64,000 bases of DNA, from NCBI GenBank assembly GCA_902760805.1, contig CACWHY010000002.1:144626-208625 (forward strand). Reading direction: 5' to 3'. The notes under the pieces were generated by a model, which saw nothing but the letters and a program-made list of their open reading frames with translations, was not told the DNA's origin and ran no database searches. Position numbers and translations under genes: made by a program. Source of the stretch: Ruminococcus flavefaciens (GTDB lineage: Bacteria; Bacillota; Clostridia; Oscillospirales; Ruminococcaceae). Positions 1 to 64,000 of the stretch are shown here, piece after piece. Every line of letters starts with the position of its first letter. The first letter of the stretch is position 1.

Positions 1-2953
1 TGATAGTTGCGATCTCACGGGTGCGCTCAGTTATGTTTATGTTGGTCAAGTTGTAGATCACAACGAATGCAAGGCCTGCGGCACAAACTATGATCAGCAG
101 AACGATATAGTCAAGGCTGCTCATCATTTTTCCAAGGCGCTGGCTCAGGTCGCTGAAAAGAGTCATCCCTGTTACATCCGAGAGCTTTGAGATCGAAGCC
201 GCTGACTTAGATACATCGCTGTTTTCCGGGAAATTCACATAGGCGCTGTTATAGCGTGTGCCATTGTCCAGCTGGCTGTCAAGAGTCTGTGAAGAAACAA
301 AAATGTAGTTGTAAACGTGATTTTCAAAAACACCGGTGACTCTCAGGTGCAGCTCTTCGAGCTCTTCGTTTCGCAGAACTATCTCTGACCCCACTTTAGC
401 GCCGTAGCGGTCTGCTACACTGTGGCTAACGAGAGCTTCGCCCATACCGGGAGAAGGCAGCTTCTCCCCTTCCATCGTGCGGAAGTTCATGAACTGCTCC
501 ATATTCGTCCAATCCTCCGGAGCCATAAGAGTGATGCTCTTCACCTTATTGCCATAGAGAAGATCCCAGGAGCCGGTGTAAAGGGGCATATAGCCGGAGC
601 TGTTCTCCTCTAGAGCAGCAAGCAGCTTATCCGGCAGCTTTCCGTCGTCTGTAGTCTTGCAGTTCAGCGATGCATCTGCGATCTGAACTTGACCGTACTG
701 CATTTCGGCAAAACCTGCGATCGAGTCTTTCAGTCCAAAGCCCGTCAGCAGCAGAGCTGTACAGCCGCCGATACCTACGATCATCATGAAGAAACGCCCT
801 TTGTAGCGCAGGATATTGCGGATAGAGACCTTGTGCAGGAATTTCAGCCTGTTCCATATAAATGGGATCCTTTCCAGAAGCACTCGCTTGCCGGCTTTAG
901 GCGCCTTGGGCCGCATAAGAACTGCGGAATTCTGTCTTAGCTCCACCCGACAAGCGATCCATGTAGTTCCCAGCGAACATAGCATGGACGCCGCCACACT
1001 CAAAAGAGCCAGCTTCCAGTCGAACATATACGGGATATGCAGCGGTATATACATCAGTTTATATGTCATCCAGATTATCGCCGGGAATAGGAATGTTCCC
1101 ACAGCATATCCGATAGTGCAGCCAAGAAGAGATGCGCTTCCGGAGTAGATCATGAATTTTCCCATGATAGAGCCATTTGAGTAGCCCAATGCCTTCAGCA
1201 CACCGATCTGAGTTCGCTGTTCCTCCACCATACGGCTCATAGTCGTCATACAGACTAGAGCTGCTACAAGAATGAAGAATATGGGGAAAACTCTTGCAAC
1301 CTGCTCCACGATCTGAGAGTCGCTCTCAAAGCAGGCATAGCCGATATTCGTGTTTCGGTCAAGAACGTATACATCAGGAGACTTGATGTCTGCGATCTCC
1401 TCCTCAGCTTCAGCCAGCTCCTGCTCTGCATCTGCTATCTTCTCGTTGAATTCCGCAGCGCCCTTCTCGTATTCTTCGAGCCCACTGTTATACTCAGCCA
1501 AACCGTCTTCATACTCTTTCAGGCCGTCCTCATATTCCTTTACGCCTTTATCGAACTCAGCCTTGGAGCTTTCGTACTCCTTTTGACCGTCCTGATACTG
1601 TTTTAGGCCTTCTTCATACTCACGTCTGCCCTGCTCTAGCTCGGTCTTGCTTTGCTCCAAAGCCTGCTGCTGTGCAGCTATCTCTGCCTTGCCGGCCTCA
1701 AGCTGGTTCCTGGCGTCGGTGAGCTGTTCACGGCTGCTGTCAAGCTGAGCTTTGCCCGCGAGGATCGCCTGGCGCTGCTCAGGTGGAAGCTGATCCGCCA
1801 TAGGCAATAGAGCTCCGTATTGAGCCTGGAACTCGGCCTCAGCTGCGGCAAAAGCCTCCTCCTGCCCCTTCAGCTCAGTTTCTTTTTTGTCAAGATCTGC
1901 TTTTGCCTGATCCAGCTGAGCCTGACCATCGGCAAGCTGTGTTTCTCCGTCAGAAAGCTCTTTCTCGGACTGGTCCAGCTGAGACTTTGAGTCGTCCAGC
2001 TTCTTGTTTGCATCCTCCAGCTCCTTGCGGCCGTTTTCGATATCTGCAGCGGAGCTGTCCAGCTTTTCCTTGGCTTCGTCCAGCTCTGCTTTAACGTCAT
2101 CGAGCTCTGCCTTCGAATCATCAAGCTCCTTTTGGCCGTCGGTGCGGCTCTTTTCAAGCTCATTGCGGCCGTCCTCCAGCTCCTGAGCTGCTGAGCTCAT
2201 AAGCCTTTCGTATCGAGCCTGCGCCTGATCTTCAGCAAGCTCCTCCCAATCAGAAGCTGCCTTCTTTATGATACTGTCGTACTCATCGGAATAGATCTCT
2301 GCATCTGTACCCAGCTTCACAAAGATATCCGTATAAACGTCTGTATCGAAGGCTTTCTCCGGAAGATAGATAAACGCATTGACCCCACCGTTGCCAATGG
2401 AGGTCGTGCCTCGTTCAAAGTTGATATAGTAGGAGGAATTGGCAATTCCCACAACGGTATATTTATCGTATTTGAGCTGCTGAGCGGTCTTCTTATCGTT
2501 CTCGGAGCTTACACGAAAAATAGTTCCGATCTTCGCTCCGCCGTCCTTGCTGTCAGCTATACACTCCTGAGGGGTCTGAGGCATCCTGCCCTCTACAAGC
2601 TGTATGCCATTGATGTTCCCGGGAAGGCAATGTGTCTTCATAACTCTTTCGTTGCCGGAGCTGGTCTCATACAGCACATCAAGGCAAACCGAGCCCTCGA
2701 CCACTGTATTTATGGAGGCGCTTTTCAATGCATCAACATCTTCCCTCTCCCAGCCAAGAGTCGAGACAAGACGCAGGTCGTATAGATCGTTTTCCTGTAA
2801 GAAGCCGTTCATCATGTTCACCATTGCCGGAGTAGTTATACGCACACCGGTAAAAAAGCCGACACCCAATGCGATTATGGCGAATATTGCGATAAATCGG
2901 CCAAATGTGCTTTTTATTTCCCGGAAAGTGGATCTCCTTAACGCTTTCTTCAT
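1..2953 (-). CDS. FtsX/MacB-type ABC transporter permease with long coiled-coil insert (3' end outside window)
   Basis: Large ABC permease partnered with the ATPase just upstream (4-bp gap). The start ATG at 2953 opens MKKALRRSTFREIKSTFG, followed by a first membrane segment. About 984 codons are visible and the frame stays open to the window edge, so the C-terminus is missing. A long, charged, heptad-like region (roughly 1380-2230) is rich in repeated ELDD/AKxEL/DGxxE units and predicts an extracytoplasmic coiled coil. After it come FtsX-type membrane segments and the motifs VLKALGYSNGSIM and NLTNINITERTREIATI, typical of FtsX permease repeats. Family knowledge: such permeases act in lipid, peptide or cell-wall-related processes rather than in solute uptake. 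The substrate is unknown. The gene is intact as far as it can be read. Confidence 0.85.
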   Translation of the reverse strand, partial: MKKALRRSTFREIKSTFGRFIAIFAIIALGVGFFTGVRITTPAMVNMMNGFLQENDLYDLRLVSTLGWEREDVDALKSASINTVVEGSVCLDVLYETSSGNERVMKTHCLPGNINGIQLVEGRMPQTPQECIADSKDGGAKIGTIFRVSSENDKKTAQQLKYDKYTVVGIANSSYYINFERGTTSIGNGGVNAFIYLPEKAFDTDVYTDIFVKLGTDAEIYSDEYDSIIKKAASDWEELAEDQAQARYERLMSSAAQELEDGRNELEKSRTDGQKELDDSKAELDDVKAELDEAKEKLDSSAADIENGRKELEDANKKLDDSKSQLDQSEKELSDGETQLADGQAQLDQAKADLDKKETELKGQEEAFAAAEAEFQAQYGALLPMADQLPPEQRQAILAGKAQLDSSREQLTDARNQLEAGKAEIAAQQQALEQSKTELEQGRREYEEGLKQYQDGQKEYESSKAEFDKGVKEYEDGLKEYEDGLAEYNSGLEEYEKGAAEFNEKIADAEQELAEAEEEIADIKSPDVYVLDRNTNIGYACFESDSQIVEQVARVFPIFFILVAALVCMTTMSRMVEEQRTQIGVLKALGYSNGSIMGKFMIYSGSASLLGCTIGYAVGTFLFPAIIWMTYKLMYIPLHIPYMFDWKLALLSVAASMLCSLGTTWIACRVELRQNSAVLMRPKAPKAGKRVLLERIPFIWNRLKFLHKVSIRNILRYKGRFFMMIVGIGGCTALLLTGFGLKDSIAGFAEMQYGQVQIADASLNCKTTDDGKLPDKLLAALEENSSGYMPLYTGSWDLLYGNKVKSITLMAPEDWTNMEQFMNFRTMEGEKLPSPGMGEALVSHSVADRYGAKVGSEIVLRNEELEELHLRVTGVFENHVYNYIFVSSQTLDSQLDNGTRYNSAYVNFPENSDVSKSAASISKLSDVTGMTLFSDLSQRLGKMMSSLDYIVLLIIVCAAGLAFVVIYNLTNINITERTREIATI

Positions 2954-2957
2954 AGGC

Positions 2958-3662
2958 TCACCACTCTATCTCGGAAACATCTTTGATCTCGGTGTTTATC
3001 CGAACATCAGCTATAGTTCCGCTCTTCACTGTGATTATTCTATCGGCCATGGCAGAGATAGCCTGGTTATGAGTGATGACCACCACCGTCATACCAGTGC
3101 TGCGGCAGGTGTCCTGAAGCAGCTTCAATACAGCCTTTCCGGTGTTGTAGTCCAGGGCGCCGGTGGGCTCGTCGCAAAGCAGCAGCTTTGGATTTTTCGC
3201 AAGAGCTCTTGCAATGGCAACTCTCTGCTGCTCACCGCCAGAGAGCTGTGCCGGGAAATTGCGCATCCTGTCAGCAAGCCCCACCTGTTCCAGAACTCTG
3301 GCTGCATCAAGAGGATCCGGACAGATCTGTGCAGCAAGCTCCACATTTTCAAGAGCGGTCAAATTCTGTACAAGGTTATAAAACTGGAACACAAATCCCA
3401 CGTCATAGCGCCGGTATGCTGTGAGCTGGCGCTTATTCATGGCAGAGATGTCTTCCCCGTCAAGGATAGCGCTTCCTGAGGTCAATGTGTCCATGCCTCC
3501 AAGAATATTTAGTATGGTGGTTTTTCCGGCACCGGAAGCTCCTACGATAACGCAGAACTCCCCCTTGCCGATCTCAAAGCTTACGTCTTTCAGGGCCTCG
3601 ATCTGGACCTCTCCTGTCTTGTACACTTTTCTGACTTTTTTGAACTGAACATAGGCACTCAT
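2958..3662 (-). CDS. ABC transporter ATP-binding protein (MacB/LolD type)
   Basis: ATPase of 234 aa that powers the downstream FtsX-like permease. Visible motifs: Walker [10 protein letters not shown] (about residues 41-49), Q-loop around 91-97, signature LSGGEQQR (140-147), Walker [13 protein letters not shown] (160-171) and the H-loop His near 198. The EPTGALD form and the length are typical of the MacB/LolD/FtsE branch. The start is supported by an AAAGGAG site upstream. It is first in a two-gene operon transcribed leftward from a TTGCAT-17-TATAAT promoter. Confidence 0.93.
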
Positions 3663-3682
3663 GGGATCGATCTCCTTTAAAG

Positions 3683-3723
3683 TAATACGAAAGTATTATA
3701 CCATATCAACTTCACAAATGCAA
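3683..3723 (-). promoter_or_regulatory. Promoter of the ABC operon with a dyad over the -10 region
   Basis: On the minus strand: -35 TTGCAT (3718-3723), 17-bp spacer, -10 TATAAT (3695-3700). An inverted repeat TAATAC-4-GTATTA (3683-3698) covers the downstream part of the -10 and the expected start site. It could be an operator, but the regulator is unknown. Confidence 0.7.
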
Positions 3724-3778
3724 GGGATCTCACTAAAGGGACGGCAATAAGTTAAATATGCAAAATTTATCATAGCCC

Positions 3779-3807
3779 TTGCAATCTATTTCAGAATATG
3801 GTAAAAT
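3779..3807 (+). promoter_or_regulatory. Promoter of tRNA-Arg
   Basis: TTGCAA (3779-3784), 17 bp, TAAAAT (3802-3807). The expected start lies only a few bases before the mature tRNA 5' end at 3817. Confidence 0.7.
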
Positions 3808-3816
3808 ATATATGTT

Positions 3817-3893
3817 GTCCCAATAGCTCAGTAGGATAGAGCGACTGCCTCCTAAGCAGTAGGCCGGAGGTTCGACTCCTCTTTGGGACGCCA
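3817..3893 (+). tRNA. tRNA-Arg (anticodon CCT)
   Basis: A 7-bp acceptor stem GTCCCAA/TTGGGAC, a 5-bp anticodon stem ACTGC/GCAGT with loop CTCCTAA (anticodon CCT, reads AGG), a T-arm GGAGG-TTCGACT-CCTCT, discriminator G, and an encoded CCA. It has its own promoter and a strong terminator, so it is a single-gene unit. Confidence 0.95.
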
Positions 3894-3918
3894 GCGGCCA
3901 GCTGCCGCACACAGATCT

Positions 3919-3947
3919 GCGCCTCACATAATGTGAGGCGCTTTTTT
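3919..3947 (+). terminator. Intrinsic terminator after tRNA-Arg
   Basis: Near-perfect 11-bp stem GCGCCTCACAT/ATGTGAGGCGC with a 1-nt centre, followed by six T. Confidence 0.85.
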
Positions 3948-4038
3948 ATATCCAGCCGCCCTCTTACACAAATTGCTTTTAAGTTTTCTTTTCTAAAAAA
4001 ATATTTACTTAATTCCTACTGTTTTTGTATCCGAACAC

Positions 4039-4067
4039 TTGACAAAATCGTAAAAAAGTGGTATAGT
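4039..4067 (+). promoter_or_regulatory. Promoter of the ACT protein-hom operon
   Basis: TTGACA (4039-4044), 17 bp, TATAGT (4062-4067). The leader contains a small hairpin (GTTCGCC-ACT-GGCGGAC) near 4088-4104 without a T-run. Confidence 0.75.
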
Positions 4068-4131
4068 AAATAAGTAATGTACAGTTGTTCGCCACTGGCG
4101 GACGATCTTTTGAATTACAGGGGGATCCGAT

Positions 4132-4575
4132 ATGGACACAAATCCGCAGCTCATCGTTGTTGACGCAAATATCCTGCCCGAGGTCTTCACAAAAGTCCTT
4201 GAGGTGAAAAAACTAATGGCTTGTAAAGGCGAAAAGAGCTTTGCCTCTGCCTGCAAAAGGATAGGTATTTCCCGAAGCGCCTATTACAAGTACAAGGACT
4301 GCGTTTTCTCCTATGAAGAGCTGTTCAACCGTCGGATCGTCAATATGTACCTCCTCCTGAGCGATAGCCCGGGAGTCCTGTCAAGCGTTCTGGTTTATCT
4401 TCATGACCTCCACGCAAATATCCTGACAGTTAATCAGAGCATCCCCGTTGACGGCGCCGCTGCTGTTAATATTTCGCTGCGGCTCACTGAGGAAGCTCCT
4501 GACGAGCTGACTGCCCTTAATTCAATCAATGAGCTGGAAGGCGTGCTCGAGGTAAAGCTCCTTTCTGCCGAATAA
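4132..4575 (+). CDS. ACT domain-containing protein (PheB/UPF0735-like)
   Basis: Protein of 147 aa. An N-terminal helix-turn-helix-like segment (CKRIGISRSAYYKYKD, about residues 44-59) is followed by a C-terminal ACT domain (about 70-145), which begins RRIVNMYLLLSDSPGVLSSVL. ACT domains bind amino acids and regulate amino-acid enzymes. This one lies 19 bp upstream of homoserine dehydrogenase under one promoter, so it probably senses a product of the aspartate pathway. Whether it binds DNA, the enzyme, or both is not known. Its length matches the UPF0735 family. Confidence 0.85.
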   Translation: MDTNPQLIVVDANILPEVFTKVLEVKKLMACKGEKSFASACKRIGISRSAYYKYKDCVFSYEELFNRRIVNMYLLLSDSPGVLSSVLVYLHDLHANILTVNQSIPVDGAAAVNISLRLTEEAPDELTALNSINELEGVLEVKLLSAE

Positions 4576-4594
4576 TCTACGGAGGTTTTTATTT

Positions 4595-5794
4595 ATGTCA
4601 GTTAAGATCGCAGTTTTAGGTCACGGTGTTGTAGGATCGGGCGTTGTTGAGCTATTCTACAAGAACAAGGCAAGCATCGAGAAGCGTGCCGGTACCGAGA
4701 TCGATATAAAATACATCCTTGACCTGAGAGATTTCCCTGATTCTCCTTACAAGGACAAGTTCACCAAGAATTTCGACGACATCCTTAACGATGATGAGAT
4801 CGTTGCAGTCGCTGAGTGCATGGGCGGAGTTGAGCCTGCTTTCACCTTTGTAAAGGCCTGCCTGGACAAGGGAAAGAGCGTTTCTACATCTAATAAGGAA
4901 CTGGTCGCTGCTAAGGGTGACATTCTTCTTGCTTCCGCTAAGGAACACAGCTGCAATTTCTTCTTTGAGGCCAGCGTTGGCGGAGCTATCCCGATAATTC
5001 GTCCTCTTCACCGCTGCCTCGCTGCAAACTCTATCGACAAGGTAGCTGGTATACTCAACGGCACGACAAACTTCATCCTCACAAAAATGTACGATGAGAA
5101 TATGCCCTTCGACAAGGCTCTCAAGCTCGCTCAGGAGCTTGGCTACGCTGAAAAGGATCCTACAGCTGATGTTGAAGGACATGATGCCTGCCGTAAGATC
5201 TGCATTATTTCCTCGCTGGTTTTCGGCAAGCACGTTTATCCGGAAAGCGTCTACACAAAGGGTATCTCCCAGGTAGACCTGACAGATGTAGCTGCTGCTG
5301 ATGTTCTGGGCAGCGCTATCAAGCTGGTAGCAAGTGTAAGACAGCTCCCCGACGGCCGTATCCTGCCCGTTGTAATGCCTACCCTTATCCCCCATGAGAA
5401 CATCATGGCTGGCGTAAATGACGTGTTCAACGCTGTTCTGGTATACGGCGACGGTATCGACCAGACAATGTTCTACGGCAGAGGCGCCGGAAAGCTCCCC
5501 ACTGCAAGCGCTGTTCTTGGAGATGTTATCGAGGCTGTAAAGCACAAGGTCACAGTCTTTTCTCAGACCTGGGAGCCTGCTCAGGATCAATCCTTCGTAG
5601 CTCCCGTGGACGAGCTCTCCTGCCGCTGGTATTTCCGTATCCCTGACGACGGCGGTATGCCGGATGGTACAGTTGAGGTCTTCCGTGAAGATGGCAGCCT
5701 TAGCTTCATTACTTCCGCTGAGCTCTCATACAAGGATGCTATGGCAAAGGCTGAGGCTCTCGGTGCACTGGCAGTTTACCCTGTTCTTGACTAA
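4595..5794 (+). CDS. hom: Homoserine dehydrogenase
   Basis: Catalyses NAD(P)H-dependent reduction of aspartate semialdehyde to homoserine (threonine/methionine branch). It has an N-terminal Rossmann motif VLGHGVVGSG (about residues 7-16), NGTTNFILT, and the family signature AEKDPTADVEGHDACRK. At 399 aa it is shorter than the usual ~430 aa Gram-positive enzyme. The C-terminal segment (CRWYFRIPDDGG onward) is a weak ACT-like remnant. A separate ACT protein is co-transcribed upstream, which suggests the regulatory function may lie partly on that polypeptide. The operon ends at a strong terminator. Confidence 0.95.
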   Translation: MSVKIAVLGHGVVGSGVVELFYKNKASIEKRAGTEIDIKYILDLRDFPDSPYKDKFTKNFDDILNDDEIVAVAECMGGVEPAFTFVKACLDKGKSVSTSNKELVAAKGDILLASAKEHSCNFFFEASVGGAIPIIRPLHRCLAANSIDKVAGILNGTTNFILTKMYDENMPFDKALKLAQELGYAEKDPTADVEGHDACRKICIISSLVFGKHVYPESVYTKGISQVDLTDVAAADVLGSAIKLVASVRQLPDGRILPVVMPTLIPHENIMAGVNDVFNAVLVYGDGIDQTMFYGRGAGKLPTASAVLGDVIEAVKHKVTVFSQTWEPAQDQSFVAPVDELSCRWYFRIPDDGGMPDGTVEVFREDGSLSFITSAELSYKDAMAKAEALGALAVYPVLD

Positions 5795-5801
5795 AAACAT
5801 A

Positions 5802-5833
5802 GCCGCAGTTCAAAAGCGAACTGCGGCATTTTT
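5802..5833 (+). terminator. Terminator of the hom operon
   Basis: Stem GCCGCAGTTC/GAACTGCGGC with loop AAAAGC, then ATTTTTG. Confidence 0.85.
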
Positions 5834-5837
5834 GTGT

Positions 5838-5880
5838 AAAAACGCTCCCGAAAACGGCTCTTTCCGTCTTCGGGAGCGTT
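5838..5880 (-). terminator. Terminator of the symporter gene
   Basis: Long stem with AACGCTCCCG (5841-5850) pairing to CGGGAGCGTT (5871-5880). On the minus strand the stem runs into a short T tract. It is convergent with the hom terminator. Confidence 0.7.
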
Positions 5881-5883
5881 CTT

Positions 5884-7473
5884 TTATTTTGTGTTCAGGC
5901 TGCTGAAAGCATTCTCAACTACCTTGTCATCAGGAGCCTTAGTGAAGCTGCTGACGATGGGAACTATGATGATCGAAACTATCATAGCGAAAGCACCTGC
6001 ATTGATCGGCGAAAGCAGATTGAGCGGGCAGCCAAGGTCGATAACTGACTGACGGATACCGCTGAATGCCTCGATGCCGAAGCTGAACAGGAACATATGG
6101 ATCAGAGTTATGCCAACTCCTGTGAAGAAGCTGGTCCAGCAAGCTGCCTTAGAAGCCTTCTTGAGGAAGAGTCCATAGAGGAAGGGTCCAAGGAAGGCGC
6201 CGGAAAGAGCTCCCCAGGAGTATGACATGAGAGTTGAAATAGAAGCATTCTTGTTTGAAGCAATGATAACTGAGATCACCAGGAAAACTGCGATGAAAAT
6301 TCGCATTGCGACCATTTGCTTCTTGTCGTCGAAGTCCTTCACTCTGGGCTTGATAAGGTCGTTCGTGAGAGTTGTAGACGATGTGAGTACCAGTGAAGAA
6401 AGGGTCGAAAGAGAAGCAGAAAGCACCAGAACAACGAGAAGTCCGATAAGCAGGTTCGGAAGAGCCTGATGAAGCAGCGCAGGTACCATTGTATCGAAAA
6501 CAGGCTTGCCGTTGACAGTCTCGATGAAGGCCTTTCCAGAGTTGTCGTCAGGGTCAAGTGTGCAGTAAAGTCTGATGAAGCCGCCCATGAAGTAAGAGCC
6601 GCCTGCAACTACCAGAGCAAAGAATGTGGAGATAACAGCGCCCTTTTTGATGGCGTCCTCGTTCTTGATCGCGTAGAACTTCTGAACCATCTGGGGAAGT
6701 CCCCATGTACCGAGAGATGTGAGCAGAACAACGCCCAGCAGATTCAAGGGATCCGGTCCGAAGAGAGAGCCCAGTGTACCGGTATTTCCCTTGTCGTCAG
6801 GAATAATGTTAAGAGCATCAACTGCGGCAGAGAAGCCGTCCTTCTTCTGAACAGTGAGAGCAACTACTGTTGCGATACCGATCAGCATGATGATCCCCTG
6901 GAAGAAGTCGTTAAGAGCAGTTGCCTTGTAGCCGCCGAGAGTTACATAAACAGCGGAGAGCAGTGCCATGAGGATGATAATGATAGTTCCGCCGTTTTTT
7001 CCCAGGTCGAATACCATTCCAAAAAGACGAGAAAGTCCGTTGTAAACAGAAGCTGTGTAAGGGATAAGGAAGATGAATACGATAAGAGCAGATGCGGTTT
7101 TCAGCTTGCTGGAGTCAAATCTCTTCCCAAAGTAGTCCGGCATAGTCTTTGCGCCGAGATGATTGGTCATAAGACGAGTTCTTCGGCCTATAAGGAAGAA
7201 AGGGATCAGACTTCCGATGATAGCGTTACCGATACCGACCCAGCTTGCGGAAATACCGTAGCCCCAGCCGAACTGTCCGGCATAGCCTATGAAAACTACT
7301 GCGGAAAAATATGTAGTTCCATAGGAGAAGGCTGTCAGCCATGAGCCGACGTTTCGTCCGCCAAGTATGAAATCATTAGTGTTTTTTGTACGTCTTGCAG
7401 TGTAAACGCCGATCGATACCATGATCAGCACATACAAAGCAAGGATCAGGATAGTTGCGACTCTTGAGTCCAT
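5884..7473 (-). CDS. Sodium:solute symporter (SSS family)
   Basis: About 529-aa integral membrane protein with roughly 13 hydrophobic segments. It opens with the typical SSS pattern (TM1, then ARRTKNTNDFILGGRNVG and a second segment FSYGTTYFSAVVFIGYAG). The family couples Na+ to uptake of proline, pantothenate, sugars or carboxylates, and the substrate cannot be assigned here. Start choice: an ATG five codons upstream (7488) has no ribosome site, whereas GGAG lies 9 nt before the ATG at 7473. It is monocistronic, with its own promoter and terminator, and divergent from proC. Confidence 0.88.
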   Translation of the reverse strand: MDSRVATILILALYVLIMVSIGVYTARRTKNTNDFILGGRNVGSWLTAFSYGTTYFSAVVFIGYAGQFGWGYGISASWVGIGNAIIGSLIPFFLIGRRTRLMTNHLGAKTMPDYFGKRFDSSKLKTASALIVFIFLIPYTASVYNGLSRLFGMVFDLGKNGGTIIIILMALLSAVYVTLGGYKATALNDFFQGIIMLIGIATVVALTVQKKDGFSAAVDALNIIPDDKGNTGTLGSLFGPDPLNLLGVVLLTSLGTWGLPQMVQKFYAIKNEDAIKKGAVISTFFALVVAGGSYFMGGFIRLYCTLDPDDNSGKAFIETVNGKPVFDTMVPALLHQALPNLLIGLLVVLVLSASLSTLSSLVLTSSTTLTNDLIKPRVKDFDDKKQMVAMRIFIAVFLVISVIIASNKNASISTLMSYSWGALSGAFLGPFLYGLFLKKASKAACWTSFFTGVGITLIHMFLFSFGIEAFSGIRQSVIDLGCPLNLLSPINAGAFAMIVSIIIVPIVSSFTKAPDDKVVENAFSSLNTK

Positions 7474-7544
7474 TGGTAAGATCTCCATTCATAATATTTT
7501 GTGCGGTAAACCTACACAGCTTTAAATCAATAAAGCGTAGTTAC

Positions 7545-7573
7545 ATTATAATACTTTTTTCCGGGAATGTCAA
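7545..7573 (-). promoter_or_regulatory. Promoter of the symporter
   Basis: TTGACA (7568-7573), 17 bp, TATAAT (7545-7550), read on the minus strand. Near-consensus. Confidence 0.8.
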
Positions 7574-7653
7574 GGGCTTTTTTCAAGTTTTTCGGCTTTT
7601 GTGTCAATTCTCTGTAAGCTAAGAAAAACTATAGCCGATGCACAATAAAGATG

Positions 7654-7682
7654 TTGCATTTTCTAAAAAAACGTGATATAAT
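7654..7682 (+). promoter_or_regulatory. Promoter of proC
   Basis: TTGCAT (7654-7659), 17 bp, TATAAT (7677-7682). Confidence 0.8.
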
Positions 7683-7713
7683 TAGTAGTAATACTTTTTA
7701 AGGAGATCTAACT

Positions 7714-8520
7714 ATGAGCAATATCAATATCGGTTTCATCGGCGCTGGAAATATGGGAAGCGCCATTATGAAGGGCATCGCTGGCAGCGAGTCCGGAAAG
7801 GATATACAGCTTTTCGCCTTTGATCCTGACGCCTCAAAGGTGGCTGCTCTGGCAGGATATGGAGTTTCCCCCTGCGAGAGCGAGGCAGACCTTGTGAAGA
7901 AGTGCAAGTATGTTTTCCTTGCTGTTAAGCCTCAGATAATCGAAAGCGTACTTGAAGCTGCTGCTCCCGGGGCAAACAGCGAGACAGTCTTCGTTTCGAT
8001 AGCTGCCGGTATCACAGCTGAATTCGTGGCTCAGAAGACTCTTGCTGAGGCAAAGGTCATTCTCGTTATGCCCAATACTCCCCTTCTTCTGGGCGAAGGC
8101 GCTTCCGCTCTTTCACGAAACGAGAGAGTTACCGACCAGGAATTTGAGCTGATCCTCGGAGTTTTCCGCTCCTGCGGCAAGGCTGAGGTCATCAGCCGTG
8201 ACAAGATGAAGGAGATCATCGCTATAAACGGCAGCAGCCCGGCGTTCATCTACCTTTTTGCAAAGGGCTTCATCGACTATGCAGCTTCTGTTGGCATTGA
8301 TCCTAAGGCTGCGGAGGGACTTTTCGCTCAGAGCCTTATCGGTTCGGCAAAAATGATCACTGAGTCTGGTTATTCTATCGACGAGCTGATAAAAATGGTG
8401 TCATCTCCCGGAGGAACTACTCTGGCTGGTCTTGACAGACTTTACGAGGGCGACCTGACCGGAACAGTTGAGAAATGCTGCGAGAGCTGCACAAAGCGTG
8501 CCTATGAGCTCTCCAAATAA
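7714..8520 (+). CDS. proC: Pyrroline-5-carboxylate reductase
   Basis: Last step of proline synthesis: reduces pyrroline-5-carboxylate with NAD(P)H. It is 268 aa, the usual length. It has an N-terminal Rossmann motif IGFIGAGNMGSAI (about residues 5-17), LVMPNTPLLLGEGASAL in the middle, and the C-terminal family signature around VSSPGGTTLAGL. AAGGAG precedes the ATG. The following membrane protein gene begins 51 bp later. Confidence 0.95.
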   Translation: MSNINIGFIGAGNMGSAIMKGIAGSESGKDIQLFAFDPDASKVAALAGYGVSPCESEADLVKKCKYVFLAVKPQIIESVLEAAAPGANSETVFVSIAAGITAEFVAQKTLAEAKVILVMPNTPLLLGEGASALSRNERVTDQEFELILGVFRSCGKAEVISRDKMKEIIAINGSSPAFIYLFAKGFIDYAASVGIDPKAAEGLFAQSLIGSAKMITESGYSIDELIKMVSSPGGTTLAGLDRLYEGDLTGTVEKCCESCTKRAYELSK

Positions 8521-8539
8521 GTTCTAAGCACAAACTTGT

Positions 8540-8570
8540 CCGCATATCCTTGAATGAAAGGATGATGCGG
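8540..8570 (+). promoter_or_regulatory. Hairpin covering the ribosome site of the SpoIIM-like gene
   Basis: CCGCATATCCTT (8540-8551) pairs with AAGGATGATGCGG (8558-8570, one bulged base). The AAGGA in the 3' arm is the only good Shine-Dalgarno for the ATG at 8572. There is no T-run, so it is not a terminator. Translational control is an inference. Confidence 0.45.
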
Positions 8571-8571
8571 A

Positions 8572-9162
8572 ATGAAAAACAAGATCGTTTACACAGCAGA
8601 CAAAAGAAGAGGCTCTATCTTCCTGCTTTCACTTCTTGTGATCGTCGGGATCGCAGCCGGGACAGCCTTTGCAGCAAGCGGAAGCAGACTGTCGCCTTGG
8701 TGGGTACATCAGTATTTTTCCCCGGTATTCAGCGGAAACACGGCAGCTGAGGTCTTTCGGAACACCTTCCTGTCATCAGCTGTATTCATCACAGCTGCCT
8801 TTTTGGGAGGCCTTTCCGCAGCCGGTGCTCCTATTGGTGCCGGACTAGCCTTCTACAGGGGCTTCGGGATCGGCGCATCAGCTGCCGGTATGTATCTTTC
8901 CCTTGGAGGAGCAGCTCTTCCCGGGGTCTTGGTGCTGCTTTTGCCGAAAGCCGTGGCAGTTTCCGCAGTTTCTTTACTTGCAGTTAGAGAGCTCTTCCGC
9001 AGTTCAGGGATACTGCTGAGATTTTTCGTTCTGGGAGAAACTGACCTTCGGAAAGGCTCTGCAAAGCTGTATTTGCTCAAATACGGAGTTCTTTTGCTGC
9101 TATCACTGCTTATCTCCGGAGCAGACGCCGCCATGAACTATTTCTTCGCCGGTCTGCTCTGA
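8572..9162 (+). CDS. SpoIIM-like membrane protein (stage II sporulation protein M family, putative)
   Basis: 196-aa protein with about five hydrophobic segments, starting after a basic N-terminus (KNKIVYTADKRRG). The layout resembles the SpoIIM/DUF95 family: a first TM, a loop, then glycine/alanine-rich segments (GGLSAAGAPIGAGLAFYRGFGIGASAAG). In spore formers SpoIIM belongs to the engulfment machinery, but many non-sporulating Clostridia carry remote homologues. No other sporulation gene is seen here. It lies 22 bp before the DUF624-like gene, so the two are probably co-expressed. Confidence 0.5.
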   Translation: MKNKIVYTADKRRGSIFLLSLLVIVGIAAGTAFAASGSRLSPWWVHQYFSPVFSGNTAAEVFRNTFLSSAVFITAAFLGGLSAAGAPIGAGLAFYRGFGIGASAAGMYLSLGGAALPGVLVLLLPKAVAVSAVSLLAVRELFRSSGILLRFFVLGETDLRKGSAKLYLLKYGVLLLLSLLISGADAAMNYFFAGLL

Positions 9163-9184
9163 ACAAAACTGGAGGATGTAAAAA

Positions 9185-10108
9185 TTGGGAATATTCTTTA
9201 AGGACTACGAAAGCTCCGGACCAGGCATTGCGAAAAACGGGCCTAAAAAGAAGGGCGCCGCACTGTTTTTTGACATTTTTTTCCGTAAATTCTGGGTGCT
9301 CTTCGGAGTCAATATGCTCTACTTCGTGTTTTTCCTTCCACTGGTGCTTGGCTTCTTAGCGCTGAGCTTCATGAAGGATTACAACGCTCTTCTGGCAGTT
9401 CTGTCGGTTTGCGTTGTCGTTTTTGCAGTTTTTATAGGTCCGGCCACAGCTGGCCTGACTAAAGTGCTCAGATGCTTCATACTTGAAAAGCACACCTTCA
9501 TTATAAAAGACTTTTTCAAGGCCTTCAAGGCTAATTTCAAAAAGGCAATGGCTGTTGGAGTGCTGGACGTTCTGATATTCATGAGCGTTTTTGCAGCCTA
9601 TAATGTCTACCCGGGACTGGCTATCCAGGCCGGAACTAAACTGCTTTATGTTCCTATGATCCTGACCTTCAGCCTGGGACTTGTGGTAGTCATGATGAAT
9701 TACTACATCTATCTCATGATGGTGGCCACGGATCTTTCCCTGAAAGATCTGATCAAAAACAGCTTTGCACTGACCTTTGTTGGAATGAAAAAAAACCTTC
9801 TCTCCTTCGTGATCAATGCTGTTGTACTGGTGCTCATGGTACTGCTTTTCCTGTATGTTCCGCCGCTGTGTATGCTGTTAATGCCATTCCTTCCGGCAGC
9901 TCAGGTATGGTTTACTGTTTGCTTCCTGTGCTATCCGGTCATCCAGACCTACGTCATCAACCCCTACTATACTTCTATCGGTCAGGTCAACCCAGAGCTG
10001 ACCGGAGGCTTCGATGACATCGAGGAGGAGGCTGTTTTCGAGGACATGGGCGGCAAGGAAAAACCGATCGAAAAGCGCAAAAAAGGAAAAGGAAGACATA
10101 TCTCTTAA
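9185..10108 (+). CDS. DUF624/YesL-like membrane protein
   Basis: 307-aa protein with about six hydrophobic segments between residues 35 and 260, and a basic tail (KPIEKRKKGKGRHIS). The pattern of an early hydrophobic pair with FVGPATAGLTKVLRCF-like text resembles DUF624 (YesL) proteins. Function is unknown; family members often sit near carbohydrate transporters, but not here. The start is TTG at 9185, chosen because GGAGG lies 8 nt upstream and no ATG fits. It ends at a terminator shared with the convergent CobW-like gene. Confidence 0.6.
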   Translation: MGIFFKDYESSGPGIAKNGPKKKGAALFFDIFFRKFWVLFGVNMLYFVFFLPLVLGFLALSFMKDYNALLAVLSVCVVVFAVFIGPATAGLTKVLRCFILEKHTFIIKDFFKAFKANFKKAMAVGVLDVLIFMSVFAAYNVYPGLAIQAGTKLLYVPMILTFSLGLVVVMMNYYIYLMMVATDLSLKDLIKNSFALTFVGMKKNLLSFVINAVVLVLMVLLFLYVPPLCMLLMPFLPAAQVWFTVCFLCYPVIQTYVINPYYTSIGQVNPELTGGFDDIEEEAVFEDMGGKEKPIEKRKKGKGRHIS

Positions 10109-10110
10109 AG

Positions 10111-10145
10111 AAAAGGCCTGCTGTTCACCACAGCAGGCCTTTTCT
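10111..10145. terminator. Bidirectional terminator
   Basis: AAGGCCTGCTG / CAGCAGGCCTT stem flanked by A-run and T-run, serving the convergent genes on both sides. Confidence 0.85.
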
Positions 10146-11111
10146 TTAATAAAACGTTGCGACCTCACGCTCCGGCATTACGGAGTCGGTCATGTTTTTG
10201 ATAGTGAGCACAGGTCCGGCGCCCTTGTAGAGCTTGTGGCGCTGTACCTTGATTTCGGCAGTAAGCATGATCCAGTGCTTCTGGCGAGGGATAAAGTCTT
10301 CCTTCTCGTATTGAGCCACAAGCCAGCAATACTGGATATCCTCCACACAGCAAGTCATTATATGGCGGCCAACTGCAAATGTGTAGGGCGGGAATTTCCC
10401 GTTTTTGGCAGCAAGAGCTTTAAAGGTAACGGTTTTTCCGTCGTATTTTTCCGGCTCCTCCATGATGTCACGGTAGAAAAGAGCGAAGTCCTCGTCCTTG
10501 ATCACGATGTTGTCAGCCTCGATGTCGAATGGCAGCGGATCCTCGATCTCGTCAAAAACCACCTTGCCATCGGCGTACTCGTAGCAAATATCTGAGCGGC
10601 GGGACACTCCCCTGACGATCTTGTGGAACTCATTCGGATCCATAGACTTATCGAAGCGGTTGAACACCGTCAGCTCGCAGAGATTGAGCTTATCGACTAC
10701 TAGGCTGCGCATATTAGCGTTGTAGTTCATGAATGTAGTGGCATCGGCAAAGAACATCACCTGTGCAATGACCCAATTCTCAGGCATATTGCCTAGCAGG
10801 TCAGATATGTTCCACATACCGTTGTACTCGACGATAACACGTTCAGCCTTGGTATCGTATGCCAGCTTTGCAAGAGCTGCGATATCCAGCTCCTCCTTGT
10901 CCTCGATGACATGGAAAACGTTGCGGCTCTTCTTGGGGAACTTAGACTCGTCATACTCCTCTATTCCCTCTTCGCAAACCAAAATAAGTGTCTGCTCGCC
11001 GTTGGAAAAGCGCTTATCTTCGAGAGTCTCCTGAATGAACTTGGTCTTTCCGGACTCAAGAAATCCAAGGAACAGATAAACAGGGATCTGCTCCTGATTG
11101 TTCTTAGGCAT
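10146..11111 (-). CDS. CobW-like P-loop GTPase fused to a TIGR03943/DUF1980-type C-terminal domain
   Basis: 321 aa. The N-terminal half has a G3E-type P-loop GFLESGKT (about residues 16-23) but lacks the CxCC metal-binding motif of true metal chaperones. The C-terminal part (about 210-321; PEKYDGKTVTFKALAAKNG and FAVGRHIMTCCVEDIQ) resembles the TIGR03943/DUF1980 proteins usually found next to a permease. It follows the His-rich CobW protein with an 11-bp gap, so both form one operon. Family context points to metal (zinc) homeostasis; the exact role is unknown. Confidence 0.75.
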   Translation of the reverse strand: MPKNNQEQIPVYLFLGFLESGKTKFIQETLEDKRFSNGEQTLILVCEEGIEEYDESKFPKKSRNVFHVIEDKEELDIAALAKLAYDTKAERVIVEYNGMWNISDLLGNMPENWVIAQVMFFADATTFMNYNANMRSLVVDKLNLCELTVFNRFDKSMDPNEFHKIVRGVSRRSDICYEYADGKVVFDEIEDPLPFDIEADNIVIKDEDFALFYRDIMEEPEKYDGKTVTFKALAAKNGKFPPYTFAVGRHIMTCCVEDIQYCWLVAQYEKEDFIPRQKHWIMLTAEIKVQRHKLYKGAGPVLTIKNMTDSVMPEREVATFY

Positions 11112-11122
11112 ATTTATCCTCC

Positions 11123-12214
11123 TTATTCAACGCAAAACAGCTTTGCGATAGCATCCTCCTTGAGCTTTGAGCCGATCACGCAAAGGCGGCCTGTTGTTTC
11201 GGCTGAGCCTGTACGAACATCGGGCACTCCGGGAACATAATCGAAGTGGATCCACTGACCGTCCTCGCCTGCTACGATGCCCTTTGCACGGAGCACCAGA
11301 CCGTAGGTCTCTTCATCAGAAAGAGCCTCCAGAGCAGCCTTTATTGCCTCAGCAGAGTAAGGACGAGGAGTCTCTGTTCCCCAGCTTGTGAACACCTCGT
11401 CAGCATGATGGTGGTGATGATCATGATCGTGACAGCCGCAGGTGCAGTCCGGACCGTGATCATGGTGGTGGTCATGCTCTTCATCATGGTCGTGGTGATG
11501 ATGTTCATGCTCATCATCGTGGTCATGGTGGTGATGTTCATGCTCATCATCGTGGTCATGGTGATGGTGATGATGCTCGCTCTCCTCTGCAAGAAGAGCC
11601 TTCAGCTCGTCGTCAAGTGTGTTCTTCTGAGTCATTGCGTCAGTAAGCTGTTTTCCGGTGAGCTCGTCCCACTCGGTAGTTACGATAGGCGCAGCAGGGT
11701 TGAATTCTCTCAGACGCTGTACAGTGTCGTTTATCTTCTCCTGAGTCAGACCAGCAGTATGGCTGAGGATGATACAGCTTGCGTATGTGATCTGGTTGTT
11801 GAAGAACTCACCAAAATTTTTCTGATACATCTTGCACTTCTTTGCGTCAACTACAGTTGTAAAGCCGTCAAGCTCCACATCGTGAGCGCCTATGTTCTGA
11901 ACAGCACTGATAACATCGCTGAGCTTGCCAACTCCGGAGGGCTCGATGAGGATACGGTCGGGATGATATTCCTCGAGCACCTTCTCCAGAGCCTTGCCGA
12001 AATCTCCCACAAGACTACAGCAGATACAGCCGGAATTCATCTCAGTTATCTCGATACCGGCATCCTTCAGGAAGCCTCCGTCTATACCAATGTCACCGAA
12101 CTCATTCTCGATGAGCACCAGCTTTTCGCCCTTGTAGCCCTCGTTTATGAGCTTCTTGATAAGGGTAGTCTTACCGGCTCCAAGAAAGCCGGAGAAAATA
12201 GTTATCTTTGTCAT
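11123..12214 (-). CDS. CobW/COG0523 family metallochaperone GTPase with His-rich linker
   Basis: 363-aa G3E GTPase. Walker A GFLGAGKTT (about residues 9-17), ENEFGDIGIDGG switch, and the metal-binding GCICC motif (about 62-66). A histidine/aspartate-rich segment (about 211-275) with DHDDEHEHHHH-type repeats and a CTCGC patch lies between the GTPase domain and the C-terminal CobW domain. Family knowledge: COG0523 proteins deliver zinc or cobalt, often under metal starvation. A dyad overlaps the start region of its promoter. The repeated DNA suggests slippage-prone expansion of the His tract. Confidence 0.9.
   Translation of the reverse strand: MTKITIFSGFLGAGKTTLIKKLINEGYKGEKLVLIENEFGDIGIDGGFLKDAGIEITEMNSGCICCSLVGDFGKALEKVLEEYHPDRILIEPSGVGKLSDVISAVQNIGAHDVELDGFTTVVDAKKCKMYQKNFGEFFNNQITYASCIILSHTAGLTQEKINDTVQRLREFNPAAPIVTTEWDELTGKQLTDAMTQKNTLDDELKALLAEESEHHHHHHDHDDEHEHHHHDHDDEHEHHHHDHDEEHDHHHDHGPDCTCGCHDHDHHHHHADEVFTSWGTETPRPYSAEAIKAALEALSDEETYGLVLRAKGIVAGEDGQWIHFDYVPGVPDVRTGSAETTGRLCVIGSKLKEDAIAKLFCVE
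11503..11568 (-). repeat. 33-bp tandem repeat encoding the His-rich linker
   Basis: Two near-identical 33-bp units begin at 11503 and 11536, with degenerate partial units on both sides. Each encodes an 11-residue D/H/E-rich repeat. The period is in frame, so copy-number change would lengthen or shorten the metal-binding loop without a frameshift. Confidence 0.8.
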
Positions 12215-12248
12215 ATATCTGCACTTCTTTCTTTAGGATATCGCCGTA

Positions 12249-12296
12249 TTAACGGCCGCTAACTTTTATTATACCACATCGCCTCAGAAATTTCAA
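12249..12296 (-). promoter_or_regulatory. Promoter of the CobW operon with an overlapping palindrome
   Basis: On the minus strand: TTGAAA (12291-12296), 17 bp, TATAAT (12268-12273). A 14-bp near-palindrome TTAACGGCCGCTAA (12249-12262, one mismatched pair) sits at the expected start site and could be a metal-regulator operator. It does not match the known Zur or Fur consensus, so the regulator is open. The rest of the ~300-bp gap up to 12522 holds only the terminator and promoter listed next. Confidence 0.55.
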
Positions 12297-12399
12297 GCCT
12301 CCATGCGAAAATCCGAAGCTTTGGAAGTTTTCAGCGGTATCCGCATCACTTTGACCTTCATTGGGGCAGTTTCGTGAGGCTGTAAAACAGATATGCAGG

Positions 12400-12436
12400 T
12401 AAAAAAACGGCTCTGAATTCTCCGTTCAGAGCCGTT
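12400..12436 (-). terminator. Orphan minus-strand terminator
   Basis: 12-bp stem AACGGCTCTGAA/TTCAGAGCCGTT followed, on the minus strand, by seven T. No minus-strand gene lies to its right before the plus-strand kinase operon, so what it terminates is unclear. Confidence 0.75.
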
Positions 12437-12454
12437 ATCTGTAGACCTCGGACA

Positions 12455-12483
12455 TTGCATTTTTTCCAAAACTGTGCTATAAT
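12455..12483 (+). promoter_or_regulatory. Promoter of the two-component operon
   Basis: TTGCAT (12455-12460), 17 bp, TATAAT (12478-12483), about 33 bp before the ribosome site of the first gene. Confidence 0.75.
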
Positions 12484-12522
12484 CATTCTGATAGTTCAAC
12501 AAAACATAGAAAGGCTGATATT

Positions 12523-14097
12523 ATGAAGGAAGCCAAAAAGACCTTTAGTTATATTATTGCAGCTTTCCTGCTGCTGTGCCTTGTTTCTCTTTATCGTCAG
12601 ATCAGTATCCATTACTTTCCGGAGGATCCGTTTCGGCCATTTTTGACCTACGGCACTTACGTTTTCCTTATCGCATCATGGACCCGATCCTTGCACGGCC
12701 GCATAACTCAAAAAACTATGCTGACCTGTCTCTCGGTGGAGACATTCGTGCTGTTCCTATGGCTGACCGTTAGACTGTTTCAGGACACGCTGCTGTACAA
12801 AAACACCCACATCATGCGTGTCAGCGGATACCTCATCGTTTTCCCCCTTGTATTCGTTACGCTTATGGGACTTTACGCTTCATTCGGTCTTGATAGAGGT
12901 GACGGATACAGGATCCCCAAAAGTTCCTTCCTGCTGCTGATACCTGACGCTCTGCTGATAATACTTATGCTGACCAATGAGCAGACCCACTTCGTTTTCA
13001 AAGTCTATGATAACGAGGAGGAAAACCTAGAATTTCACAGCAATTTCGGCATAATCCTGATCCTTCTTTGGGGAAGCGCTATGATCATCGCAAGGCTTTT
13101 CATCATACTGCGCAAGGCAAGGGATATCAAAGCCGGCCCTCTAAAAAAGCTGCTGCCTCTGATATTCGGAGTTGCGATGCCGATCGTAGTTATCCCCTAT
13201 TTCATAAACGATTTCGTTGCCAAGCGTGAGCTGATCGAGCTGACCGCAAAGCTCTATTTCCTGGAAGCCATGTCCTGGGAAAGCTGCATCATCCTGGGAA
13301 TGGTACCGGTCAATACTCAGTATGGTCAGGTCTTCCGGAAGTCCACTGTAGGTATGCAGATACTTGACAAGTCTGGTGAGGCCGTTTTGAGCTCTGAGTA
13401 CGCACGTCCGATCTCTGATGAGGAGCTGTATGTCCTCTTCCGAGATAAATGCTTCTGCGATGACAGCGGCCAGGAGATCAGGATCCACTCGATCAAAAGC
13501 GGATATCTGGTCTACCAGAAGGATATCTCCGGGATCCTCAGCATTATCGAGGAGCTCCACGAAAAGGAGGAGCTCCTCACTCATGAGAGGACAATGCTCA
13601 GCCGTGAGATCGCTGCACGTTCAGAAAAAGCCAAGGTCGAACTGCGAAATAACATCTACGACGGCCTTTCCAGTGATATAATGGTGTATCTTCAGCAAAT
13701 GGATGAGCTGCTAGACAAGCTAACGCCGGATAATTCCATCAAGACCTTCACGCAGCTCTGCTTGATGGGCACATACATCAAGCGCCGCAGCAACCTAAAG
13801 CTGATCTATGAGCAAAGCGGCAGCCTTGATATGGAGGATCTGAGGTTTTCTTTGGAGGAATTCTGCTCATGCTTCCGTCAGGTGGGGATAAGATCCTCTC
13901 TGCGCTGGGTACCGATATTGCAGCTTTCACCACAGGAGATCCTAAGTGTTACAGATATGATCGAGGAGGTAATGGAGGAAAATTCATTCGACTTGGAATC
14001 TGTTTCACTATGCGCAGATCAAAGCTTTACCGTTATCGCAAAAGCTCCAGGAGCTGAGCCGAAGAATTATTCATTTAACAGGGAGGCTGAGATATGA
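12523..14097 (+). CDS. 7TM sensor protein with degenerate histidine-kinase tail
   Basis: 524 aa. About seven N-terminal hydrophobic segments (residues ~5-265) resemble the histidine-kinase 7TM sensor module. They are followed by a PAS-like stretch and a helical segment (HEKEELLTHERTMLSREIAARSE). Where a kinase would have its DHp histidine, the text reads AKVELRNNIYDGLSSDIM without a suitable His. The final region lacks a clear N-box and G-box. I therefore read it as a membrane sensor carrying a pseudokinase. It overlaps the next gene by 4 bp (ATGA), which supplies the active kinase. Confidence 0.65.
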   Translation: MKEAKKTFSYIIAAFLLLCLVSLYRQISIHYFPEDPFRPFLTYGTYVFLIASWTRSLHGRITQKTMLTCLSVETFVLFLWLTVRLFQDTLLYKNTHIMRVSGYLIVFPLVFVTLMGLYASFGLDRGDGYRIPKSSFLLLIPDALLIILMLTNEQTHFVFKVYDNEEENLEFHSNFGIILILLWGSAMIIARLFIILRKARDIKAGPLKKLLPLIFGVAMPIVVIPYFINDFVAKRELIELTAKLYFLEAMSWESCIILGMVPVNTQYGQVFRKSTVGMQILDKSGEAVLSSEYARPISDEELYVLFRDKCFCDDSGQEIRIHSIKSGYLVYQKDISGILSIIEELHEKEELLTHERTMLSREIAARSEKAKVELRNNIYDGLSSDIMVYLQQMDELLDKLTPDNSIKTFTQLCLMGTYIKRRSNLKLIYEQSGSLDMEDLRFSLEEFCSCFRQVGIRSSLRWVPILQLSPQEILSVTDMIEEVMEENSFDLESVSLCADQSFTVIAKAPGAEPKNYSFNREAEI

Positions 14098-15104
14098 GAC
14101 TGTTCAATAAAGACCGTATCCGGCTTAGCAGAGCCGTTCGTGAGGCGATAGATTCATATCCTGAGGGACTGTGCTTTTCCTCTGAAGATGGCAAGCCGAT
14201 CCTTGTGAACACTCAGATGAACAGACTGATCAGCCTTCTCACCGGCCATACGATCATAGAAACTGTTCACCTTTGGAACGAGCTTTCTGCCATCAGTGAG
14301 ACCTCCTCAGGCTGTAAACGTATTACCATGACCGAAAACGAGGCCTTCGATATCAATAAGCTGATCTTCCGATATCCTGACGGCAGGATCTGGCGATTTG
14401 AAAAAAGCGTCCTGCAAAGCGATGGGCAGATAACCATTCAGCTGAAAGCAGATGATATAACAGAGCTTACATCTGTCAGCCGGGAGCTTCTAAAGAACAA
14501 TCAGAAGCTGGCAGCTATGAACAAGAGGCAGAAGGCTCTTCTAAAAGACATCGTTGAGATAAACCGGGACAAGGAGTTCCTTGCGGCCAAAATGAGGATC
14601 CATGATGAGTTCGGAAGATGCCTTGTGGCAACAAAAAAAGCCCTCAGCGATCATTCAATAGCAGAGAGCATGGATATGCTGGTAAGCGGCTGGAGGTCAG
14701 CTATACAAGGAATGAGCGTGATCCCCCTCCAGCAAAAGGAGACTTCTCCCGAGGAGGAGCTGAGAAAAGTGGCAAGCATGATCGGATGCCGGATAAATAT
14801 GATCGGCGAACAGCCAAAGAAAAACCCCGCTCTCAACCTGCTGTATGCCGCCATTCGTGAGGGACTGACAAATGCTGTGCGTCACGCCGGAGCTGATGAG
14901 CTTACTGTAGAGCTCACTCACGGAAACGGTTTTTGCCATGCTGAGATCTCCAGCAACGGCAGCACCGAAGCGACTCAGATAACTGAGGGCGTTGGCCTGG
15001 GAAGTCTCCGGAAGAGCCTTGAACAGGAAGGTGCTGTCATGGAGATCAAATGCGAGAACGGTGTGCGAATGATCATTGATCTGCCGGAAGAATTAAGTAA
15101 TTAA
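14094..15104 (+). CDS. Soluble sensor histidine kinase (NarX/LiaS-type ATPase)
   Basis: 336 aa with no membrane segment. A PAS-like N-terminus (about 1-125) precedes a coiled linker, then the phosphoacceptor region AAKMRIHDEFGRCLV (His near 170), N-box IREGLTNAVRHAGADEL (about 260-276) and G-box GVGLGSLRKSL (about 300-310). This is the HisKA_3/HATPase pattern that pairs with LuxR-type regulators. It is translationally coupled to the 7TM protein, so the two presumably form one signalling complex, with this protein as the catalytic subunit. Confidence 0.85.
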   Translation: MRLFNKDRIRLSRAVREAIDSYPEGLCFSSEDGKPILVNTQMNRLISLLTGHTIIETVHLWNELSAISETSSGCKRITMTENEAFDINKLIFRYPDGRIWRFEKSVLQSDGQITIQLKADDITELTSVSRELLKNNQKLAAMNKRQKALLKDIVEINRDKEFLAAKMRIHDEFGRCLVATKKALSDHSIAESMDMLVSGWRSAIQGMSVIPLQQKETSPEEELRKVASMIGCRINMIGEQPKKNPALNLLYAAIREGLTNAVRHAGADELTVELTHGNGFCHAEISSNGSTEATQITEGVGLGSLRKSLEQEGAVMEIKCENGVRMIIDLPEELSN

Positions 15105-15133
15105 ATAAAATATATTCGATCCACACAAACAAG

Positions 15134-15164
15134 TAGTGTAAAATCGTTTCTAGTGTGGTATAAT
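15134..15164 (+). promoter_or_regulatory. Promoter of the response regulator with direct repeats
   Basis: -10 TATAAT at 15159-15164, preceded by a poor -35. Two direct TAGTGT repeats (15134-15139 and 15151-15156) are 17 bp apart; the first covers the -35 position. This would fit an activator-dependent, possibly autoregulated promoter. Confidence 0.45.
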
Positions 15165-15202
15165 TATATATGGAGTATTATCTTATTTTTTGGAGGGGTC
15201 GT

Positions 15203-15826
15203 ATGTATAATGTGCTAATCGTGGAGGACTCAAAGCTCTCACGAACTGCCATCGAACACCAGCTTTTGGCCGAAAGATGCTTCAACATCGTTACATCTAT
15301 CGAAAGTGCTGCCAACGCAGATATCCTCTGTATGGGCGGAAATATCGACCTTGTTCTCATGGACATCTGCACTGCTAACGATGAATCCGGTCTAAAGGCT
15401 GCCGGGCGAATAAAGAGCCATTATCCCGAAATAAAGCTGGTCATGATGACCTCGATGCCGGAGCACTCTTTCATTCAAAAGGCTCGTGAGAGCAGCTGCG
15501 ATAGCTTCTGGTATAAGGAGCACAGCTCTATGGATATTGCGGAGGTCTGCCGAAGGACTATGCTGGGCGAAAGTATTTGGCCGCCTGATTCTCCTCAGCT
15601 TTCGATCGGTGCCGCCAAAAGCTCTGACTTCACCGACAGAGAGCTTGAAGTGATCAGGGAGCTTGTGGGCGGACATACATACAGCGAGATCGCACAGACA
15701 CTGAAGGTCAGCGAAAACACGGTGAAATTCCACATAAAGAGCATCATGCAAAAGACCGGCTTCAAGAATACGCTCCAGCTGGTCGCAGATGTGGTGGAGA
15801 AAAAGTTCATCATGCCTAAATACTGA
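15203..15826 (+). CDS. LuxR/NarL-family response regulator
   Basis: 207 aa. An N-terminal receiver domain (MYNVLIVEDS with acidic pocket; phospho-acceptor Asp in IDLVLMDICTA, about residue 55) and a C-terminal LuxR helix-turn-helix (FTDRELEVIRELVGGHTYSEIAQTLKVSENTVKFHI). The start at 15203 is chosen because GGAGGGG lies 4-5 nt upstream; an in-frame ATG at 15170 has no ribosome site. It lies about 100 bp after its cognate kinase, with a separate promoter. It ends at a bidirectional terminator. Confidence 0.92.
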   Translation: MYNVLIVEDSKLSRTAIEHQLLAERCFNIVTSIESAANADILCMGGNIDLVLMDICTANDESGLKAAGRIKSHYPEIKLVMMTSMPEHSFIQKARESSCDSFWYKEHSSMDIAEVCRRTMLGESIWPPDSPQLSIGAAKSSDFTDRELEVIRELVGGHTYSEIAQTLKVSENTVKFHIKSIMQKTGFKNTLQLVADVVEKKFIMPKY

Positions 15827-15855
15827 AAAAAGCCGCCATTTAAGGCGGCTTTCTT
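15827..15855. terminator. Bidirectional terminator
   Basis: AAAGCCGCC (15829-15837) / GGCGGCTTT (15844-15852) with A-run and T-run on either side, between convergent genes. Confidence 0.85.
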
Positions 15856-16142
15856 TATGCGGTCTCGGGGGGCTGAGCTGCGATACAAATAAGATTTCCT
15901 ATGATACAGCCGATAGCCGCTGTTCCTACGACGAGGAGCAGGAGCTCGCTGAGGTAATTCGTCCCTATATTCATGAAAAGCTCGCAGAGACCGTATACAG
16001 CTGCGGAGGCCGCAAGTGCGATAACTGCTATCTTTCGCCTTTTAGTGGCAGCTCCGATCATGATAGCAATCACGAAGCCTATCATAAGGAAGAACACTGA
16101 GTCAGAGTTGAAAAGCTCCTCAAGTATTGGCAGGTATCTCAT
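15855..16142 (-). CDS. Small membrane protein, unknown function
   Basis: 95 aa with three hydrophobic segments (FFLMIGFVIAIMIGAA, KIAVIALAASAAVYGLCEL, LLLLVVGTAAIGCIIGNLIC). The start at 16142 is preferred over an in-frame ATG 54 bp upstream because AAAGGAG lies 9 nt before it. I do not recognise a family. It has its own promoter and sits convergent to the response regulator. Confidence 0.6.
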   Translation of the reverse strand: MRYLPILEELFNSDSVFFLMIGFVIAIMIGAATKRRKIAVIALAASAAVYGLCELFMNIGTNYLSELLLLVVGTAAIGCIIGNLICIAAQPPETA

Positions 16143-16166
16143 AGTCTCACTCTCCTTTCTGAGATA

Positions 16167-16196
16167 AGTATACCACGATAGGCAGTTACAATTCAA
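16167..16196 (-). promoter_or_regulatory. Promoter of the small membrane protein
   Basis: TTGAAT (16191-16196), 18 bp, TATACT (16167-16172) on the minus strand. Confidence 0.55.
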
Positions 16197-16218
16197 GATT
16201 ATATAGGTTACAAATCAG

Positions 16219-16243
16219 AAAAGGTCTCCGAAGAGACCTTTTT
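16219..16243 (-). terminator. Terminator of the fumarate reductase operon
   Basis: AAGGTCTC-CGAA-GAGACCTT hairpin just after the stop of the AspT-like gene. The T tract on the minus side is short. Confidence 0.65.
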
Positions 16244-16245
16244 CA

Positions 16246-17487
16246 TTATTTGAATATTATCAGCAGCACCTGTGAGGTGATCACAACTGAGATAAGAGCT
16301 ACAGGGTAAGTTGCTGCATAGGCAGAAGCCACGTCCTCGGTGCCGGCGGTGCTGATGAGTGTTCCAAGGGCCGGTGTGGAGGTCATTCCGCCTGTTATCG
16401 AGCCAAGGTTGTTCAGCAGACTCAGCTTCAGAACGTACTTTGCAAAAAGGAATCCGATGATCATTGGGATCAGTGTCATGAGCATTCCGTAGAGGAAGAA
16501 TACCGGCTGGAAGTAGCGTGCGAAATTTGCTCCGCCGGAAACTCCAGCTCCGATAAGGAAGAACATCAGACCCAGCTCACGGAAAACCTTCAGAGTTGAG
16601 TCCTTGGGCATAACGCTAATCTTTCCAAAATGGCTAAAATGGCCGAAGATCAGGGACATCAGCAGACAGCCGCCTGTTGTGGAAAGTGAGAAGTGTCCCA
16701 CCTTGAATGAGCCGATGATGATGCCGAAAACTGCTGCAAGTGCAAAGGGCATGATACCGAAATCGTCCATCTCGATGAGATCCTTGGGAGCAGCCTTCTT
16801 CTTGCCGCTGCCGGAATTCACCAGAAGCTCACGCTCCTTCTTCATATCAGCCTTCATGATCTTAGGAATGATCTGAACAAAGAGTACAACGCCCAGAACT
16901 CCGAAGATATAGGCGATAGCGTAGCCTACTGAAACTGCGTCCTTATAGTCTCCAGCTGCGTCCTTTGCTGCGGAGAAGCCGGGTGTGCTGGTGAGGGCGC
17001 CGGAGAGAAGTCCGGTCATCAATGCGGAGAACTCGCCGCTCTCCCAATCTGAGAAGTTGCGTCCGACAAGGATACAGCCTGCACAGGTAAGTCCGCCGGA
17101 AAGGATTATGATCACTGCCAGCAAAACGTATGACTTGAAATTTTTCTTGAAATTGCCAAAGAAATTGGGGCCGGCAATAAATCCAACTGCCGTTACAAAG
17201 AGGATAAGACCAACGTTGTCAACGATCTTCAGAGCCTGATCCACGAAGGTGACTTCATCCACCACATTTCCAGCGGTGTCCTTGACGCCTACTACCAGCT
17301 GCTGAGTGAGCTGTTCGTGGAAAACATAGCCGAAGAAAAGCGCTACCAGGAAAACTCCCGCAGTGCCAAGAGAAATGCCCTTGATAGTTACTCTTCCCAG
17401 AATATAGCCGAGAGCTGCTATAGTCAGTACCGACAGCATCAGGAAGGCTACACTCTGAATGGAGAGGTATCCGTTAAAAAGTTCCAT
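16246..17487 (-). CDS. AspT/YidE-family carboxylate exchanger, candidate succinate exporter
   Basis: 413-aa membrane protein with about ten hydrophobic segments. It has two copies of the AspT-Al transporter repeat, each with an STPG/STPA motif (ALTSTPGFSAAKD near residue 165 and GGMTSTPALGTL near 380), separated by a charged central loop (about 215-245). Family knowledge: members include the aspartate:alanine exchanger AspT and the Corynebacterium succinate exporter SucE. As last gene of an operon holding fumarase and fumarate reductase, it most likely moves succinate or another C4-dicarboxylate. It is shorter than enteric YidE/YbjL, which carry central TrkA-C domains. Confidence 0.75.
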   Translation of the reverse strand: MELFNGYLSIQSVAFLMLSVLTIAALGYILGRVTIKGISLGTAGVFLVALFFGYVFHEQLTQQLVVGVKDTAGNVVDEVTFVDQALKIVDNVGLILFVTAVGFIAGPNFFGNFKKNFKSYVLLAVIIILSGGLTCAGCILVGRNFSDWESGEFSALMTGLLSGALTSTPGFSAAKDAAGDYKDAVSVGYAIAYIFGVLGVVLFVQIIPKIMKADMKKERELLVNSGSGKKKAAPKDLIEMDDFGIMPFALAAVFGIIIGSFKVGHFSLSTTGGCLLMSLIFGHFSHFGKISVMPKDSTLKVFRELGLMFFLIGAGVSGGANFARYFQPVFFLYGMLMTLIPMIIGFLFAKYVLKLSLLNNLGSITGGMTSTPALGTLISTAGTEDVASAYAATYPVALISVVITSQVLLIIFK

Positions 17488-17516
17488 ATACCTTTATCCT
17501 TTTCTTTACAAATTCA

Positions 17517-17537
17517 CGGGACGCACAGGGCGTCCCG
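17517..17537 (-). other. Stem-loop between frdA and the exporter gene
   Basis: CGGGACGC-5-GCGTCCCG, an 8-bp GC-rich stem without a T-run. It may stabilise the frdA 3' end or tune expression of the distal gene. Confidence 0.5.
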
Positions 17538-17546
17538 AAGAAATAT

Positions 17547-19151
17547 TTACTTAGATCTTCTTGCGTAGTGAGGAAGAAGCATGGGTGAGGCAGTTCCGCT
17601 TGCAGCACCGGACTCCTCAAGCTCCTTGTTGAAGCGCTCGATGTGATCCAGAGTCAGCTTCTCAGGAACAGCAGTATCCTTAGCCTTAGCTGCGGCGTTG
17701 ATACCAGCATTTCTGCCGAATACGATAACGTCCAGCAGAGAGTTGCCCATGAGACGATTGCGGCCGTGGATACCTCCGGCTACCTCACCGGCAGCGTACA
17801 GGTTTTCTACATCAGTGGAGCAGTCCTCAGAGATGTTCAGTCCGCCGTTCTGGTAGTGAAGTGTGGGGTAGACCAGGATAGGCTCCTTACGAATGTCGAT
17901 GCCGTACTTGCCGAACATTCTCATCATTGCAGGGATACGCTTCTCGATAGTTCCCTCGCCGTGCTTGTACTCGATCATGGGAGTGTCAAGCCAAACGGCC
18001 TTGCCCAGAGAGGTCTCAACTCCCTTGTTGCGCTCAGTACACTCACGAATGATGGAAGCGGCTGTTACGTCACGGGTCTCCAGGGGGTGCATGAACACCT
18101 CACCGTCGATGTTCACCAGCTTTGCGCCAAGTGAACGAACCTTCTCAGTAACCAGAGCACCAAAGATCTGCTCAGGATAGCCTGTGCCTGTGGGGTGATA
18201 CTGGAGAGTATCTGCGTAGAGCAGCCTTGCGCCGACTCTGTAGCCAAGGATAAGTCCGTCAGCAGTTGCTCCGTAATGGTTGGAAGTTGGGAAGCCCTGA
18301 TAGTGGAGGCGTCCAGCTCCGCCGGTAGCGATGATGACTGTCTTAGCTCTAGCCACCAGAAGCTCCTTAGTCTCCATATTCATGAGGACTGCACCGGCAG
18401 CCTTGCCGTTTTCATCAAGGATGATCTCGATAGCTGCTGTGAAGTCGATAACGGGAATGCCTCTGTTGATGACCTCGTCACGGAGAGTACGCATGATCTC
18501 AGCGCCGGAATAATCCTTTGCTGCGTGCATACGCTTTCTGGAGGTACCGCCGCCGTGGGTGGTGACCATTGTGCCGTCGGGCTCCTTATCGAACTCAACG
18601 CCCAGCTTGTTTAGCCACTGGATAGCCTCGGGAGCCTTTGTGACCAGCTTTCTTACCAGCTCAGGCTTTGCAGCGAAGTGTCCGCCGCCGAATGCGTCGA
18701 TATAGTGGATAGCAGGCGAATCGTTGGGCTTGTCAGCAGCCTGGATACCGCCCTCTGCCATCATTGTATTTGCGTCGCCGATACGCAGCTTTGTGACGAT
18801 CATTGCCTTGACTCCGGCCTCGTCAGCCTCGATAGCTGCGGAAGCTCCTGCTCCGCCGCCGCCGATGATCAGGACATCAGTATCGTAGTCAGGAGCGCTC
18901 AGGTCAACATCAGCTGCTGTGATACGGCTCTTTCCCTGTAACAGCTCTGCAAGCTGGGTCGGTACCTTGTCGCCCTTGTTCACTCCGGCAGACAGCACGG
19001 TGAACTCGTCCTGCTTGTAGTCTGGGTGGAAGGTGGCCAGAAGAGTATCCTTCTCCTCTGCGGTCATTCTTCTGGGCTCGAGAGCGGCGTTGGCCTCTCT
19101 CTTCTCAGCAACGATCTTTGCAAGCTCGTTCAGCTTATCTATCTTATACAT
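17547..19151 (-). CDS. frdA: Fumarate reductase flavoprotein subunit, soluble (TfrA/NadB-like)
   Basis: 534-aa flavoprotein of the succinate dehydrogenase/fumarate reductase family. An unusual ~85-residue N-terminal extension precedes the FAD-binding motif DVLIIGGGGAGASAA (about 92-106). The capping/active-site region shows GGTSRKRMHAA, LQYHPTG, and GGIHGRNRLMGNSLLD, which hold the substrate His/Arg positions. At the position where quinone-linked FrdA has its FAD-linking His (SHTVAAEGG), this protein reads ANTMMAEGG (Asn near 128), so FAD is probably bound non-covalently. No membrane anchor gene is present. Neighbours frdB, flx and hdr suggest electrons arrive from NADH in the cytosol. The reverse reaction or another fumarate-like substrate cannot be excluded. 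Confidence 0.85.
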   Translation of the reverse strand: MYKIDKLNELAKIVAEKREANAALEPRRMTAEEKDTLLATFHPDYKQDEFTVLSAGVNKGDKVPTQLAELLQGKSRITAADVDLSAPDYDTDVLIIGGGGAGASAAIEADEAGVKAMIVTKLRIGDANTMMAEGGIQAADKPNDSPAIHYIDAFGGGHFAAKPELVRKLVTKAPEAIQWLNKLGVEFDKEPDGTMVTTHGGGTSRKRMHAAKDYSGAEIMRTLRDEVINRGIPVIDFTAAIEIILDENGKAAGAVLMNMETKELLVARAKTVIIATGGAGRLHYQGFPTSNHYGATADGLILGYRVGARLLYADTLQYHPTGTGYPEQIFGALVTEKVRSLGAKLVNIDGEVFMHPLETRDVTAASIIRECTERNKGVETSLGKAVWLDTPMIEYKHGEGTIEKRIPAMMRMFGKYGIDIRKEPILVYPTLHYQNGGLNISEDCSTDVENLYAAGEVAGGIHGRNRLMGNSLLDVIVFGRNAGINAAAKAKDTAVPEKLTLDHIERFNKELEESGAASGTASPMLLPHYARRSK

Positions 19152-19163
19152 TTCACGCCCTCC

Positions 19164-19838
19164 TTACTGCTCAATGTCACGGTTGTTGTAGAGCTCTTTC
19201 ATCTCTTCGATAGGCTTCTGCATGAGGCTCTCGATGAGCTCGTTGAAAGCGCCCTCGTCGATCTCCTTGACACGGTCTGCAAGATGACCGCATTCGGGAG
19301 CGATGTACTTTCCGTTAAGACGGCGTGCCAGCATTGCTACCTGGGGATGAGAGATACCGGCAGGACAGCGGGATGAGCAGACTCCGCACATAACGCAGTC
19401 GAAGCTCTCCTCAGCGCACTTCTCATACTCGCCTCTCTGAGCGTATGCGATATACTGCATAACATTCAGCTCCTGAGTGCAGGCCTTGGTGCAGGCATTG
19501 CAGCCGATACAGCTGTAGATCTCGGGATAGAGCTGCATCATGATCTGCTCAGTGGGCTTGATCTTCTCGATATCATAGACCTTTTTCTCCAGGGGGAAGA
19601 AGGGCAGAGTTGCAACGTACATACCCTCCTGTACCTCGGTCTGACAGGCAAGACATCCGTGAAGAGCGGACTCTCCCTTGATCCTGTAGATAGTAGCACA
19701 GGCTCCGCAGAAGCCGTTTCTACAGCCGCAGCCTCTTACCAGCTCATAGCCGGCGTATTCCATAGCAGTCATTATCGTAAGACCTGCCGGCACCTGATAC
19801 TTCTTGCCGAACAGGTAAACATTAACCATATTTTCCAT
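19164..19838 (-). CDS. frdB: Fumarate reductase iron-sulfur subunit
   Basis: 224 aa. N-terminal plant-type [2Fe-2S] domain with CGCRNGFCGAC and a later Cys (about residues 36-62), then two [4Fe-4S]-type motifs CIGCNACTKAC (about 109-119) and CVMCGVCSSRC (about 148-158). It carries electrons to the flavin subunit 12 bp downstream. Unlike methanogen TfrB it has no C-terminal cysteine-rich CCG domain; that domain is present in this operon as separate HdrB. The subunit is soluble. Confidence 0.88.
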   Translation of the reverse strand: MENMVNVYLFGKKYQVPAGLTIMTAMEYAGYELVRGCGCRNGFCGACATIYRIKGESALHGCLACQTEVQEGMYVATLPFFPLEKKVYDIEKIKPTEQIMMQLYPEIYSCIGCNACTKACTQELNVMQYIAYAQRGEYEKCAEESFDCVMCGVCSSRCPAGISHPQVAMLARRLNGKYIAPECGHLADRVKEIDEGAFNELIESLMQKPIEEMKELYNNRDIEQ

Positions 19839-19854
19839 GCTTTATGCTCCTTTA

Positions 19855-20682
19855 TCAATATTCGTCCGGCAGTGCGTCAAGCTGGTCGAAACGGAAAACC
19901 GGACCGTCCTTGCAGACGTACTTGTTGCCGATATTGCATCTTCCGCACTTTCCCACGCCGCACTTCATGCGAAGCTCCATTGTGGTATAGACCTGAGTTT
20001 CGGTGAAGCCCAGCTCCTTCAGTCCGGCAAGAGTGAACTTGATCATGATAGGCGGTCCGCAGACCAGAACGGTCTTGTTTGTAGAGGGCTTGAGCTCCTT
20101 GACGTAGTTGGGAACAAAGCCAACGTGGCCGTCCCAGCCCTCCTGAGGATTATCTATGGTGAGGTCGACCTCAACGCCGGGATCAGCCATCCACTCGTCG
20201 ATGATCTCCTTATAGTCCACCAGGTCATCCTTTGAACGTGAGCCGTAGACGATCTGGACATCGCCATATTCGCCGCGCTTGTCACGGACGTAGTTTATAA
20301 CTGAGCGGAGAGGTGCAAGTCCGATACCGCCGGCGATGAAGAGCAGATCCTTGCCCTTCAGCTCTGTGTCAACGGGGAATGCGTTTCCGTACGGTCCACG
20401 GATAGTGATCTGCTGGCCCACTTCCATAGCATGGAGCCATTCAGTAAGGCATCCGCACTTTTTGATGCTGAATTCCATGAACTCCTTATTTGTAGGCGAG
20501 GAAGTGATTGAGAACATAGCCTCACCGACACCGGGGATAGAGAGCATGGCGCACTGGCCGGGCATATGCTCGAAGACCTTTCCGCCCTCCGGAGAAACGA
20601 CTCTAAAGGTCTTGACATCGGGGGTATCTATCCTGATGTCCGTAACTACTCCCACATGGGGGATCAATGTATCGTTGTTCAT
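19855..20682 (-). CDS. flxA: FAD/NAD(P)H-binding oxidoreductase, FlxA-like
   Basis: 275 aa of the ferredoxin-NADP reductase/PyrK type. An N-terminal FAD-binding barrel is followed by the nucleotide motif GGIGLAPLRSVINYV (about 115-130) and a C-terminal [2Fe-2S] motif CGVGKCGRC. Family knowledge: FlxA is the NADH-oxidising subunit of the FlxABCD-HdrABC complex. The start at 20682 (GGAGG 6-7 nt upstream) gives a TGATG overlap with flxB; a longer in-frame start lies inside flxB. Confidence 0.85.
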   Translation of the reverse strand: MNNDTLIPHVGVVTDIRIDTPDVKTFRVVSPEGGKVFEHMPGQCAMLSIPGVGEAMFSITSSPTNKEFMEFSIKKCGCLTEWLHAMEVGQQITIRGPYGNAFPVDTELKGKDLLFIAGGIGLAPLRSVINYVRDKRGEYGDVQIVYGSRSKDDLVDYKEIIDEWMADPGVEVDLTIDNPQEGWDGHVGFVPNYVKELKPSTNKTVLVCGPPIMIKFTLAGLKELGFTETQVYTTMELRMKCGVGKCGRCNIGNKYVCKDGPVFRFDQLDALPDEY

Positions 20683-21701
20683 CACTTTACCTCCAATGCT
20701 TTCATTACCTTGACGATGTTCATTGAGATCGGGCACTTGGACAGGCATCTTCCGCAGCCTACACAGCCGAATTCGCCGTTGTTATTGGCCGGGAAGTACA
20801 CCAGCTTGTGCATAAATCTCTGACGGAAGCGCTCAAGCTGAGATGTTCTGGGGTTGCCGTGTGCCATTTTTGTGAAATCTGAGTACATACAGGAGTCCCA
20901 GCAGCGGAAGCGCTTGATGCCGTTTCCGGTGTTGAAGTCCTTGATGTCGTAGCACTGACAGGTGGGGCAGACAAAGGTACAGGTGCCGCAGCCAAGACAG
21001 CTCTCGGACAGCTCTGCCCATTTCTCCGAATTGAAATGCTCATTCAGTGTGTCTCCGCCAAATGCTGCTGTAGAAAGGTTTGCAAGGGGAAGACGTGAGA
21101 GGATCTCCTTGGTCTTTGCCTTGACCTGATCCAGCTTAGCAGTGTCGCCCTCTTCAAGAAGGGATGAAATGCTGTCAATAAAGGCCTGACCCTTGTCGTT
21201 ATTAGCCTTGATGAAGAGGTCTTCGCCGTCGCTCCAGCAGGCAGCATCGCCCTCGGGCTCAGTTGCGTCGATGCCGAAAGTACCGCAGAAGCAGGTCTCG
21301 GCAGGACGTGAGCAGGCCATAGTCACAACAGTTCCGTGGTCACGTCTGTTCTTGTAGAAGCTGTCCACAGGCTCAGAAAGGAACACCTTATCAAGGATAG
21401 TGAAGCTCCTTGCGTCACAGGGACGAACTCCGAATATAACGAAATCCTCGTGCTCGCTGCGCTGGTCGATGACCTGGATATTCTTGCCCTCCATCTTGAA
21501 ATCAACGATGTTCTCGGTCTGGGGAAAGAAGAAATCCTTTGCGCTGCGGAGCGTGTTCAGCTTCTGGGTAAGAGCCTTTCCGGGCTCCCACTTAGTGAAC
21601 TCAGCAGCTCCGTCGGCACGGTCGCTGGGAATGTAAAGAGTCTGCTTCTCGGCGATAGCTGCGAAAAGCTCCTCCAGTCTTGAAAGTGAGATCTTCAGCA
21701 T
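20682..21701 (-). CDS. flxB: 4Fe-4S dicluster protein, FlxB-like (AsrA/HydG type)
   Basis: 339 aa. The N-terminal half resembles sulfhydrogenase/anaerobic sulfite reductase beta subunits (FVIFGVRPCDARSF; ACSRPAETCFCGTFG). The C-terminal part carries two cluster motifs, CLGCGTCTFVCPTC (about 237-250) and CVGCGRCLSKC (about 312-322). It relays electrons between FlxA and FlxC/D. It overlaps flxC by TAATG and flxA by TGATG, showing tight coupling. Confidence 0.82.
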   Translation of the reverse strand: MLKISLSRLEELFAAIAEKQTLYIPSDRADGAAEFTKWEPGKALTQKLNTLRSAKDFFFPQTENIVDFKMEGKNIQVIDQRSEHEDFVIFGVRPCDARSFTILDKVFLSEPVDSFYKNRRDHGTVVTMACSRPAETCFCGTFGIDATEPEGDAACWSDGEDLFIKANNDKGQAFIDSISSLLEEGDTAKLDQVKAKTKEILSRLPLANLSTAAFGGDTLNEHFNSEKWAELSESCLGCGTCTFVCPTCQCYDIKDFNTGNGIKRFRCWDSCMYSDFTKMAHGNPRTSQLERFRQRFMHKLVYFPANNNGEFGCVGCGRCLSKCPISMNIVKVMKALEVK

Positions 21702-22672
21702 TACTCAGCACCCCTTTCGTGAACTATGCTGGCCTCGCAGTCATCAGCGGTGTAGTCCGTAAGAGGAGCACGGGATGTGGTGTCTGCGCCGGCCTGATAC
21801 TCGCCGTAAAGGGAGTTGATGTCCTTGATGAACTTTCTGTTGAGCAAGTGGAGCGGGATGTTCTGAGGGCAAACTCTTGAGCACTCGCCGCAGTCTGTAC
21901 ATCTTCCGGCAACGTGGAATGCACGGATGATGTGGAACATATTCTCCTCAAAGCTGTCGGAGGCTGCCTTGTTCTCTACGCCGGAATTCGGGTTGTCGAA
22001 TACGCACTTTTCGCAAGTGCAGGCAGGACAGACGTTTCGGCAGGCATTGCAGCGGATACACTTAGAGAGCTGCTCTCTCCAGAAATCATATCTCTCCTGA
22101 GCAGTCATGTTCTCCAGCTTCTCCACCATGTCAAAGCGGTCAGAGTCCAGAACATCGCCGTCCTCGCCGATGAGCTCGTCGTAGGTAACGTGCTTCTTGC
22201 TCTTGCAGGAGGCGCACTTATCCAGGATAGCCTCGCTGAAGGGCATGGTCTCCTCTCCGTAGAGAGTATCTATTTTCAGTGTGTAATTATCATTCTTGAC
22301 GCTGAGGATACCGGTAATGCCCTTTGCTTTGATCTTCTCGATGTCCAGCTTGGGACCGCCGGGAATACCGATAACGTAGATGTTGTCACGGTCAACTCTG
22401 TGCTCCTTGGTGAGCTGATTGAGGCTGTAGGTGTCGCAGGGCTTGAGGAAAACAAGCACCTTGCCCTCCTTCTTGGACTCCTTCACCAGATACTTGGAAA
22501 CGTTTGCGCTGGTGAAATCGTCGAATACGAAGTCCTTGTCCAGCTCCTCGGCGCTCTCGAATACAGCAGGGGTGATGTCGTAGGCGAACTCTCCCCTCTT
22601 CCAGCCGATAACACGCTTTACGCTGCCGTCAGCAAGGAGCTCCTTGGCTCTTTTTATCATTGCTTCCTGCAT
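21701..22672 (-). CDS. flxC: 4Fe-4S protein with FrhB-like N-terminus, FlxC-like
   Basis: 323 aa. The N-terminal region is related to coenzyme F420 hydrogenase/dehydrogenase beta-type proteins (FLKPCDTYSL; CASCKSKKHVTY). The C-terminal part has two cluster motifs, CIRCNACRNVCPACTC (about 206-221) and CTDCGECSRVC (about 265-275). It overlaps flxD by 16 bp, with its own GGAGG inside the flxD end. It is an electron relay subunit by family context. Confidence 0.8.
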   Translation of the reverse strand: MQEAMIKRAKELLADGSVKRVIGWKRGEFAYDITPAVFESAEELDKDFVFDDFTSANVSKYLVKESKKEGKVLVFLKPCDTYSLNQLTKEHRVDRDNIYVIGIPGGPKLDIEKIKAKGITGILSVKNDNYTLKIDTLYGEETMPFSEAILDKCASCKSKKHVTYDELIGEDGDVLDSDRFDMVEKLENMTAQERYDFWREQLSKCIRCNACRNVCPACTCEKCVFDNPNSGVENKAASDSFEENMFHIIRAFHVAGRCTDCGECSRVCPQNIPLHLLNRKFIKDINSLYGEYQAGADTTSRAPLTDYTADDCEASIVHERGAE

Positions 22673-23103
22673 CTCAGATCCTCCAATCTACGGTTAGGAC
22701 CGAGCTTTCTTACGGCCTCGGTGAACTCGTTCATTGTTGCTGCGAATTTTGCGCCCTCAGCAGCGGATACCCACTCAACTCTTGTTCTGTCACGCTCGAT
22801 GCCCAGGAAATCCAGCATACTGAACAGCAGAGTCATTCTGCGGCGTGTGAAGTAGTTCCCTGAGGTGTAGTGGCAGTCTCCCGGGTGGCAGCCGCAGAGG
22901 ATAACGCCGTCTGCGCCACGCTGGAAGGCTCTGAGGATGAACATTGGGTTGACTCTGCATGAGCAGGGCACTCTGATTATCTTAACATTTGTGGGGTAGT
23001 TCAGTCGGTTGGTGCCTGACAGGTCTGCGCCGGCGTATGAGCACCAGTTGCAGCAGAAGGCAACGATCAGCGGCTGAAACTCTTTGTTTTCATTTACTTG
23101 CAT
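22657..23103 (-). CDS. flxD: MvhD-type iron-sulfur subunit, FlxD-like
   Basis: 148 aa. It has the MvhD/FlxD pattern IVAFCCNWCSYAGAD, VPCSCRVNP, and VILCGCHPGDCHY: conserved cysteines that bind a [2Fe-2S] cluster and pass electrons into HdrA. In methanogens the same subunit links hydrogenase to HdrABC. Here no hydrogenase gene is present and Flx proteins take its place. It overlaps hdrA by 10 bp. Confidence 0.9.
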   Translation of the reverse strand: MQVNENKEFQPLIVAFCCNWCSYAGADLSGTNRLNYPTNVKIIRVPCSCRVNPMFILRAFQRGADGVILCGCHPGDCHYTSGNYFTRRRMTLLFSMLDFLGIERDRTRVEWVSAAEGAKFAATMNEFTEAVRKLGPNRRLEDLRCRKQ

Positions 23104-25085
23104 ATTGCGTCTACCTCCGCCATGATCTGACTGTTAGAGAAGCCGGACAGATCCATTGCGCCAGAAGGACAGGCAACTGTACAAGCGCCGCAGCCCTGAC
23201 AAACAGCAGGGTTGACGCTGGCCACTCTTCTGATAGCAGTGGTGCGGTCGGGCATTCTGAACTCCTTATCGATGTATGTGATAGCTCCGTAGGGGCAAAC
23301 CTTCTCACAGGACGAACAGCCGTTGCACATAAGCTCGTTTGAGTGAGCAGTGCAGGGATTACAAGTGATGCTGTTCTTGCAGAGCAGGCCGATCGCCTTT
23401 GCAGCGGCGGCGCTTCCCTGAGCAACTGTCTCCGGGATGTCCTTGGGACCCTGGCAGGCGCCTGACAGGAAGATACCGGCAGTTGCGCTCTCTACAGGTC
23501 TCAGCTTGGGGTGAGCCTCTGTGAAGAAGTCGTTGGTGTCCATCTGTGTGGTGAGCATAGTCGCAAGAGGACGAGCAGTCTTGTCCGGCTCGATAGCTAC
23601 CGCAAGAACTACCATATCTGCGTCGATGTGGAGCTGCTCGTTGGACAGAAGATCGGAAGCCTGGACGCCGATCTTTCCGTCGGACTTGGGCGTTACTTTG
23701 CCCACCATTCCCTTTATGTAGTGAACGTTGTACTGCTCCACTGCACGGCGGTAGAACTCATCGAAGTTCTTTCCGGGAGTACGCACGTCGATGTAGAAAA
23801 CGTATACCTCGGTATCCGGATATTTTTCACGGATAAGCATTGCGTGCTTGGCTGTGTACATACAGCAGATCTTCGAGCAGTAAGGCTTGCCCTTGCTGTC
23901 ATCACATCTTGATCCTACGCACTGTACGAAAACGATGGTATGGGGGTGAGTTTTATCGGAAGGACGAAGGAGAGTTCCTCCGTTGGGGCCGGCTGCGTTC
24001 ATCAGACGCTCCAGCTCCAGGGATGTAACAACGTCAGGACACTGGTTGTAAGCGAACTCGTCGTACTTGTCCAGCTTGATCGGGTTGAATCCGGTCGCAA
24101 CAACGATAGCACCGTACTTCTCCTCGATGATCCTGTCCTGCTGCTTATAGTCGATAGCTCCCACTGAGCAGACCTTTGAGCAGACTCCGCACTTGCCGTT
24201 TTTCAGCATCATGCAGTAGTTGGGGTCGATAGTTGCCACCTTTGGAACAGCCTGTGCAAAGGGGATGTAGACAGCCGAGCGGTTATCCAGACCCATATTG
24301 AACTCGTTGGGCACCTTCTTCATTGGGCACTTCTCGGTACAAAGTCCGCAGCCGGTACACTTGGTCTCGTCAACGTATCTGGCCTTCTTCCGGATCTTTA
24401 CGGTGAAGTTTCCAACGAAGCCCTTCACGTCCTCTACCTCGCTGAATGAGTGGATAGTGATGTGCTCATTCTGGGAGGCCTCTACCATTTTTGGGGTAAG
24501 GATACAAGCGGCGCAGTCCAGTGTGGGGAAGGTCTTGTCGATCTGAGCCATTTTTCCGCCGATAGTAGGCTGCTTCTCAACGATATCTACGTCGAAGCCG
24601 GCCTCGGCGATGTCAAGAGCCGTCTGGATACCGGCAATTCCTCCGCCGATGACCAGAGCACGCTTAACAACAGGGCTCTCCATAGAAGTGAGAGGTGTGT
24701 TCAGGTGGACCTTAGCGATAGCGGCTTTTCCGAGGATAATAGCCTTTTCTGTGGCAGTAGCGATGTCCTTGTGGATCCAGGAGCACTGCTCACGGATATT
24801 GGCGATCTCCACCAGATAGGGATTAAGACCGGCAGAAGCTGCTGCCTTTCTGAAAGTATTCTCGTGCATTCTTGGCGAGCATGAGCAGATGACTACTCCG
24901 CCAAGATCATGCTCCTTGATAGCGTCCTTGACCAAATTCTGTCCGGACTCAGAGCACATATACTGATAGTCCTGGGAGATAACTACGCCGGGCTCATGAC
25001 CGAGAGCCTCTGCAACTGCCTTAACGTCAACAGTTGCGGCGATATTCGTTCCGCAGTGACAGACAAATACACCTATTCTCTGCAT
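23094..25085 (-). CDS. hdrA: Heterodisulfide reductase subunit A-like flavoprotein (bifurcating flavin)
   Basis: 663 aa. N-terminal domain (VFVCHCGTNIAATVD), FAD-binding Rossmann VIGGGIAGIQTAL (about 145-157), an inserted ferredoxin domain with CTGCGLCTEKC (about 243-253) and C..CGVCSKVC, and a C-terminal double-cluster ferredoxin (CNGCSSCEKVC near 590, CQGCGACTVAC near 635). Family knowledge: HdrA houses the flavin that bifurcates electrons between a low-potential ferredoxin and HdrB. Length and domain order match single HdrA, not the fused HdrA2 type. It is the central subunit of this operon. Confidence 0.92.
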   Translation of the reverse strand: MQRIGVFVCHCGTNIAATVDVKAVAEALGHEPGVVISQDYQYMCSESGQNLVKDAIKEHDLGGVVICSCSPRMHENTFRKAAASAGLNPYLVEIANIREQCSWIHKDIATATEKAIILGKAAIAKVHLNTPLTSMESPVVKRALVIGGGIAGIQTALDIAEAGFDVDIVEKQPTIGGKMAQIDKTFPTLDCAACILTPKMVEASQNEHITIHSFSEVEDVKGFVGNFTVKIRKKARYVDETKCTGCGLCTEKCPMKKVPNEFNMGLDNRSAVYIPFAQAVPKVATIDPNYCMMLKNGKCGVCSKVCSVGAIDYKQQDRIIEEKYGAIVVATGFNPIKLDKYDEFAYNQCPDVVTSLELERLMNAAGPNGGTLLRPSDKTHPHTIVFVQCVGSRCDDSKGKPYCSKICCMYTAKHAMLIREKYPDTEVYVFYIDVRTPGKNFDEFYRRAVEQYNVHYIKGMVGKVTPKSDGKIGVQASDLLSNEQLHIDADMVVLAVAIEPDKTARPLATMLTTQMDTNDFFTEAHPKLRPVESATAGIFLSGACQGPKDIPETVAQGSAAAAKAIGLLCKNSITCNPCTAHSNELMCNGCSSCEKVCPYGAITYIDKEFRMPDRTTAIRRVASVNPAVCQGCGACTVACPSGAMDLSGFSNSQIMAEVDAICK

Positions 25086-25097
25086 ATTATCTCCTCC

Positions 25098-25481
25098 TTA
25101 CTTAGCATATTTCCGCATTGCTGTAACGATGGCCTGCTGTGGGAGGTCCTCGTCAAGCAGCGAAGGGATCTGGTCGGGGCTGAGGTGGTTGCCGTCCTGC
25201 TGACGGATCGCTGCAAGGCGAACTGCCTCAACGACCTTGGCCGGCTGAACACCTCTGGGACATCTGTCCACGCAGGCAAAGCAGGTCAGGCACTTGTATA
25301 TGGACTCAGACTTCATGAGAGTCTCGATGTCGCCCTTTTCCACCATGTATACGAACTGGTGAGGGTGGTATTCCATCTCATCGTATGAGGGGCAGGTGCC
25401 GGAGCACTTTCCGCAGCGCATACATTTGAGCACGTTCACTCCGCTTGAACGGAGCACCTGCTCTTTAAGATTCTTATTCAT
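25098..25481 (-). CDS. hdrC: Heterodisulfide reductase subunit C-like
   Basis: 127 aa. Two [4Fe-4S] motifs CMRCGKCSGTCP (about 19-30) and CLTCFACVDRCP (about 63-74), the last followed by RGVQPAKVVEAVR, are typical of HdrC. It transfers electrons from HdrA to HdrB. It overlaps hdrB by 8 bp. Confidence 0.9.
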   Translation of the reverse strand: MNKNLKEQVLRSSGVNVLKCMRCGKCSGTCPSYDEMEYHPHQFVYMVEKGDIETLMKSESIYKCLTCFACVDRCPRGVQPAKVVEAVRLAAIRQQDGNHLSPDQIPSLLDEDLPQQAIVTAMRKYAK

Positions 25482-26271
25482 TATTGCCCTCCTTTAGGCC
25501 AAGAGCCTGGGCCAGGATCTCGGTAAAGTAGTACACAGGCAGGTCAGAGCCTGAATTCTTCTTGAGGTTGTAAAGGCACAGCGGACAGGCTGTGATGATC
25601 ATGTCGGCTCCCTGATCCTTAGCGGACTCCATAACAGCTCCGCTTCTCTTAGCAGCCTGAGACTTGTCCTCCAGGGTGATATAGCCGCCGCAGCATTCGT
25701 TTCGCTGAGCGTAGATCACAGGAGTTGCACCGATAGCACGAATGAAATCCTCCATGATAGTGGGGTTTTCCGGGTCGTCCATGGCAAGGGCGGCGCTGGG
25801 TCTCAGCAGGAGACAGCCGTAGTAAGCTGCGATCTTCACACCCTTCAGAGGAGCGACCACCTTCTCCTTCAGCTTATCAAAGCCCACCACATCTCTGAGC
25901 ATTTCCAGATAGTGATAAACTGTGGTCTCGCCGGTATAGGCCTCAGGGAGCTGGAGATAATTGTTCACCTTCGCAGCCATTTCCTCGTCACGGGAAATAT
26001 CGTAGTTGGTCTGCTTTATAACATTGTGACAGGCGGAACAGACTGTGATCAGCGCCCTTCCCTGCTCCTTGGCAGCGTTAAGGGTCCTGACCGCAGAGAG
26101 CTTAGTCGCTATCTCGTCCTTGGCTGTAGTATAGGCTCCTCCGCAGCACTGCCAGTCAGCAGGCTCCTCCAGAGCTATGCCAAGAGCCTCAGCGGAAGCT
26201 CTTGCATAGGCGTCCAGATCCTTAGCCTTGGTCCTAAGTGTGCAGCCGGGATAATATGTGAAAGTTTCCAT
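25474..26271 (-). CDS. hdrB: Heterodisulfide reductase subunit B-like (two CCG domains)
   Basis: 265 aa with two cysteine-rich CCG domains: YYPGC near residue 10 with CCGGAYTT and CSACHNVI, then CCGGYITLED and CPLCLYNLKK. In methanogens these bind unusual [4Fe-4S] clusters that cleave the CoM-S-S-CoB disulfide; in sulfate reducers the partner is thought to be DsrC. Neither partner is visible here, so the acceptor may be FrdB or an unknown disulfide. The start at 26271 has AAAGGA upstream; an in-frame extension to 26430 runs inside fumC and is low-complexity. Confidence 0.9.
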   Translation of the reverse strand: METFTYYPGCTLRTKAKDLDAYARASAEALGIALEEPADWQCCGGAYTTAKDEIATKLSAVRTLNAAKEQGRALITVCSACHNVIKQTNYDISRDEEMAAKVNNYLQLPEAYTGETTVYHYLEMLRDVVGFDKLKEKVVAPLKGVKIAAYYGCLLLRPSAALAMDDPENPTIMEDFIRAIGATPVIYAQRNECCGGYITLEDKSQAAKRSGAVMESAKDQGADMIITACPLCLYNLKKNSGSDLPVYYFTEILAQALGLKEGNNE

Positions 26272-26293
26272 TAGCTTGCAGTCCTTTCGTATG

Positions 26294-27670
26294 TTATACC
26301 ATTTCCTCCGGGTGGAAGACCTCTTCGAACTTCTCCTCGGTGAGGAAGCCAAGCTGTACGCAGGCCTCCTTGAGAGAGATGTTGTCCTTGAAAGCCTTCT
26401 TTGCGGTCTTAGCAGCGTTCTCATAGCCAATGTACGGGTTGAGAGCTGTTACCAGCATGAGGGAATTGTGGAGGTTGTGGTGCATTTTTTCCTTATTAGC
26501 CTTGATGCCTACAGCGCAATTCTTGTTGAACGAAAGGATCGACTCAGCAAGAAGTCTTGCGGACTGGAGGAAGTTGTAAGCGCAAACGGGCATGAACACG
26601 TTCAGCTCAAAATTGCCCTGTGAAGCAGCCATTCCAACGGCAACATCGTTGCCCATGACCTGTACAGCCACCATTGTCACCTGCTCGCACTGGGTGGGGT
26701 TTACCTTTCCGGGCATGATGGAAGAGCCGGGCTCGTTCTCGGGAATGAAGATCTCTCCCAGACCGTCACGGGGGCCGGAAGCCAGCCAGCGCACATCGTT
26801 GGCGATCTTCATCATGTCAGCAGCAAGTGCCTTCAAAGCTCCGTGGGCGAATACGATCTCATCCTTGGAGGTGAGTGAGTGGAACTTGTTGGGAGCGGTC
26901 ACGAAGCTCTTTCCGGTAAGCTCGCTGATAGCCTGTGCAGCCTTCTCAGCAAATCCAGCAGGAGCGTTAAGACCTGTACCAACGGCAGTTCCGCCAAGAG
27001 CGAGCTCCTTGAGCTCCTCGCAGGAGGAAAGGATCATCTTTCTATCCTTCTCAAGAGAAGCTCTCCAGCCGCTGATCTCCTGAGAGAACTTGATCGGAGT
27101 AGCGTCCTGGAGGTGAGTTCTTCCGCTCTTAACGATGCCCTCGTTCTCTTCTTCAAGGCGCTTGAAAGTAGCGATAAGGGTATCAACAGCCGGGATCACC
27201 TTGTCCTCCAGGGCGATCACAGCAGCAATGTGCATGGCTGTGGGGAATGTATCGTTTGAGGACTGGCTCATATTGATGTCGTCGTTGGGGTGGAGCAGCT
27301 TACTGCCGGCGATCTCATTTCCACGGTTAGCGATGACCTCGTTGGCATTCATGTTGGACTGAGTGCCGCTTCCGGTCTGCCAAACTACAAGAGGAAAATG
27401 GTCGTTGAGAGAGCCGCTGATCACCTCGTCGCAGGCCTGAGAGATAGCAGCGAGCTTCTCGTCGGTCATACGCTCAGGCTTGAGAGCGTGGTTAGCCTGT
27501 GCAGCAGCCTTTTTGAGGATACCGAAGGCGTGAGTGATCTCTCTCGGCATAGTCTCGATACCGACGCCGATGAGGAAATTTTCGTGGCTGCGCTCGGTCT
27601 GAGCGGCCCAATACTTATCGGCAGGCACCTTTACCTCGCCCATAGAGTCGTGTTCGATACGATAATCCAT
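26294..27670 (-). CDS. fumC: Class II fumarate hydratase
   Basis: Interconverts malate and fumarate, oxygen-stable type. 458 aa, typical for FumC, with TGSGTQSNMNANEV, the substrate-site SSNDTFPTAMHIA, and the fumarase/lyase signature GSSIMPGKVNPTQ. The start at 27670 is favoured over the ATG at 27679 because GGGAG lies 9 nt upstream. It is the first gene of the hdr-flx-frd operon (22 bp before hdrB), so it supplies fumarate to the reductase encoded further down. Confidence 0.96.
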   Translation of the reverse strand: MDYRIEHDSMGEVKVPADKYWAAQTERSHENFLIGVGIETMPREITHAFGILKKAAAQANHALKPERMTDEKLAAISQACDEVISGSLNDHFPLVVWQTGSGTQSNMNANEVIANRGNEIAGSKLLHPNDDINMSQSSNDTFPTAMHIAAVIALEDKVIPAVDTLIATFKRLEEENEGIVKSGRTHLQDATPIKFSQEISGWRASLEKDRKMILSSCEELKELALGGTAVGTGLNAPAGFAEKAAQAISELTGKSFVTAPNKFHSLTSKDEIVFAHGALKALAADMMKIANDVRWLASGPRDGLGEIFIPENEPGSSIMPGKVNPTQCEQVTMVAVQVMGNDVAVGMAASQGNFELNVFMPVCAYNFLQSARLLAESILSFNKNCAVGIKANKEKMHHNLHNSLMLVTALNPYIGYENAAKTAKKAFKDNISLKEACVQLGFLTEEKFEEVFHPEEMV

Positions 27671-27717
27671 TGAAAACATCTCCCGTTCTGAATCGGAACG
27701 CAGCCATACGTTCCTAC

Positions 27718-27762
27718 ATTATATTACAATATAAGTATATCAGCAAATCGCCATATTTTCAA
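27718..27762 (-). promoter_or_regulatory. Two overlapping promoters of the fumC-hdr-flx-frd operon
   Basis: P1: TTGCTG (27741-27746), 17 bp, TATAAT (27718-27723). P2: TTGAAA (27757-27762), 17 bp, TATACT (27734-27739). An imperfect dyad CCATATT..AATATGG (27751-27782) covers the P2 -35. Confidence 0.65.
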
Positions 27763-27792
27763 ATACTGATTTTGAATATGGCTATTCATCAA

Positions 27793-27810
27793 TTGATATA
27801 ATATTAACAA
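27793..27810. promoter_or_regulatory. Candidate Rex operator
   Basis: TTGATATAATATTAACAA matches the Rex consensus TTGTTAA-N4-TTAACAA at 12 of 14 defined positions, with one half-site perfect. It lies about 30 bp upstream of the P2 -35, and the rex gene itself is about 320 bp away. Confidence 0.55.
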
Positions 27811-28131
27811 TGTTTCGCCTCTCATATATCAGACGAACTTTTTTCATGGTCAGACTACGTTTTCTCATATAAAAACATATCTGCAAAACATACAGAAAAG
27901 TGATAACAGGTCTATCAATTTTGGTGGAGTTTCTTACAGCTTCTTGTACGAAAATCACACTTAGCAACACCACCGGTAGTTAATAGACTGATTTCAGCCT
28001 GATTTGAAGGGGGATATCAGATATATAGCAAAATATCGTTTTATATATATCGCTAACGAAACATTGATAATTTTTTCACAGTTTTTATCTTCCATACGAA
28101 AGCGCCGGGCTGGATAACCAGCCCGTGCTCA
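27811..28131. other. AT-rich gene-free spacer between rex and the fumC promoter
   Basis: No convincing gene. A minus-strand 63-codon frame at 27782-27973 has no good ribosome site and no family look, so I do not call it. A CGGGCTGG-4-CCAGCCCG hairpin (28106-28125) after rex may act as a weak terminator; it lacks a clean T-run. Confidence 0.5.
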
Positions 28132-28770
28132 TCACTTTTTTTCAATAGTGTTTAGGCCGTACGAAAGTGTCGTCAAACTGTCGCCAAGGTGTACGTTCTC
28201 CACCAAAACGCCACGGTAATTAAGCCTCAGATCATAATGGGTGAAGTTCCAGAAGGCCTTGATACCGCAGTTTATGAGCCGTTCGGTCTCCTTAGCCGCA
28301 TCGTCCTTGGGGATGCAAAGGATAGCCGCTACAGGCTTGTGTTCGTGGCAAAAGCTCTCGATAGAGCTGCTGCTCATTACCTCCAGCTCCCCCACCTTGC
28401 GGCCTACAAGCTCCGGATCAACATCAAAAATGCCGATCAGCTTGAAGCCACGGTTGTCGAAGTCGATGTGTGCTGCAAGAGCTCTTCCCAGATTTCCCGC
28501 ACCCAAAAGGATCATGGGCGTGTGCTTGTCCAGGCCTAAGATCTTGCCGATCTCGCCTCTGAGCTCTGTTACATTATAGCCGTAGCCCTGCTGGCCGAAC
28601 TCTCCAAAGCAGTTGAAGTCCTGGCGTATCTGTGAGGCTGTAAGGCCCATTTTCTCCGCAAGCTCCCTTGAAGAGATACGGACGTAGCCGTTAGCCTCAA
28701 GGTCCCCCAGAAATCTATAATACCGTGGCAATCGGCGTATGACTGAGTTGGATATAGTAGTTTTCGACAA
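28132..28770 (-). CDS. rex: Redox-sensing transcriptional repressor Rex
   Basis: 212 aa, full length. An N-terminal winged helix (SVIRRLPRYYRFLGDLEANGYVRISSRELAEKMGLTASQIRQDF segment, about 8-55) and a C-terminal NAD(H)-binding Rossmann fold with GAGNLGRALAAH (about 91-102). Rex senses the NADH/NAD+ ratio and represses fermentation and redox genes. The start codon is TTG at 28770 (GAGG 8 nt upstream). It lies 34 bp after icd on the same strand and just upstream of the Hdr/Flx/fumarate reductase operon, whose upstream region has a near-consensus Rex site. Confidence 0.95.
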   Translation of the reverse strand: MSKTTISNSVIRRLPRYYRFLGDLEANGYVRISSRELAEKMGLTASQIRQDFNCFGEFGQQGYGYNVTELRGEIGKILGLDKHTPMILLGAGNLGRALAAHIDFDNRGFKLIGIFDVDPELVGRKVGELEVMSSSSIESFCHEHKPVAAILCIPKDDAAKETERLINCGIKAFWNFTHYDLRLNYRGVLVENVHLGDSLTTLSYGLNTIEKK

Positions 28771-28803
28771 TTCATTCGCCTCTTTTCAGAAGTATCCTTT
28801 AAG

Positions 28804-30015
28804 TCACACTAGCTTGTCAAGTCTCAGCTTGATCTCATCGAGGAAAGTCTTGGAGTCTACCTTCTTCTTGTTATCCAGCTTGGAGATCAGGAACAGGTCG
28901 CCTGTCATCACGCCCTCTTCGATAGTCTGGATAGTTGCCTTCTCCAGCTTATCTGCGAAGTCGCAAAGCTCGGGAGTTCCGTCAAGCTCGCCTCTCTTGC
29001 GGAGAGCGCCGCTCCATGCGAAGATAGTTGCAACTGAGTTTGTAGAGGTCTCCTCGCCCTTGAGGTACTTGTAGTAGTGGCGCTGTACAGTTCCGTGTGC
29101 AGCCTCATACTCATAGATACCGTCGGGAGATACCAGAACAGAGGTCATCATTGCAAGGCTTCCGTAGGCTGTAGATACCATGTCGGACATAACGTCGCCG
29201 TCATAGTTCTTGCAAGCCCAGATGTAGCCGCCGTTTGAACGGATAACTCTTGCAACTGCATCGTCGATCAGTGTGTAGAAATACTCGATGCCGGCAGCCT
29301 CGTACTTCTCCTTATACTCATTGTCGTAGATCTCCTGGAAAATATCCTTGAAACGGTGATCGTACTTCTTTGAGATAGTGTCCTTGGAAGCAAACCAAAC
29401 GTCCTGCTTCAGGTCGAGGCCGTAGTTCAGGCAAGCTCTTGCGAAGCCGGCAATAGAGTCGTCCAGATTGTGGAGTCCCTGGATGATGCCGTCGCACTTT
29501 GTGAAGTCGTGGATCAGCTCACGGGTCTCGTTGCCGTTTTCGTCAGTTACCACCAGTTCAGCCTTGCTGCCCTTGCTAACACGCATCTCAGTGTTCTTGT
29601 AAACGTCGCCGTATGCGTGACGTGCGATAGTGATAGGCTTTGTCCAGGTGGGGATATAAGGCTCTATTCCCTTAACGATGATAGGAGTTCTGAAAACTGT
29701 TCCGTCAAGAGCAGCACGGATAGTTCCGTTAGGAGACTTCCACATCTGAGTAAGGTTGTACTCAGGCATTCTTGCTGCATTAGGAGTGATAGTTGCGCAC
29801 TTTACGGCTACTCCGTACTTCTTGGTAGCCTCAGCGGAGTCGATAGTGACCTGATCCTTAGTCTCCTCACGGTGCTTGAGACCAAGGTCGTAGTACTCTG
29901 TGTTCAGCTCGATATAGGGCTCAAGAAGAGTCTCCTTTATCCACTGCCAGAGGATACGGGTCATCTCGTCGCCGTCCATCTCGACGAGAGGTGTTTTCAT
30001 GATGATCTTTGCCAT
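28804..30015 (-). CDS. icd: Isocitrate dehydrogenase, NADP-dependent, eukaryotic-like type
   Basis: Converts isocitrate to 2-oxoglutarate. 403 aa, of the homodimeric type II found in eukaryotes and some anaerobes rather than the E. coli type: [13 protein letters not shown] start, [30 protein letters not shown] and [12 protein letters not shown]. With aconitase in the same minus-strand cluster it forms the oxidative branch to glutamate. It is followed by rex, so expression may be tied to redox state. Confidence 0.95.
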
Positions 30016-30061
30016 TGGTATTTACCTCCTAAACTAAATTGACTTGCGAAAAGCTGAGCGG

Positions 30062-30427
30062 TCAGTCAACGCTGCCCAGCAGAAAAGCCGTCCCAAACAA
30101 GAGGAATATCATGATCAGGATGATCACGTTTCTCAGAAGGGCGTATTTGAGCGAGATCTTGTCAAAGGAAACGCTTTTGTACGTTCCCACGCCAAAGGCG
30201 CCGATCAGGCCGAAGATCATATAGCCTCCGCCCAGCATCTTGGCTATGGCAAGTCCCAGGATAAACCCCAGAAACTGCGGCAGGAACAGCAGCCAGAGCC
30301 CCGGACTGCTCCTGCGCCTGCGGTAGCTCGGCATAAAGGTGCCGTTCTCTCTGAGAGAGTCCTCATACCGCTGATCTGTGGTATTTACGTCGTCGAAAAT
30401 ATCTTTGATGATCTCAATTATTCTCAT
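30062..30427 (-). CDS. Small membrane protein, unknown function
   Basis: 121 aa. A basic stretch (SYRRRRSSPG) precedes three hydrophobic segments (LWLLFLPQFLGFILGLAIAK, GYMIFGLIGAFGVG, LLRNVIILIMIFLLFGTAFLL). I do not recognise a family. It sits between icd and TraX-like genes in a compact co-directional row, 17 bp from its upstream neighbour. Confidence 0.6.
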   Translation of the reverse strand: MRIIEIIKDIFDDVNTTDQRYEDSLRENGTFMPSYRRRRSSPGLWLLFLPQFLGFILGLAIAKMLGGGYMIFGLIGAFGVGTYKSVSFDKISLKYALLRNVIILIMIFLLFGTAFLLGSVD

Positions 30428-30444
30428 GGTTTCCCTTTCCTATA

Positions 30445-30627
30445 TCATTTGAAAAGCGGGAGCACGGTCATCACGAGCAGCCCCAGGATAAGCAGTCCGC
30501 CGATAAGGTCGAAGGCCTTGCTCTTTCCGTTCCAGCTGCCTGAGCGGATGTGCTTATACACATTAAGTCCCCAGAAAACAAGGAGAAGCAGTACGAAGAA
30601 TATGAGTATCTTGATCATGCCTTCCAT
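30445..30627 (-). CDS. Very small two-TM membrane protein, unknown function
   Basis: 60 aa with two hydrophobic helices (MIKILIFFVLLLLVFWGLNVY and FDLIGGLLILGLLVMTVLPLF) joined by a basic loop. It is 12 bp downstream of the TraX-like gene. No family recognised; tight spacing and membrane character make a real gene likely. Confidence 0.55.
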   Translation of the reverse strand: MEGMIKILIFFVLLLLVFWGLNVYKHIRSGSWNGKSKAFDLIGGLLILGLLVMTVLPLFK

Positions 30628-30639
30628 AGAGCGCTCCTC

Positions 30640-31389
30640 CTATCTCGTTTTCACACGGATATATGTAAGTATGATAAGATGCAGCGGATAGAAGATGTAG
30701 AACACCCACTTGCTCAGCTTGCCGCCGCCTCTTTTGCCGCTATAGAGCATGAGAAGCGGTATGGGGAGCAGCACGCCAAAATTCATCCAGTTGTAGACCA
30801 GGCTGGCCGGTGCTTTTAGAGTGGCTGTCATTATGGGGATGATCTTCAGCACAAAGGCAGTCAGACCGTAGGAAATGATCTGTTCCCTTGGTTTGCCCCG
30901 TGCTATCTCGAAGGCCAGCACGAACCAGATGATCCGCTCTCCCCAATCGCAGTGATCCGATGCATAAAGTATCAGAACGATCGCCGGGACTTTAAGGAAT
31001 TTCGGGATCCTTTCAGAGTTGTACAGCCACAGAGTCAGAAGTCCCAGAAAGAGGGTCGCAATAACGCTGAGCTTGCACAATTTAAAAAAATGTCTTGTAT
31101 TAAAATAGGCGAAAGCAAACTGAGAGACAACGGCAAATACTCCAAGCCTGATGAAATATTTCTTCAGGTCCCTGGTGTGATGGAAGCCCTCAGTAATGAA
31201 AAACGCCATTACCGGCGCAGTGGTCCTGCCGATAAAGTGGAGGAGCTGGCCGAGAAAGCTCTGTGTTGGGACAAAGAGCCATGCGTAGTGGTCGATCGCC
31301 ATAGCTATGATAGCGATGTACTTGATGGCTGAGCCCGAAAGCCCCTTTGTCCCGGAAGAGCTGATCTTTACTTCACTGCTTTCAGTCAT
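30640..31389 (-). CDS. TraX-family membrane protein
   Basis: 249 aa with about seven hydrophobic segments. The N-terminal motif IKYIAIIAMAIDHYAWLF and FIGRTTAPVMAFFITEGFHHTRDLKKY match the TraX family. In the F plasmid TraX acetylates pilin, but chromosomal homologues are common in Firmicutes and have unknown roles. There are no other conjugation genes nearby, so a transfer function is unlikely here. It lies 18 bp downstream of aconitase. Confidence 0.8.
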   Translation of the reverse strand: MTESSEVKISSSGTKGLSGSAIKYIAIIAMAIDHYAWLFVPTQSFLGQLLHFIGRTTAPVMAFFITEGFHHTRDLKKYFIRLGVFAVVSQFAFAYFNTRHFFKLCKLSVIATLFLGLLTLWLYNSERIPKFLKVPAIVLILYASDHCDWGERIIWFVLAFEIARGKPREQIISYGLTAFVLKIIPIMTATLKAPASLVYNWMNFGVLLPIPLLMLYSGKRGGGKLSKWVFYIFYPLHLIILTYIRVKTR

Positions 31390-31407
31390 AGTGAAACGAA
31401 AAGCCGC

Positions 31408-33345
31408 TTACTTCATAGACTCTCTTGTGAAATCAAGGAGTCCGCCGGCAAGCATGATGTCCTTTGTTCTGCCGGAAAGCTCACAGAGAACGGGGATCTC
31501 AGCGCCGTTGGTCTTGTCGATAACAGTGAGCTGAGAAACGCCCTCAGCTACGGACTTTCTAACGTCGGCAAGAAGGAGCTGGTCGCCTTCCTGGATCTTG
31601 TCGTAGTCAGCCTCGTTCACGAATGTGAGAGGCAGGATGCCTGCGTTGATCAGGTTAGCTCTGTGGATACGAGCGAAGGACTTCACCAGAACTGCCTTTA
31701 CTCCCAGATAAAGAGGAGCAAGGGCTGCGTGCTCACGGGATGAGCCCTGACCGTAGTTTGAGCCGCCTACGATGATGCTCTTGCCAAGGCGCTCGGCTCT
31801 CTTGGGGAAGCTCTCGTCACAAACTGCGAAGCAGAACTGTGAGATCTTCGGGATATTTGAGCGCAGGGGCAGGATCTTTGCACCGGCGGGCATGATGTGA
31901 TCTGTTGTGATATTGTCGCCGACCTTGAGAGAAACAGGTGCGTCGATAGTCTCAAGGAGAGGAGTTGTCTCAGGATAGGGCTTGATGTTGGGTCCACGGA
32001 GGATCTCAACGCTGTCCATTTCCTCAGCAGGAACAGGAGGAACTATCATGTTGTCGTTGATAGTGAACTCCTCGGGCAGAGTGAACTCAGGCATATCGCC
32101 AAGCTCTCTGGGGTCTGTCAGATAGCCGGTGAGAGCGGAAACTGCTGCCATTTCGGGAGAAACAAGGTAGATCTGGCCGTCCTTTGTTCCAGAGCGTCCC
32201 TCGAAGTTTCTGTTGAAGGTACGCAGGGAGATACCCTTGGAGTTAGGTGACTGACCCATACCGATACAAGGACCGCAGGCGCTCTCAAGAATTCTTGCTC
32301 CGGCGTCGATGAGGGTCGCAAGAGCTCCGTTCTGAGCCATCATGTTCAGCACCTGCTTTGAGCCGGGTGCGATAGCCAGAGAAACATCAGGGTTGACTGT
32401 CTTGCCCTTGAGGATATAGGCCACCTTGAGCATATCGAGGAGAGAAGAGTTCGTACATGAGCCGATGCAGACCTGGTCTACCTTCAGCTTGCCGATCTCC
32501 TCAACGCTCTTAACGTTGTCTGGAGAATGAGGACAAGCAGCAAGAGGCACCAGCTGGCTCAGGTCGATGTTCAGCTCCTCGTCGTAAACTGCATCAGGAT
32601 CTGCTGCAAGAGGAGTCCATACTTCCTCACGCTGCTGAGCCTTCAGGAACTGCTTTGTGATCTCGTCTGAGGGGAAGATAGAGGTAGTTGCGCCAAGCTC
32701 AGCACCCATATTTGTGATAGTTGCACGTTCAGGGACTGAGAGAGTCTTTACGCCCTCGCCAACGTACTCGATGACCTTGCCTACGCCGCCCTTAACGGAC
32801 ATTCTTCTGAGCACCTCAAGGATAACGTCCTTTGCAGCGACCCAGGGACGGAGCTTTCCGGTAAGGTTGACCTTGACTACCTTAGGGCAGGTGATGTAGT
32901 ATGCGCCGCCGCCCATTGCAACAGCAACGTCAAGTCCGCCTGCGCCGATAGCGATCATTCCGATACCGCCGCCTGTGGGAGTATGGCTGTCAGAGCCGAT
33001 AAGTGTCTTTCCGGGGATACCGAAGCGCTCCAGGTGTACCTGGTGGCAGATACCGTTGCCGGGACGTGAGAAGTAGATGCCGTGCTTCTTGGCAACGCTG
33101 CCGATGAAGCGGTGATCGTCGGCGTTCTCGAAGCCGCTCTGAAGAGTGTTATGGTCTATGTACGCAACAGAGCGCTCAGTCTTGACTCTGGGAACTCCCA
33201 TAGCCTCGAATTCAAGATATGCCATTGTTCCGGTAGCGTCCTGAGTAAGAGTCTGATCGATACGGATACCGATCTCCTGACCCTTGACGTACTCTCCGTC
33301 AACAAGGTGTGCTCTGAGGATCTTTTCAGTAAGTGTGTAGCCCAT
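31408..33345 (-). CDS. acn: Aconitate hydratase
   Basis: Isomerises citrate to isocitrate via a [4Fe-4S] cluster. 645 aa, the shorter bacterial/archaeal-style aconitase: SDSHTPTGGGIGMIAIGAGG, cluster ligands in CIGSCTNSS and ACGPCIGMG, and the C-terminal swivel motif GSNYGQGSSREHAAL. The start at 33345 has AAAGGA 9 nt upstream; an in-frame TTG 18 bp earlier is less likely. It is first in a leftward row ending with icd and rex. Confidence 0.95.
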   Translation of the reverse strand: MGYTLTEKILRAHLVDGEYVKGQEIGIRIDQTLTQDATGTMAYLEFEAMGVPRVKTERSVAYIDHNTLQSGFENADDHRFIGSVAKKHGIYFSRPGNGICHQVHLERFGIPGKTLIGSDSHTPTGGGIGMIAIGAGGLDVAVAMGGGAYYITCPKVVKVNLTGKLRPWVAAKDVILEVLRRMSVKGGVGKVIEYVGEGVKTLSVPERATITNMGAELGATTSIFPSDEITKQFLKAQQREEVWTPLAADPDAVYDEELNIDLSQLVPLAACPHSPDNVKSVEEIGKLKVDQVCIGSCTNSSLLDMLKVAYILKGKTVNPDVSLAIAPGSKQVLNMMAQNGALATLIDAGARILESACGPCIGMGQSPNSKGISLRTFNRNFEGRSGTKDGQIYLVSPEMAAVSALTGYLTDPRELGDMPEFTLPEEFTINDNMIVPPVPAEEMDSVEILRGPNIKPYPETTPLLETIDAPVSLKVGDNITTDHIMPAGAKILPLRSNIPKISQFCFAVCDESFPKRAERLGKSIIVGGSNYGQGSSREHAALAPLYLGVKAVLVKSFARIHRANLINAGILPLTFVNEADYDKIQEGDQLLLADVRKSVAEGVSQLTVIDKTNGAEIPVLCELSGRTKDIMLAGGLLDFTRESMK

Positions 33346-33377
33346 TGAGATCATTCCTTTCAATACATATATATTAC

Positions 33378-33406
33378 ATTTTACTACTTTTCACAAAGTT
33401 TGTCAA
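33378..33406 (-). promoter_or_regulatory. Promoter of aconitase with a palindrome over the -35
   Basis: TTGACA (33401-33406), 17 bp, TAAAAT (33378-33383) on the minus strand. A 17-bp dyad with a perfect ACAAA-N-TTTGT core (33390-33406) overlaps the -35 and could be a repressor site. Confidence 0.65.
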
Positions 33407-33461
33407 GAAATAAACAGGTCCGTCAGAAAACTGTCCCCAAAATATAGTTAGCACACTATAA

Positions 33462-33492
33462 CAAAAGAGCTTCCCCATAAGGAGAAGCTCCG
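33462..33492 (-). terminator. Terminator of the lon-engB-lysA-GNAT row
   Basis: On the minus strand GGAGCTTCTCC pairs with GGGGAAGCTC, then TTTTGTT. Confidence 0.75.
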
Positions 33493-33507
33493 GATCGACT
33501 GGTATTC

Positions 33508-33981
33508 TTAAAAAAGTTTCTCCGCAGTGATATAGCTGTGGCCGAACATCTGGTATTTGCCGTAGAACTGAAATCCAAGGGATCTGTAGATCGCCTGAGC
33601 GATATGGTTTTGCTCAGCCACAAGTATATGCACCGAACGGATCTGAGGCAGCTGCTGAAAAAGAAGCCGGAGCATCTCTCGGGAAAGTCCCCTGCCCTGA
33701 GATCTGCTGTCCACCGCAACTCTTGCGATCTCGCAGTAGTTTTCTCTCACCTGCCAGCAGTCGAGCCCGTCAAGCTCGTTTTCCGGCACCACTGATACGC
33801 AGCCCAGGATCTCGCCCTCTGCCTGCAAAACATACAAGCACTCGGCAGCTATGTCCTCGGCGATAGTCTCCCTGTTTGGATAGCTCTCGTCCCAGGTGCA
33901 GCCCGGCGCAGTCTTGGCACTGTGATAAAGGCGGAGGATGACCTCCGCCTCGTCAATTCTCGCTTTTCTCAGCTCAAACAT
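33508..33981 (-). CDS. GNAT-family N-acetyltransferase
   Basis: 157 aa. GNAT fold with the acetyl-CoA loop RSQGRGLSREML (about 99-110) and the closing motif NHIAQAIYRSLGFQFYGKY. The substrate is unknown. The start at 33981 overlaps the lysA stop by 8 bp (ATGTTTGA), indicating translational coupling; a longer frame starts inside lysA. Confidence 0.85.
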   Translation of the reverse strand: MFELRKARIDEAEVILRLYHSAKTAPGCTWDESYPNRETIAEDIAAECLYVLQAEGEILGCVSVVPENELDGLDCWQVRENYCEIARVAVDSRSQGRGLSREMLRLLFQQLPQIRSVHILVAEQNHIAQAIYRSLGFQFYGKYQMFGHSYITAEKLF

Positions 33982-35272
33982 CGTTTGCGATGATGTCATC
34001 AAGAGACTGTCTCTTCACTACAACTCTCGACTTGCCTTCGTTCACGAAAACTACTGCCGGCTTCTGAAGACGGTTGTAATTTGAAGACATGGAGTAGTTG
34101 TAGGCGCCAGTCGCCAGAACTGCCAGGATGTCGCCGCTCTCAGCGTGCTGGAGGGGCATATTCTCGCCGATAAGGTCGCCGCTCTCACAGCATTTTCCGG
34201 CGATAGTCACCTTCTCATTGCGCTCCTGAGAGGCCTTGTTCGCCACAACTGCCTCATACTCGGACTGGTAGAGGATGTATCTGGGGTTGTCGGCCATTCC
34301 GCCGTCAACTGAAATGTATGTACGGATACCGGGGATCTCTTTTCTTGCACCTACAGTGTACAAAGTGATACCGGCAGAAGCTGCGATCGAACGGCCGGGC
34401 TCGATGTAGATGAAGGGGCGCTCAATGCCCAGCTTGCTGCACTGCTCGTCAACAACAGCTGCAACTCGCTCCATGTAGACCTCGAAGGGAGCAGGATCGT
34501 GCTCCTCCAGGTACTTTATGCCGAAGCCTCCGCCCAAATTCAGGCCGGGGATCTCATAGCCAAGCTCATTCTTCACCTTTGCGATGAACTCCAGCATGAC
34601 CTTTGCAGCGGCCTCGAAGGGATCGATGTCGAAGATCTGGGAGCCGATGTGGCAGTGAACGCCCACCAGCTTCACATTCTGGCAGGAAAGAGCTTCCTTA
34701 ACTGCCTCAAAAGCCTCGCCGGTCTCCAGAGCAAAGCCGAATTTGCTGTCGATCTGGCCGGTCATGATGAACTGGTGAGTGTGTGCGTCGATACCGGGCT
34801 TGATGCGGAACATGATGTGCGGACAAGCCTTCATCTCCCCGGCGATGCGCTCAAGGCGCTCCAGCTCAGGAAGGTTGTCAACGATGATGTGGCCAACTCC
34901 CACCTCAAGGGCGTAGCGGAGCTCCTCATCGGTCTTGTTGTTGCCATGGAAGCCCACCTTCTCCATGGGGAAGCCGGCCTTCACTGCGGTGTAGAGCTCG
35001 CCGATAGAAACTGCGTCCAGACCGTCGCCCTCAGAAGCTACTACTCTGCACATCTCAAGGCATGAGAAGGCCTTGCTTGCGTAGCACACAAGTCCCATGC
35101 CCTGGTAATTCTTCTGCATACTCTCGTGAAATCTGCGAAGATTGCTGCGAATGAGCTGCTCGTCCATAACGTAGAGCGGGGTGCCGTACTGCTGAGCAAG
35201 CTCCACTGTGTCAGCGCCGCCGATAGTCAGGTTGCCCTGAGAGTTGACGGACAAATTTTCGGATACAAACAT
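33974..35272 (-). CDS. lysA: Diaminopimelate decarboxylase
   Basis: PLP enzyme making lysine from meso-diaminopimelate. 432 aa with the PLP lysine in VCYASKAF (about 62-69), HGNNKTDEEL, HCHIGSQIFD, GGGFGIKY, EPGRSIAASAG and the C-terminal CCESGDLIGE motif. It lies 24 bp downstream of engB. Expected length and motifs are intact. Confidence 0.96.
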   Translation of the reverse strand: MFVSENLSVNSQGNLTIGGADTVELAQQYGTPLYVMDEQLIRSNLRRFHESMQKNYQGMGLVCYASKAFSCLEMCRVVASEGDGLDAVSIGELYTAVKAGFPMEKVGFHGNNKTDEELRYALEVGVGHIIVDNLPELERLERIAGEMKACPHIMFRIKPGIDAHTHQFIMTGQIDSKFGFALETGEAFEAVKEALSCQNVKLVGVHCHIGSQIFDIDPFEAAAKVMLEFIAKVKNELGYEIPGLNLGGGFGIKYLEEHDPAPFEVYMERVAAVVDEQCSKLGIERPFIYIEPGRSIAASAGITLYTVGARKEIPGIRTYISVDGGMADNPRYILYQSEYEAVVANKASQERNEKVTIAGKCCESGDLIGENMPLQHAESGDILAVLATGAYNYSMSSNYNRLQKPAVVFVNEGKSRVVVKRQSLDDIIANDV

Positions 35273-35296
35273 ATTCTTGAGTCCTTTCGGGTAAAT

Positions 35297-35905
35297 TTAT
35301 ATAGCAGCGACGTCATTGTCGTCTGCAATATCCTCAACTATCTGTCTGAGCTCTTCCACTCCCTCAAATGTTTGGGAAGAAAAGGGCACGACGTGCATAT
35401 CGTCGAAGCAGGGGATCTCCTCACGGAAAGCCTCCATGCGCTTTTGACGCTCCATTTTCTTCAGTTTATCGGCCTTTGTCAGCACCAGCACAAAGGGCAT
35501 CTCGGTGTCGATGAGGTAGTTGATCATGTGGACGTCATCCTTTGTGGGAGCGTGCCGCATATCCACCAGCATGAACACCAGTCTGATGTCACGGTCTGAG
35601 CTGAGATAGCCCTCGATAAGGCCTGACCAGCGCTCCTTCTCGGACTTGGCCACCTTTGCGTAGCCGTAGCCGGGGAGGTCTACAAAGTAGAGCGGATCGA
35701 GGCTGTAGAAGTTTATGGTGGCTGTTTTTCCCGGAACAGAGCTGACTCTGGCCAGATTTTTCCGGTTGAACAGCTTATTTATCAGGGTCGATTTGCCCAC
35801 GTTAGAGTGACCTGCAAAGGCGATCTCAATACGCTCCGGGGCAGGGATCTGGGAGAACTTGCCGTAGGAGGCGTAATACTCGGCCTTATTGTAATTCAGC
35901 TTCAT
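35297..35905 (-). CDS. engB: Ribosome biogenesis GTPase YsxC/EngB
   Basis: 202-aa GTPase needed for 50S assembly. G1 AGHSNVGKST (about 31-40), G2 region with VPGKTATINFY, G3 DLPGYGYAK, and G4 TKADK are all visible. It is directly downstream of lon (21 bp), a common pairing in Firmicutes. Confidence 0.96.
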   Translation of the reverse strand: MKLNYNKAEYYASYGKFSQIPAPERIEIAFAGHSNVGKSTLINKLFNRKNLARVSSVPGKTATINFYSLDPLYFVDLPGYGYAKVAKSEKERWSGLIEGYLSSDRDIRLVFMLVDMRHAPTKDDVHMINYLIDTEMPFVLVLTKADKLKKMERQKRMEAFREEIPCFDDMHVVPFSSQTFEGVEELRQIVEDIADDNDVAAI

Positions 35906-35926
35906 TTTGGTCTCCTTTCATCTGGC

Positions 35927-38272
35927 TTATTTCTTCACGAGTGCAGTGTCCAAAACATCGGTGAGCTCCTTTGCGAAGACAAACTTGATGTTCTCCTTGA
36001 CTGCATCGTCCACCTCCTCAAGGTCAGGGCGGTTTTCCTCGGGAACGATCACGGTCTTGATACCGGCTTTGAAAGCGGCCATGGTCTTCTCACGGAGGCC
36101 GCCGATCGGCAGCACCTTGCCGTGAAGGGTGATCTCGCCTGTCATTGCCACATCAGAGCGGACTGCTCTTCCGGAAAGTGCCGAAACAAGGGCAGTTGTC
36201 ATGGTGACTCCGGCAGAGGGGCCGTCCTTTGGGACTGCTCCCTCGGGAGCGTGGATGTGAAGATCCTTGTTCTTGTAGAAATCAGGGTCGATACCGTACT
36301 TCTTGGCAACGCTGCGGACGTAGCTCACTGCGATCTTGGAGCTCTCCTTCATAACGTCGCCCAGAGAGCCTGTTACCTCGATCTTGCCGGTGCCTTCAAG
36401 CACGATGACCTCCAGAGGCATGAGGACTCCGCCGACGGAAGTCCATGCCAGGCCGTTTACCACGCCCACCTGATCCTTCTTTGATGCAAAGTCGGAAAGG
36501 TAGCGCTTGATGCCCAGCAGGTCGTGAAGATCCTTGGCCTTTACAGTGATACGCTTGGCCTCACCTGAGGCGATACGTCTGGCTGCTTTTCGGCAGATAG
36601 AAGCGATCGAGCGCTCCAGGCTGCGGACACCGGCCTCCTTGGTGTAATACTGGATGATGTCATTTATGGCAGGATCCTGGAACTTCAGCTGAGTTTTGGT
36701 CAGGCCGTGCTCCTTGATCTGCTTGGGGATAAGGTGGTTTTTGGCGATATGGAACTTCTCCTCGGCTGTGTAGCTGGGAAGCTCGATGAGCTCCATTCTG
36801 TCAAGAAGAGGCCCCGGGATAGCGGAAACATTATTGGCGGTGGTAATGAAAACTGCCTTGCTCAGGTCGAAAGGCACCTCGATGAAGTGGTCACGGAAGG
36901 CATTGTTCTGCTCGCTGTCCAGCACCTCCAGCATTGCGGAGGAGGGGTCGCCCTTGATGTCACTGCACAGCTTGTCGATCTCATCAAAGAGTATCAGCGG
37001 GTCGGCAGAGCCTGCCTGCTGGATAGCGGTGATGATCCTTCCGGGCATTGCGCCCACATAGGTCTTGCGGTGGCCTCTGATATCGGCCTCGTCACGGACT
37101 CCGCCAAGGGAAACTCTTGCGTAGCTCCTGCCCATTGCCCTTGCGATAGACTTTGCGATGGAGGTCTTTCCTATTCCGGGAGGGCCTGCCAGACAGATGA
37201 TCTGTCCCTTAACATCGGGGTTGAGCATATGGACAGCAAGGAACTCCAAAATGCGCTCCTTGACCTTCTTCAGGCCGTAGTGATCCTCTTCAAGGATAGC
37301 CTCGGCCTTCTCCATAGAGATCTTGGTCTTGGTGTACTTGCCCCAAGGCAGATCCAGAACTGTGTCAAGGTAATTCTTGATAACGAAGGACTCCTGGGAA
37401 GCCGGCGGCAGCTTGCTGAGCTTATCGGCCTCCTTCATCAGCTTCTCCTTGCTCTTTTCGTCAATAGGAAGGTTGCTGATGTCGTCCATGTAGCCGAAGA
37501 CCTCCTCGCCGTCGTCCTCACCCAGCTGTTCCTGGATAACACGCATCTGCTCACGGAGGTAATACTCCTTCTGTCCCTTGTCTATGCTGTTTTTGGTCTG
37601 CTCGTTTATTATGTTCTCCAGCTCCAGGATCTCCACCTCGGAAGAAAGGCAGGCATAGAGCACGGAGAGCTTGTTCATCACATTTGTCTCCTCAAGGAGA
37701 GTCTGCTTGTCACGGTAATTCAGGTTGCAGTTGAAGGTCACAGCCTCATAGAGCTTGACCGGATCTGTCTGAGTCATTACGGAGACCAGCAGCTCGTTGG
37801 GCATTTTCGGGAAGAAGCTGGAATAGCGCTCGAAGATGTCCTTCACTGAGCGCATGAGAGCCTCAGCCTCGATCGGGTCGTACTTGGCCCGTGAGTATGT
37901 AGGGGTGCGCTTGATCTCAGCTCTGAGAGCATCGCCCTCGTCGATAAGGCGGACAAGGTTTGCCCTGTAAACGCCCTCCACAAGCACCTTCATAACGTTG
38001 TCAGGGAGCCTGAGCACCTGCTTGATCTCTGCAACGACACCGACCTTGTACAGGTCTGAGGCCTTAGGAGACTCCACATAGGACTCGTGCTGAGCTACCA
38101 GGAAGAGCCTTCCGCCCTCCTCTAAAGAGCGCTCGATAGAGGCAACGGACTTCTCCCTTGCCACATCAAAATGCATGACCATTTTGGGGAACGCAACAAG
38201 TCCCCTCATGGCAACAGTGTACAGGATAGTGCCTGATTCTGTACTTTTATCACTTTTCATAATCTGTTCCAA
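35927..38272 (-). CDS. lon: ATP-dependent protease Lon
   Basis: About 781-aa cytosolic serine-lysine AAA+ protease. An N-terminal substrate domain, Walker [10 protein letters not shown], Walker [10 protein letters not shown], a C-terminal protease domain with the catalytic Ser in [10 protein letters not shown] and the catalytic Lys in [10 protein letters not shown]. Start: AGAGG is 8 nt before a TTG at 38272, which fits better than the GTG at 38281 that touches it; an ATG at 38260 is also possible. It leads the lon-engB-lysA-GNAT row. Confidence 0.96.
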
Positions 38273-38332
38273 AATATTCACCTCTGCTTGGTGTGTAAAA
38301 ATGCTTATACCTAAATGAATGCTTTCGCATTT

Positions 38333-38361
38333 ATTATATCACAAAACCAAAAACATTGCAA
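38333..38361 (-). promoter_or_regulatory. Promoter of the lon operon
   Basis: TTGCAA (38356-38361), 17 bp, TATAAT (38333-38338) on the minus strand. A 5-bp hairpin with a GAAA tetraloop (38318-38331) begins at or near the transcript 5' end. Confidence 0.75.
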
Positions 38362-38379
38362 GTACTGGAGAGCATTTAC

Positions 38380-38415
38380 AAAAAGCCGCCTGTAGTTCCC
38401 TACCGGCGGCCATTT
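38380..38415. terminator. Terminator after the synthetase fusion gene
   Basis: GCCGCC (38385-38390) pairs with GGCGGC (38405-38410), with an inner GTAG/CTAC stem and T tracts on both sides. Confidence 0.75.
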
Positions 38416-38418
38416 TTC

Positions 38419-40947
38419 TTATGCAGTAACGATACTGTTTGCGTTGTGGAGCTTCAGCTTTTCAACGGCCTGCTCTCTCATCTTGTACTTGAGTATCTTT
38501 CCGGCGGCGTTCATGGGGAAGCCGTCTACGAAGTCAACGTACCGGGGACACTTATGCTTGGCCATTCTCTCAAGGCAGAAGTCCTTGATCTCCTGCTCGG
38601 TGGCAGTTTCGCCGTCCTGGAGAACGATGCAGGCCATGATCTCCTCACCGTAGTCCTCGTCGGGCACACCGATGACCTGAACGTCCTTTACCTTTGGATA
38701 GGTGTACAGGAAGTCCTCGATCTCCTTGGGGTAGATGTTCTCACCGCCACGAATGATCATGTCCTTGATACGGCCTGTGATCTTGTAGTAGCCGTCAGAT
38801 GAGCGGCGTCTTGCCAGGTCTCCAGTGTGGAGCCAACCCTCCTCGTCGATAGCTGCGGCAGTTGCCTCAGGCATCTTGTAGTAGCCCTTCATGATATTAT
38901 AGCCTCTTGCTACGAACTCGCCGTCCACATCGTCCGGAAGCTCCTCATTGGTCTCGGGGTCAACGATACGGCACTCAACACCAAAGATCGGGCCTCCGAC
39001 TGTGTTTACACGCTGCTCGATAGAGTCTGTGGTCTTGCTCATGGTGGTGGCAGGAGAAGCCTCGGTCTGACCGTATGTGATACAGATCTCGCTCATGTGC
39101 ATCTTCTCGATGACCTCCTCCATTGTCTTGATAGGACAGGGCGAGCCGGCCATTATTCCAGTTCTCATGTAAGAGAAATCGGTCTTTTCAAAATTCTCAT
39201 GTCCCAGCATTGCAATGAACATTGTGGGAACTCCGTGGAAGCAGGTGATCTTCTCCTTATTGATACAGTCAAGTCCCTTTCTGGGAGAAAATCTGGTTAT
39301 AGGAGACATAGTAACGCCATGAGTTACGGAGGCTGTCATTGCCAGCACCATGCCGAAGCAGTGGAACATAGGCACCTGGATCATCATGCGGTCTGCTGTG
39401 GAAAGGTCCATGCAGTCGCCGATAGCCTTACCGTTGTTCACTACGTTGTAGTGGGTCAGCATAACGCCCTTGGGGAAGCCTGTCGTTCCGGAGGTGTACT
39501 GCATATTGCACACGTCATGGATATTGATGGTCTTTCTTACAGCCTCAACCTCGCTGTAGGGAACGTTCTTGGAATACTCAAGAGCCTCCTCCCAAGTGAA
39601 GCAGCCGTTGTTCTTGGAGTCGATAGTGATGACGTTCTTCAGGAAGGGCAGTCTTGCGGACTTCAGCTGTCCGGGCTCACAGGTCTCAAGCTCGGGACAG
39701 AGCTCCTTGATGATGTCAACGTACTTGATATTCTTGATACCGTCGATCATTACCAGAGTCATGGTATCGGACTGGCGGAGCAGGTACTCTGCCTCGTGGA
39801 TACGGTACTCGGTATTCATAGTTACCAGAACAGCGCCGATCTTGGTAGTTGCCCAGAAAGTGATATACCACTGGGGAACATTAGTTGCCCAGATAGCAAC
39901 GTGGTCGCCCTTCTTTACGCCCATTGCCAGCAGAGCTCTTGCGAAGGTGTCAACGTCGTCACGGAATTCAGGGTATGTACGAGTGTAATCCAGCTCAGTA
40001 TAGCGGAAAGCGTACTGGTTGGGGAACTGCTCGCAGATACGGTCCAGAATATCGGGGAATGTGTAGTTGAGGATACGCTCCTTTGGCCAGGGGTACTGGC
40101 CGTCGCCCTTGATGCTGGTCTGGAGGGCGTGCTTGTGGCGCTTCTTATAAGGTGCCATGTACTCTGCGAACTGCGGGATAACGATACCTGCATCGCTCAG
40201 GTCGGGAGCCCAGCGCTTTACCCACTCCAGAGAGATATAGCCGTTGTAGCCGATGTTCTCAAGAGCTGCGATCATTTCCTTTACAGGGATGTCACCTGTG
40301 CCCATGATACGGTACTCTACCTTGCCCTCTGCGTTCACAACGGAGTCCTTTACCTGGATGTACTTGATGTACTCGCCGAGATTTTCCACGGTAGTCTCAG
40401 GAGACTCGTTGTTGTACCGGTAGGGGTGGTGCATATCCCAAAGGGCAGCTACCTTGCGGCTCTTGACAGAGCTCAGCACCTTTGCAAGACGTGCTGAATC
40501 GCTGTAAACGCCGTTTGTCTCCACAAGGAGGGTAACGTTATGCTCCTCGGCAACAGGTACCAGCTTCCTCAGAGCTTCGATGATGTACTCATCGTCAACA
40601 TCTCCGCCGGGAGCAGGCTCCAGATCGCCAAGGATACGGATATATGGTGTGCCGAGCTTCTGTGCCAGCCTGGCATATTCTGTGATCTCTTCTTTTATGT
40701 CGTCAAATTTGTCCTTGAATTTCAGGCAGGCGCCGGAGGTGAGACAGGGGATCTCCAAGCCTAGAGAAGCCAGCTTGGCAATAGTCTTAGGAAGCTGAGC
40801 CTCTGTAAAGGGCTGAGCCTTGACCGAAAATATCTCATTCCCCAGGCCACGGATCTCGATACCGTCAAAACCGAAGTCCTTAGCCATGGAATAGATGTCT
40901 GTCCAGGAAAAATCCGGGCAGGCAAGTGTTGAAAAACTGATTTTCAT
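38419..40947 (-). CDS. Fusion: TIM-barrel sugar-phosphate isomerase/epimerase domain + acyl-CoA synthetase
   Basis: 842 aa, two enzymes in one chain. Residues ~1-270 look like an AP-endonuclease-2-type TIM barrel (sugar-phosphate isomerase/epimerase family): FDGIEIRGLGNE, LLVETNGVYSD, WDMHHPYRYN and a late ISLEWVKRW. Residues ~290-842 form an AMP-binding acyl-CoA synthetase with the ATP motif YTSGTTGFPKGVML, YGQTEASP, GWLHTGDLA, and the C-terminal GRIKDMIIRGGENIYPKEIE and GKILKYKMRE. The reading frame is continuous through the junction. Start at 40947 has AAGGA 9 nt upstream. It is monocistronic. The synthetase probably activates a medium- or branched-chain acid; the role of the barrel is unknown. 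Confidence 0.85.
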   Translation of the reverse strand: MKISFSTLACPDFSWTDIYSMAKDFGFDGIEIRGLGNEIFSVKAQPFTEAQLPKTIAKLASLGLEIPCLTSGACLKFKDKFDDIKEEITEYARLAQKLGTPYIRILGDLEPAPGGDVDDEYIIEALRKLVPVAEEHNVTLLVETNGVYSDSARLAKVLSSVKSRKVAALWDMHHPYRYNNESPETTVENLGEYIKYIQVKDSVVNAEGKVEYRIMGTGDIPVKEMIAALENIGYNGYISLEWVKRWAPDLSDAGIVIPQFAEYMAPYKKRHKHALQTSIKGDGQYPWPKERILNYTFPDILDRICEQFPNQYAFRYTELDYTRTYPEFRDDVDTFARALLAMGVKKGDHVAIWATNVPQWYITFWATTKIGAVLVTMNTEYRIHEAEYLLRQSDTMTLVMIDGIKNIKYVDIIKELCPELETCEPGQLKSARLPFLKNVITIDSKNNGCFTWEEALEYSKNVPYSEVEAVRKTINIHDVCNMQYTSGTTGFPKGVMLTHYNVVNNGKAIGDCMDLSTADRMMIQVPMFHCFGMVLAMTASVTHGVTMSPITRFSPRKGLDCINKEKITCFHGVPTMFIAMLGHENFEKTDFSYMRTGIMAGSPCPIKTMEEVIEKMHMSEICITYGQTEASPATTMSKTTDSIEQRVNTVGGPIFGVECRIVDPETNEELPDDVDGEFVARGYNIMKGYYKMPEATAAAIDEEGWLHTGDLARRRSSDGYYKITGRIKDMIIRGGENIYPKEIEDFLYTYPKVKDVQVIGVPDEDYGEEIMACIVLQDGETATEQEIKDFCLERMAKHKCPRYVDFVDGFPMNAAGKILKYKMREQAVEKLKLHNANSIVTA

Positions 40948-40984
40948 CGTGATCATTCCTTCTCGAATAAATTAAACACTTCAT

Positions 40985-41013
40985 ATTATAACATATTAAA
41001 GCGAAAAAATCAA
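40985..41013 (-). promoter_or_regulatory. Promoter of the synthetase fusion gene
   Basis: TTGATT (41008-41013), 17 bp, TATAAT (40985-40990) on the minus strand. Confidence 0.7.
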
Positions 41014-41150
41014 GAGGAGAAGTAAGATTTTTCCAGAAAAGCCTTTTGAACACATCTTTTGTGCCGATTCATCATAGACATGAGCTTCGTCACCAAGATA
41101 AATATTTTACACATTTTCAAGTAAGCCTTCTTATTGGTGCTGCCGATCGT

Positions 41151-41179
41151 TGACATTTTGTCCAGATCATGCTAGAATA
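41151..41179 (+). promoter_or_regulatory. Promoter of the c-di-GMP operon
   Basis: TTGACA (41151-41156), 17 bp, TAGAAT (41174-41179). Nothing else is evident in the ~280-bp divergent gap. Confidence 0.7.
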
Positions 41180-41229
41180 TATGTATAACTATTAGTTGAG
41201 TCAGATTCTTCTCTCCGGAGGATAATAAT

Positions 41230-43521
41230 ATGAAATGGATCTTAAGCCCCCTGCTCTTTGCCGCTTCGATCTTCCTTATGGTCAGCGGCTTTGTCAGCTT
41301 TAGCAAGGCAAAAAACAACAAGATAGCTTCCCCTTTGCGAAGAGTTCTCTTCCTGTCGGGTACCGCTCTGGCGTTTCTGGGAGCCGCCTATGTCGCCAAG
41401 GATGAGCTGCCGGCCTACTGCCTTTACTCCGCTTATTTCTGCCTGATAGACGCTACTCTTATCTCGCTGGTGGTCTTCGCCAGGCGCTACACCGGACATC
41501 ACACCCGCACCGGCGGCAAGATCAGGTATTTCTGCTTTGCGGCACTTGTGGACTGCGTGATGATGGCGGCTGACCCCATTACTCACTGGGTCTACAGCCT
41601 TTCACCATACTACGACAAATTCGGTACCTACTTCTTCCGCATAGAAAGCCGCAACATCATGTACTGGTACCACCTTGTGCTGGCCTATCTGCTCACCGCT
41701 GCCGCTATGGCTACTCTCGGCAAGAAGATCGTTCGCTCGCCTAAGATCTACAAGATGAAGTACGCCTGTCTGCTGGCTGCCATCAGCATGATACTGCTGA
41801 CCCACGCACTCTGCGTAAGGTTTTCGGCTCTTGTGGACGTTTCCGTTGTGCTGTACCCATTTGCAGGCTTCGTATTACTCTACTTCACTATACTCTACAT
41901 CCCAAGAGGACTTATGGAGAGGCTGCTGTTCTTCACTATCGCCAATATGAAGGACGGCATCATCTGTCTTGATGTTGACGGAAAGCCTGTTCACTCCAAC
42001 CGCAACGCACAAGTATTCTGCTCCTCCGAAAACGATCCCAAGGCCATGGAGATCCAGATCGAGCGCTGGTTTAGGGAGAACATCACTACAGGCGCAAACA
42101 ACCAGTCCTGGAGCCTCACACGCCGTGTTGATGACACAAACCGCTACTACGACATCGAGTACAAAACCATTTTCGATGCTCAGTACAAGTATCTCGGCTG
42201 CTTCTTCATAATCCACGACAAGACCGAGGAGTATGAGGGCATTTCTGAGGAAAAATACCGTGCCAACCACGACCTCCTCACAGGCCTTTATAACAAGGAG
42301 CGTTTCAATGAAGCCGCCGGCACTGAGATCCTTGGCAACACCGATGAGCGCTACTACATCATCTGCACCGATGTGAAGAATTTCAAGATCGTCAACGATG
42401 TTTTCGGAACAGATACCGGCGACCGTGTTCTCAAGCGCCTCGCTGAGATCTTCGACGACTTCTGCAATGATAACTACATCTACGGAAGACTCACAGGCGA
42501 CCGCTTCGCCCTTTGCGTGAAGAAGGACAGCTTCGATGAAAGGGCTCTGCTGGAGGCTATCTCTCAGATCACAAACTTCACCGGGAGCAATTCCTTTAAG
42601 ATCTACGTTCACGTCGGAGTTTACGAGGTCAAGGACCCCTATCTGAAGGTGTCCGTTATGTGCGACCGTGCAAATCTGGCAATAAAAACGATCAAGGACA
42701 GCTATTCCAATATCATCGCATACTACGACAGCAAGCTCCGTGAGAGTTACCTGAACGAGCAGAAGGTCATCAGCCTTTTTGAGGACGCTCTTGCCAACAG
42801 GGAGTTCTGCTTCTATGTTCAGCCTCAGACTCAGGTAAACGGCAGAGTCGAGGGCGGCGAGGCTCTTGTTCGCTGGATCCACCCTTCTCAGGGCATGATC
42901 ACTCCCGGCAGCTTTGTACCTGTCTTTGAGCAGGCCGGGCTCATTAGCCGGCTTGACCGCTATATCTGGGAGCTTGCCTGCTCTCAGCTGAGAAAATGGG
43001 ACCAGGAAGGCTACCGCCAAAACTACCTTTCTGTCAATATCTCTCAGAAGGATTTCTACGTTCTGGACATCTACGATATTTTCACTACTCTGGTCAAAAA
43101 ATACCAGATCGACCCCAAAAATCTCCACCTGGAGATCACCGAGACCGCTATCATGAACAACCCGCAGTCTCAGCTCCCCCTCATCGACAAGCTCAGGCAG
43201 TTCGGCTTTTTGGTGGAGATCGACGATTTCGGCAGCGGCTATTCCTCACTCAACACGCTGAAGGACTTCAACGCCGATGTGCTGAAGATAGACATGGGAT
43301 TTCTCGAAACAAAGGCTGAAAATGAGGCCAAGAGCAAGACTATCCTCAGAAGCATCATCTCTCTGGCCAAGGCTTTGGATATGGAGGTGATCACCGAGGG
43401 CGTGGAAACTCAGGAGCAGGTGCGCTTCCTGACAGACTTCGGCTGTGATATCTTCCAGGGATACTACTTCGCTAAGCCTATGCCTGTGGAAGATTTTGAG
43501 AAAAAATACCTTTCGCTCTGA
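41230..43521 (+). CDS. Membrane GGDEF-EAL protein, probable c-di-GMP phosphodiesterase
   Basis: 763 aa. A 7TM histidine-kinase-type sensor region (about 1-235), PAS-like domain (about 240-335), GGDEF domain (about 340-505) and EAL domain (about 510-760). The GGDEF signature is degenerate (RLTGDRFALCV), so cyclase activity is unlikely. The EAL domain keeps EALVRW, EITETAIM, DDFGSGYSSL and KIDMGF, so c-di-GMP hydrolysis is likely. It is followed 31 bp later by an intact diguanylate cyclase. Confidence 0.88.
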   Translation: MKWILSPLLFAASIFLMVSGFVSFSKAKNNKIASPLRRVLFLSGTALAFLGAAYVAKDELPAYCLYSAYFCLIDATLISLVVFARRYTGHHTRTGGKIRYFCFAALVDCVMMAADPITHWVYSLSPYYDKFGTYFFRIESRNIMYWYHLVLAYLLTAAAMATLGKKIVRSPKIYKMKYACLLAAISMILLTHALCVRFSALVDVSVVLYPFAGFVLLYFTILYIPRGLMERLLFFTIANMKDGIICLDVDGKPVHSNRNAQVFCSSENDPKAMEIQIERWFRENITTGANNQSWSLTRRVDDTNRYYDIEYKTIFDAQYKYLGCFFIIHDKTEEYEGISEEKYRANHDLLTGLYNKERFNEAAGTEILGNTDERYYIICTDVKNFKIVNDVFGTDTGDRVLKRLAEIFDDFCNDNYIYGRLTGDRFALCVKKDSFDERALLEAISQITNFTGSNSFKIYVHVGVYEVKDPYLKVSVMCDRANLAIKTIKDSYSNIIAYYDSKLRESYLNEQKVISLFEDALANREFCFYVQPQTQVNGRVEGGEALVRWIHPSQGMITPGSFVPVFEQAGLISRLDRYIWELACSQLRKWDQEGYRQNYLSVNISQKDFYVLDIYDIFTTLVKKYQIDPKNLHLEITETAIMNNPQSQLPLIDKLRQFGFLVEIDDFGSGYSSLNTLKDFNADVLKIDMGFLETKAENEAKSKTILRSIISLAKALDMEVITEGVETQEQVRFLTDFGCDIFQGYYFAKPMPVEDFEKKYLSL

Positions 43522-43552
43522 CACCTTACCAAACCAACGATCGGAGGCGCTT

Positions 43553-44935
43553 ATGGATAAACAGGACCACAACATTCTCAATGAGATAGCCGGTAAATGC
43601 TTCGCAAGATACCTGGGCTATGTCTCCCTTGAGGAGTTCATGGTCAGAGCTACCAGCTTCACGGCGGCTCTTTCCGATGATACTATCCGAGATCTCAGAC
43701 TGAGCGAGTCTGCTCAGCTGATCGCTAGCGAGGAACAGATCACCAGCTACACTGCTGCATTGGCTGTGATCACCGGAGTTTGGCTCCCTGAGCCCCTTGA
43801 CCCGGATATAGGTGAGGTCTTCTCCCGGGAAAAGCTGATCGCAATGTACCGCAGCGGAAGCAAGTTCCTGACTGCGGAATACGCTTGCGTGATAAAAGGC
43901 GAAAACCGCCGCAAACAGATAGCTTGTCAGCTCAGCGAGGAGGACGGCCAGATCTGCGGCACCTTCCTGATCTTCGACCTGACTGATGAGTATTCCCGGA
44001 AAATGACCGTCATGAAAATGGCAGAGTACGACGGCCTCACTCAGCTGCTGAACAAGCAGTCCTGTGAGAGCCACGTCGAGGAGTTTCTGTCATCTGCTCC
44101 CGAGCAGGAATGTATCCTCATGATCATGGACATCGACTTCTTCAAGCGATTTAATGACCAGTACGGCCACGACGTGGGCGACATCGTTTTGCAGGCCGCC
44201 GCTCGCACCTTGGAGAAATTCTTCGGCCGTGACAGCATCATCGGCCGCACGGGCGGTGACGAGTTTTTGGTGCTCCTAAAGCACAGGACTCCCGAGGAGG
44301 CCGAGGAGGAGATCGGTCAATTCTGCCGGGAAAGACACTTCGTTGAGCGAGGGAGCAAGGCCTACACCTTCACCTTCTCAGTGGGATATTCTGTCTCTCC
44401 CTCTCAGGGAACTACTCTGGCTGAGCTCTCCACAAAGGCCGACATGGCGCTGTATAACGTGAAAATGCACCACCGTAACAACTTTATCCGCTACAGTCCG
44501 GAAATGCTCATGCAAAAGCGCACTCAGCTGGGATTCAACCTATCTGACATCGTTTCCGGTATCCCCGGAGCTATCCTGGTTTACAAGGCCGACGAAAAGG
44601 AGGAGATCCTCTTCGCCAATGAGCAGCTCTACGCACTTTTCGAGTGCGACTCCATGGACGAGCTGCTGGATTTCAGCGGTGACAGTTTCAAGTTCATCGT
44701 TCACCCGGACGACATCGAACGAGTCGAGAAAAGCATCACAAGGCAGATAAGCTCCAATAAATTCGGCCTGGATTACGTTACCTACAGGATAATCACCAAG
44801 ACCGGCAGGATCAAGGTGGTGGACGACATCGGCCACTTGGTGCATACTCCCAGCTACGGCGATATTTTCTACGTTTTCCTCTACGACCATGAGCAGAAAA
44901 ATAAGATCCTGCGGAAGGCTGGTGTAGTGGAATGA
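43553..44935 (+). CDS. Diguanylate cyclase with C-terminal PAS domain
   Basis: 460 aa, soluble. N-terminal sensor-like region (about 1-155), GGDEF domain (about 160-320) with MDIDFFKRFNDQYGHDVGD and an intact GRTGGDEFLVLL, and a C-terminal PAS fold (about 340-455; IPGAILVYKADEKEEILFANEQLY). There is no RxxD inhibitory site five residues before GGDEF. The unusual order GGDEF-then-PAS is clear. Start at 43553 has GGAGG 6 nt upstream. It overlaps the following gene by ATGA. Confidence 0.87.
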   Translation: MDKQDHNILNEIAGKCFARYLGYVSLEEFMVRATSFTAALSDDTIRDLRLSESAQLIASEEQITSYTAALAVITGVWLPEPLDPDIGEVFSREKLIAMYRSGSKFLTAEYACVIKGENRRKQIACQLSEEDGQICGTFLIFDLTDEYSRKMTVMKMAEYDGLTQLLNKQSCESHVEEFLSSAPEQECILMIMDIDFFKRFNDQYGHDVGDIVLQAAARTLEKFFGRDSIIGRTGGDEFLVLLKHRTPEEAEEEIGQFCRERHFVERGSKAYTFTFSVGYSVSPSQGTTLAELSTKADMALYNVKMHHRNNFIRYSPEMLMQKRTQLGFNLSDIVSGIPGAILVYKADEKEEILFANEQLYALFECDSMDELLDFSGDSFKFIVHPDDIERVEKSITRQISSNKFGLDYVTYRIITKTGRIKVVDDIGHLVHTPSYGDIFYVFLYDHEQKNKILRKAGVVE

Positions 44936-45495
44936 CTGTGTGCGGATATGAGCTTATCAGGAGCAAGCGCAAAACTATGGGCATTTCCGTCAAGCTGGAC
45001 GGAAGCGTGATCGTCAGGGCTCCCCTGAGAGCTCCAAGCGCCGATATTGAGCGGTTTGTGGAGGCGAATAGAGACTGGATCTTCCGGCAGAAGGCTAAAA
45101 TGGAAAAGGTCTCAGCTGAGGCCTCCCGGGAGAAAGCCTTCACTCAGGAGGAGATCCGGGAAATGGCTGAAAAGGCTCTTCAGATCATCCCGCCCAGAGT
45201 CGAACACTTCGCAAGGCTGATCGGAGTTACCTACGGTAAGATCACCATTCGCAATCAGAAGTCACGGTGGGGGAGCTGCTCCTCAAAGGGCAACTTGAAT
45301 TTCAACTGCCTGCTGGTGCTGGCGCCGCCGGAGGTGCTTGACAGCGTGGTAGTCCATGAGCTGTGCCACCGAAAGGAAATGAACCACTCCCCTGCATTTT
45401 ACGCCGAGGTGCTGCGAGTTCTCCCGGACTATCACAAGCACGACCAATGGCTGAAAAAGAACGGCCCTGTGCTGATAAAGCGCATGACCGGATAA
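44932..45495 (+). CDS. YgjP-like metallopeptidase domain protein (M48/DUF45)
   Basis: 187 aa. The zinc-binding motif HELCHRKEMNHSPAFY (about residues 140-155) and the preceding KSRWGSCSSKGNLNFN are the hallmark of the YgjP/DUF45 family. Substrates of this family are not established. A 4-bp overlap with the diguanylate cyclase suggests one transcript, perhaps without functional connection. Confidence 0.88.
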   Translation: MTVCGYELIRSKRKTMGISVKLDGSVIVRAPLRAPSADIERFVEANRDWIFRQKAKMEKVSAEASREKAFTQEEIREMAEKALQIIPPRVEHFARLIGVTYGKITIRNQKSRWGSCSSKGNLNFNCLLVLAPPEVLDSVVVHELCHRKEMNHSPAFYAEVLRVLPDYHKHDQWLKKNGPVLIKRMTG

Positions 45496-45527
45496 AAAAG
45501 ACCTCTGCCAGCTGACAGAGGTCTTTT
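45496..45527. terminator. Bidirectional terminator
   Basis: AAAAGACCTCTG (45496-45507) pairs with CAGAGGTCTTTT (45516-45527), between convergent genes. Confidence 0.85.
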
Positions 45528-45528
45528 C

Positions 45529-45807
45529 TTATTTCATTATGATCAGCACCAGAACTGCGATATGAAGGGCGATGCCCAGGATATTCACAGCCCAGAAATA
45601 CCAGTGCTTGGTCTTGTGGCGGAACAGCTTCATTCCGGCGATACCGCCCAAAGCTCCCCCGAAAAATCCAAACCCCAGCAGGGTGGACTCACGGATCCGC
45701 CATTTGTTCTTTTTGGCCTTAACCTTGTCTGCTTTGTACAGGATCAGAGTGATGAAACTCATGAGCAGTATGAAGCAGCCGTAGCCGATAAGCAGTTTTT
45801 CCTTCAT
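45529..45807 (-). CDS. DUF1294 membrane protein
   Basis: 92 aa with three hydrophobic segments and the DUF1294 pattern YKADKVKAKKNKWRIRESTLLGFGFFGGALGGIAGMKLFRHKT (split by family-conserved Gly-rich helix). Function unknown. It lies 9 bp downstream of the CDF transporter gene. Confidence 0.85.
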   Translation of the reverse strand: MKEKLLIGYGCFILLMSFITLILYKADKVKAKKNKWRIRESTLLGFGFFGGALGGIAGMKLFRHKTKHWYFWAVNILGIALHIAVLVLIIMK

Positions 45808-45816
45808 TGGGGCTCC

Positions 45817-46962
45817 TTACTCGCTGACGCTGAAATCCGTATCCAGCGTGCAGAGGAACTTGTACTGAGGATAGTGCTCCTTCACCAGCTTCAGCACCTT
45901 ATCGTAAACGGCCATTCTATCGCTAGCATCGAAGTCCACGATCACGTCGAACTGCACTGTGTCGGTGTCCTTGTGAAGATAGAAGCCGTGTACCTGGATA
46001 ACGTACTCAACGCTCATTGCAAGGCGATAGATCTCCTCACGGAGCTTCCGCACCTCCTCGTCACGGGTGTTCACGGAGTAAACGCTGAGGGCGGTGAGGA
46101 TTATGTTCTGCTCCTGGTACAGCTTCATGGCAGCTTTACGCTGGATAGAGTCGATCTCCTCGACGGTGAGTGTGTCCGGTACCTCGATGTGTGCTGAGCA
46201 GTTGAGCCTGTCGGGGCCGTAGTCGTGGAAGATCAGGTCGTAAACTCCCATTACCTGGGGGATCTCCATGATGGACTTCTTCACAGCGGCGGCTGTTTCG
46301 GCTCCTACTCGCTGACCCAGAAGGTGGGAAATGGTCTCACGGAGCATCTCTATTCCCGATTTGATGATGAATATTGAAATAACTGCACCGAGCCACGCCT
46401 CAAGCTTTATGTGGAAGAGCAGGTATACTGCCGCTGCAACTAATGTGGATGCCGAGATCACTGAGTCCATCATGGCGTCTGTTCCGGAGTTCACCAGAGA
46501 GTCGGAATTCACCTTCTGGCCAACGCCCTTGACGTACCTTCCCAGCAGGATCTTCACCAAAACTGCCGAGGCAACGATGATGAGGGCAGCAGCGGAATAG
46601 TCAGGTGTATCGGGCTTTATGATCTTCTTTACCGACTCTACCAAGGAGGTTATACCGGCATAGAGAATGATGACCGAGATCAGCATAGCGCTGATGTATT
46701 CGATCCTTCCGTGACCCCATGGGTGCTTCTTGTCAGGCTGCTTTCCGGCCAGCTTTGTGCCGATTATGGTGATCAGCGAGCTTCCAGCGTCACTGATATT
46801 GTTTACTGCGTCCAGTACGATAGCGATGGAGTGGGCAAGAAGTCCGATGATGGCTTTGAATGCCGCCAGGAATACGTTTGCGGCGATACCAACCACGCTC
46901 GTGCGGATTATCACTTTGTCTCTGCTTAGATCTTTTTGTGTGTTGACCACTATCCTGATCAC
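45817..46962 (-). CDS. Cation diffusion facilitator transporter
   Basis: About 381 aa. Six membrane segments (about 15-210) with the CDF metal-site motifs LDAVNNISDAGSS (TM2) and SGTDAMMDSVISA (TM5), and HPWGHGRIEYIS. The long C-terminal cytoplasmic domain holds a second ferredoxin-like repeat. These proteins export Zn2+, Mn2+ or Fe2+ in exchange for protons; the metal is not determined. The start is a GTG, most likely at 46962 with AAAAGG upstream; upstream in-frame GTG at 46986 is possible. Confidence 0.9.
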   Translation of the reverse strand: MIRIVVNTQKDLSRDKVIIRTSVVGIAANVFLAAFKAIIGLLAHSIAIVLDAVNNISDAGSSLITIIGTKLAGKQPDKKHPWGHGRIEYISAMLISVIILYAGITSLVESVKKIIKPDTPDYSAAALIIVASAVLVKILLGRYVKGVGQKVNSDSLVNSGTDAMMDSVISASTLVAAAVYLLFHIKLEAWLGAVISIFIIKSGIEMLRETISHLLGQRVGAETAAAVKKSIMEIPQVMGVYDLIFHDYGPDRLNCSAHIEVPDTLTVEEIDSIQRKAAMKLYQEQNIILTALSVYSVNTRDEEVRKLREEIYRLAMSVEYVIQVHGFYLHKDTDTVQFDVIVDFDASDRMAVYDKVLKLVKEHYPQYKFLCTLDTDFSVSE

Positions 46963-47050
46963 ATCCTTTCCTTTTAATTGTACCACAGTTCCTCCTCCTT
47001 TGCAACAATTTAGTTATATCTCGCTAACGGGAAAAATTTCCCCGGGAACG

Positions 47051-47079
47051 TTGCTTTATTCACAATTGTGTGCTATACT
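47051..47079 (+). promoter_or_regulatory. Promoter of azlCD
   Basis: TTGCTT (47051-47056), 17 bp, TATACT (47074-47079). Confidence 0.7.
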
Positions 47080-47119
47080 TATTCTATGATATGACATAGT
47101 TTGCGAAAGGAAGATATAG

Positions 47120-47821
47120 TTGAGTTCAAAATTTCTCCGTGGAATGGCCCACGGTTTGCCCATAGGTCTGGGCTATCTGTCAGTTTCATTCGGCTTTGGC
47201 ATACTTGCAGTGAGGAGCGGTCTAAGCTGGTTTCAGGCCGGCATGATCTCGCTGACCAACCTTACCTCCGCAGGACAGGCTGCCGGAGTTGACATCATCG
47301 CTGCGGCCGGAACGATTCTGGAAATGGTGCTGGTGCAGCTGACCATAAATCTGCGCTACTCCCTAATGGCGCTTTCCCTCTCTCAGAAACTGGATCCGAA
47401 ATTCACCACAGGCCACAGGCTTTTGGCCTCATATGGCATAACGGACGAGATCTTCGCAGTTTGCTCTGCGCAAAAGGAGCTGCTCTCACCTGCTTATATG
47501 TACGGAATGATACTTGTGGCCACTATCGGCTGGGTGACGGGAACTCTCCTGGGCGCGACCGCCGGAGCGATAGTTCCCGCAAGAGTTTCAGCTGCTCTGG
47601 GGATACTTCTGTACGGAATGTTCATCGCTATCATCGTTCCTCCAGCCAAAAAAGACAAGAGCGTGCTGGCAGTAGTCATCGCAGCAGCCCTGTTCAGCCT
47701 GCTGTTCAAGTACGTTTTCACTGCTGTTTCAGGAGGATTTGCGATCATCATCTGCGCCGTTTGCGCATCTGCCCTGGGAGCGGTCTTCTTCCCCGTTAAG
47801 GACGAGGAGGAACAGTCATGA
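47120..47821 (+). CDS. azlC: AzlC-family branched-chain amino acid exporter, large subunit
   Basis: 233 aa with the AzlC start FLRGMAHGLPIGLGYLSVSFGFGILAV and LTNLTSAGQAAGVDII, about six hydrophobic segments. With AzlD it exports branched-chain amino acids or analogues. The start is TTG at 47120, with AAAGGAAG upstream and no ATG alternative. Its end overlaps azlD by ATGA. Confidence 0.9.
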   Translation: MSSKFLRGMAHGLPIGLGYLSVSFGFGILAVRSGLSWFQAGMISLTNLTSAGQAAGVDIIAAAGTILEMVLVQLTINLRYSLMALSLSQKLDPKFTTGHRLLASYGITDEIFAVCSAQKELLSPAYMYGMILVATIGWVTGTLLGATAGAIVPARVSAALGILLYGMFIAIIVPPAKKDKSVLAVVIAAALFSLLFKYVFTAVSGGFAIIICAVCASALGAVFFPVKDEEEQS

Positions 47822-48120
47822 GCATCGCAGTTTACATTGCGGTAATGGCAGGGGTCACCTACCTGATCCGAATGATCCCCTTCACTTTTTTCCGCAAAAA
47901 GATCAAAAGCCGCTTCATTCGCAGCTTCCTCCACTACATCCCCTACGCTGTTCTCAGCGCAATGACCTTCCCGGCGATCTTCTACAGCACGGACAACTTC
48001 ATCTCAGCCGCCGTTGGAACTGTGGCTGCCCTTGCGCTGGCCTACCTGGGACTTCCCCTCATCGCAGTTGCCGGAGCTGCTTCCCTTGGAGCTTTTATAA
48101 CTCTGCTTATCACAAAATAA
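47818..48120 (+). CDS. azlD: AzlD-family small subunit
   Basis: 100 aa with three to four membrane segments and the AzlD pattern VTYLIRMIPFTFFRKKIKSRFIRSFLHYIP-like N-terminus. It is the partner of AzlC, translationally coupled by a 4-bp overlap. Confidence 0.9.
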   Translation: MSIAVYIAVMAGVTYLIRMIPFTFFRKKIKSRFIRSFLHYIPYAVLSAMTFPAIFYSTDNFISAAVGTVAALALAYLGLPLIAVAGAASLGAFITLLITK

Positions 48121-48136
48121 ACTTGAGGTGTACATT

Positions 48137-49297
48137 ATGAAAAATGCCATAGATAGATTTATAGGCGACTCTATCAGCGACAAGAGCACTGTCGGCGCTT
48201 CCTGCCTTGTTTTTAAGGACGGTCAGGAGGTCTATTCCGGGGTTTTCGGAAAGGCCGACCGTGAGAATGACATCCCTATGAGAAGAGACAGTATTTGCAG
48301 GCTTTTTTCCCTCTCAAAGCCTGTTACAGCCGCTGCCGCAATGATCCTTTTCGACCGTGGACTGCTCTCTCCTGAGACTCCCGTCAGCGATATTTTCCCG
48401 GAATACGGCTCTCTCACCTACCTCGACAGCAGCGGCAATATCCTGCCCTGCGGCAAGACCATGACCGTTTTCCACCTGCTGACAATGACCTCGGGAGTTC
48501 CCTATCCAAACAACTACAACGCTTCTGTCAAGGCGGCAGGAGCCCTGTTCGACCGGATCTTCGACGGAAATGACGGTCTGGCGCCAAAGGTCTCCACCGA
48601 GGAGTTCGCCAGATGTGCCGCTCAGATACCGCTGCTTTTCCCCTGCGGCCAGCACTGGGACTACGGCCTTTCCGCCGATATTCTGGGAGCTGTTATCGAA
48701 AGGGTCTCCGGCATGAGGTACGGGGAATTCCTCCGGAAGAATATCTTCGCTCCCCTGGGAATGGACGACACCGGATTTTTCGTTCCCAAGGAGAAACAGG
48801 ATCGCTTCACCGCTCTGTACAAATGGGAGGCCGGCAAGCTGGTCCGGGACAGCCAGAATTACCTGGCGCTCTCTGATTACCTGAGCCAGCCCTCCTTTGA
48901 GTCAGGAGGCGCCGGACTTGTCTCCACTATCGACGACTACTCCAAGTTTGCCCGTATGCTCACAGGCGGCGGTCAGCTGGACGGCGTCAGGATCATAAGC
49001 CCCGAGAGCTTTGCCTACATGACATCTCCTCTCCTGGGGAAAACTCAGCAGGCTGACCTCTGGGACAGGCTTGTCGGCTATAATTACGGCTGTCTGGTAA
49101 GGGTCAAGACCGATGAGAGCATCGCTCAGGTAAAGACTGCTGAGGGGGAATTCGGCTGGGACGGCTGGACTGGGACCTATTTCAACTCCAACAAAAATAC
49201 CGGCATAACCGTGCTGTACTTCACTCAGATCGCCGGCGCAGGGACTACCTGGCAGGCCGAAGCTATCAGCAAGCTGGCATACGAGCAGCTGAGTTGA
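48137..49297 (+). CDS. Serine hydrolase (beta-lactamase/class C esterase family)
   Basis: 386 aa with no signal peptide, so probably cytosolic. The nucleophile motif SLSK (in CRLFSLSKPVTAAAAM, about residues 57-60), a Tyr motif YGLS near 175, and GWDGWTGTYF near 343 in place of the KTG/HxG triad element. Members are esterases or peptidases rather than true beta-lactamases. Start at 48137 has GAGGT 7 nt upstream; a GTG nine bases earlier lies within that site. Confidence 0.85.
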   Translation: MKNAIDRFIGDSISDKSTVGASCLVFKDGQEVYSGVFGKADRENDIPMRRDSICRLFSLSKPVTAAAAMILFDRGLLSPETPVSDIFPEYGSLTYLDSSGNILPCGKTMTVFHLLTMTSGVPYPNNYNASVKAAGALFDRIFDGNDGLAPKVSTEEFARCAAQIPLLFPCGQHWDYGLSADILGAVIERVSGMRYGEFLRKNIFAPLGMDDTGFFVPKEKQDRFTALYKWEAGKLVRDSQNYLALSDYLSQPSFESGGAGLVSTIDDYSKFARMLTGGGQLDGVRIISPESFAYMTSPLLGKTQQADLWDRLVGYNYGCLVRVKTDESIAQVKTAEGEFGWDGWTGTYFNSNKNTGITVLYFTQIAGAGTTWQAEAISKLAYEQLS

Positions 49298-49323
49298 CAT
49301 AGAGCCTGCCTTCCGCATACAAT
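49294..49323 (+). promoter_or_regulatory. Promoter of the amidase gene
   Basis: TTGACA (49294-49299, overlapping the stop of the previous gene), 18 bp, TACAAT (49318-49323). A GGGAAGA-2-TCTTCCC hairpin follows at 49328-49343. Confidence 0.5.
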
Positions 49324-49368
49324 GAACGGGAAGACCTCTTCCCAATTTATGCGAAAGGAAGTTTTTCT

Positions 49369-50106
49369 ATGCCAAAGGTTTTTCTCAGCCCCTCTACCCA
49401 GGAATTCAACCAGTACGCCACCTCCGGCAACGAGGAGCTTTATATGAACTTGCTGGCCGACCGTGTAGAGCCCTATTTTCGGGCGTCGGGGATACAGTTC
49501 GTCCGCAACGACCCCAGCCGTGGCGCTCAGGGTGCGATCAATGACTCCAACGCCGGAAGCTACGATATGCACCTCGCTCTTCACTCAAATGCGGCGCCGG
49601 AGTCCCTTTCCGGAAGACTCAGAGGGATTGACATCTACTTTGCTCCCAAGAGCAAAAACAGCGAAAAGCTGGCAAATATCATCGCAAACAACCTGATGAG
49701 CATCTACCCTCTCCCCGACAAGATCAGGGCTGTTCCAACTGATAGGCTGGGTGAAGTCCTCCGCACGAAGGCTGTGGCGGTGCTGTGCGAGCTAGGCTAT
49801 CACGATAATTTTGCTGATGAGGCCTGGATCAAGAACAATTTAGGCCAGATTGCCCGAAATATCGCACGTTCTGTCTGCGACTACTTCGGGATCCCTCTGG
49901 TCATGCCGGGACCTGTCCGCTGGGGAACTGTTGTCACTGACGGCTCTGGGCTGAATATCCGCAGCTATCCTTCCACCGAAGGCCGGATCCTGGGCTCTAT
50001 CCCAAACGGCGCAGCAGTCACCATATACGGCGAGACCGGCGGCTGGTATGTGGTCTCATACAACGGGATCACCGGGTATTCCAGCGGAAAATTCATCATG
50101 ATCTGA
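49369..50106 (+). CDS. N-acetylmuramoyl-L-alanine amidase-like protein with SH3 domain
   Basis: 245 aa. Amidase_3-like domain (about 1-172) with NEELYMNLLADRVEPY (Glu ligand), HLALHSNAAPESL (His ligand) and CELGYHDNFADEAW (catalytic Glu), then a bacterial SH3 domain (about 180-245; GSGLNIRSYPSTEGRILGSI). The usual first zinc ligand motif GHGG is replaced by SPSTQ. No signal peptide is seen, so secretion would need another route, for example a lysin-like role. Start supported by AAAGGAAG. Confidence 0.8.
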   Translation: MPKVFLSPSTQEFNQYATSGNEELYMNLLADRVEPYFRASGIQFVRNDPSRGAQGAINDSNAGSYDMHLALHSNAAPESLSGRLRGIDIYFAPKSKNSEKLANIIANNLMSIYPLPDKIRAVPTDRLGEVLRTKAVAVLCELGYHDNFADEAWIKNNLGQIARNIARSVCDYFGIPLVMPGPVRWGTVVTDGSGLNIRSYPSTEGRILGSIPNGAAVTIYGETGGWYVVSYNGITGYSSGKFIMI

Positions 50107-50112
50107 TCTCAG

Positions 50113-50141
50113 GGAAGATGCCTCCGGGCGTCTTCCTTTTT
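50113..50141 (+). terminator. Terminator of the amidase gene
   Basis: GGAAGATGCC-TCCG-GGCGTCTTCC followed by five T. Confidence 0.85.
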
Positions 50142-50148
50142 GCAGTCA

Positions 50149-50177
50149 TTGACAAAAGACAGGGATCGTTGTATACT
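50149..50177 (+). promoter_or_regulatory. Promoter of the lipoprotein-rarA genes
   Basis: TTGACA (50149-50154), 17 bp, TATACT (50172-50177). Confidence 0.75.
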
Positions 50178-50206
50178 TTTATTAAGAGTTTTTGCGAGGT
50201 GAAGCT

Positions 50207-50902
50207 ATGAGATACTGTTCAAAACTGGCTAAAAGAGCCGCAGCAGCTTTGGCTTTGTTGACCGGATATTGTCTTCTTAGCTCATGCGGAAAAGCTGTTA
50301 TCTCCGGCAATGAAAACAGCTATTCCGTCGAGTATAACGGTGTTACCTACGATAGCGCTGTTTTCTATAACGCAGACAGCGACCGTGAACGTATAGGAAA
50401 GGCAGAAAACGGCGCTTATGTTTACTCTGTTGGAGGCTTCGATCCGCCCAAATATCTGCTGGTAGTGGGCAGTGACAACAGTGGCTGCTTCATTGCCCAG
50501 GGCGAGACTGTACCAACCTCCGGAACAGTGACAAAGGCTCTCATCGACCCTGGCGTAAGGAGCGACAACAGCAAGTGGCTCTCCAAAAAGGAAGATCTGG
50601 ATATGCTGGAGGAGATCAGCAGCCTCACCGGCGAGCTGGAGACCTTCACCATCGACAACTACTTCACTGACGGGAATTCCTTCTATTACGTCTACGACGA
50701 CAGCAAAGTTTCCTGTGAGGAGAACTGTGGCGGATATGTGGCCTACGCTCAGGGAAATTGGATCTATATCTCGCCAGAGTCAAACTGCACCTATGACTGG
50801 GGCGAGGCCAACTCAGTTACCGTTACTGCCATTGCCATAAAAGACAAAGACCTGATCCAGAGAATGTGCAGCAGTGACCTTACAAAATACATCGAATACT
50901 GA
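50207..50902 (+). CDS. Putative lipoprotein, unknown function
   Basis: 231 aa. A lipoprotein signal peptide (MRYCSKLAKRAAAALALLTGYCLLSSCGK) ends in lipobox LLSSC, so it should be anchored outside the membrane. The mature part is acidic and tyrosine-rich with no recognised domain. Start at 50207 has GAGGTG upstream. It is 13 bp before rarA; the pairing may be accidental. Confidence 0.75.
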   Translation: MRYCSKLAKRAAAALALLTGYCLLSSCGKAVISGNENSYSVEYNGVTYDSAVFYNADSDRERIGKAENGAYVYSVGGFDPPKYLLVVGSDNSGCFIAQGETVPTSGTVTKALIDPGVRSDNSKWLSKKEDLDMLEEISSLTGELETFTIDNYFTDGNSFYYVYDDSKVSCEENCGGYVAYAQGNWIYISPESNCTYDWGEANSVTVTAIAIKDKDLIQRMCSSDLTKYIEY

Positions 50903-50915
50903 AAGGAGCGATCAA

Positions 50916-52187
50916 ATGTCCGCACCATTAGCAGATAAAATTCGTCCCACCACACTTGACGACGTGGTGGGTCAGGAGCACATCCTTGCTCCCGGAAGGC
51001 CTCTGCGCCGTATCATCGAGAGCGGAAGCGTTCCCAATATGATCTTCTACGGACCCTCCGGCGTGGGCAAGACCACTGTTGCGAGGATCATCGCCGAGAA
51101 CTGCGGAATGAGCCTGTACAAGCTCAACGGAACAACCTCCTCCATTTCCGACATCAAGGACGTGGTCGCACAGATTGGCAGCTTCGGCAGCGAAAACGGG
51201 ATCCTGCTCTACCTGGACGAGATCCAGTATCTGAACAAAAAGCAGCAGCAAAGTCTGCTGGAATACATAGAGAGCGGCGAGATCACGCTCATCGCCTCCA
51301 CTACGGAAAATCCCTATTTTGCGGTATATAATGCGGTCATCAGCCGGAGCACGGTCTTTGAATTCAAGCCAGTCTCCGCTCAGCAGCTGCGCCCTGCGAT
51401 CACGAGAGCCTTCCGGCTTTTAGGCGAGCAGGAGGGCTGCCAGATAGATGCCGGAGACTCGATCGTGGATACCATCGCATTTAGCTGCGGAGGCGATGTC
51501 CGCAAGGCAATGAACACCGCCGAGCTTGCTGTTATGTGCGGCGAGCGCTCTGAGGGGAAGATCACTGTCACTGAGGAGTCCCTGAAGATCCTTGCTCAGC
51601 GCAGCAATATGCGCTACGACCGGGACGGCGACCAGCACTACGACATTCTCTCAGCTTATCACAAGTCCGTGCGAGGCTCCGATGAGAATGCGGCGCTGCA
51701 TTATGCGGCTCGGCTCATCGAGGCCGGTGACATTATTTCTCTGTGCAGAAGAATGCTGTGTATCGCTTCTGAGGACGTGGGACTCGCCTATCCCCAGGCG
51801 ATCGTTGTGACAAAGGCCTGCGTTGACTCCGCCTTGCAGCTTGGGCTCCCCGAGGCAAAGCTCCCGATCGCTGAGGCCACGATACTGCTGGCAACTGCGC
51901 CTAAATCCAACAGCGCCTGCATGGCCATAGACGCTGCACTTGCCGATGTTCAGAGCTGCGATGCGCTGGATTTCCCCAGGCACTTGCAGAACAAGCACTT
52001 CGACGGAAGCGGCGCAAAGATCGTGGGCCAGCATTATCTCTACCCACACGATTTCAAAAATCACTACGTCCGCCAGCAGTACCTTCCCGATGCGCTCAAG
52101 GACAGGGTCTACTACGAATTCGGCGATAACAAGCAGGAACAGGCTGCTCTGCTATACCGGAAAAAGATACTTGAGGATGCAGAATAA
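50916..52187 (+). CDS. rarA: Replication-associated recombination protein A (MgsA/RarA)
   Basis: 423-aa AAA+ ATPase acting at stalled replication forks. Walker A GPSGVGKTT (about 45-53), Walker B LLYLDEIQYL, sensor ENPYFAV, and the C-terminal tetramerisation region with YLYPHDFKNHYV. The start at 50916 has AAAGGAG upstream; a longer frame starts inside the lipoprotein gene. Confidence 0.96.
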   Translation: MSAPLADKIRPTTLDDVVGQEHILAPGRPLRRIIESGSVPNMIFYGPSGVGKTTVARIIAENCGMSLYKLNGTTSSISDIKDVVAQIGSFGSENGILLYLDEIQYLNKKQQQSLLEYIESGEITLIASTTENPYFAVYNAVISRSTVFEFKPVSAQQLRPAITRAFRLLGEQEGCQIDAGDSIVDTIAFSCGGDVRKAMNTAELAVMCGERSEGKITVTEESLKILAQRSNMRYDRDGDQHYDILSAYHKSVRGSDENAALHYAARLIEAGDIISLCRRMLCIASEDVGLAYPQAIVVTKACVDSALQLGLPEAKLPIAEATILLATAPKSNSACMAIDAALADVQSCDALDFPRHLQNKHFDGSGAKIVGQHYLYPHDFKNHYVRQQYLPDALKDRVYYEFGDNKQEQAALLYRKKILEDAE

Positions 52188-52215
52188 CAAAAGCCCCGGA
52201 GACATCTCCGGGGCT
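52188..52215 (-). terminator. Terminator of the candidate large RNA
   Basis: AGCCCCGGAGA/TCTCCGGGGCT stem (52192-52215) followed on the minus strand by TTTTGTT. The plus-strand side has no T-run, so it does not primarily serve rarA. Confidence 0.75.
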
Positions 52216-52274
52216 GCTTACTATTCGATTTTACTGACGGGAACCGTCAAAGTTGTGCTGAATTCAGCGGGTTT

Positions 52275-52369
52275 TCAGTTTCTCATTGGACTCACCTATT
52301 AATCTAGATTTTACTTATCCATGTGCGGTATAAGATTTCAGGTAAGACGTCAGTTTCTCATTGGACTCA
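52275..52369 (-). repeat. Exact 20-nt direct repeat inside the candidate RNA
   Basis: TCAGTTTCTCATTGGACTCA at 52275-52294 and again at 52350-52369 (75-bp period). A shortened third copy, CATTGGACTCA, is at 52614-52624, and a degenerate fourth, CAGTTTCTTCTATTGG, at 52811-52826 outside the transcript. Spacing is too irregular for CRISPR. Confidence 0.85.
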
Positions 52370-52724
52370 ACCTTTACATAAAGATTTTTTGACAATATAT
52401 CTAAAGACTCATCGTCGAAGTTTCAGATAATCCTGTATCCAAAGTGAGCTTAGACATGAAGCCGTCAATTTATCAGCCAAACGGTCGCATCATGAAAGGA
52501 TTACATTGTACTTTCAAAACTGTGGAACAAGCTCGAAGCCTATATTCCCTCTTTTAGGGATCCAATCACTCTGCAAGCCCGCCGGCTCCACGCTGTGAAT
52601 TTTTGTTTCCTTCCATTGGACTCACACTCCCTTCCGCATTGAAATCGTTTTACATTGAGGCCGCAGCCTCAGTCCAAGTAAACCATGCTTGGAATAACTT
52701 TTGCTATTCCTTTTCCTTGATTAT

Positions 52725-52753
52725 ATATTACCACAACCTTTGGCAAAAGTCAA
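52725..52753 (-). promoter_or_regulatory. Promoter of the candidate large RNA
   Basis: TTGACT (52748-52753), 17 bp, TAATAT (52725-52730) on the minus strand, preceded by GTGG at the extended -10 position. Confidence 0.65.
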
Positions 52754-52865
52754 TAGTAATTGTGCGAAATTCTGTGTTTTTCTGTTAATTTCAGCAACAA
52801 GCACAACGGGCAGTTTCTTCTATTGGCAGATCTGCACAAAGGGAACTCAAGCCTTATATTCCCTC

Positions 52866-52894
52866 TTGCAATCTTCCGCCGGATAGTGTATAAT
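52866..52894 (+). promoter_or_regulatory. Promoter of the DUF1292 gene
   Basis: TTGCAA (52866-52871), 17 bp, TATAAT (52889-52894). Confidence 0.75.
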
Positions 52895-52951
52895 ATTTAT
52901 GTAAGAGCGCCGGCGTGAGAAAAACTGGCCTGCGCCGGAACGGAGATAACT

Positions 52952-53254
52952 ATGTCTGAAATGAACGAATACACCCCCGAGCTCTTTGAGCTTATCGACG
53001 ACGAGGGGAACAAGAAGGCCTTCGAGCTCATCGACACCGCTGAGATCGGCGGCGAGCAGTATTTCGCTATGATCCCCGCTATCGAGGACGAGAACTTCCT
53101 TGAGGCCGACTGTGACCTGGTGATCCTCAAGTCCATTTTCGAGGACGGTGAGGAGATCCTTGCTACGATCGACGACCCAGAGGAATTCACAAACGTGTCC
53201 GAGTATTTTCTACAGAGAATGGAAGAGGCTCTCAGCGAGGACGACGAGGATTGA
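52952..53254 (+). CDS. DUF1292 family protein
   Basis: 100 aa, very acidic. The pattern ELIDDEGNKKAFELIDTAEIGGEQYFAMIPA and ending DEEILATIDDPEEFTNVSEYF-like text match DUF1292, a small cytosolic Firmicute family of unknown function, often encoded near Holliday junction/YqgF and alanyl-tRNA synthetase genes, which are not here. GGAG lies 6 nt before the ATG. Confidence 0.85.
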   Translation: MSEMNEYTPELFELIDDEGNKKAFELIDTAEIGGEQYFAMIPAIEDENFLEADCDLVILKSIFEDGEEILATIDDPEEFTNVSEYFLQRMEEALSEDDED

Positions 53255-53298
53255 CAGGAAATTTTACAGTTTTTTTTCAAAAACTTACAAAAAAACTA

Positions 53299-53327
53299 TT
53301 GATTTTCTTGAAGCATTGTGATATAAT
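53299..53327 (+). promoter_or_regulatory. Promoter of the 6S-like RNA
   Basis: TTGATT (53299-53304), 17 bp, TATAAT (53322-53327). Expected start near 53334. Confidence 0.7.
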
Positions 53328-53333
53328 ATATCC

Positions 53334-53562
53334 AGAGAACAAAATATTCTGCCTTGTTCGTGTAATTATAGTTTTTATAATCCAACACATTTTCTTAGGG
53401 AATTCAGCTCCGGCTGTGGACTGTAGACCTCCCGCTTTGCGGACGAAGGGAACGAGAAGCATTCGGGCGTTTACCCACCTGCTTCGTGCGGGTTTTATTC
53501 GCTATAAGACGGCAAGGCGGAGTATTTTTGTGTACTGAGCTCCTGTTCGCAGGAGCTTTTTT
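53334..53562 (+). ncRNA. ssrS: Probable 6S RNA
   Basis: A ~200-nt transcript with its own promoter and terminator in a gene-free gap. Its ends close in a long stem: 53341-53356 pairs with 53513-53528 in 16 consecutive pairs including two G-U. A large internal region follows, with the TTTACCCACCTGCTTCG segment resembling Firmicute 6S RNA. The one-hairpin-with-central-bubble design fits 6S RNA, which mimics an open promoter and binds RNA polymerase. No ORF of merit overlaps it. Confidence 0.6.
53538..53562 (+). terminator. Terminator of the 6S-like RNA
   Basis: AGCTCCTG-TTCG-CAGGAGCT hairpin with a UUCG loop, then six T. Confidence 0.88.
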
Positions 53563-53568
53563 CATGCA

Positions 53569-53607
53569 AAGAGCCCCGGAGCAGTTTCTACCGCTTCGGG
53601 GCTTTTT
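53569..53607. terminator. Terminator of nrdDG (bidirectional)
   Basis: AGCCCCGgAGC (53572-53582) pairs with GCTtCGGGGCT (53593-53603), with a T-run on the plus side and TTT on the minus side. Confidence 0.7.
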
Positions 53608-53614
53608 CACTGTT

Positions 53615-54115
53615 TCAGGGCACTGCTTCGACCACAGTCCCATTCTCTAGACTCGCCTGACAGTCTATATACCGCTGATTGCTGCTTCCACGGAACTTTA
53701 TCTCCCAGTCACGCTGAGCCTGGATAAAGGGGCCGTCGATCAGTATATCAGTCACCGCCAGCAGTTCTCCCCAGCCGTTTTTGTCCCGGCCGGCGTAAAG
53801 CTGCTCGAAGGTATAGCCTGTGTAGGTCACGATGTTCAGTCCAAGGTCACGGATCTGCTTGCCAAGAGCAGCAAGAGTTTCCGCCTGGCAGAAGGGCTCG
53901 CCTCCGCTGAAGGTCACTCCGTCAAGGAGAGGATTTCCCTTGATCTTGGTAAGGAGAGTGTCGGTGTCAACAAGTTCTCCCCCGGCGAAATCGTGGGTCT
54001 GTGGGTTGTGGCAGCCCTCGCAGTGATGAGGGCAGCCCTGGGTAAATATAGTAAATCTTATGCCCGGACCGTCCACGATAGAGTCGTTGACGGTGCCGGC
54101 GATGCGAAGTTCCAT
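53615..54115 (-). CDS. nrdG: Anaerobic ribonucleotide reductase activating protein
   Basis: 166-aa radical-SAM activase that puts the glycyl radical on NrdD. The cluster motif CPHHCEGC (about 29-36) and the glycine-rich SAM motif TFSGGEPF (about 68-75) are present. Length matches the family. It lies 9 bp downstream of nrdD. Confidence 0.96.
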   Translation of the reverse strand: MELRIAGTVNDSIVDGPGIRFTIFTQGCPHHCEGCHNPQTHDFAGGELVDTDTLLTKIKGNPLLDGVTFSGGEPFCQAETLAALGKQIRDLGLNIVTYTGYTFEQLYAGRDKNGWGELLAVTDILIDGPFIQAQRDWEIKFRGSSNQRYIDCQASLENGTVVEAVP

Positions 54116-54124
54116 TATATCACC

Positions 54125-56443
54125 TTACACGCTGTGCTTTACTCGGTCGTGCTCCTCGGCCTTCTTGCCGTTGTTGAATCGGTCAAGAGTTCCCACAAGG
54201 TAGCCTGTGATCCTGCGGATCCTATCGAAGGCCACGTTGCCGTCGTGCTCCTTACGGCCGCAGCAGGGGCAGGTCTCGCCGATTATTCCGGTGTAGCCGC
54301 AGCAGGGGTCACGGTCAACAGGGTGGTTGATAGCGCCGTATCCGATGCCGGACTCCTTCATGCAGCGAACGATCTTCTCGAAGGCAGCAAGATTTTCAAG
54401 CGGGTCGCCGTCAAGCTCGATGTAGCTGATGTGGCCTGCGTTGGTGAGCTCATGATAGGGAGCCTCGATCTTGATCTTATCAAAGGCGCTGATCGGATAG
54501 TAGACCGGTACATGGAAGGAGTTTGTATAGTAATCACGGTCGGTAACTCCCTCGATGACGCCGTACTTCTTAGCATCCATGCGGACAAATCTTCCGGAAA
54601 GTCCCTCAGCAGGAGTTGCCAGAAGGGAGAAGTTCAGTTTTGTCCGATCAGCCTCCTCGTCAAGGCGCTTTCTCATGGCAGTAACGATCTCGATACCCAG
54701 CTCACGAGCCTCCTCGCTCTCGCCGTGGTGAGATCCGATAAGAGCCTTGAGACATTCTGCCAGGCCGATAAATCCAACTGAAAGAGTACCGTGCTTGAGC
54801 ACTTCCTCAACAGTGTCATCGGGAGCAAGCTTGTCGGAGTCGATCCATATCCCCTGACCCATGAGGAAGGGGAAGTTTCTGACTCTCTTCTGGCACTGGA
54901 TCTTAAATCTGTGCTTGAGCTGCTCGATCGCAAGGTCCATCATCTCGTCCAGCAGGTCGAAGAACAGACCAACGTTGTGGTCGGCCTTGATAGCCAGTCT
55001 GGGCAGGTTGATAGAGGTGAAGCTGAGGTTTCCACGGCCGGTGACGATCTCACGGGAGGGATCATGCTTATTGCCGATAACTCGGGTACGGCAGCCCATG
55101 TATGCGATCTCGGTATCGGGGTCGCCCTCCTTGTAATACTGGAGGTTGTAGGGTGCGTCGATAAATGAGAAGTTGGGGAAGAGCCTCTTTGCGGAAACTC
55201 TGCACGCCAGCTTGAACAGGTCGTAGTTAGGATCGGTGGGGTTATAGTTGATACCGTCCTTGATCTTGAAGATATGGATCGGGAAGATCGGGGTCTCGCC
55301 GTTTCCAAGGCCGGCCTCCTGAGCAAGAAGAACGTTCTTGATGACCATTCTGCCCTCGGGAGATGTATCAGTACCGTAGTTTATTGAGCTGAAGGGTGTC
55401 TGGGCACCTGCACGGCTGTTCATAGTGTTCAGGTTGTGGATAAGAGCCTCCATAGCCTGATATGTAGCACGGTCAGTCTCCTTCTCGGCGTTTTTCTTAG
55501 CGAAGGCCTGGAGCTTGTCAGCTGTCTCGCTGTCAACGTACTTGGTCAGGAGCTCCTTCTCCTTAGCCTCATAGCCGTTATCGCCTGAAAGAACAGGTCT
55601 CAGGCCGTCGTTTTCCAGGATAGAGCTGCGGATCTCCTTAGCGATGTCTCCGCCGTTGTCGAGTCCGCCCAGAAGCTGGAGGCCTCTGCCGATATTCTGC
55701 ATATAACGGGAAGCGTAGGTCTTCTTAACGCCGTCAGCCATAGCGTAATCGAAGGTCGGGATGCTCTGGCCGCCGTGCTGGTCGTTCTGATTGGACTGGA
55801 TAGCGATACAAGCAAGTGCTGAGTAGCTTGAGATGTCGTTTGGCTCACGGAGATAACCATGTCCGGTAGAAAATCCGTTAGTGAACAGCTTCTTCAGGTC
55901 TATCTGGCAGCAGGTAGTTGTCAGCGTATAGAAGTCCAGATCGTGGATATGTATGTCACCGTTCCTGTGAGCCTTAGCGTGTCTGGGCTCAAGGACGTAC
56001 ATCTCGTAGTATTCTTTAGCGGAAACTGAGCCGTATTTCAGCATAGTTCCCATGGCAGTATCGCCGTCGATATTTGCGTTTTCACGCTTTATGTCGCTAT
56101 CCTTGGCAGGGCTGAAGGTGAGCTCATTGAGCACGCACATCAGGTTAGTCTTCATCTCTCGTGAGCGTGTGCGCTCGTAACGATAGAGAATGTAAGCCTT
56201 AGCTGTTTTGGCGTGTCCCTTTTCGATAAGGGTCTTCTCAACGAGATCCTGGATCTCCTCAACAGTAGGGGTCTGGCCGGGGTGAGTAGCCTCATAGGTC
56301 TTGCAGACCTCAACTGCTGTGTCCATTGCGACGCTGAAATCGGTGCCGCCGCAGGACTGAGCTGCCTTGAAGATAGCATTTGCAATTTTCTCGATATTAA
56401 AAGGGACCTTTCTGCTGTCTCTTTTTATGATATGAATTAACAA
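54125..56443 (-). CDS. nrdD: Anaerobic ribonucleoside-triphosphate reductase (class III)
   Basis: About 772 aa. N-terminal ATP-cone (IIKRDSRKVPFNIEKIANAIFKAA start region), the glycyl-radical core with catalytic Cys in the body, C-terminal zinc cysteines (CCGYTG and CPCCG) and the radical Gly in RRITGYLVGTLDRFNN. Makes dNTPs without oxygen, consistent with strict anaerobiosis. Start: GGAGG is 8 nt before a TTG at 56443; the in-frame ATG at 56449 is only 2 nt from it. A palindromic NrdR-type site lies just upstream. Confidence 0.95.
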   Translation of the reverse strand: MLIHIIKRDSRKVPFNIEKIANAIFKAAQSCGGTDFSVAMDTAVEVCKTYEATHPGQTPTVEEIQDLVEKTLIEKGHAKTAKAYILYRYERTRSREMKTNLMCVLNELTFSPAKDSDIKRENANIDGDTAMGTMLKYGSVSAKEYYEMYVLEPRHAKAHRNGDIHIHDLDFYTLTTTCCQIDLKKLFTNGFSTGHGYLREPNDISSYSALACIAIQSNQNDQHGGQSIPTFDYAMADGVKKTYASRYMQNIGRGLQLLGGLDNGGDIAKEIRSSILENDGLRPVLSGDNGYEAKEKELLTKYVDSETADKLQAFAKKNAEKETDRATYQAMEALIHNLNTMNSRAGAQTPFSSINYGTDTSPEGRMVIKNVLLAQEAGLGNGETPIFPIHIFKIKDGINYNPTDPNYDLFKLACRVSAKRLFPNFSFIDAPYNLQYYKEGDPDTEIAYMGCRTRVIGNKHDPSREIVTGRGNLSFTSINLPRLAIKADHNVGLFFDLLDEMMDLAIEQLKHRFKIQCQKRVRNFPFLMGQGIWIDSDKLAPDDTVEEVLKHGTLSVGFIGLAECLKALIGSHHGESEEARELGIEIVTAMRKRLDEEADRTKLNFSLLATPAEGLSGRFVRMDAKKYGVIEGVTDRDYYTNSFHVPVYYPISAFDKIKIEAPYHELTNAGHISYIELDGDPLENLAAFEKIVRCMKESGIGYGAINHPVDRDPCCGYTGIIGETCPCCGRKEHDGNVAFDRIRRITGYLVGTLDRFNNGKKAEEHDRVKHSV

Positions 56444-56459
56444 ATACATTACCTCCGAA

Positions 56460-56475
56460 TCACAATATATTGTAT
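56460..56475. promoter_or_regulatory. NrdR box upstream of nrdD
   Basis: Palindrome ACAATATATTGT (56462-56473) matches the NrdR core CWATATWTWG in the nrdD leader, 18-19 bp before the start codon and downstream of the promoter. Confidence 0.7.
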
Positions 56476-56499
56476 CTCCAATCTTCTCTGTCTTATATA

Positions 56500-56528
56500 A
56501 GTATAATGCAAAAATCAACGATCGTCAA
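56500..56528 (-). promoter_or_regulatory. Promoter of nrdDG
   Basis: TTGACG (56523-56528), 17 bp, TATACT (56500-56505) on the minus strand. Confidence 0.7.
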
Positions 56529-56656
56529 TTGTAGGCTTTCACAATAAACGAGGAGAAGATTGTTCCGCTGATCGTAGGATCTGCACATCAAAATCCGGAA
56601 ATAGCGGTATTTTGGGAAATTCTCAAGGTATACAGAAAGTTGAAATAAAAGGCAAA

Positions 56657-56682
56657 ACGCACCACAATATATTGTGGTGCGT
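56657..56682 (-). terminator. 26-bp perfect palindrome, terminator with embedded NrdR-like core
   Basis: 13-bp arms (ACGCACCACAATA and its complement) directly after the stop of the SGNH-like gene. On the minus strand a T-rich stretch follows, so it can terminate that gene. Its centre is the same CACAATATATTGTG core as the NrdR box, about 195 bp upstream of it. Confidence 0.6.
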
Positions 56683-56687
56683 ATAAT

Positions 56688-57545
56688 TTACGATGTATGG
56701 GTCAGGATATAGCCGCAGACCTGGTCGTAGGCGGCCTGGGAAAGGCTGAGAGTGTCGTAGTCCCAATACTCCTCGGCAAGAGTGCCGTTCTCGCCCTTGA
56801 GGGCAGTGTTGGTGTCGATGCAGTAAACGCCCGCCTTGTTGCACATATCCAGCAACTTGGTGTTGTAGTCGTTCACCATATCATTAGTGACCGTATCAGT
56901 GTCATAGATCACCGGCGGAAGCTGCATAACGTAGATCTTCAGCTCCGGCAGGGATGCGTGGATATTGTTCACAAGGGTCGCATAGCTGGCCACAAGCTCA
57001 TCTACAGAGCCCTGGCCAAGGTCATTTCCCAGCATGATATAGAGCTCTGAGGGCTTTTTCAGCTTCACCACCTCATAGGGAGTGACTGTTCCGTAGCTGC
57101 TCTCCACTCTGGTAGAGTTGCAGTTCAAAGCGCCCAGCTGGTCGTTGCCCAGCACATTAGCCTCAGGGATCTTGCCAAGGCTTCCCATCCTTAGGAGGGT
57201 CTTGTCGGTGATCAGGCAGCAGCTCTCGAAATAGCCTGCGTCCACAGCAGCCGACTGAGGAACAGGATTTGTTATGCCGGCTCCCTCAGGGGTCTCCTGT
57301 GGAGTCTCCTGAGCCGCAGTGGTCGCCTGCTCATCGGCAGTGCTGACCTGGGAGTCCTGAGAGATGCTCGCCTCGAACTCGTCCTTGAAGAAATTCGGAT
57401 TGAGGTTAGCAGCCACCATATATAGTACAAAGCAGGCTGCAAAGGACAACACAAAGATTATGAACAGCACCCAAAAATTGAAGCGAAGCATGGGCTTGCC
57501 ACGTTTTTTGGAGCCTTTTCGCTGAATAGTTCTCTTATTTCCCAT
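56688..57545 (-). CDS. Membrane-anchored SGNH/GDSL-like protein, probably non-catalytic
   Basis: 285 aa. Basic N-terminus, one TM helix (FWVLFIIFVLSFAACFVLYMVAA, about 25-47), a Ser/Thr/Glu-rich linker (about 58-95), then an extracellular SGNH-like domain. The block III motif LGNDLG is retained, but the block I GDS region reads ITDKTL and the final DxxH reads DYDTLSLS. The catalytic Ser and His thus seem lost. Promoter TTGCAA-17-TATAAT at 57626-57654 on the minus strand. Role unknown, perhaps binding wall or glycan. Confidence 0.65.
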   Translation of the reverse strand: MGNKRTIQRKGSKKRGKPMLRFNFWVLFIIFVLSFAACFVLYMVAANLNPNFFKDEFEASISQDSQVSTADEQATTAAQETPQETPEGAGITNPVPQSAAVDAGYFESCCLITDKTLLRMGSLGKIPEANVLGNDQLGALNCNSTRVESSYGTVTPYEVVKLKKPSELYIMLGNDLGQGSVDELVASYATLVNNIHASLPELKIYVMQLPPVIYDTDTVTNDMVNDYNTKLLDMCNKAGVYCIDTNTALKGENGTLAEEYWDYDTLSLSQAAYDQVCGYILTHTS

Positions 57546-57714
57546 ATTATCTCCACGTCCGCAAAGGGACTGCCGGGCTTACGGCAGCCGGCTTGCCGTC
57601 ATTCAAAAATATAGCTATCCTTAATATTATAACCCGATCCGCAGGATTTTGCAAGGGCTTTACGAGATTTTTACATTTTTTACCGATAAGGGCAGTAAAA
57701 TCTTCCGCTGGCTG

Positions 57715-57743
57715 TTGCTTTATTTCAGGATATGTGGTATACT
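57715..57743 (+). promoter_or_regulatory. Promoter of the nadE operon
   Basis: TTGCTT (57715-57720), 17 bp, TATACT (57738-57743). Confidence 0.7.
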
Positions 57744-57772
57744 TATTATATATTTGTATGGAGGTAATCACC

Positions 57773-59692
57773 ATGAAGGACGGATTTATAAAAATAGCTT
57801 GTGCTACTCCCGATGTTAAGGTGGCTGACTGCGAGTTCAATGCTGACAGGATGATCGAGCTGGCAAAAGAGGCACACAGCAGAGGCGCGAAGATAGTTTG
57901 CTTCCCGGAGCTCTCTGTGACCGGCTACACCTGCGGAGATCTGTTCCTCCAGACCGCTCTGCTCAGGGCGTCAAACAAAGCTCTTACCAGGATAGCCGAG
58001 GAGACCAAGGAGCTGGATATGCTCCTCATCGTCGGAGCTCCTGTCACATATTGCGGAAAGCTGTATAACTGCGGAGTCGTCATTGAAAAGGGCGCCCTGC
58101 TGGGAGCTGTCCCCAAGGAGAATATCCCGAATTACAGCGAATTCTACGAAGCAAGATATTTCGCAGCGGGCCCTGTAGAGCATTGCCCGGTGTGCCTGGA
58201 GGATGAAACCAGCACTTTCATCGGCAATGATATGCTGTTCGTTTGCGCCGAAATGCCGGAGTTTCGCTTTGGTATCGAGATCTGTGAGGATCTGTGGGTG
58301 GGAGATACCCCCTCTGTGAAGCTGGCTCAGAGCGGCGCTTCGCTGATATTCAACCTCTCATGCAGTGACGAGGTCATCGGCAAGGCCGACTACAGGCGAA
58401 CGATCATCAAGGCGAAGTCCGGCTCTCTGGCCTGCGGCTACGCTTACTGTGATGCTGGTATCGGCGAATCTACCCAGGATATGGTCTTTTCCGGACACAA
58501 CATCATCGCTGAGAACGGCTCCATTCTGGCTCAGTCTGAGAAGTTCTCCAAGGGTCTGACAATTGCTGATGTGGACATTCAGCGTCTCGCTCATGAGCGC
58601 AGGAGAATGAATACCTTCCGCTGCGAGGACAGGCTCCAAGAGTGCTATTTCTCCTTGAAACTTACGGAGAATGAGCTGGACAGACACTTCTCCCCCACTC
58701 CATTCGTCCCCGAGGACAAGCAGGCTCTGGACAGCCGCTGTGAGGAGATCCTCACCATGCAGGCTGTGGGTCTGGCAAGCAGGCTAAAACACATCGGCTG
58801 CAAAACCGCTGTACTTGGCCTTTCCGGAGGTCTGGACTCAACCCTCGCTCTTATCGTGACGGCTCACGCATTCGATATGCTGGGTCTTGACAGGAACGGC
58901 ATCCAGACTATAACTATGCCCTGCTTCGGCACCACAGACCGCACCTACACCAACGCCTGCAAGCTGGCAAAGGCTTACGGCTCCACTTTGACAGAGATAA
59001 ACATCAGAAAAAGCGTCACTCAGCACTTTGAGGACATCGGTCAGGATCCGGAGCTCCACGATGTCACCTACGAGAATTCCCAGGCCAGAGAGCGCACTCA
59101 GATCCTTATGGACAAGGCCAATCAGCTTAATGGCATCGTTGTGGGTACAGGCGACCTGTCCGAACTGGCGCTGGGCTGGGCTACATACAACGGCGATCAT
59201 ATGTCGATGTATGCGGTGAACGCTTCTATCCCCAAGACCCTCGTCCGCTGGCTGGTGAGCTATGAGGCTCAGGTCTCTCAGGGGGAACTCAGAGGCGTTC
59301 TGCTGGACGTGCTGGATACTCCCGTGAGCCCGGAGCTCCTCCCTCCCGAAAAGGACGGAACTATCGCTCAGAAGACCGAGGATCTGGTGGGACCCTATGA
59401 GCTCCACGACTTCTTCCTGTACTACATGGTGAGACTTGGCTTCTCACCAGCAAAGATCTTCCGGCTGGCCTGCCGTGCCTTTGAGGGCAAATACGACAAG
59501 CTCACCGTCATGAAGTGGCTGAAAAAGTTCTGCTGGAGGTTTTTCTCCCAGCAGTTCAAGCGCTCATGCCTGCCGGACGGCCCCAAGGTGGGTACTGTCA
59601 CCCTCTCCCCAAGAGGTGACTGGAGAATGCCCAGCGATGCTTCCAGCAGGGTATGGATCTCTCAGCTGGAAGAGATCGAGAAATCTCTCTGA
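57773..59692 (+). CDS. nadE: Glutamine-dependent NAD+ synthetase
   Basis: 639-aa two-domain enzyme: N-terminal nitrilase-type glutaminase (Glu in FPELSVTGYTCGDLF, Lys in VPKENIPNY, Cys in GIEICEDLWV) and C-terminal synthetase with the PP-loop LGLSGGLDSTLAL. It converts nicotinate adenine dinucleotide to NAD+. The start at 57773 has GGAGG 8 nt upstream; an in-frame extension to 57593 lacks support. It heads a row with the zinc-ribbon gene and pyrE. Confidence 0.97.
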   Translation: MKDGFIKIACATPDVKVADCEFNADRMIELAKEAHSRGAKIVCFPELSVTGYTCGDLFLQTALLRASNKALTRIAEETKELDMLLIVGAPVTYCGKLYNCGVVIEKGALLGAVPKENIPNYSEFYEARYFAAGPVEHCPVCLEDETSTFIGNDMLFVCAEMPEFRFGIEICEDLWVGDTPSVKLAQSGASLIFNLSCSDEVIGKADYRRTIIKAKSGSLACGYAYCDAGIGESTQDMVFSGHNIIAENGSILAQSEKFSKGLTIADVDIQRLAHERRRMNTFRCEDRLQECYFSLKLTENELDRHFSPTPFVPEDKQALDSRCEEILTMQAVGLASRLKHIGCKTAVLGLSGGLDSTLALIVTAHAFDMLGLDRNGIQTITMPCFGTTDRTYTNACKLAKAYGSTLTEINIRKSVTQHFEDIGQDPELHDVTYENSQARERTQILMDKANQLNGIVVGTGDLSELALGWATYNGDHMSMYAVNASIPKTLVRWLVSYEAQVSQGELRGVLLDVLDTPVSPELLPPEKDGTIAQKTEDLVGPYELHDFFLYYMVRLGFSPAKIFRLACRAFEGKYDKLTVMKWLKKFCWRFFSQQFKRSCLPDGPKVGTVTLSPRGDWRMPSDASSRVWISQLEEIEKSL

Positions 59693-59703
59693 GGAGGTGG
59701 CCT

Positions 59704-60036
59704 ATGATCTGCGGAATGTGCGGAAAACGCATGAAGGTGGGCAGATTTAAGGTAGAGACCCACAGCACGGGCTATGCCTACTCCACCGTGTCCTGGTACG
59801 AAGGAAATGAGCTGGTATTTGAGTCGCCTCAGACTGAGACCACCGGCTTCTTCTGCGAGGACTGCGGTATCGCTATGGGGGCTTTCTTCCGAGGAAGACA
59901 GGTGGGCTTCACCTCGGAGTACGCCCAGGATCTGGACGATGACATCGACACCCTCCCCAAAAAATACTGCCCCGAGTGCGGCGAGGAGATCGACATCGAC
60001 TACCCAAGATGCCCGGATTGCGGACATATTTTCTAA
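59704..60036 (+). CDS. Zinc-ribbon protein, unknown function
   Basis: 110 aa with paired CxxC motifs: CGMC near residue 3, CEDC near 58, CPEC near 92 and CPDC near 104 (PKKYCPECGEEIDIDYPRCPDCGHIF end). It probably binds two zinc ions. GGAGG lies upstream of the ATG, 11 bp after nadE. No specific family recognised. Confidence 0.7.
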   Translation: MICGMCGKRMKVGRFKVETHSTGYAYSTVSWYEGNELVFESPQTETTGFFCEDCGIAMGAFFRGRQVGFTSEYAQDLDDDIDTLPKKYCPECGEEIDIDYPRCPDCGHIF

Positions 60037-60089
60037 AGCAAATTCTCCGCTTATCTTTGCGGAAAATTATATCAATGGAGGTTAAACAA

Positions 60090-60740
60090 ATGACTTACAA
60101 GGAAAGTTTCATCAAGTTCATGGTAGACTGCGGAGTGCTGACTTTTGGCGAATTTACGCTGAAAAGCGGCAGAAAGGCTCCCTACTTCATCAACTGCGGA
60201 AATTACAAGACAGGCGCACAGCTGGCTAAGCTGGGCGAATACTACGCTGAGTGCATCCACGCCAATAATATCCCCGTGGAGACTCTCTTCGGCCCCGCCT
60301 ACAAGGGCATACCTCTGGCAGTTTCTGCCGTTATCGCTCTGAGCAACAAGTTCGGCATCGACGTTTCCTACTGCTTCGACCGCAAGGAGGCCAAGGATCA
60401 CGGCGAGGGCGGAATGTTCGTTGGAAAGACTCTCACTGACGGCGAGAAGGTCGTTATCATCGACGACGTTATGACCTCGGGAAAAGCTCTGCGTGAGTCC
60501 ATGCCCAAGCTGACAAGCGCCGCAAACGTGGACGTTAGCGGCATGGTGATCACAGTTGACCGCATGGAGAAGGGCACCGGCGAGCTGTCTGCTGTTCAGG
60601 AGGTAAAGCGTGACTTCGGCGTGACAGTTTACCCGATCGTTACCATGGAGGACATCATCGAAGCTATCCGCAATGACATCGTTCCCGGCAAGGAGTATCT
60701 GGACAAGATGCTGGAGTACCGTGCAACATACGGTATCTGA
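60090..60740 (+). CDS. pyrE: Orotate phosphoribosyltransferase
   Basis: Forms OMP from orotate and PRPP. 216 aa, with FTLKSGRKAPYFINCG (N-terminal substrate region), CFDRKEAKDHGEGG loop and the PRPP motif VVIIDDVMTSGKAL (about 127-140). Start at 60090 has GGAGG upstream. It ends at a strong hairpin shared with tyrS. Confidence 0.96.
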   Translation: MTYKESFIKFMVDCGVLTFGEFTLKSGRKAPYFINCGNYKTGAQLAKLGEYYAECIHANNIPVETLFGPAYKGIPLAVSAVIALSNKFGIDVSYCFDRKEAKDHGEGGMFVGKTLTDGEKVVIIDDVMTSGKALRESMPKLTSAANVDVSGMVITVDRMEKGTGELSAVQEVKRDFGVTVYPIVTMEDIIEAIRNDIVPGKEYLDKMLEYRATYGI

Positions 60741-60750
60741 GTTTTCCCAT

Positions 60751-60795
60751 AAAAAAAGCCATAGCGCCTCGAAATGAAGTGCTATGGCTATTTTT
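60751..60795. terminator. Bidirectional terminator between pyrE and tyrS
   Basis: AGCCATAGC (60757-60765) pairs with GCTATGGCT (60781-60789), A-run before and T-run after. Confidence 0.8.
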
Positions 60796-60810
60796 GTCGG
60801 AACTAATTGA

Positions 60811-62034
60811 TCACTTTACAACGATCTTCTTGAAGGCCTTCTTGCCCTTGCGGACAACTACCTCGCCGTCGGTGAGCTTGATATGAGCCTTGGGGTCGGT
60901 GATCTTCTCGTCGTTTACGGTGATACCGCCCTGCTGCACAAGTCTGCGAGCCTCGGAGATAGAGGGTGCAAGGCCGGCCTTTACCAGGACTGTGAGAAGT
61001 CCCAGGCTGCCGTCTGTCAGCTCAGATGCAGGGATCTCAGCCTCAGGCATATTCTCGGTGGAGCCGCCGCCGCCAAAGATAGCCTTGGCTGCTGCTCTTG
61101 CCTTTTCAGCCTCCTCCTCGCCGTGTACCAGCTTGGTCAGCTCGTATGCAAGGAGCTCCTTTGCAGCGTTGAACTGAGCGCCCTCGGTCATGTTCTTCTC
61201 CATTTCCTCGATCTGCTCAACAGGCACGAAGGTCAGCATTTTCAGGCACTTGATAACGTCTGCATCGTCAACGTTCCTCCAGTACTGGAAGAACTCGTAG
61301 GGGCTTGTTTTCTCAGCGTCCAGCCAAACTGCGCCCTTTTCGGTCTTGCCCATTTTCTTGCCCTCAGAATTCAGCAGCAAAGTGATGGTCATTGCGTAAG
61401 CGTCCTTTCCCAGCTTTCTGCGGATCAGCTCAGTGCCGCCCAGCATATTTGCCCACTGATCGTCGCCGCCAAACTGCATATTACAGCCGTATTTCTGGAA
61501 CAGCTCAAGGAAGTCGTAGCTCTGCATGATCATGTAGTTGAACTCAAGGAAGGTCAGGCCTCTCTCCATTCTCTGCTTGTAGCACTCGTGGGAGAGCATA
61601 CGATTTACGCTGAAATGAGCGCCCACGTCACGGAGGAGCTCGATGTAGTTCAGCTTCATGAGCCAGTCAGCGTTGTTCACGATGATAGCCTTGTCCTCAG
61701 CGAAGTCGATGAAGCGGCTCATCTGCTTCTTGAAGCAGTCAACGTTGTGCTGGATAGTCTCGGGGGTCATCATCTTTCTCATGTCAGTTTTTCCCGAAGG
61801 ATCGCCGATCATGGCAGTTCCGCCGCCGATGAGGACGATGGGCTTATTGCCGGCCTCCTGGAGTCTCTTCATAAGGCACAGAGCCATGAAGTGGCCAACG
61901 TGAAGGCTGTCGGCGGTGGGGTCGAAGCCGATGTAGAAGGTGGCCTTTCCGGCGTTGATCAGCTCCTCGATCTCCTTCTCGTCGGTGAGCTGAGCCAGTA
62001 GGCCACGGCGTTTGAGTTCTTCAAAAATAGTCAT
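60811..62034 (-). CDS. tyrS: Tyrosyl-tRNA synthetase
   Basis: 407-aa class I synthetase: HIGH-type motif SLHVGHFMA (about 43-51), FDPTADSLH, tyrosine pocket around [19 protein letters not shown]-type motif [11 protein letters not shown] (about 227-237), and a C-terminal S4 RNA-binding domain. It is the last gene of an operon led by a T-box with a UAC-type specifier; the start lies 5 bp after a small membrane protein gene. Confidence 0.97.
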
Positions 62035-62039
62035 AATGG

Positions 62040-62213
62040 TTACTCCTTTTTATCGTTATCGAATTTTTTCTTTGCTTTAAGTGCGATTGCAAGCTCTGCG
62101 CAGCCGCAGACAAGCTGTATGGATGCCAGGTAATATTTCCCGATAAACAGCCAGATCACGCCGAGTATCAGGAATACTGCCGCCATTATGAAGAATGGGA
62201 TCGCATTTTTCAC
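62040..62213 (-). CDS. Small membrane protein (57 aa), unknown function
   Basis: A short gene that is easily missed: GTG start at 62213 with GGAGGGG 7 nt upstream. The protein is [20 protein letters not shown] and then [18 protein letters not shown], with a basic/acidic tail ([12 protein letters not shown]). Two hydrophobic segments are present. Its stop at 62040 precedes tyrS by 5 bp, so it is co-transcribed and probably co-translated. Confidence 0.65.
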
Positions 62214-62291
62214 AGGCTCTCCCCTCCTTTTTCATAAGCAATGAGAGCGTCGGGCGTTCTCATGTTTATCACGACCTTTCATTAGTCAATA

Positions 62292-63182
62292 TCAGACGAA
62301 AGTCTGGTCATCTCTGTCCTGAGAAATGGGGGAATTCCCCGAGATATGGCCAGATCTGCGTTCAAGCTCCTCCAGCGCCATTTCCACCTGGTGCTCTGTC
62401 AGACGCACCTGAACGGTCTTCCCCAAAGAGGAGAGCTCCAGGAAATGCTGGTACTCCTCCCCGGCGTAGGTGCCGTCCTGGTACTTTTTCAGGCGAACGA
62501 TATGCCGTCTTGCTGCGGACAGCTCACTGAGCTTTATGGCTCCGGCGGTCTCCTTATTAAAGAAGATGATCAGCTCGCCGCCGATGTTCACTCCGTTTTT
62601 CTGGAAGGTCAGGAGCCTGCCCCTCATGTAGGACTTCTCCAGCTCCTCATGGGGGAGCTTTGTGGCTCTCAGCCATTTCCGCACAGGATAGCCGCAGATG
62701 TCCTTTGTGCCGAAATACAGGCAAAAAGCTCCAAGAGCGAGCCCTCCCACAGCCACAAGCGGCGACTGAGGACTGAACAGCAGAGCAGCTCCGCAGGCGG
62801 TGAAAAAAGCTCCCATAAGGATCATTGCACGGTCAGCGCCGTTGTTGTAATGCCGGCACATATCGGCCTTCATGGACTTGCGCTTCGGGGTCTCCCAGCC
62901 CTTTTCCTGGGCAAAATCAAGAAAGCCCTTCCGCCATTCCACCGAGGAGAAACGGCTCCCGTCCTCAAGCTCAGGGCGTTCCTTGGCAGCCTTGCGGTCG
63001 GCCTTTTGCTCCCGGGACTGACTGTAGATGATGAAAACTACGGCGACTGCCACGATAACGGCAGCTATGGCAATGTGGACGAAGTCCCTGTAGACAAACC
63101 ATACATAAGCCAGCCCCAGAGCTCCTCCCACAAGCGCCGCAGGAAGGCTCATTCTCGGATCAGGCGTGCGTCTCATCTTCAT
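62292..63182 (-). CDS. Membrane protein of unknown function, first gene of the T-box operon
   Basis: 296 aa. Two hydrophobic segments near the N-terminus (about 15-55) and two more (about 112-155) flank a charged loop (EQKADRKAAKERPELEDGS). The C-terminal part (about 165-296) is soluble and contains LIIFFNKETAGAIKLSELS, resembling a PH-like or YcxB-like domain, though this is weak. Start at 63182 has GGAGGG 5 nt upstream. It is the first gene after the T-box, before the tiny membrane gene and tyrS. Confidence 0.65.
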   Translation of the reverse strand: MKMRRTPDPRMSLPAALVGGALGLAYVWFVYRDFVHIAIAAVIVAVAVVFIIYSQSREQKADRKAAKERPELEDGSRFSSVEWRKGFLDFAQEKGWETPKRKSMKADMCRHYNNGADRAMILMGAFFTACGAALLFSPQSPLVAVGGLALGAFCLYFGTKDICGYPVRKWLRATKLPHEELEKSYMRGRLLTFQKNGVNIGGELIIFFNKETAGAIKLSELSAARRHIVRLKKYQDGTYAGEEYQHFLELSSLGKTVQVRLTEHQVEMALEELERRSGHISGNSPISQDRDDQTFV

Positions 63183-63189
63183 GCTATCC

Positions 63190-63429
63190 CTCCAAACAAA
63201 AAGCCCCGGAAAGCACAGCAAAGCGCCTTCCGGGGACGAATTTCTCGTGGTACCACCCCGATTTATCCGGCTGACCGGACCTCAAAAGCTGTAACGGGCA
63301 GACCCGCTCCCCCCTACTGTAGTTCAAGGGGAAAACTCCCGGATGTAACTCACCATGCGCCCTCGCCCCCTCACACCTGCCGGGAGCTCTCTGGATCGGG
63401 ACTTGCACGGATCTAATCCGTTCCTCGTT
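63190..63429 (-). promoter_or_regulatory. T-box riboswitch, tyrosine-specific
   Basis: The T-box bulge sequence GGTGGTACCACG (63246-63257, minus strand) pairs with uncharged tRNA ends. It is followed by a strong terminator stem (GCCCCGGAAAGC pairing with CCTTCCGGGG, then five T; 63197-63236). Upstream, stem I carries GAGTTACATCC, whose TAC is the likely specifier codon for tyrosine, consistent with tyrS in the operon. Promoter TTGACA-17-TATGAT at 63436-63464. Uncharged tRNA-Tyr would stabilise the antiterminator. Confidence 0.9.
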
Positions 63430-63435
63430 TTCTCT

Positions 63436-63464
63436 ATCATAGCACAAAGAAAGGCAGCTGTCAA
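63436..63464 (-). promoter_or_regulatory. Promoter of the T-box operon
   Basis: TTGACA (63459-63464), 17 bp, TATGAT (63436-63441) on the minus strand. Confidence 0.75.
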
Positions 63465-63504
63465 GGGGGTTATTGATTAAAATAACAAAATATTTATCTG
63501 GGTA

Positions 63505-63533
63505 TTGACAAACTCTTTCCACTGGTGTATAAT
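63505..63533 (+). promoter_or_regulatory. Promoter of tRNA-Thr
   Basis: TTGACA (63505-63510), 17 bp, TATAAT (63528-63533); full consensus in both boxes. Confidence 0.85.
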
Positions 63534-63546
63534 ATTATATGTTGGT

Positions 63547-63622
63547 GCTGATGTGGCACAGTCGGTAGCGCAACGCCTTGGTAAGGCGTAGGTCGTCGGT
63601 TCAAGTCCGATCATCAGCTCCA
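63547..63622 (+). tRNA. tRNA-Thr (anticodon GGT)
   Basis: Acceptor stem GCTGATG/CATCAGC, anticodon stem ACGCC/GGCGT with loop TTGGTAA (anticodon GGT), T-arm GTCGG-TTCAAGT-CCGAT, and encoded CCA. One A-C mismatch is visible in the D stem. Confidence 0.95.
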
Positions 63623-63624
63623 GT

Positions 63625-63672
63625 AAAAAAGTCTCTTTTTTGTCTATATATAGGCAAATAGAGACTTTTTTC
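63625..63672 (+). terminator. Terminator of tRNA-Thr
   Basis: AAAAAAGTCTCT pairs with AGAGACTTTTTT across a ~24-nt loop, ending in a T-run. Confidence 0.75.
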
Positions 63673-63751
63673 TTTTATTGTTAGAAATATCGAGTTTTCA
63701 TATAGTTTGTATTAAAATGAAAGACTTTAGGTGTCAATATGGGTGTCAAAC

Positions 63752-63849
63752 AAAAAACTCCCCTCCAAAACCGGAGGGGAGTCTTCTTGTCAGCGCAGGA
63801 AATATGTTGCTGAAGCGCAGTGCAGAGACAGTTACTGAGACCGCTGACC
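63752..63849 (-). ncRNA. Candidate small RNA (~100 nt)
   Basis: A complete minus-strand unit without a gene: promoter TTGACA-17-TATACT (63855-63883), then about 100 nt ending in ACTCCCCTCC-6-GGAGGGGAGT plus six T (63752-63783). The RNA body is closed by a perfect 7-bp stem GTCAGCG/CGCTGAC (63842-63848 with 63789-63795). No ORF with a ribosome site lies in it. Class not recognised. Confidence 0.6.
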
Positions 63850-63854
63850 TGTCA

Positions 63855-63883
63855 AGTATACCACACTGCTGCCCGTCTGTCAA
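63855..63883 (-). promoter_or_regulatory. Promoter of the candidate small RNA
   Basis: TTGACA (63878-63883), 17 bp, TATACT (63855-63860) on the minus strand. Confidence 0.75.
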
Positions 63884-63901
63884 TGCGTGATTTTTGTCGA
63901 T

Positions 63902-64000
63902 TCATGCTTCCTCCAGGAGCCCGGAGTATTTCTTGTCGTCGATGATGAGAGTGACCTGCTTCGTCACCTTGGGAACAGCAGTCTGCTTCTGGTAGCCGTT
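63902..64000 (-). CDS. C-terminal end of an unknown protein (5' part outside window)
   Basis: An open minus-strand frame enters from the window edge and stops at 63902; the last 32 residues end VTLIIDDKKYSGLLEEA. Codon use looks like the neighbours. Too short to assign a family. Confidence 0.55.
   Translation of the reverse strand, partial: NGYQKQTAVPKVTKQVTLIIDDKKYSGLLEEA

Follow-up and report, generated by a model that had tools for sequence, protein, structure and literature searches.

A candidate soluble NADH:ferredoxin/fumarate bifurcating system encoded by one operon of a Ruminococcus flavefaciens-like genome

Introduction

Why should genes for a fumarase, a complete FlxABCD-HdrABC set, a fumarate reductase and a membrane carrier stand together in a Ruminococcus flavefaciens-like genome? 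In the window (the whole stretch of DNA that was analysed, 64,000 nucleotides), eleven genes on the minus strand form a single array in the order fumC-hdrB-hdrC-hdrA-flxD-flxC-flxB-flxA-frdB-frdA-aspT-like. We consider soluble bifurcation of electrons from NADH to ferredoxin and fumarate to be the best explanation of this operon, and on the strength of the sequences we give it a probability of about 0.65.

Organization of the operon

All eleven co-directional genes, with the overlaps and short gaps that an earlier note on this DNA had described, are found at the positions that it claimed. The features are as follows.

28132..28770, minus strand: rex-like repressor gene upstream of the operon, possible regulator (PF06971, PF02629)
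27793..27810, minus strand: Rex-operator-like palindrome TTGTTAATATTATATCAA, 2 mismatches to the Rex consensus
27734..27762, minus strand: promoter-like site with an extended -10 (10/12 matches)
26294..27679, minus strand: fumC, class II fumarase, 461 aa ORF (PF00206, 4.4e-109; PF10415, 2.4e-24)
25474..26271, minus strand: hdrB, CCG-domain subunit, 265 aa (PF02754)
25098..25481, minus strand: hdrC, subunit with two [4Fe-4S], 127 aa (matches HdrC chains, e.g. 5odc_C)
23094..25085, minus strand: hdrA, FAD subunit, 663 aa (5odc_A, E 5.6e-210)
22657..23103, minus strand: flxD, MvhD/FlpD-like linker (PF02662, 2e-55; MvhD chains)
21701..22672, minus strand: flxC, Fe-S subunit (Fer4 domains)
20682..21701, minus strand: flxB, Fe-S subunit like AsrA/sulfhydrogenase beta (PF17179, 6.6e-31; NCBIfam matches under cut-off)
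19855..20682, minus strand: flxA, FAD/NAD(P)-binding subunit (PF00175, PF00970, PF10418)
19164..19838, minus strand: frdB, cysteines for one [2Fe-2S] and two [4Fe-4S] (12 Cys pattern)
17547..19151, minus strand: frdA, flavoprotein of fumarate reductase, extended by about 88 aa at the N terminus (PF00890, 2.5e-72)
16246..17487, minus strand: AspT/SucE-family carrier (PF06826, 4e-57)
16219..16242, minus strand: terminator-like stem (scan)

Neighboring genes overlap by 8 bp (hdrB/hdrC), 10 bp (hdrA/flxD), 16 bp (flxD/flxC), 1 bp (flxC/flxB) and 1 bp (flxB/flxA, given a flxA start that was set at 20682 in this analysis; the listed ORF begins at 20748), or are separated by 22 bp (fumC-hdrB), 12 bp (hdrC-hdrA), 16 bp (flxA-frdB), 12 bp (frdB-frdA) and 59 bp (frdA-aspT). 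The start of HdrB was taken as ATG 26271 in place of TTG 26430 of the listed ORF, and fumC may begin at ATG 27670. The Asp-Al_Ex membrane domain of the carrier (PF06826) is present as two stretches, which fits AAEx (AspT/SucE) carriers, a family that takes in the succinate exporter SucE1; judged by its family, the carrier is probably a succinate exporter.

The earlier note had also assigned the array one promoter and one terminator. Sites of both kinds are found at its ends, but region-wide scans recover about as many in shuffled sequence (9 versus 8.6 promoter-like sites, no excess; 13 versus 10.3, sd 3.4, terminator-like sites, hardly any excess), so both calls rest on position. The Rex-like pattern with at most two mismatches occurs in 14 of the 61 operon upstream regions that have at least 250 bases, versus 0.5 in shuffles. 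Over the whole window, with up to three mismatches, there is no excess (3 versus 1.3 expected, a count matched by 17 of 100 shuffles). Rex would probably release the operon at high NADH.

Conservation in related genomes

Of 80 related loci from named records, 63 have hdrB through frdA collinear and 17 run into a contig or locus end; none is rearranged. These 80 had the highest scores among 572 relatives, so that close kin weigh heavily. A separate, even draw across the class gave 53 loci, with the stretch complete in 40, cut in 12 and rearranged in 1. Among loci with room, fumC directly precedes hdrB in 58/60 of the named and 20/36 of the class set, and the AspT-like carrier directly follows frdA in 56/70 and 34/52, respectively. 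The order is kept in the synteny survey of related genomes that the earlier note had proposed, and its 'Oscillospiraceae' placement is correct if the family name is taken broadly: among named records, Ruminococcus flavefaciens and Ruminococcus spp. come nearest, in a subfamily comparison of 138 of 171 rows with the window and three outgroups (L245, at 415 aa, and near-copies were left out).

Across 391 genomes of the class, FrdA is found in 54 and HdrA in 58, with both in 53, FrdA alone in 1 and HdrA alone in 5 (Fisher p 1.7e-58, uncorrected for kinship). The two genes share a contig in 46 of the 53 genomes, 1.3–4.2 kb apart, and lie on different contigs in 7. In the only genome with FrdA alone (G461), flxC-flxB-flxA precede frdB at a contig end (locus L239). 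Synteny and co-occurrence together rule out a chance neighborhood.

The fumarate reductase subunits

FrdA has H319, E336, R339, R360, H432 and R466 in 173 of 173 aligned rows and T335 in 172, two of the rows (L190, L237) being from another family; we take the first six to be the counterparts of E. coli FrdA H232, E245, R248, R287, H355 and R390. Aligned with SdhA and NadB chains, the substrate-binding and proton-shuttle residues are intact. An N-terminal extension of 86–98 residues is found in 171/171 subfamily rows. FrdB keeps 12 cluster cysteines in 166/166 sequences, and in its 4Fe-4S part it is matched by ferredoxin diclusters, those of RnfC type among them; the [3Fe-4S] cysteine pattern is absent and, as far as cysteines indicate cluster type, eight of them would hold two [4Fe-4S] in 166/166.

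Other identities were rejected. FrdA is no L-aspartate oxidase, as the glutamate at the diagnostic position (presumably position 121 of NadB) is missing; H199 stands there in 167/173 rows, followed by F, P and K. Another relative, 37 per cent identical, lies on contig C24. Nor is FrdA a quinol-linked FRD/SDH: the genome has no Sdh_cyt match (controls positive in 7/14) and no UbiA match (the same search was positive in 14/14 controls), and the covalent-FAD histidine is absent, its position being Asn in 171/171 subfamily rows. The subunits score well under the TfrAB cut-offs (FrdA versus TfrA, 353.9 against 718 bits; FrdB versus TfrB, 35.7 against 385 bits), and FrdB lacks the CCG domain. An SdhABE enzyme is likewise unmatched, with 144.4 against 500 bits for HdrB versus the SdhE anchor and no UbiA in the genome. 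FrdBA is a distinct subfamily, paired with other donors outside the class.

Hdr subunits and proposed electron path

The FlxABCD-HdrABC gene set is complete, with the FAD/NAD domain of FlxA, the Fe-S subunits FlxB and FlxC, FlxD (FlpD), HdrA, HdrB and HdrC together. HdrB has 10 cysteines, enough for two noncubane clusters, and all 10 CCG cysteines are kept in 120/121 aligned sequences; its five matches among solved structures are all HdrB chains, and its best NCBIfam models are the SdhE anchor and HdrB, each under cut-off. The eight cysteines of HdrC are conserved in 124/124, and its SdhB matches are weaker than its HdrC matches. HdrA has the four-cysteine cluster (C389, C403, C407, C408) and K413 in 123/123. 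In the alignment, K413 falls on Lys409 of 5odc_A, a residue hydrogen-bonded to FAD N5 in 5ODC (PMC6405883).

In the bifurcation that we propose, FlxA would take hydride from NADH, and FlxB, FlxC and FlxD would hand the electrons to the FAD of HdrA, which would split each pair, one electron going to ferredoxin and the second reaching FrdB by way of HdrC and HdrB. From FrdB the electrons would reach the FAD of FrdA, which would reduce fumarate, giving the net reaction fumarate + 2 NADH + Fd(ox) -> succinate + 2 NAD+ + Fd(2-). FumC would supply fumarate from malate, succinate would probably leave through the AspT/SucE-like carrier, and reduced ferredoxin would feed Rnf (an ion gradient) or hydrogenase; RnfC and an [FeFe] hydrogenase score over cut-off in the genome, and ATP-type PEPCK, as an entry to C4 acids, has no match there. 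We infer the docking of FrdBA on HdrB/HdrC, the occurrence, direction and stoichiometry of bifurcation, the carrier substrate and the control by Rex. Ferredoxin potentials reach down to -500 mV, the lower bound used in the energetics. The net reaction comes to about -43 to -33 kJ/mol (computed with +33 and -320 mV and ferredoxin at -450 to -500 mV). The value of -450 mV is given in PMC10734219. No enzymatic test of a complex of this kind turned up in the literature searched.

The conserved CCG cysteines of HdrB leave room for thiol/disulfide chemistry. Flx-Hdr might then reduce a disulfide at the noncubane clusters, bifurcation being kept, and a separate FrdAB, by itself or with HdrBC, would use the thiol as a thiol:fumarate reductase, as TfrAB does in methanogens. 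TfrA is indeed the top NCBIfam model for FrdA, though under cut-off, pieces of TfrB match FrdB, HdrC and HdrB, and operons with HdrCB-FrdBA and no HdrA resemble a split Tfr. We nevertheless find this route unlikely. DsrC, the bacterial partner proposed for Flx-Hdr, is rejected as the partner of HdrB, having no match in the genome (by a search positive in only 1 of 14 controls), and CoM and CoB are, to our knowledge, not expected in this organism.

A slightly smaller chance goes to NADH:fumarate reduction by Flx-Hdr-Frd with HdrA as a mere relay, all electrons passing to fumarate. That reaction would be thermodynamically easy, and the literature searched contains no test of bifurcation; against it stand the invariant HdrA cluster and FAD-N5 lysine, the outlets for reduced ferredoxin that RnfC and hydrogenase offer, and the likelihood that a plain relay could do without HdrABC. 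Very improbable, in our estimate, is reverse or bidirectional use, with succinate oxidation by reduced ferredoxin and NAD+ (confurcation). Both directions are open to FrdA/SdhA enzymes and to HdrABC complexes, but fumC, the AspT/SucE-like carrier and the Rex-like site suit fermentative succinate formation, and R. flavefaciens is a succinate maker. The R. flavefaciens products listed in PMC8092306 do not include succinate.

Candidate electron donors of FrdBA in other Bacillota

No Hdr gene lies beside FrdBA in 19 of 39 phylum loci (L177 is cut at once, and L156 and L168 have only 1–2 kb), and an HdrA match is absent from 4 of 28 genomes tested (G380, G071, G296 and G067). These loci and genomes rule out a strict dependence of FrdBA on Hdr across the phylum and weigh against the bifurcation proposal: outside the class, FrdBA is not tied to Hdr. 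HdrCB adjoins FrdBA without HdrA in 4 of the 39 loci, which favors HdrB as the point of contact. The candidate donors elsewhere in Bacillota are HdrCB alone (G276, whose own locus L177 is cut, was counted here because it is akin to G252), HdrCBA with double HdrA and MvhD, ferredoxin-cytochrome b561, and NrfH/FMN-domain proteins; the fumarase/malic label of L168 rests on one shared downstream gene.

Where FrdBA adjoins another donor and the genome has a separate Flx-Hdr cluster, HdrB of that cluster is 33–39 per cent like that of the window (n = 10); FrdBA-associated HdrB outside the class is 41–50 per cent like it. The corresponding values are 52–54 per cent (n = 6) versus 54–60 per cent in most FrdBA-associated groups for HdrA, and 50–55 per cent (n = 9) versus 48–61 per cent for FlxA. 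The HdrA set covers 6 of the 10 other-donor genomes, because a length filter took out L258, L259, L262 and L263, in which HdrA carries an in-frame TGA; G075, with HdrA away from FrdBA, was left out of the comparison. In a tree of 58 of 96 HdrB rows, with Flx-Hdr-Frd rows thinned at random, other-donor HdrB sits on two long branches (0.87 and 0.92), and a single clade is rejected (p-AU 1e-5); the HdrA branches of these genomes are shorter. We read these values as a signal, from a comparison of few lineages set up after the identities were seen, that of HdrB, HdrA and FlxA it is HdrB that changes most once FrdBA sits with a different donor; this too would fit HdrB as the contact. HdrA of the double-HdrA group is 33 to 53 per cent like that of the window, and HdrA likeness therefore does not simply track FrdBA.

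We would put at even odds a wider proposal, in which FrdBA serves various Bacillota as a soluble fumarate reductase module that plugs into different donors and, in Clostridia, HdrB is a former disulfide reductase that now relays electrons to FrdB. The outcome would be one NADH:ferredoxin/fumarate bifurcating enzyme, taking the place of fumarate respiration by way of quinones in Ruminococcus of the rumen and gut. If bifurcation is true, rumen cellulose-degrading ruminococci and many gut Clostridia would gain energy from fumarate without quinones, and succinate formation would itself reduce ferredoxin for Rnf or hydrogen. It would bear on ATP yield and on the split between succinate (a propionate precursor) and hydrogen (a methane precursor), and would be relevant to the engineering of succinate producers. 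An HdrABC complex would then have the cluster of a partner protein, not a disulfide, as high-potential acceptor; a remote precedent for relays of the HdrB type is the SdhE subunit in SdhABE enzymes.

Comparison with known systems

The same seven flx-hdr genes occur in Desulfovibrio vulgaris, for which Ramos in 2015 reportedly described FlxABCD-HdrABC without FrdAB and proposed a disulfide acceptor (DsrC). TfrAB of Methanobacterium (Heim, 1998) is reportedly a soluble, flavin-containing fumarate reductase that includes Fe-S and HdrB/HdrC-like modules. In TfrB these modules are fused and thiol-fed, whereas in Ruminococcus each has a gene of its own next to those for HdrA and Flx.

Tubeworm symbionts and Thioflavicoccus, according to PMC6315080, have flxABCD-hdrABC with tfrAB and korABCD. 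There too the Flx-Hdr genes are interspersed with those of fumarate reductase and a complex has been suggested, but the setting is the reverse TCA cycle, with TfrAB homologs and a 2-oxoglutarate:ferredoxin oxidoreductase (PMC6315080).

The earlier note knew of no described complex of exactly this composition. PMC7282089, citing a 2019 preprint (10.20944/preprints201912.0288.v1), already has in print both the idea and an operon of the same make-up, the 'succinate operon' of Pseudoclostridium thermosuccinogenes (CDQ83_RS03365 to RS03315). Like the operon in the window, it joins genes for fumarate hydratase, Flx-Hdr, fumarate reductase and what may be a succinate transporter, with locus tags in the same order and a proposed coupling to ferredoxin; the spans of its tags would accommodate 1 + 7 + 2 + 1 genes, provided that the numbering advances in fives. 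It was up about 4-fold under CO2 limitation, with significance not for every subunit (PMC7282089). The Ruminococcus operon differs in having rex next door and in belonging to a rumen and gut group, the likeness being drawn from the published description; no record named P. thermosuccinogenes is among the best 80 of 572 relatives. The idea of a bifurcating fumarate reductase is thus not itself new; what is added here is its breadth in gut Clostridia, the distinct FrdBA subfamily and the signal of change in HdrB.

Operon layout and surroundings

The operon is real and conserved. It comprises 11 minus-strand genes, beginning at 27679 with fumC and ending at 16246 with an AspT-like carrier gene, and domain searches support the names that the earlier note gave them (fumC-hdrB-hdrC-hdrA-flxD-flxC-flxB-flxA-frdB-frdA-aspT-like). 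At eight of its ten junctions the genes overlap or are separated by at most 16 bp; the other two are gaps of 22 bp (fumC-hdrB) and 59 bp (frdA-aspT). One promoter and one terminator had been proposed: a promoter-like site and a terminator-like stem do flank the operon, but the promoter/terminator scan overall stayed at shuffle level. Upstream lie rex and, beyond it, an isocitrate-dehydrogenase-like ORF (the latter named by sequence alone), and downstream of the stem lies a small membrane-protein-like ORF.

27762–27734, minus: promoter-like site before the operon
131 to 114 bases 5' of fumC: Rex-like palindrome, predicted by pattern match
16242–16219, minus: terminator-like stem after the operon
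12523–15826, plus: three genes convergent with the operon (domain search)
11123–12214, minus: 363-aa ORF, tandem repeats at 11459–11578 inside it, His/Asp-rich as read on the minus strand
53343–53527, plus: 6S RNA (Rfam)
63229–63434, minus: T-box leader (Rfam)

The convergent genes encode a membrane protein resembling 7TM histidine-kinase sensors (under the Pfam cut-off), a 336-aa protein with zero Pfam matches and a LuxR-type response regulator. The product of the repeat-bearing ORF resembles proteins for metal binding or zinc transport. The Rex-like palindrome, scored against a Rex consensus, occurs with at most two mismatches in 14 of 61 upstream regions (window's counted; regions not independent), versus 0.5 in Markov shuffles; at three mismatches, the pattern shows no excess over the whole window.

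Conservation of gene order

The order hdrB to frdA, for which the earlier note suggested a synteny survey, is kept in both sets of relatives. Among named-record loci it is complete in 63 of 80, cut by an end in 17 and rearranged in none, a set biased toward close kin since it holds the best 80 of 572 relatives (the closest named ones being Ruminococcus flavefaciens and Ruminococcus spp., ruminant-derived for the most part). The evenly spread class draw is a fairer test: window-type FrdA occurs in 54 of 391 genomes, the window's counted, and the 53 other loci are complete (40), cut (12) or reordered (L236 alone, where frdBA precede hdrBCA). An independent search found HdrA in 58 of the 391 genomes, 53 of them with FrdA. 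Only G461 has FrdA without HdrA, with flxCBA still 5' of frdB at a contig end. HdrA without FrdA occurs in G418, G426 (only 62 per cent complete), G430, G455 and G539; in the last three, the match covers only part of HdrA. One named-record contig titled uncultured Treponema bears a Clostridia-type operon (L067), through either binning error or transfer.

Protein features and energetics

The operon most likely encodes a soluble NADH:ferredoxin/fumarate bifurcating system. FrdA belongs to a distinct subfamily (full-length matches of at least 575 bits, next best at most 261); the sole intermediate score, 492.6 bits, is half a gene in G579, split across two contigs. Dicarboxylate-binding and proton-shuttle residues, identified through E. 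coli protein numbering, are kept at seven positions, six of them in all 173 rows and one in 172. FrdA lacks the diagnostic glutamate of aspartate oxidase, has Asn at the covalent-FAD histidine position and an N-terminal extension of 86–98 residues (each in 171/171 subfamily rows), and ends shortly past the FAD domain. FrdB cysteines fit one [2Fe-2S] and two [4Fe-4S] clusters (166/166), and its second half is akin to RnfC-type and other ferredoxin diclusters. HdrB keeps ten cysteines for two noncubane clusters (120/121). HdrA aligns end to end with HdrA of the solved structure 5ODC, its lysine and four-cysteine cluster kept in 123 of 123.

The assembly is 2.73 Mb and 96.5 per cent complete, which leaves a slight risk for any single absence. 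UbiA-type prenyltransferase, required for quinones, has no match in this genome (controls positive, 14 of 14); neither do Sdh_cyt (controls, 7/14) and DsrC (1/14). HdrA is single, a second match (E 4e-4) being a short stretch within the RnfC gene; RnfC and [FeFe] hydrogenase both exceed the cut-off.

Potentials of +33 mV for fumarate/succinate and −320 mV for NAD are given in PMC5861303, and −450 mV for ferredoxin in PMC10734219; ferredoxin may be as low as −500 mV. By our computation, passing two electrons down to fumarate yields 68 kJ, and raising two to the level of ferredoxin takes 25 to 35 kJ. The net for bifurcation would be about −43 to −33 kJ/mol over −450 to −500 mV.

Partners of FrdBA across the phylum

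Of 398 genomes drawn from the phylum, 42 passed E 1e-70 for FrdA; G158, G369 and G327 were excluded as another family (40–41 per cent identity), leaving 39, the window's own among them. The other 38 genomes supplied 39 loci, classified by scanning one or two members per alternative partner and assigning the remainder through clustering. FrdBA lies with a double-HdrA protein, MvhD and an Fe-S protein in 11 loci (HdrCBA precede in nine and are out of view in L169 and L170), with fumarase and/or malic enzyme in seven (L168 on weaker evidence), with HdrCB alone in four, with HdrBCA downstream in four, and with an hdrC-first Flx-Hdr form in one. Pyruvate carboxylase, NrfH- or FMN-domain genes, and a ferredoxin-cytochrome b561 protein account for three each, as do other or cut loci.

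Partner labels cluster strongly on the FrdA tree (11 changes in ten groups, versus 38.5 in shuffles). Class Flx-Hdr members form a group that also contains, on long branches, L166 and the pyruvate-carboxylase rows, and the FrdBA-linked locus L185 is placed apart. FrdBA has thus exchanged partners more than once. HdrA is absent from four of 28 FrdBA genomes searched and present away from FrdBA in 18; among the 17 such loci retrieved, 14 have a complete hdr-flx cluster, two are cut and one lacks an hdrB match. Because Flx-Hdr is widespread, these unlinked clusters are weak support alone.

The second, double-length HdrA-like protein (1053–1489 aa where complete) lies with MvhD and the Fe-S protein 5' of FrdBA, mostly after HdrCBA, in L157–L160, L162–L164, L169, L170, L172 and L184; several of these loci carry TRAP-carrier and malic-enzyme relatives farther upstream. 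To our knowledge, the set matches no recognised donor module. At L152, L154 and L155 (genomes G380, G071 and G296), pyruvate carboxylase precedes FrdBA in genomes without any HdrA match.

HdrB divergence

By identity to the window's HdrB, HdrB of unlinked Flx-Hdr clusters falls into two kinds: 46–50 per cent in the fumarase/malic group (six genomes) and 33–39 per cent where FrdBA lies beside HdrCB, cytochrome b or membrane genes (ten genomes). FrdBA-linked HdrB outside the class is 41–48 per cent identical. The shift is smaller for HdrA (56–60 per cent in the fumarase/malic group versus 52–54 in the other-donor group, n = 6) and FlxA (54–61 versus 50–55, n = 9). L185 has 54 (HdrA), 48 (FlxA) and 45 (HdrB) per cent; HdrA of the double-HdrA group has 33–53. 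On the HdrB tree, the 33–39 per cent kind occupies two long branches with stems of 0.87 (nine rows) and 0.92 (L261), whose union as one clade is rejected (p-AU 1e-5). On the HdrA tree, a stem of 0.05 with weak support joins five other-donor rows, the branches to their two subgroups measure 0.38–0.46, and L261 has a branch of 0.33. Because HdrB diverges more than HdrA or FlxA in other-donor genomes, HdrB may be the subunit contacting FrdB, an after-the-fact reading from few lineages.

At four unlinked clusters (L258, L259, L262 and L263, in G252, G276, G033 and G080), hdrA has one in-frame TGA, possibly encoding selenocysteine.

Comparison with earlier proposals

Our literature search, which covered neither preprints nor most subscription papers, found no biochemical study of a bifurcating fumarate reductase. 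High fumarate reductase transcription was not observed in ruminococci, according to PMC8092306, which counts against a large rumen role of the enzyme. The earlier note knew of no described complex with exactly this make-up; the same set is nevertheless in print for P. thermosuccinogenes. As given in PMC7282089, it shares with the window's operon fumarase (fumarate hydratase, RS03365), Flx-Hdr (RS03360-30), fumarate reductase (RS03325-20) and a putative transporter (RS03315), rises about 4-fold under CO2 limitation (some subunits without significance), and figures in calculations that couple fumarate reductase to ferredoxin reduction. A FlxABCD-HdrABC complex with TfrAB and OGOR is suggested in PMC6315080. 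The idea of a bifurcating fumarate reductase was thus proposed earlier; the present analysis brings in a new group of hosts and records several natural variants.
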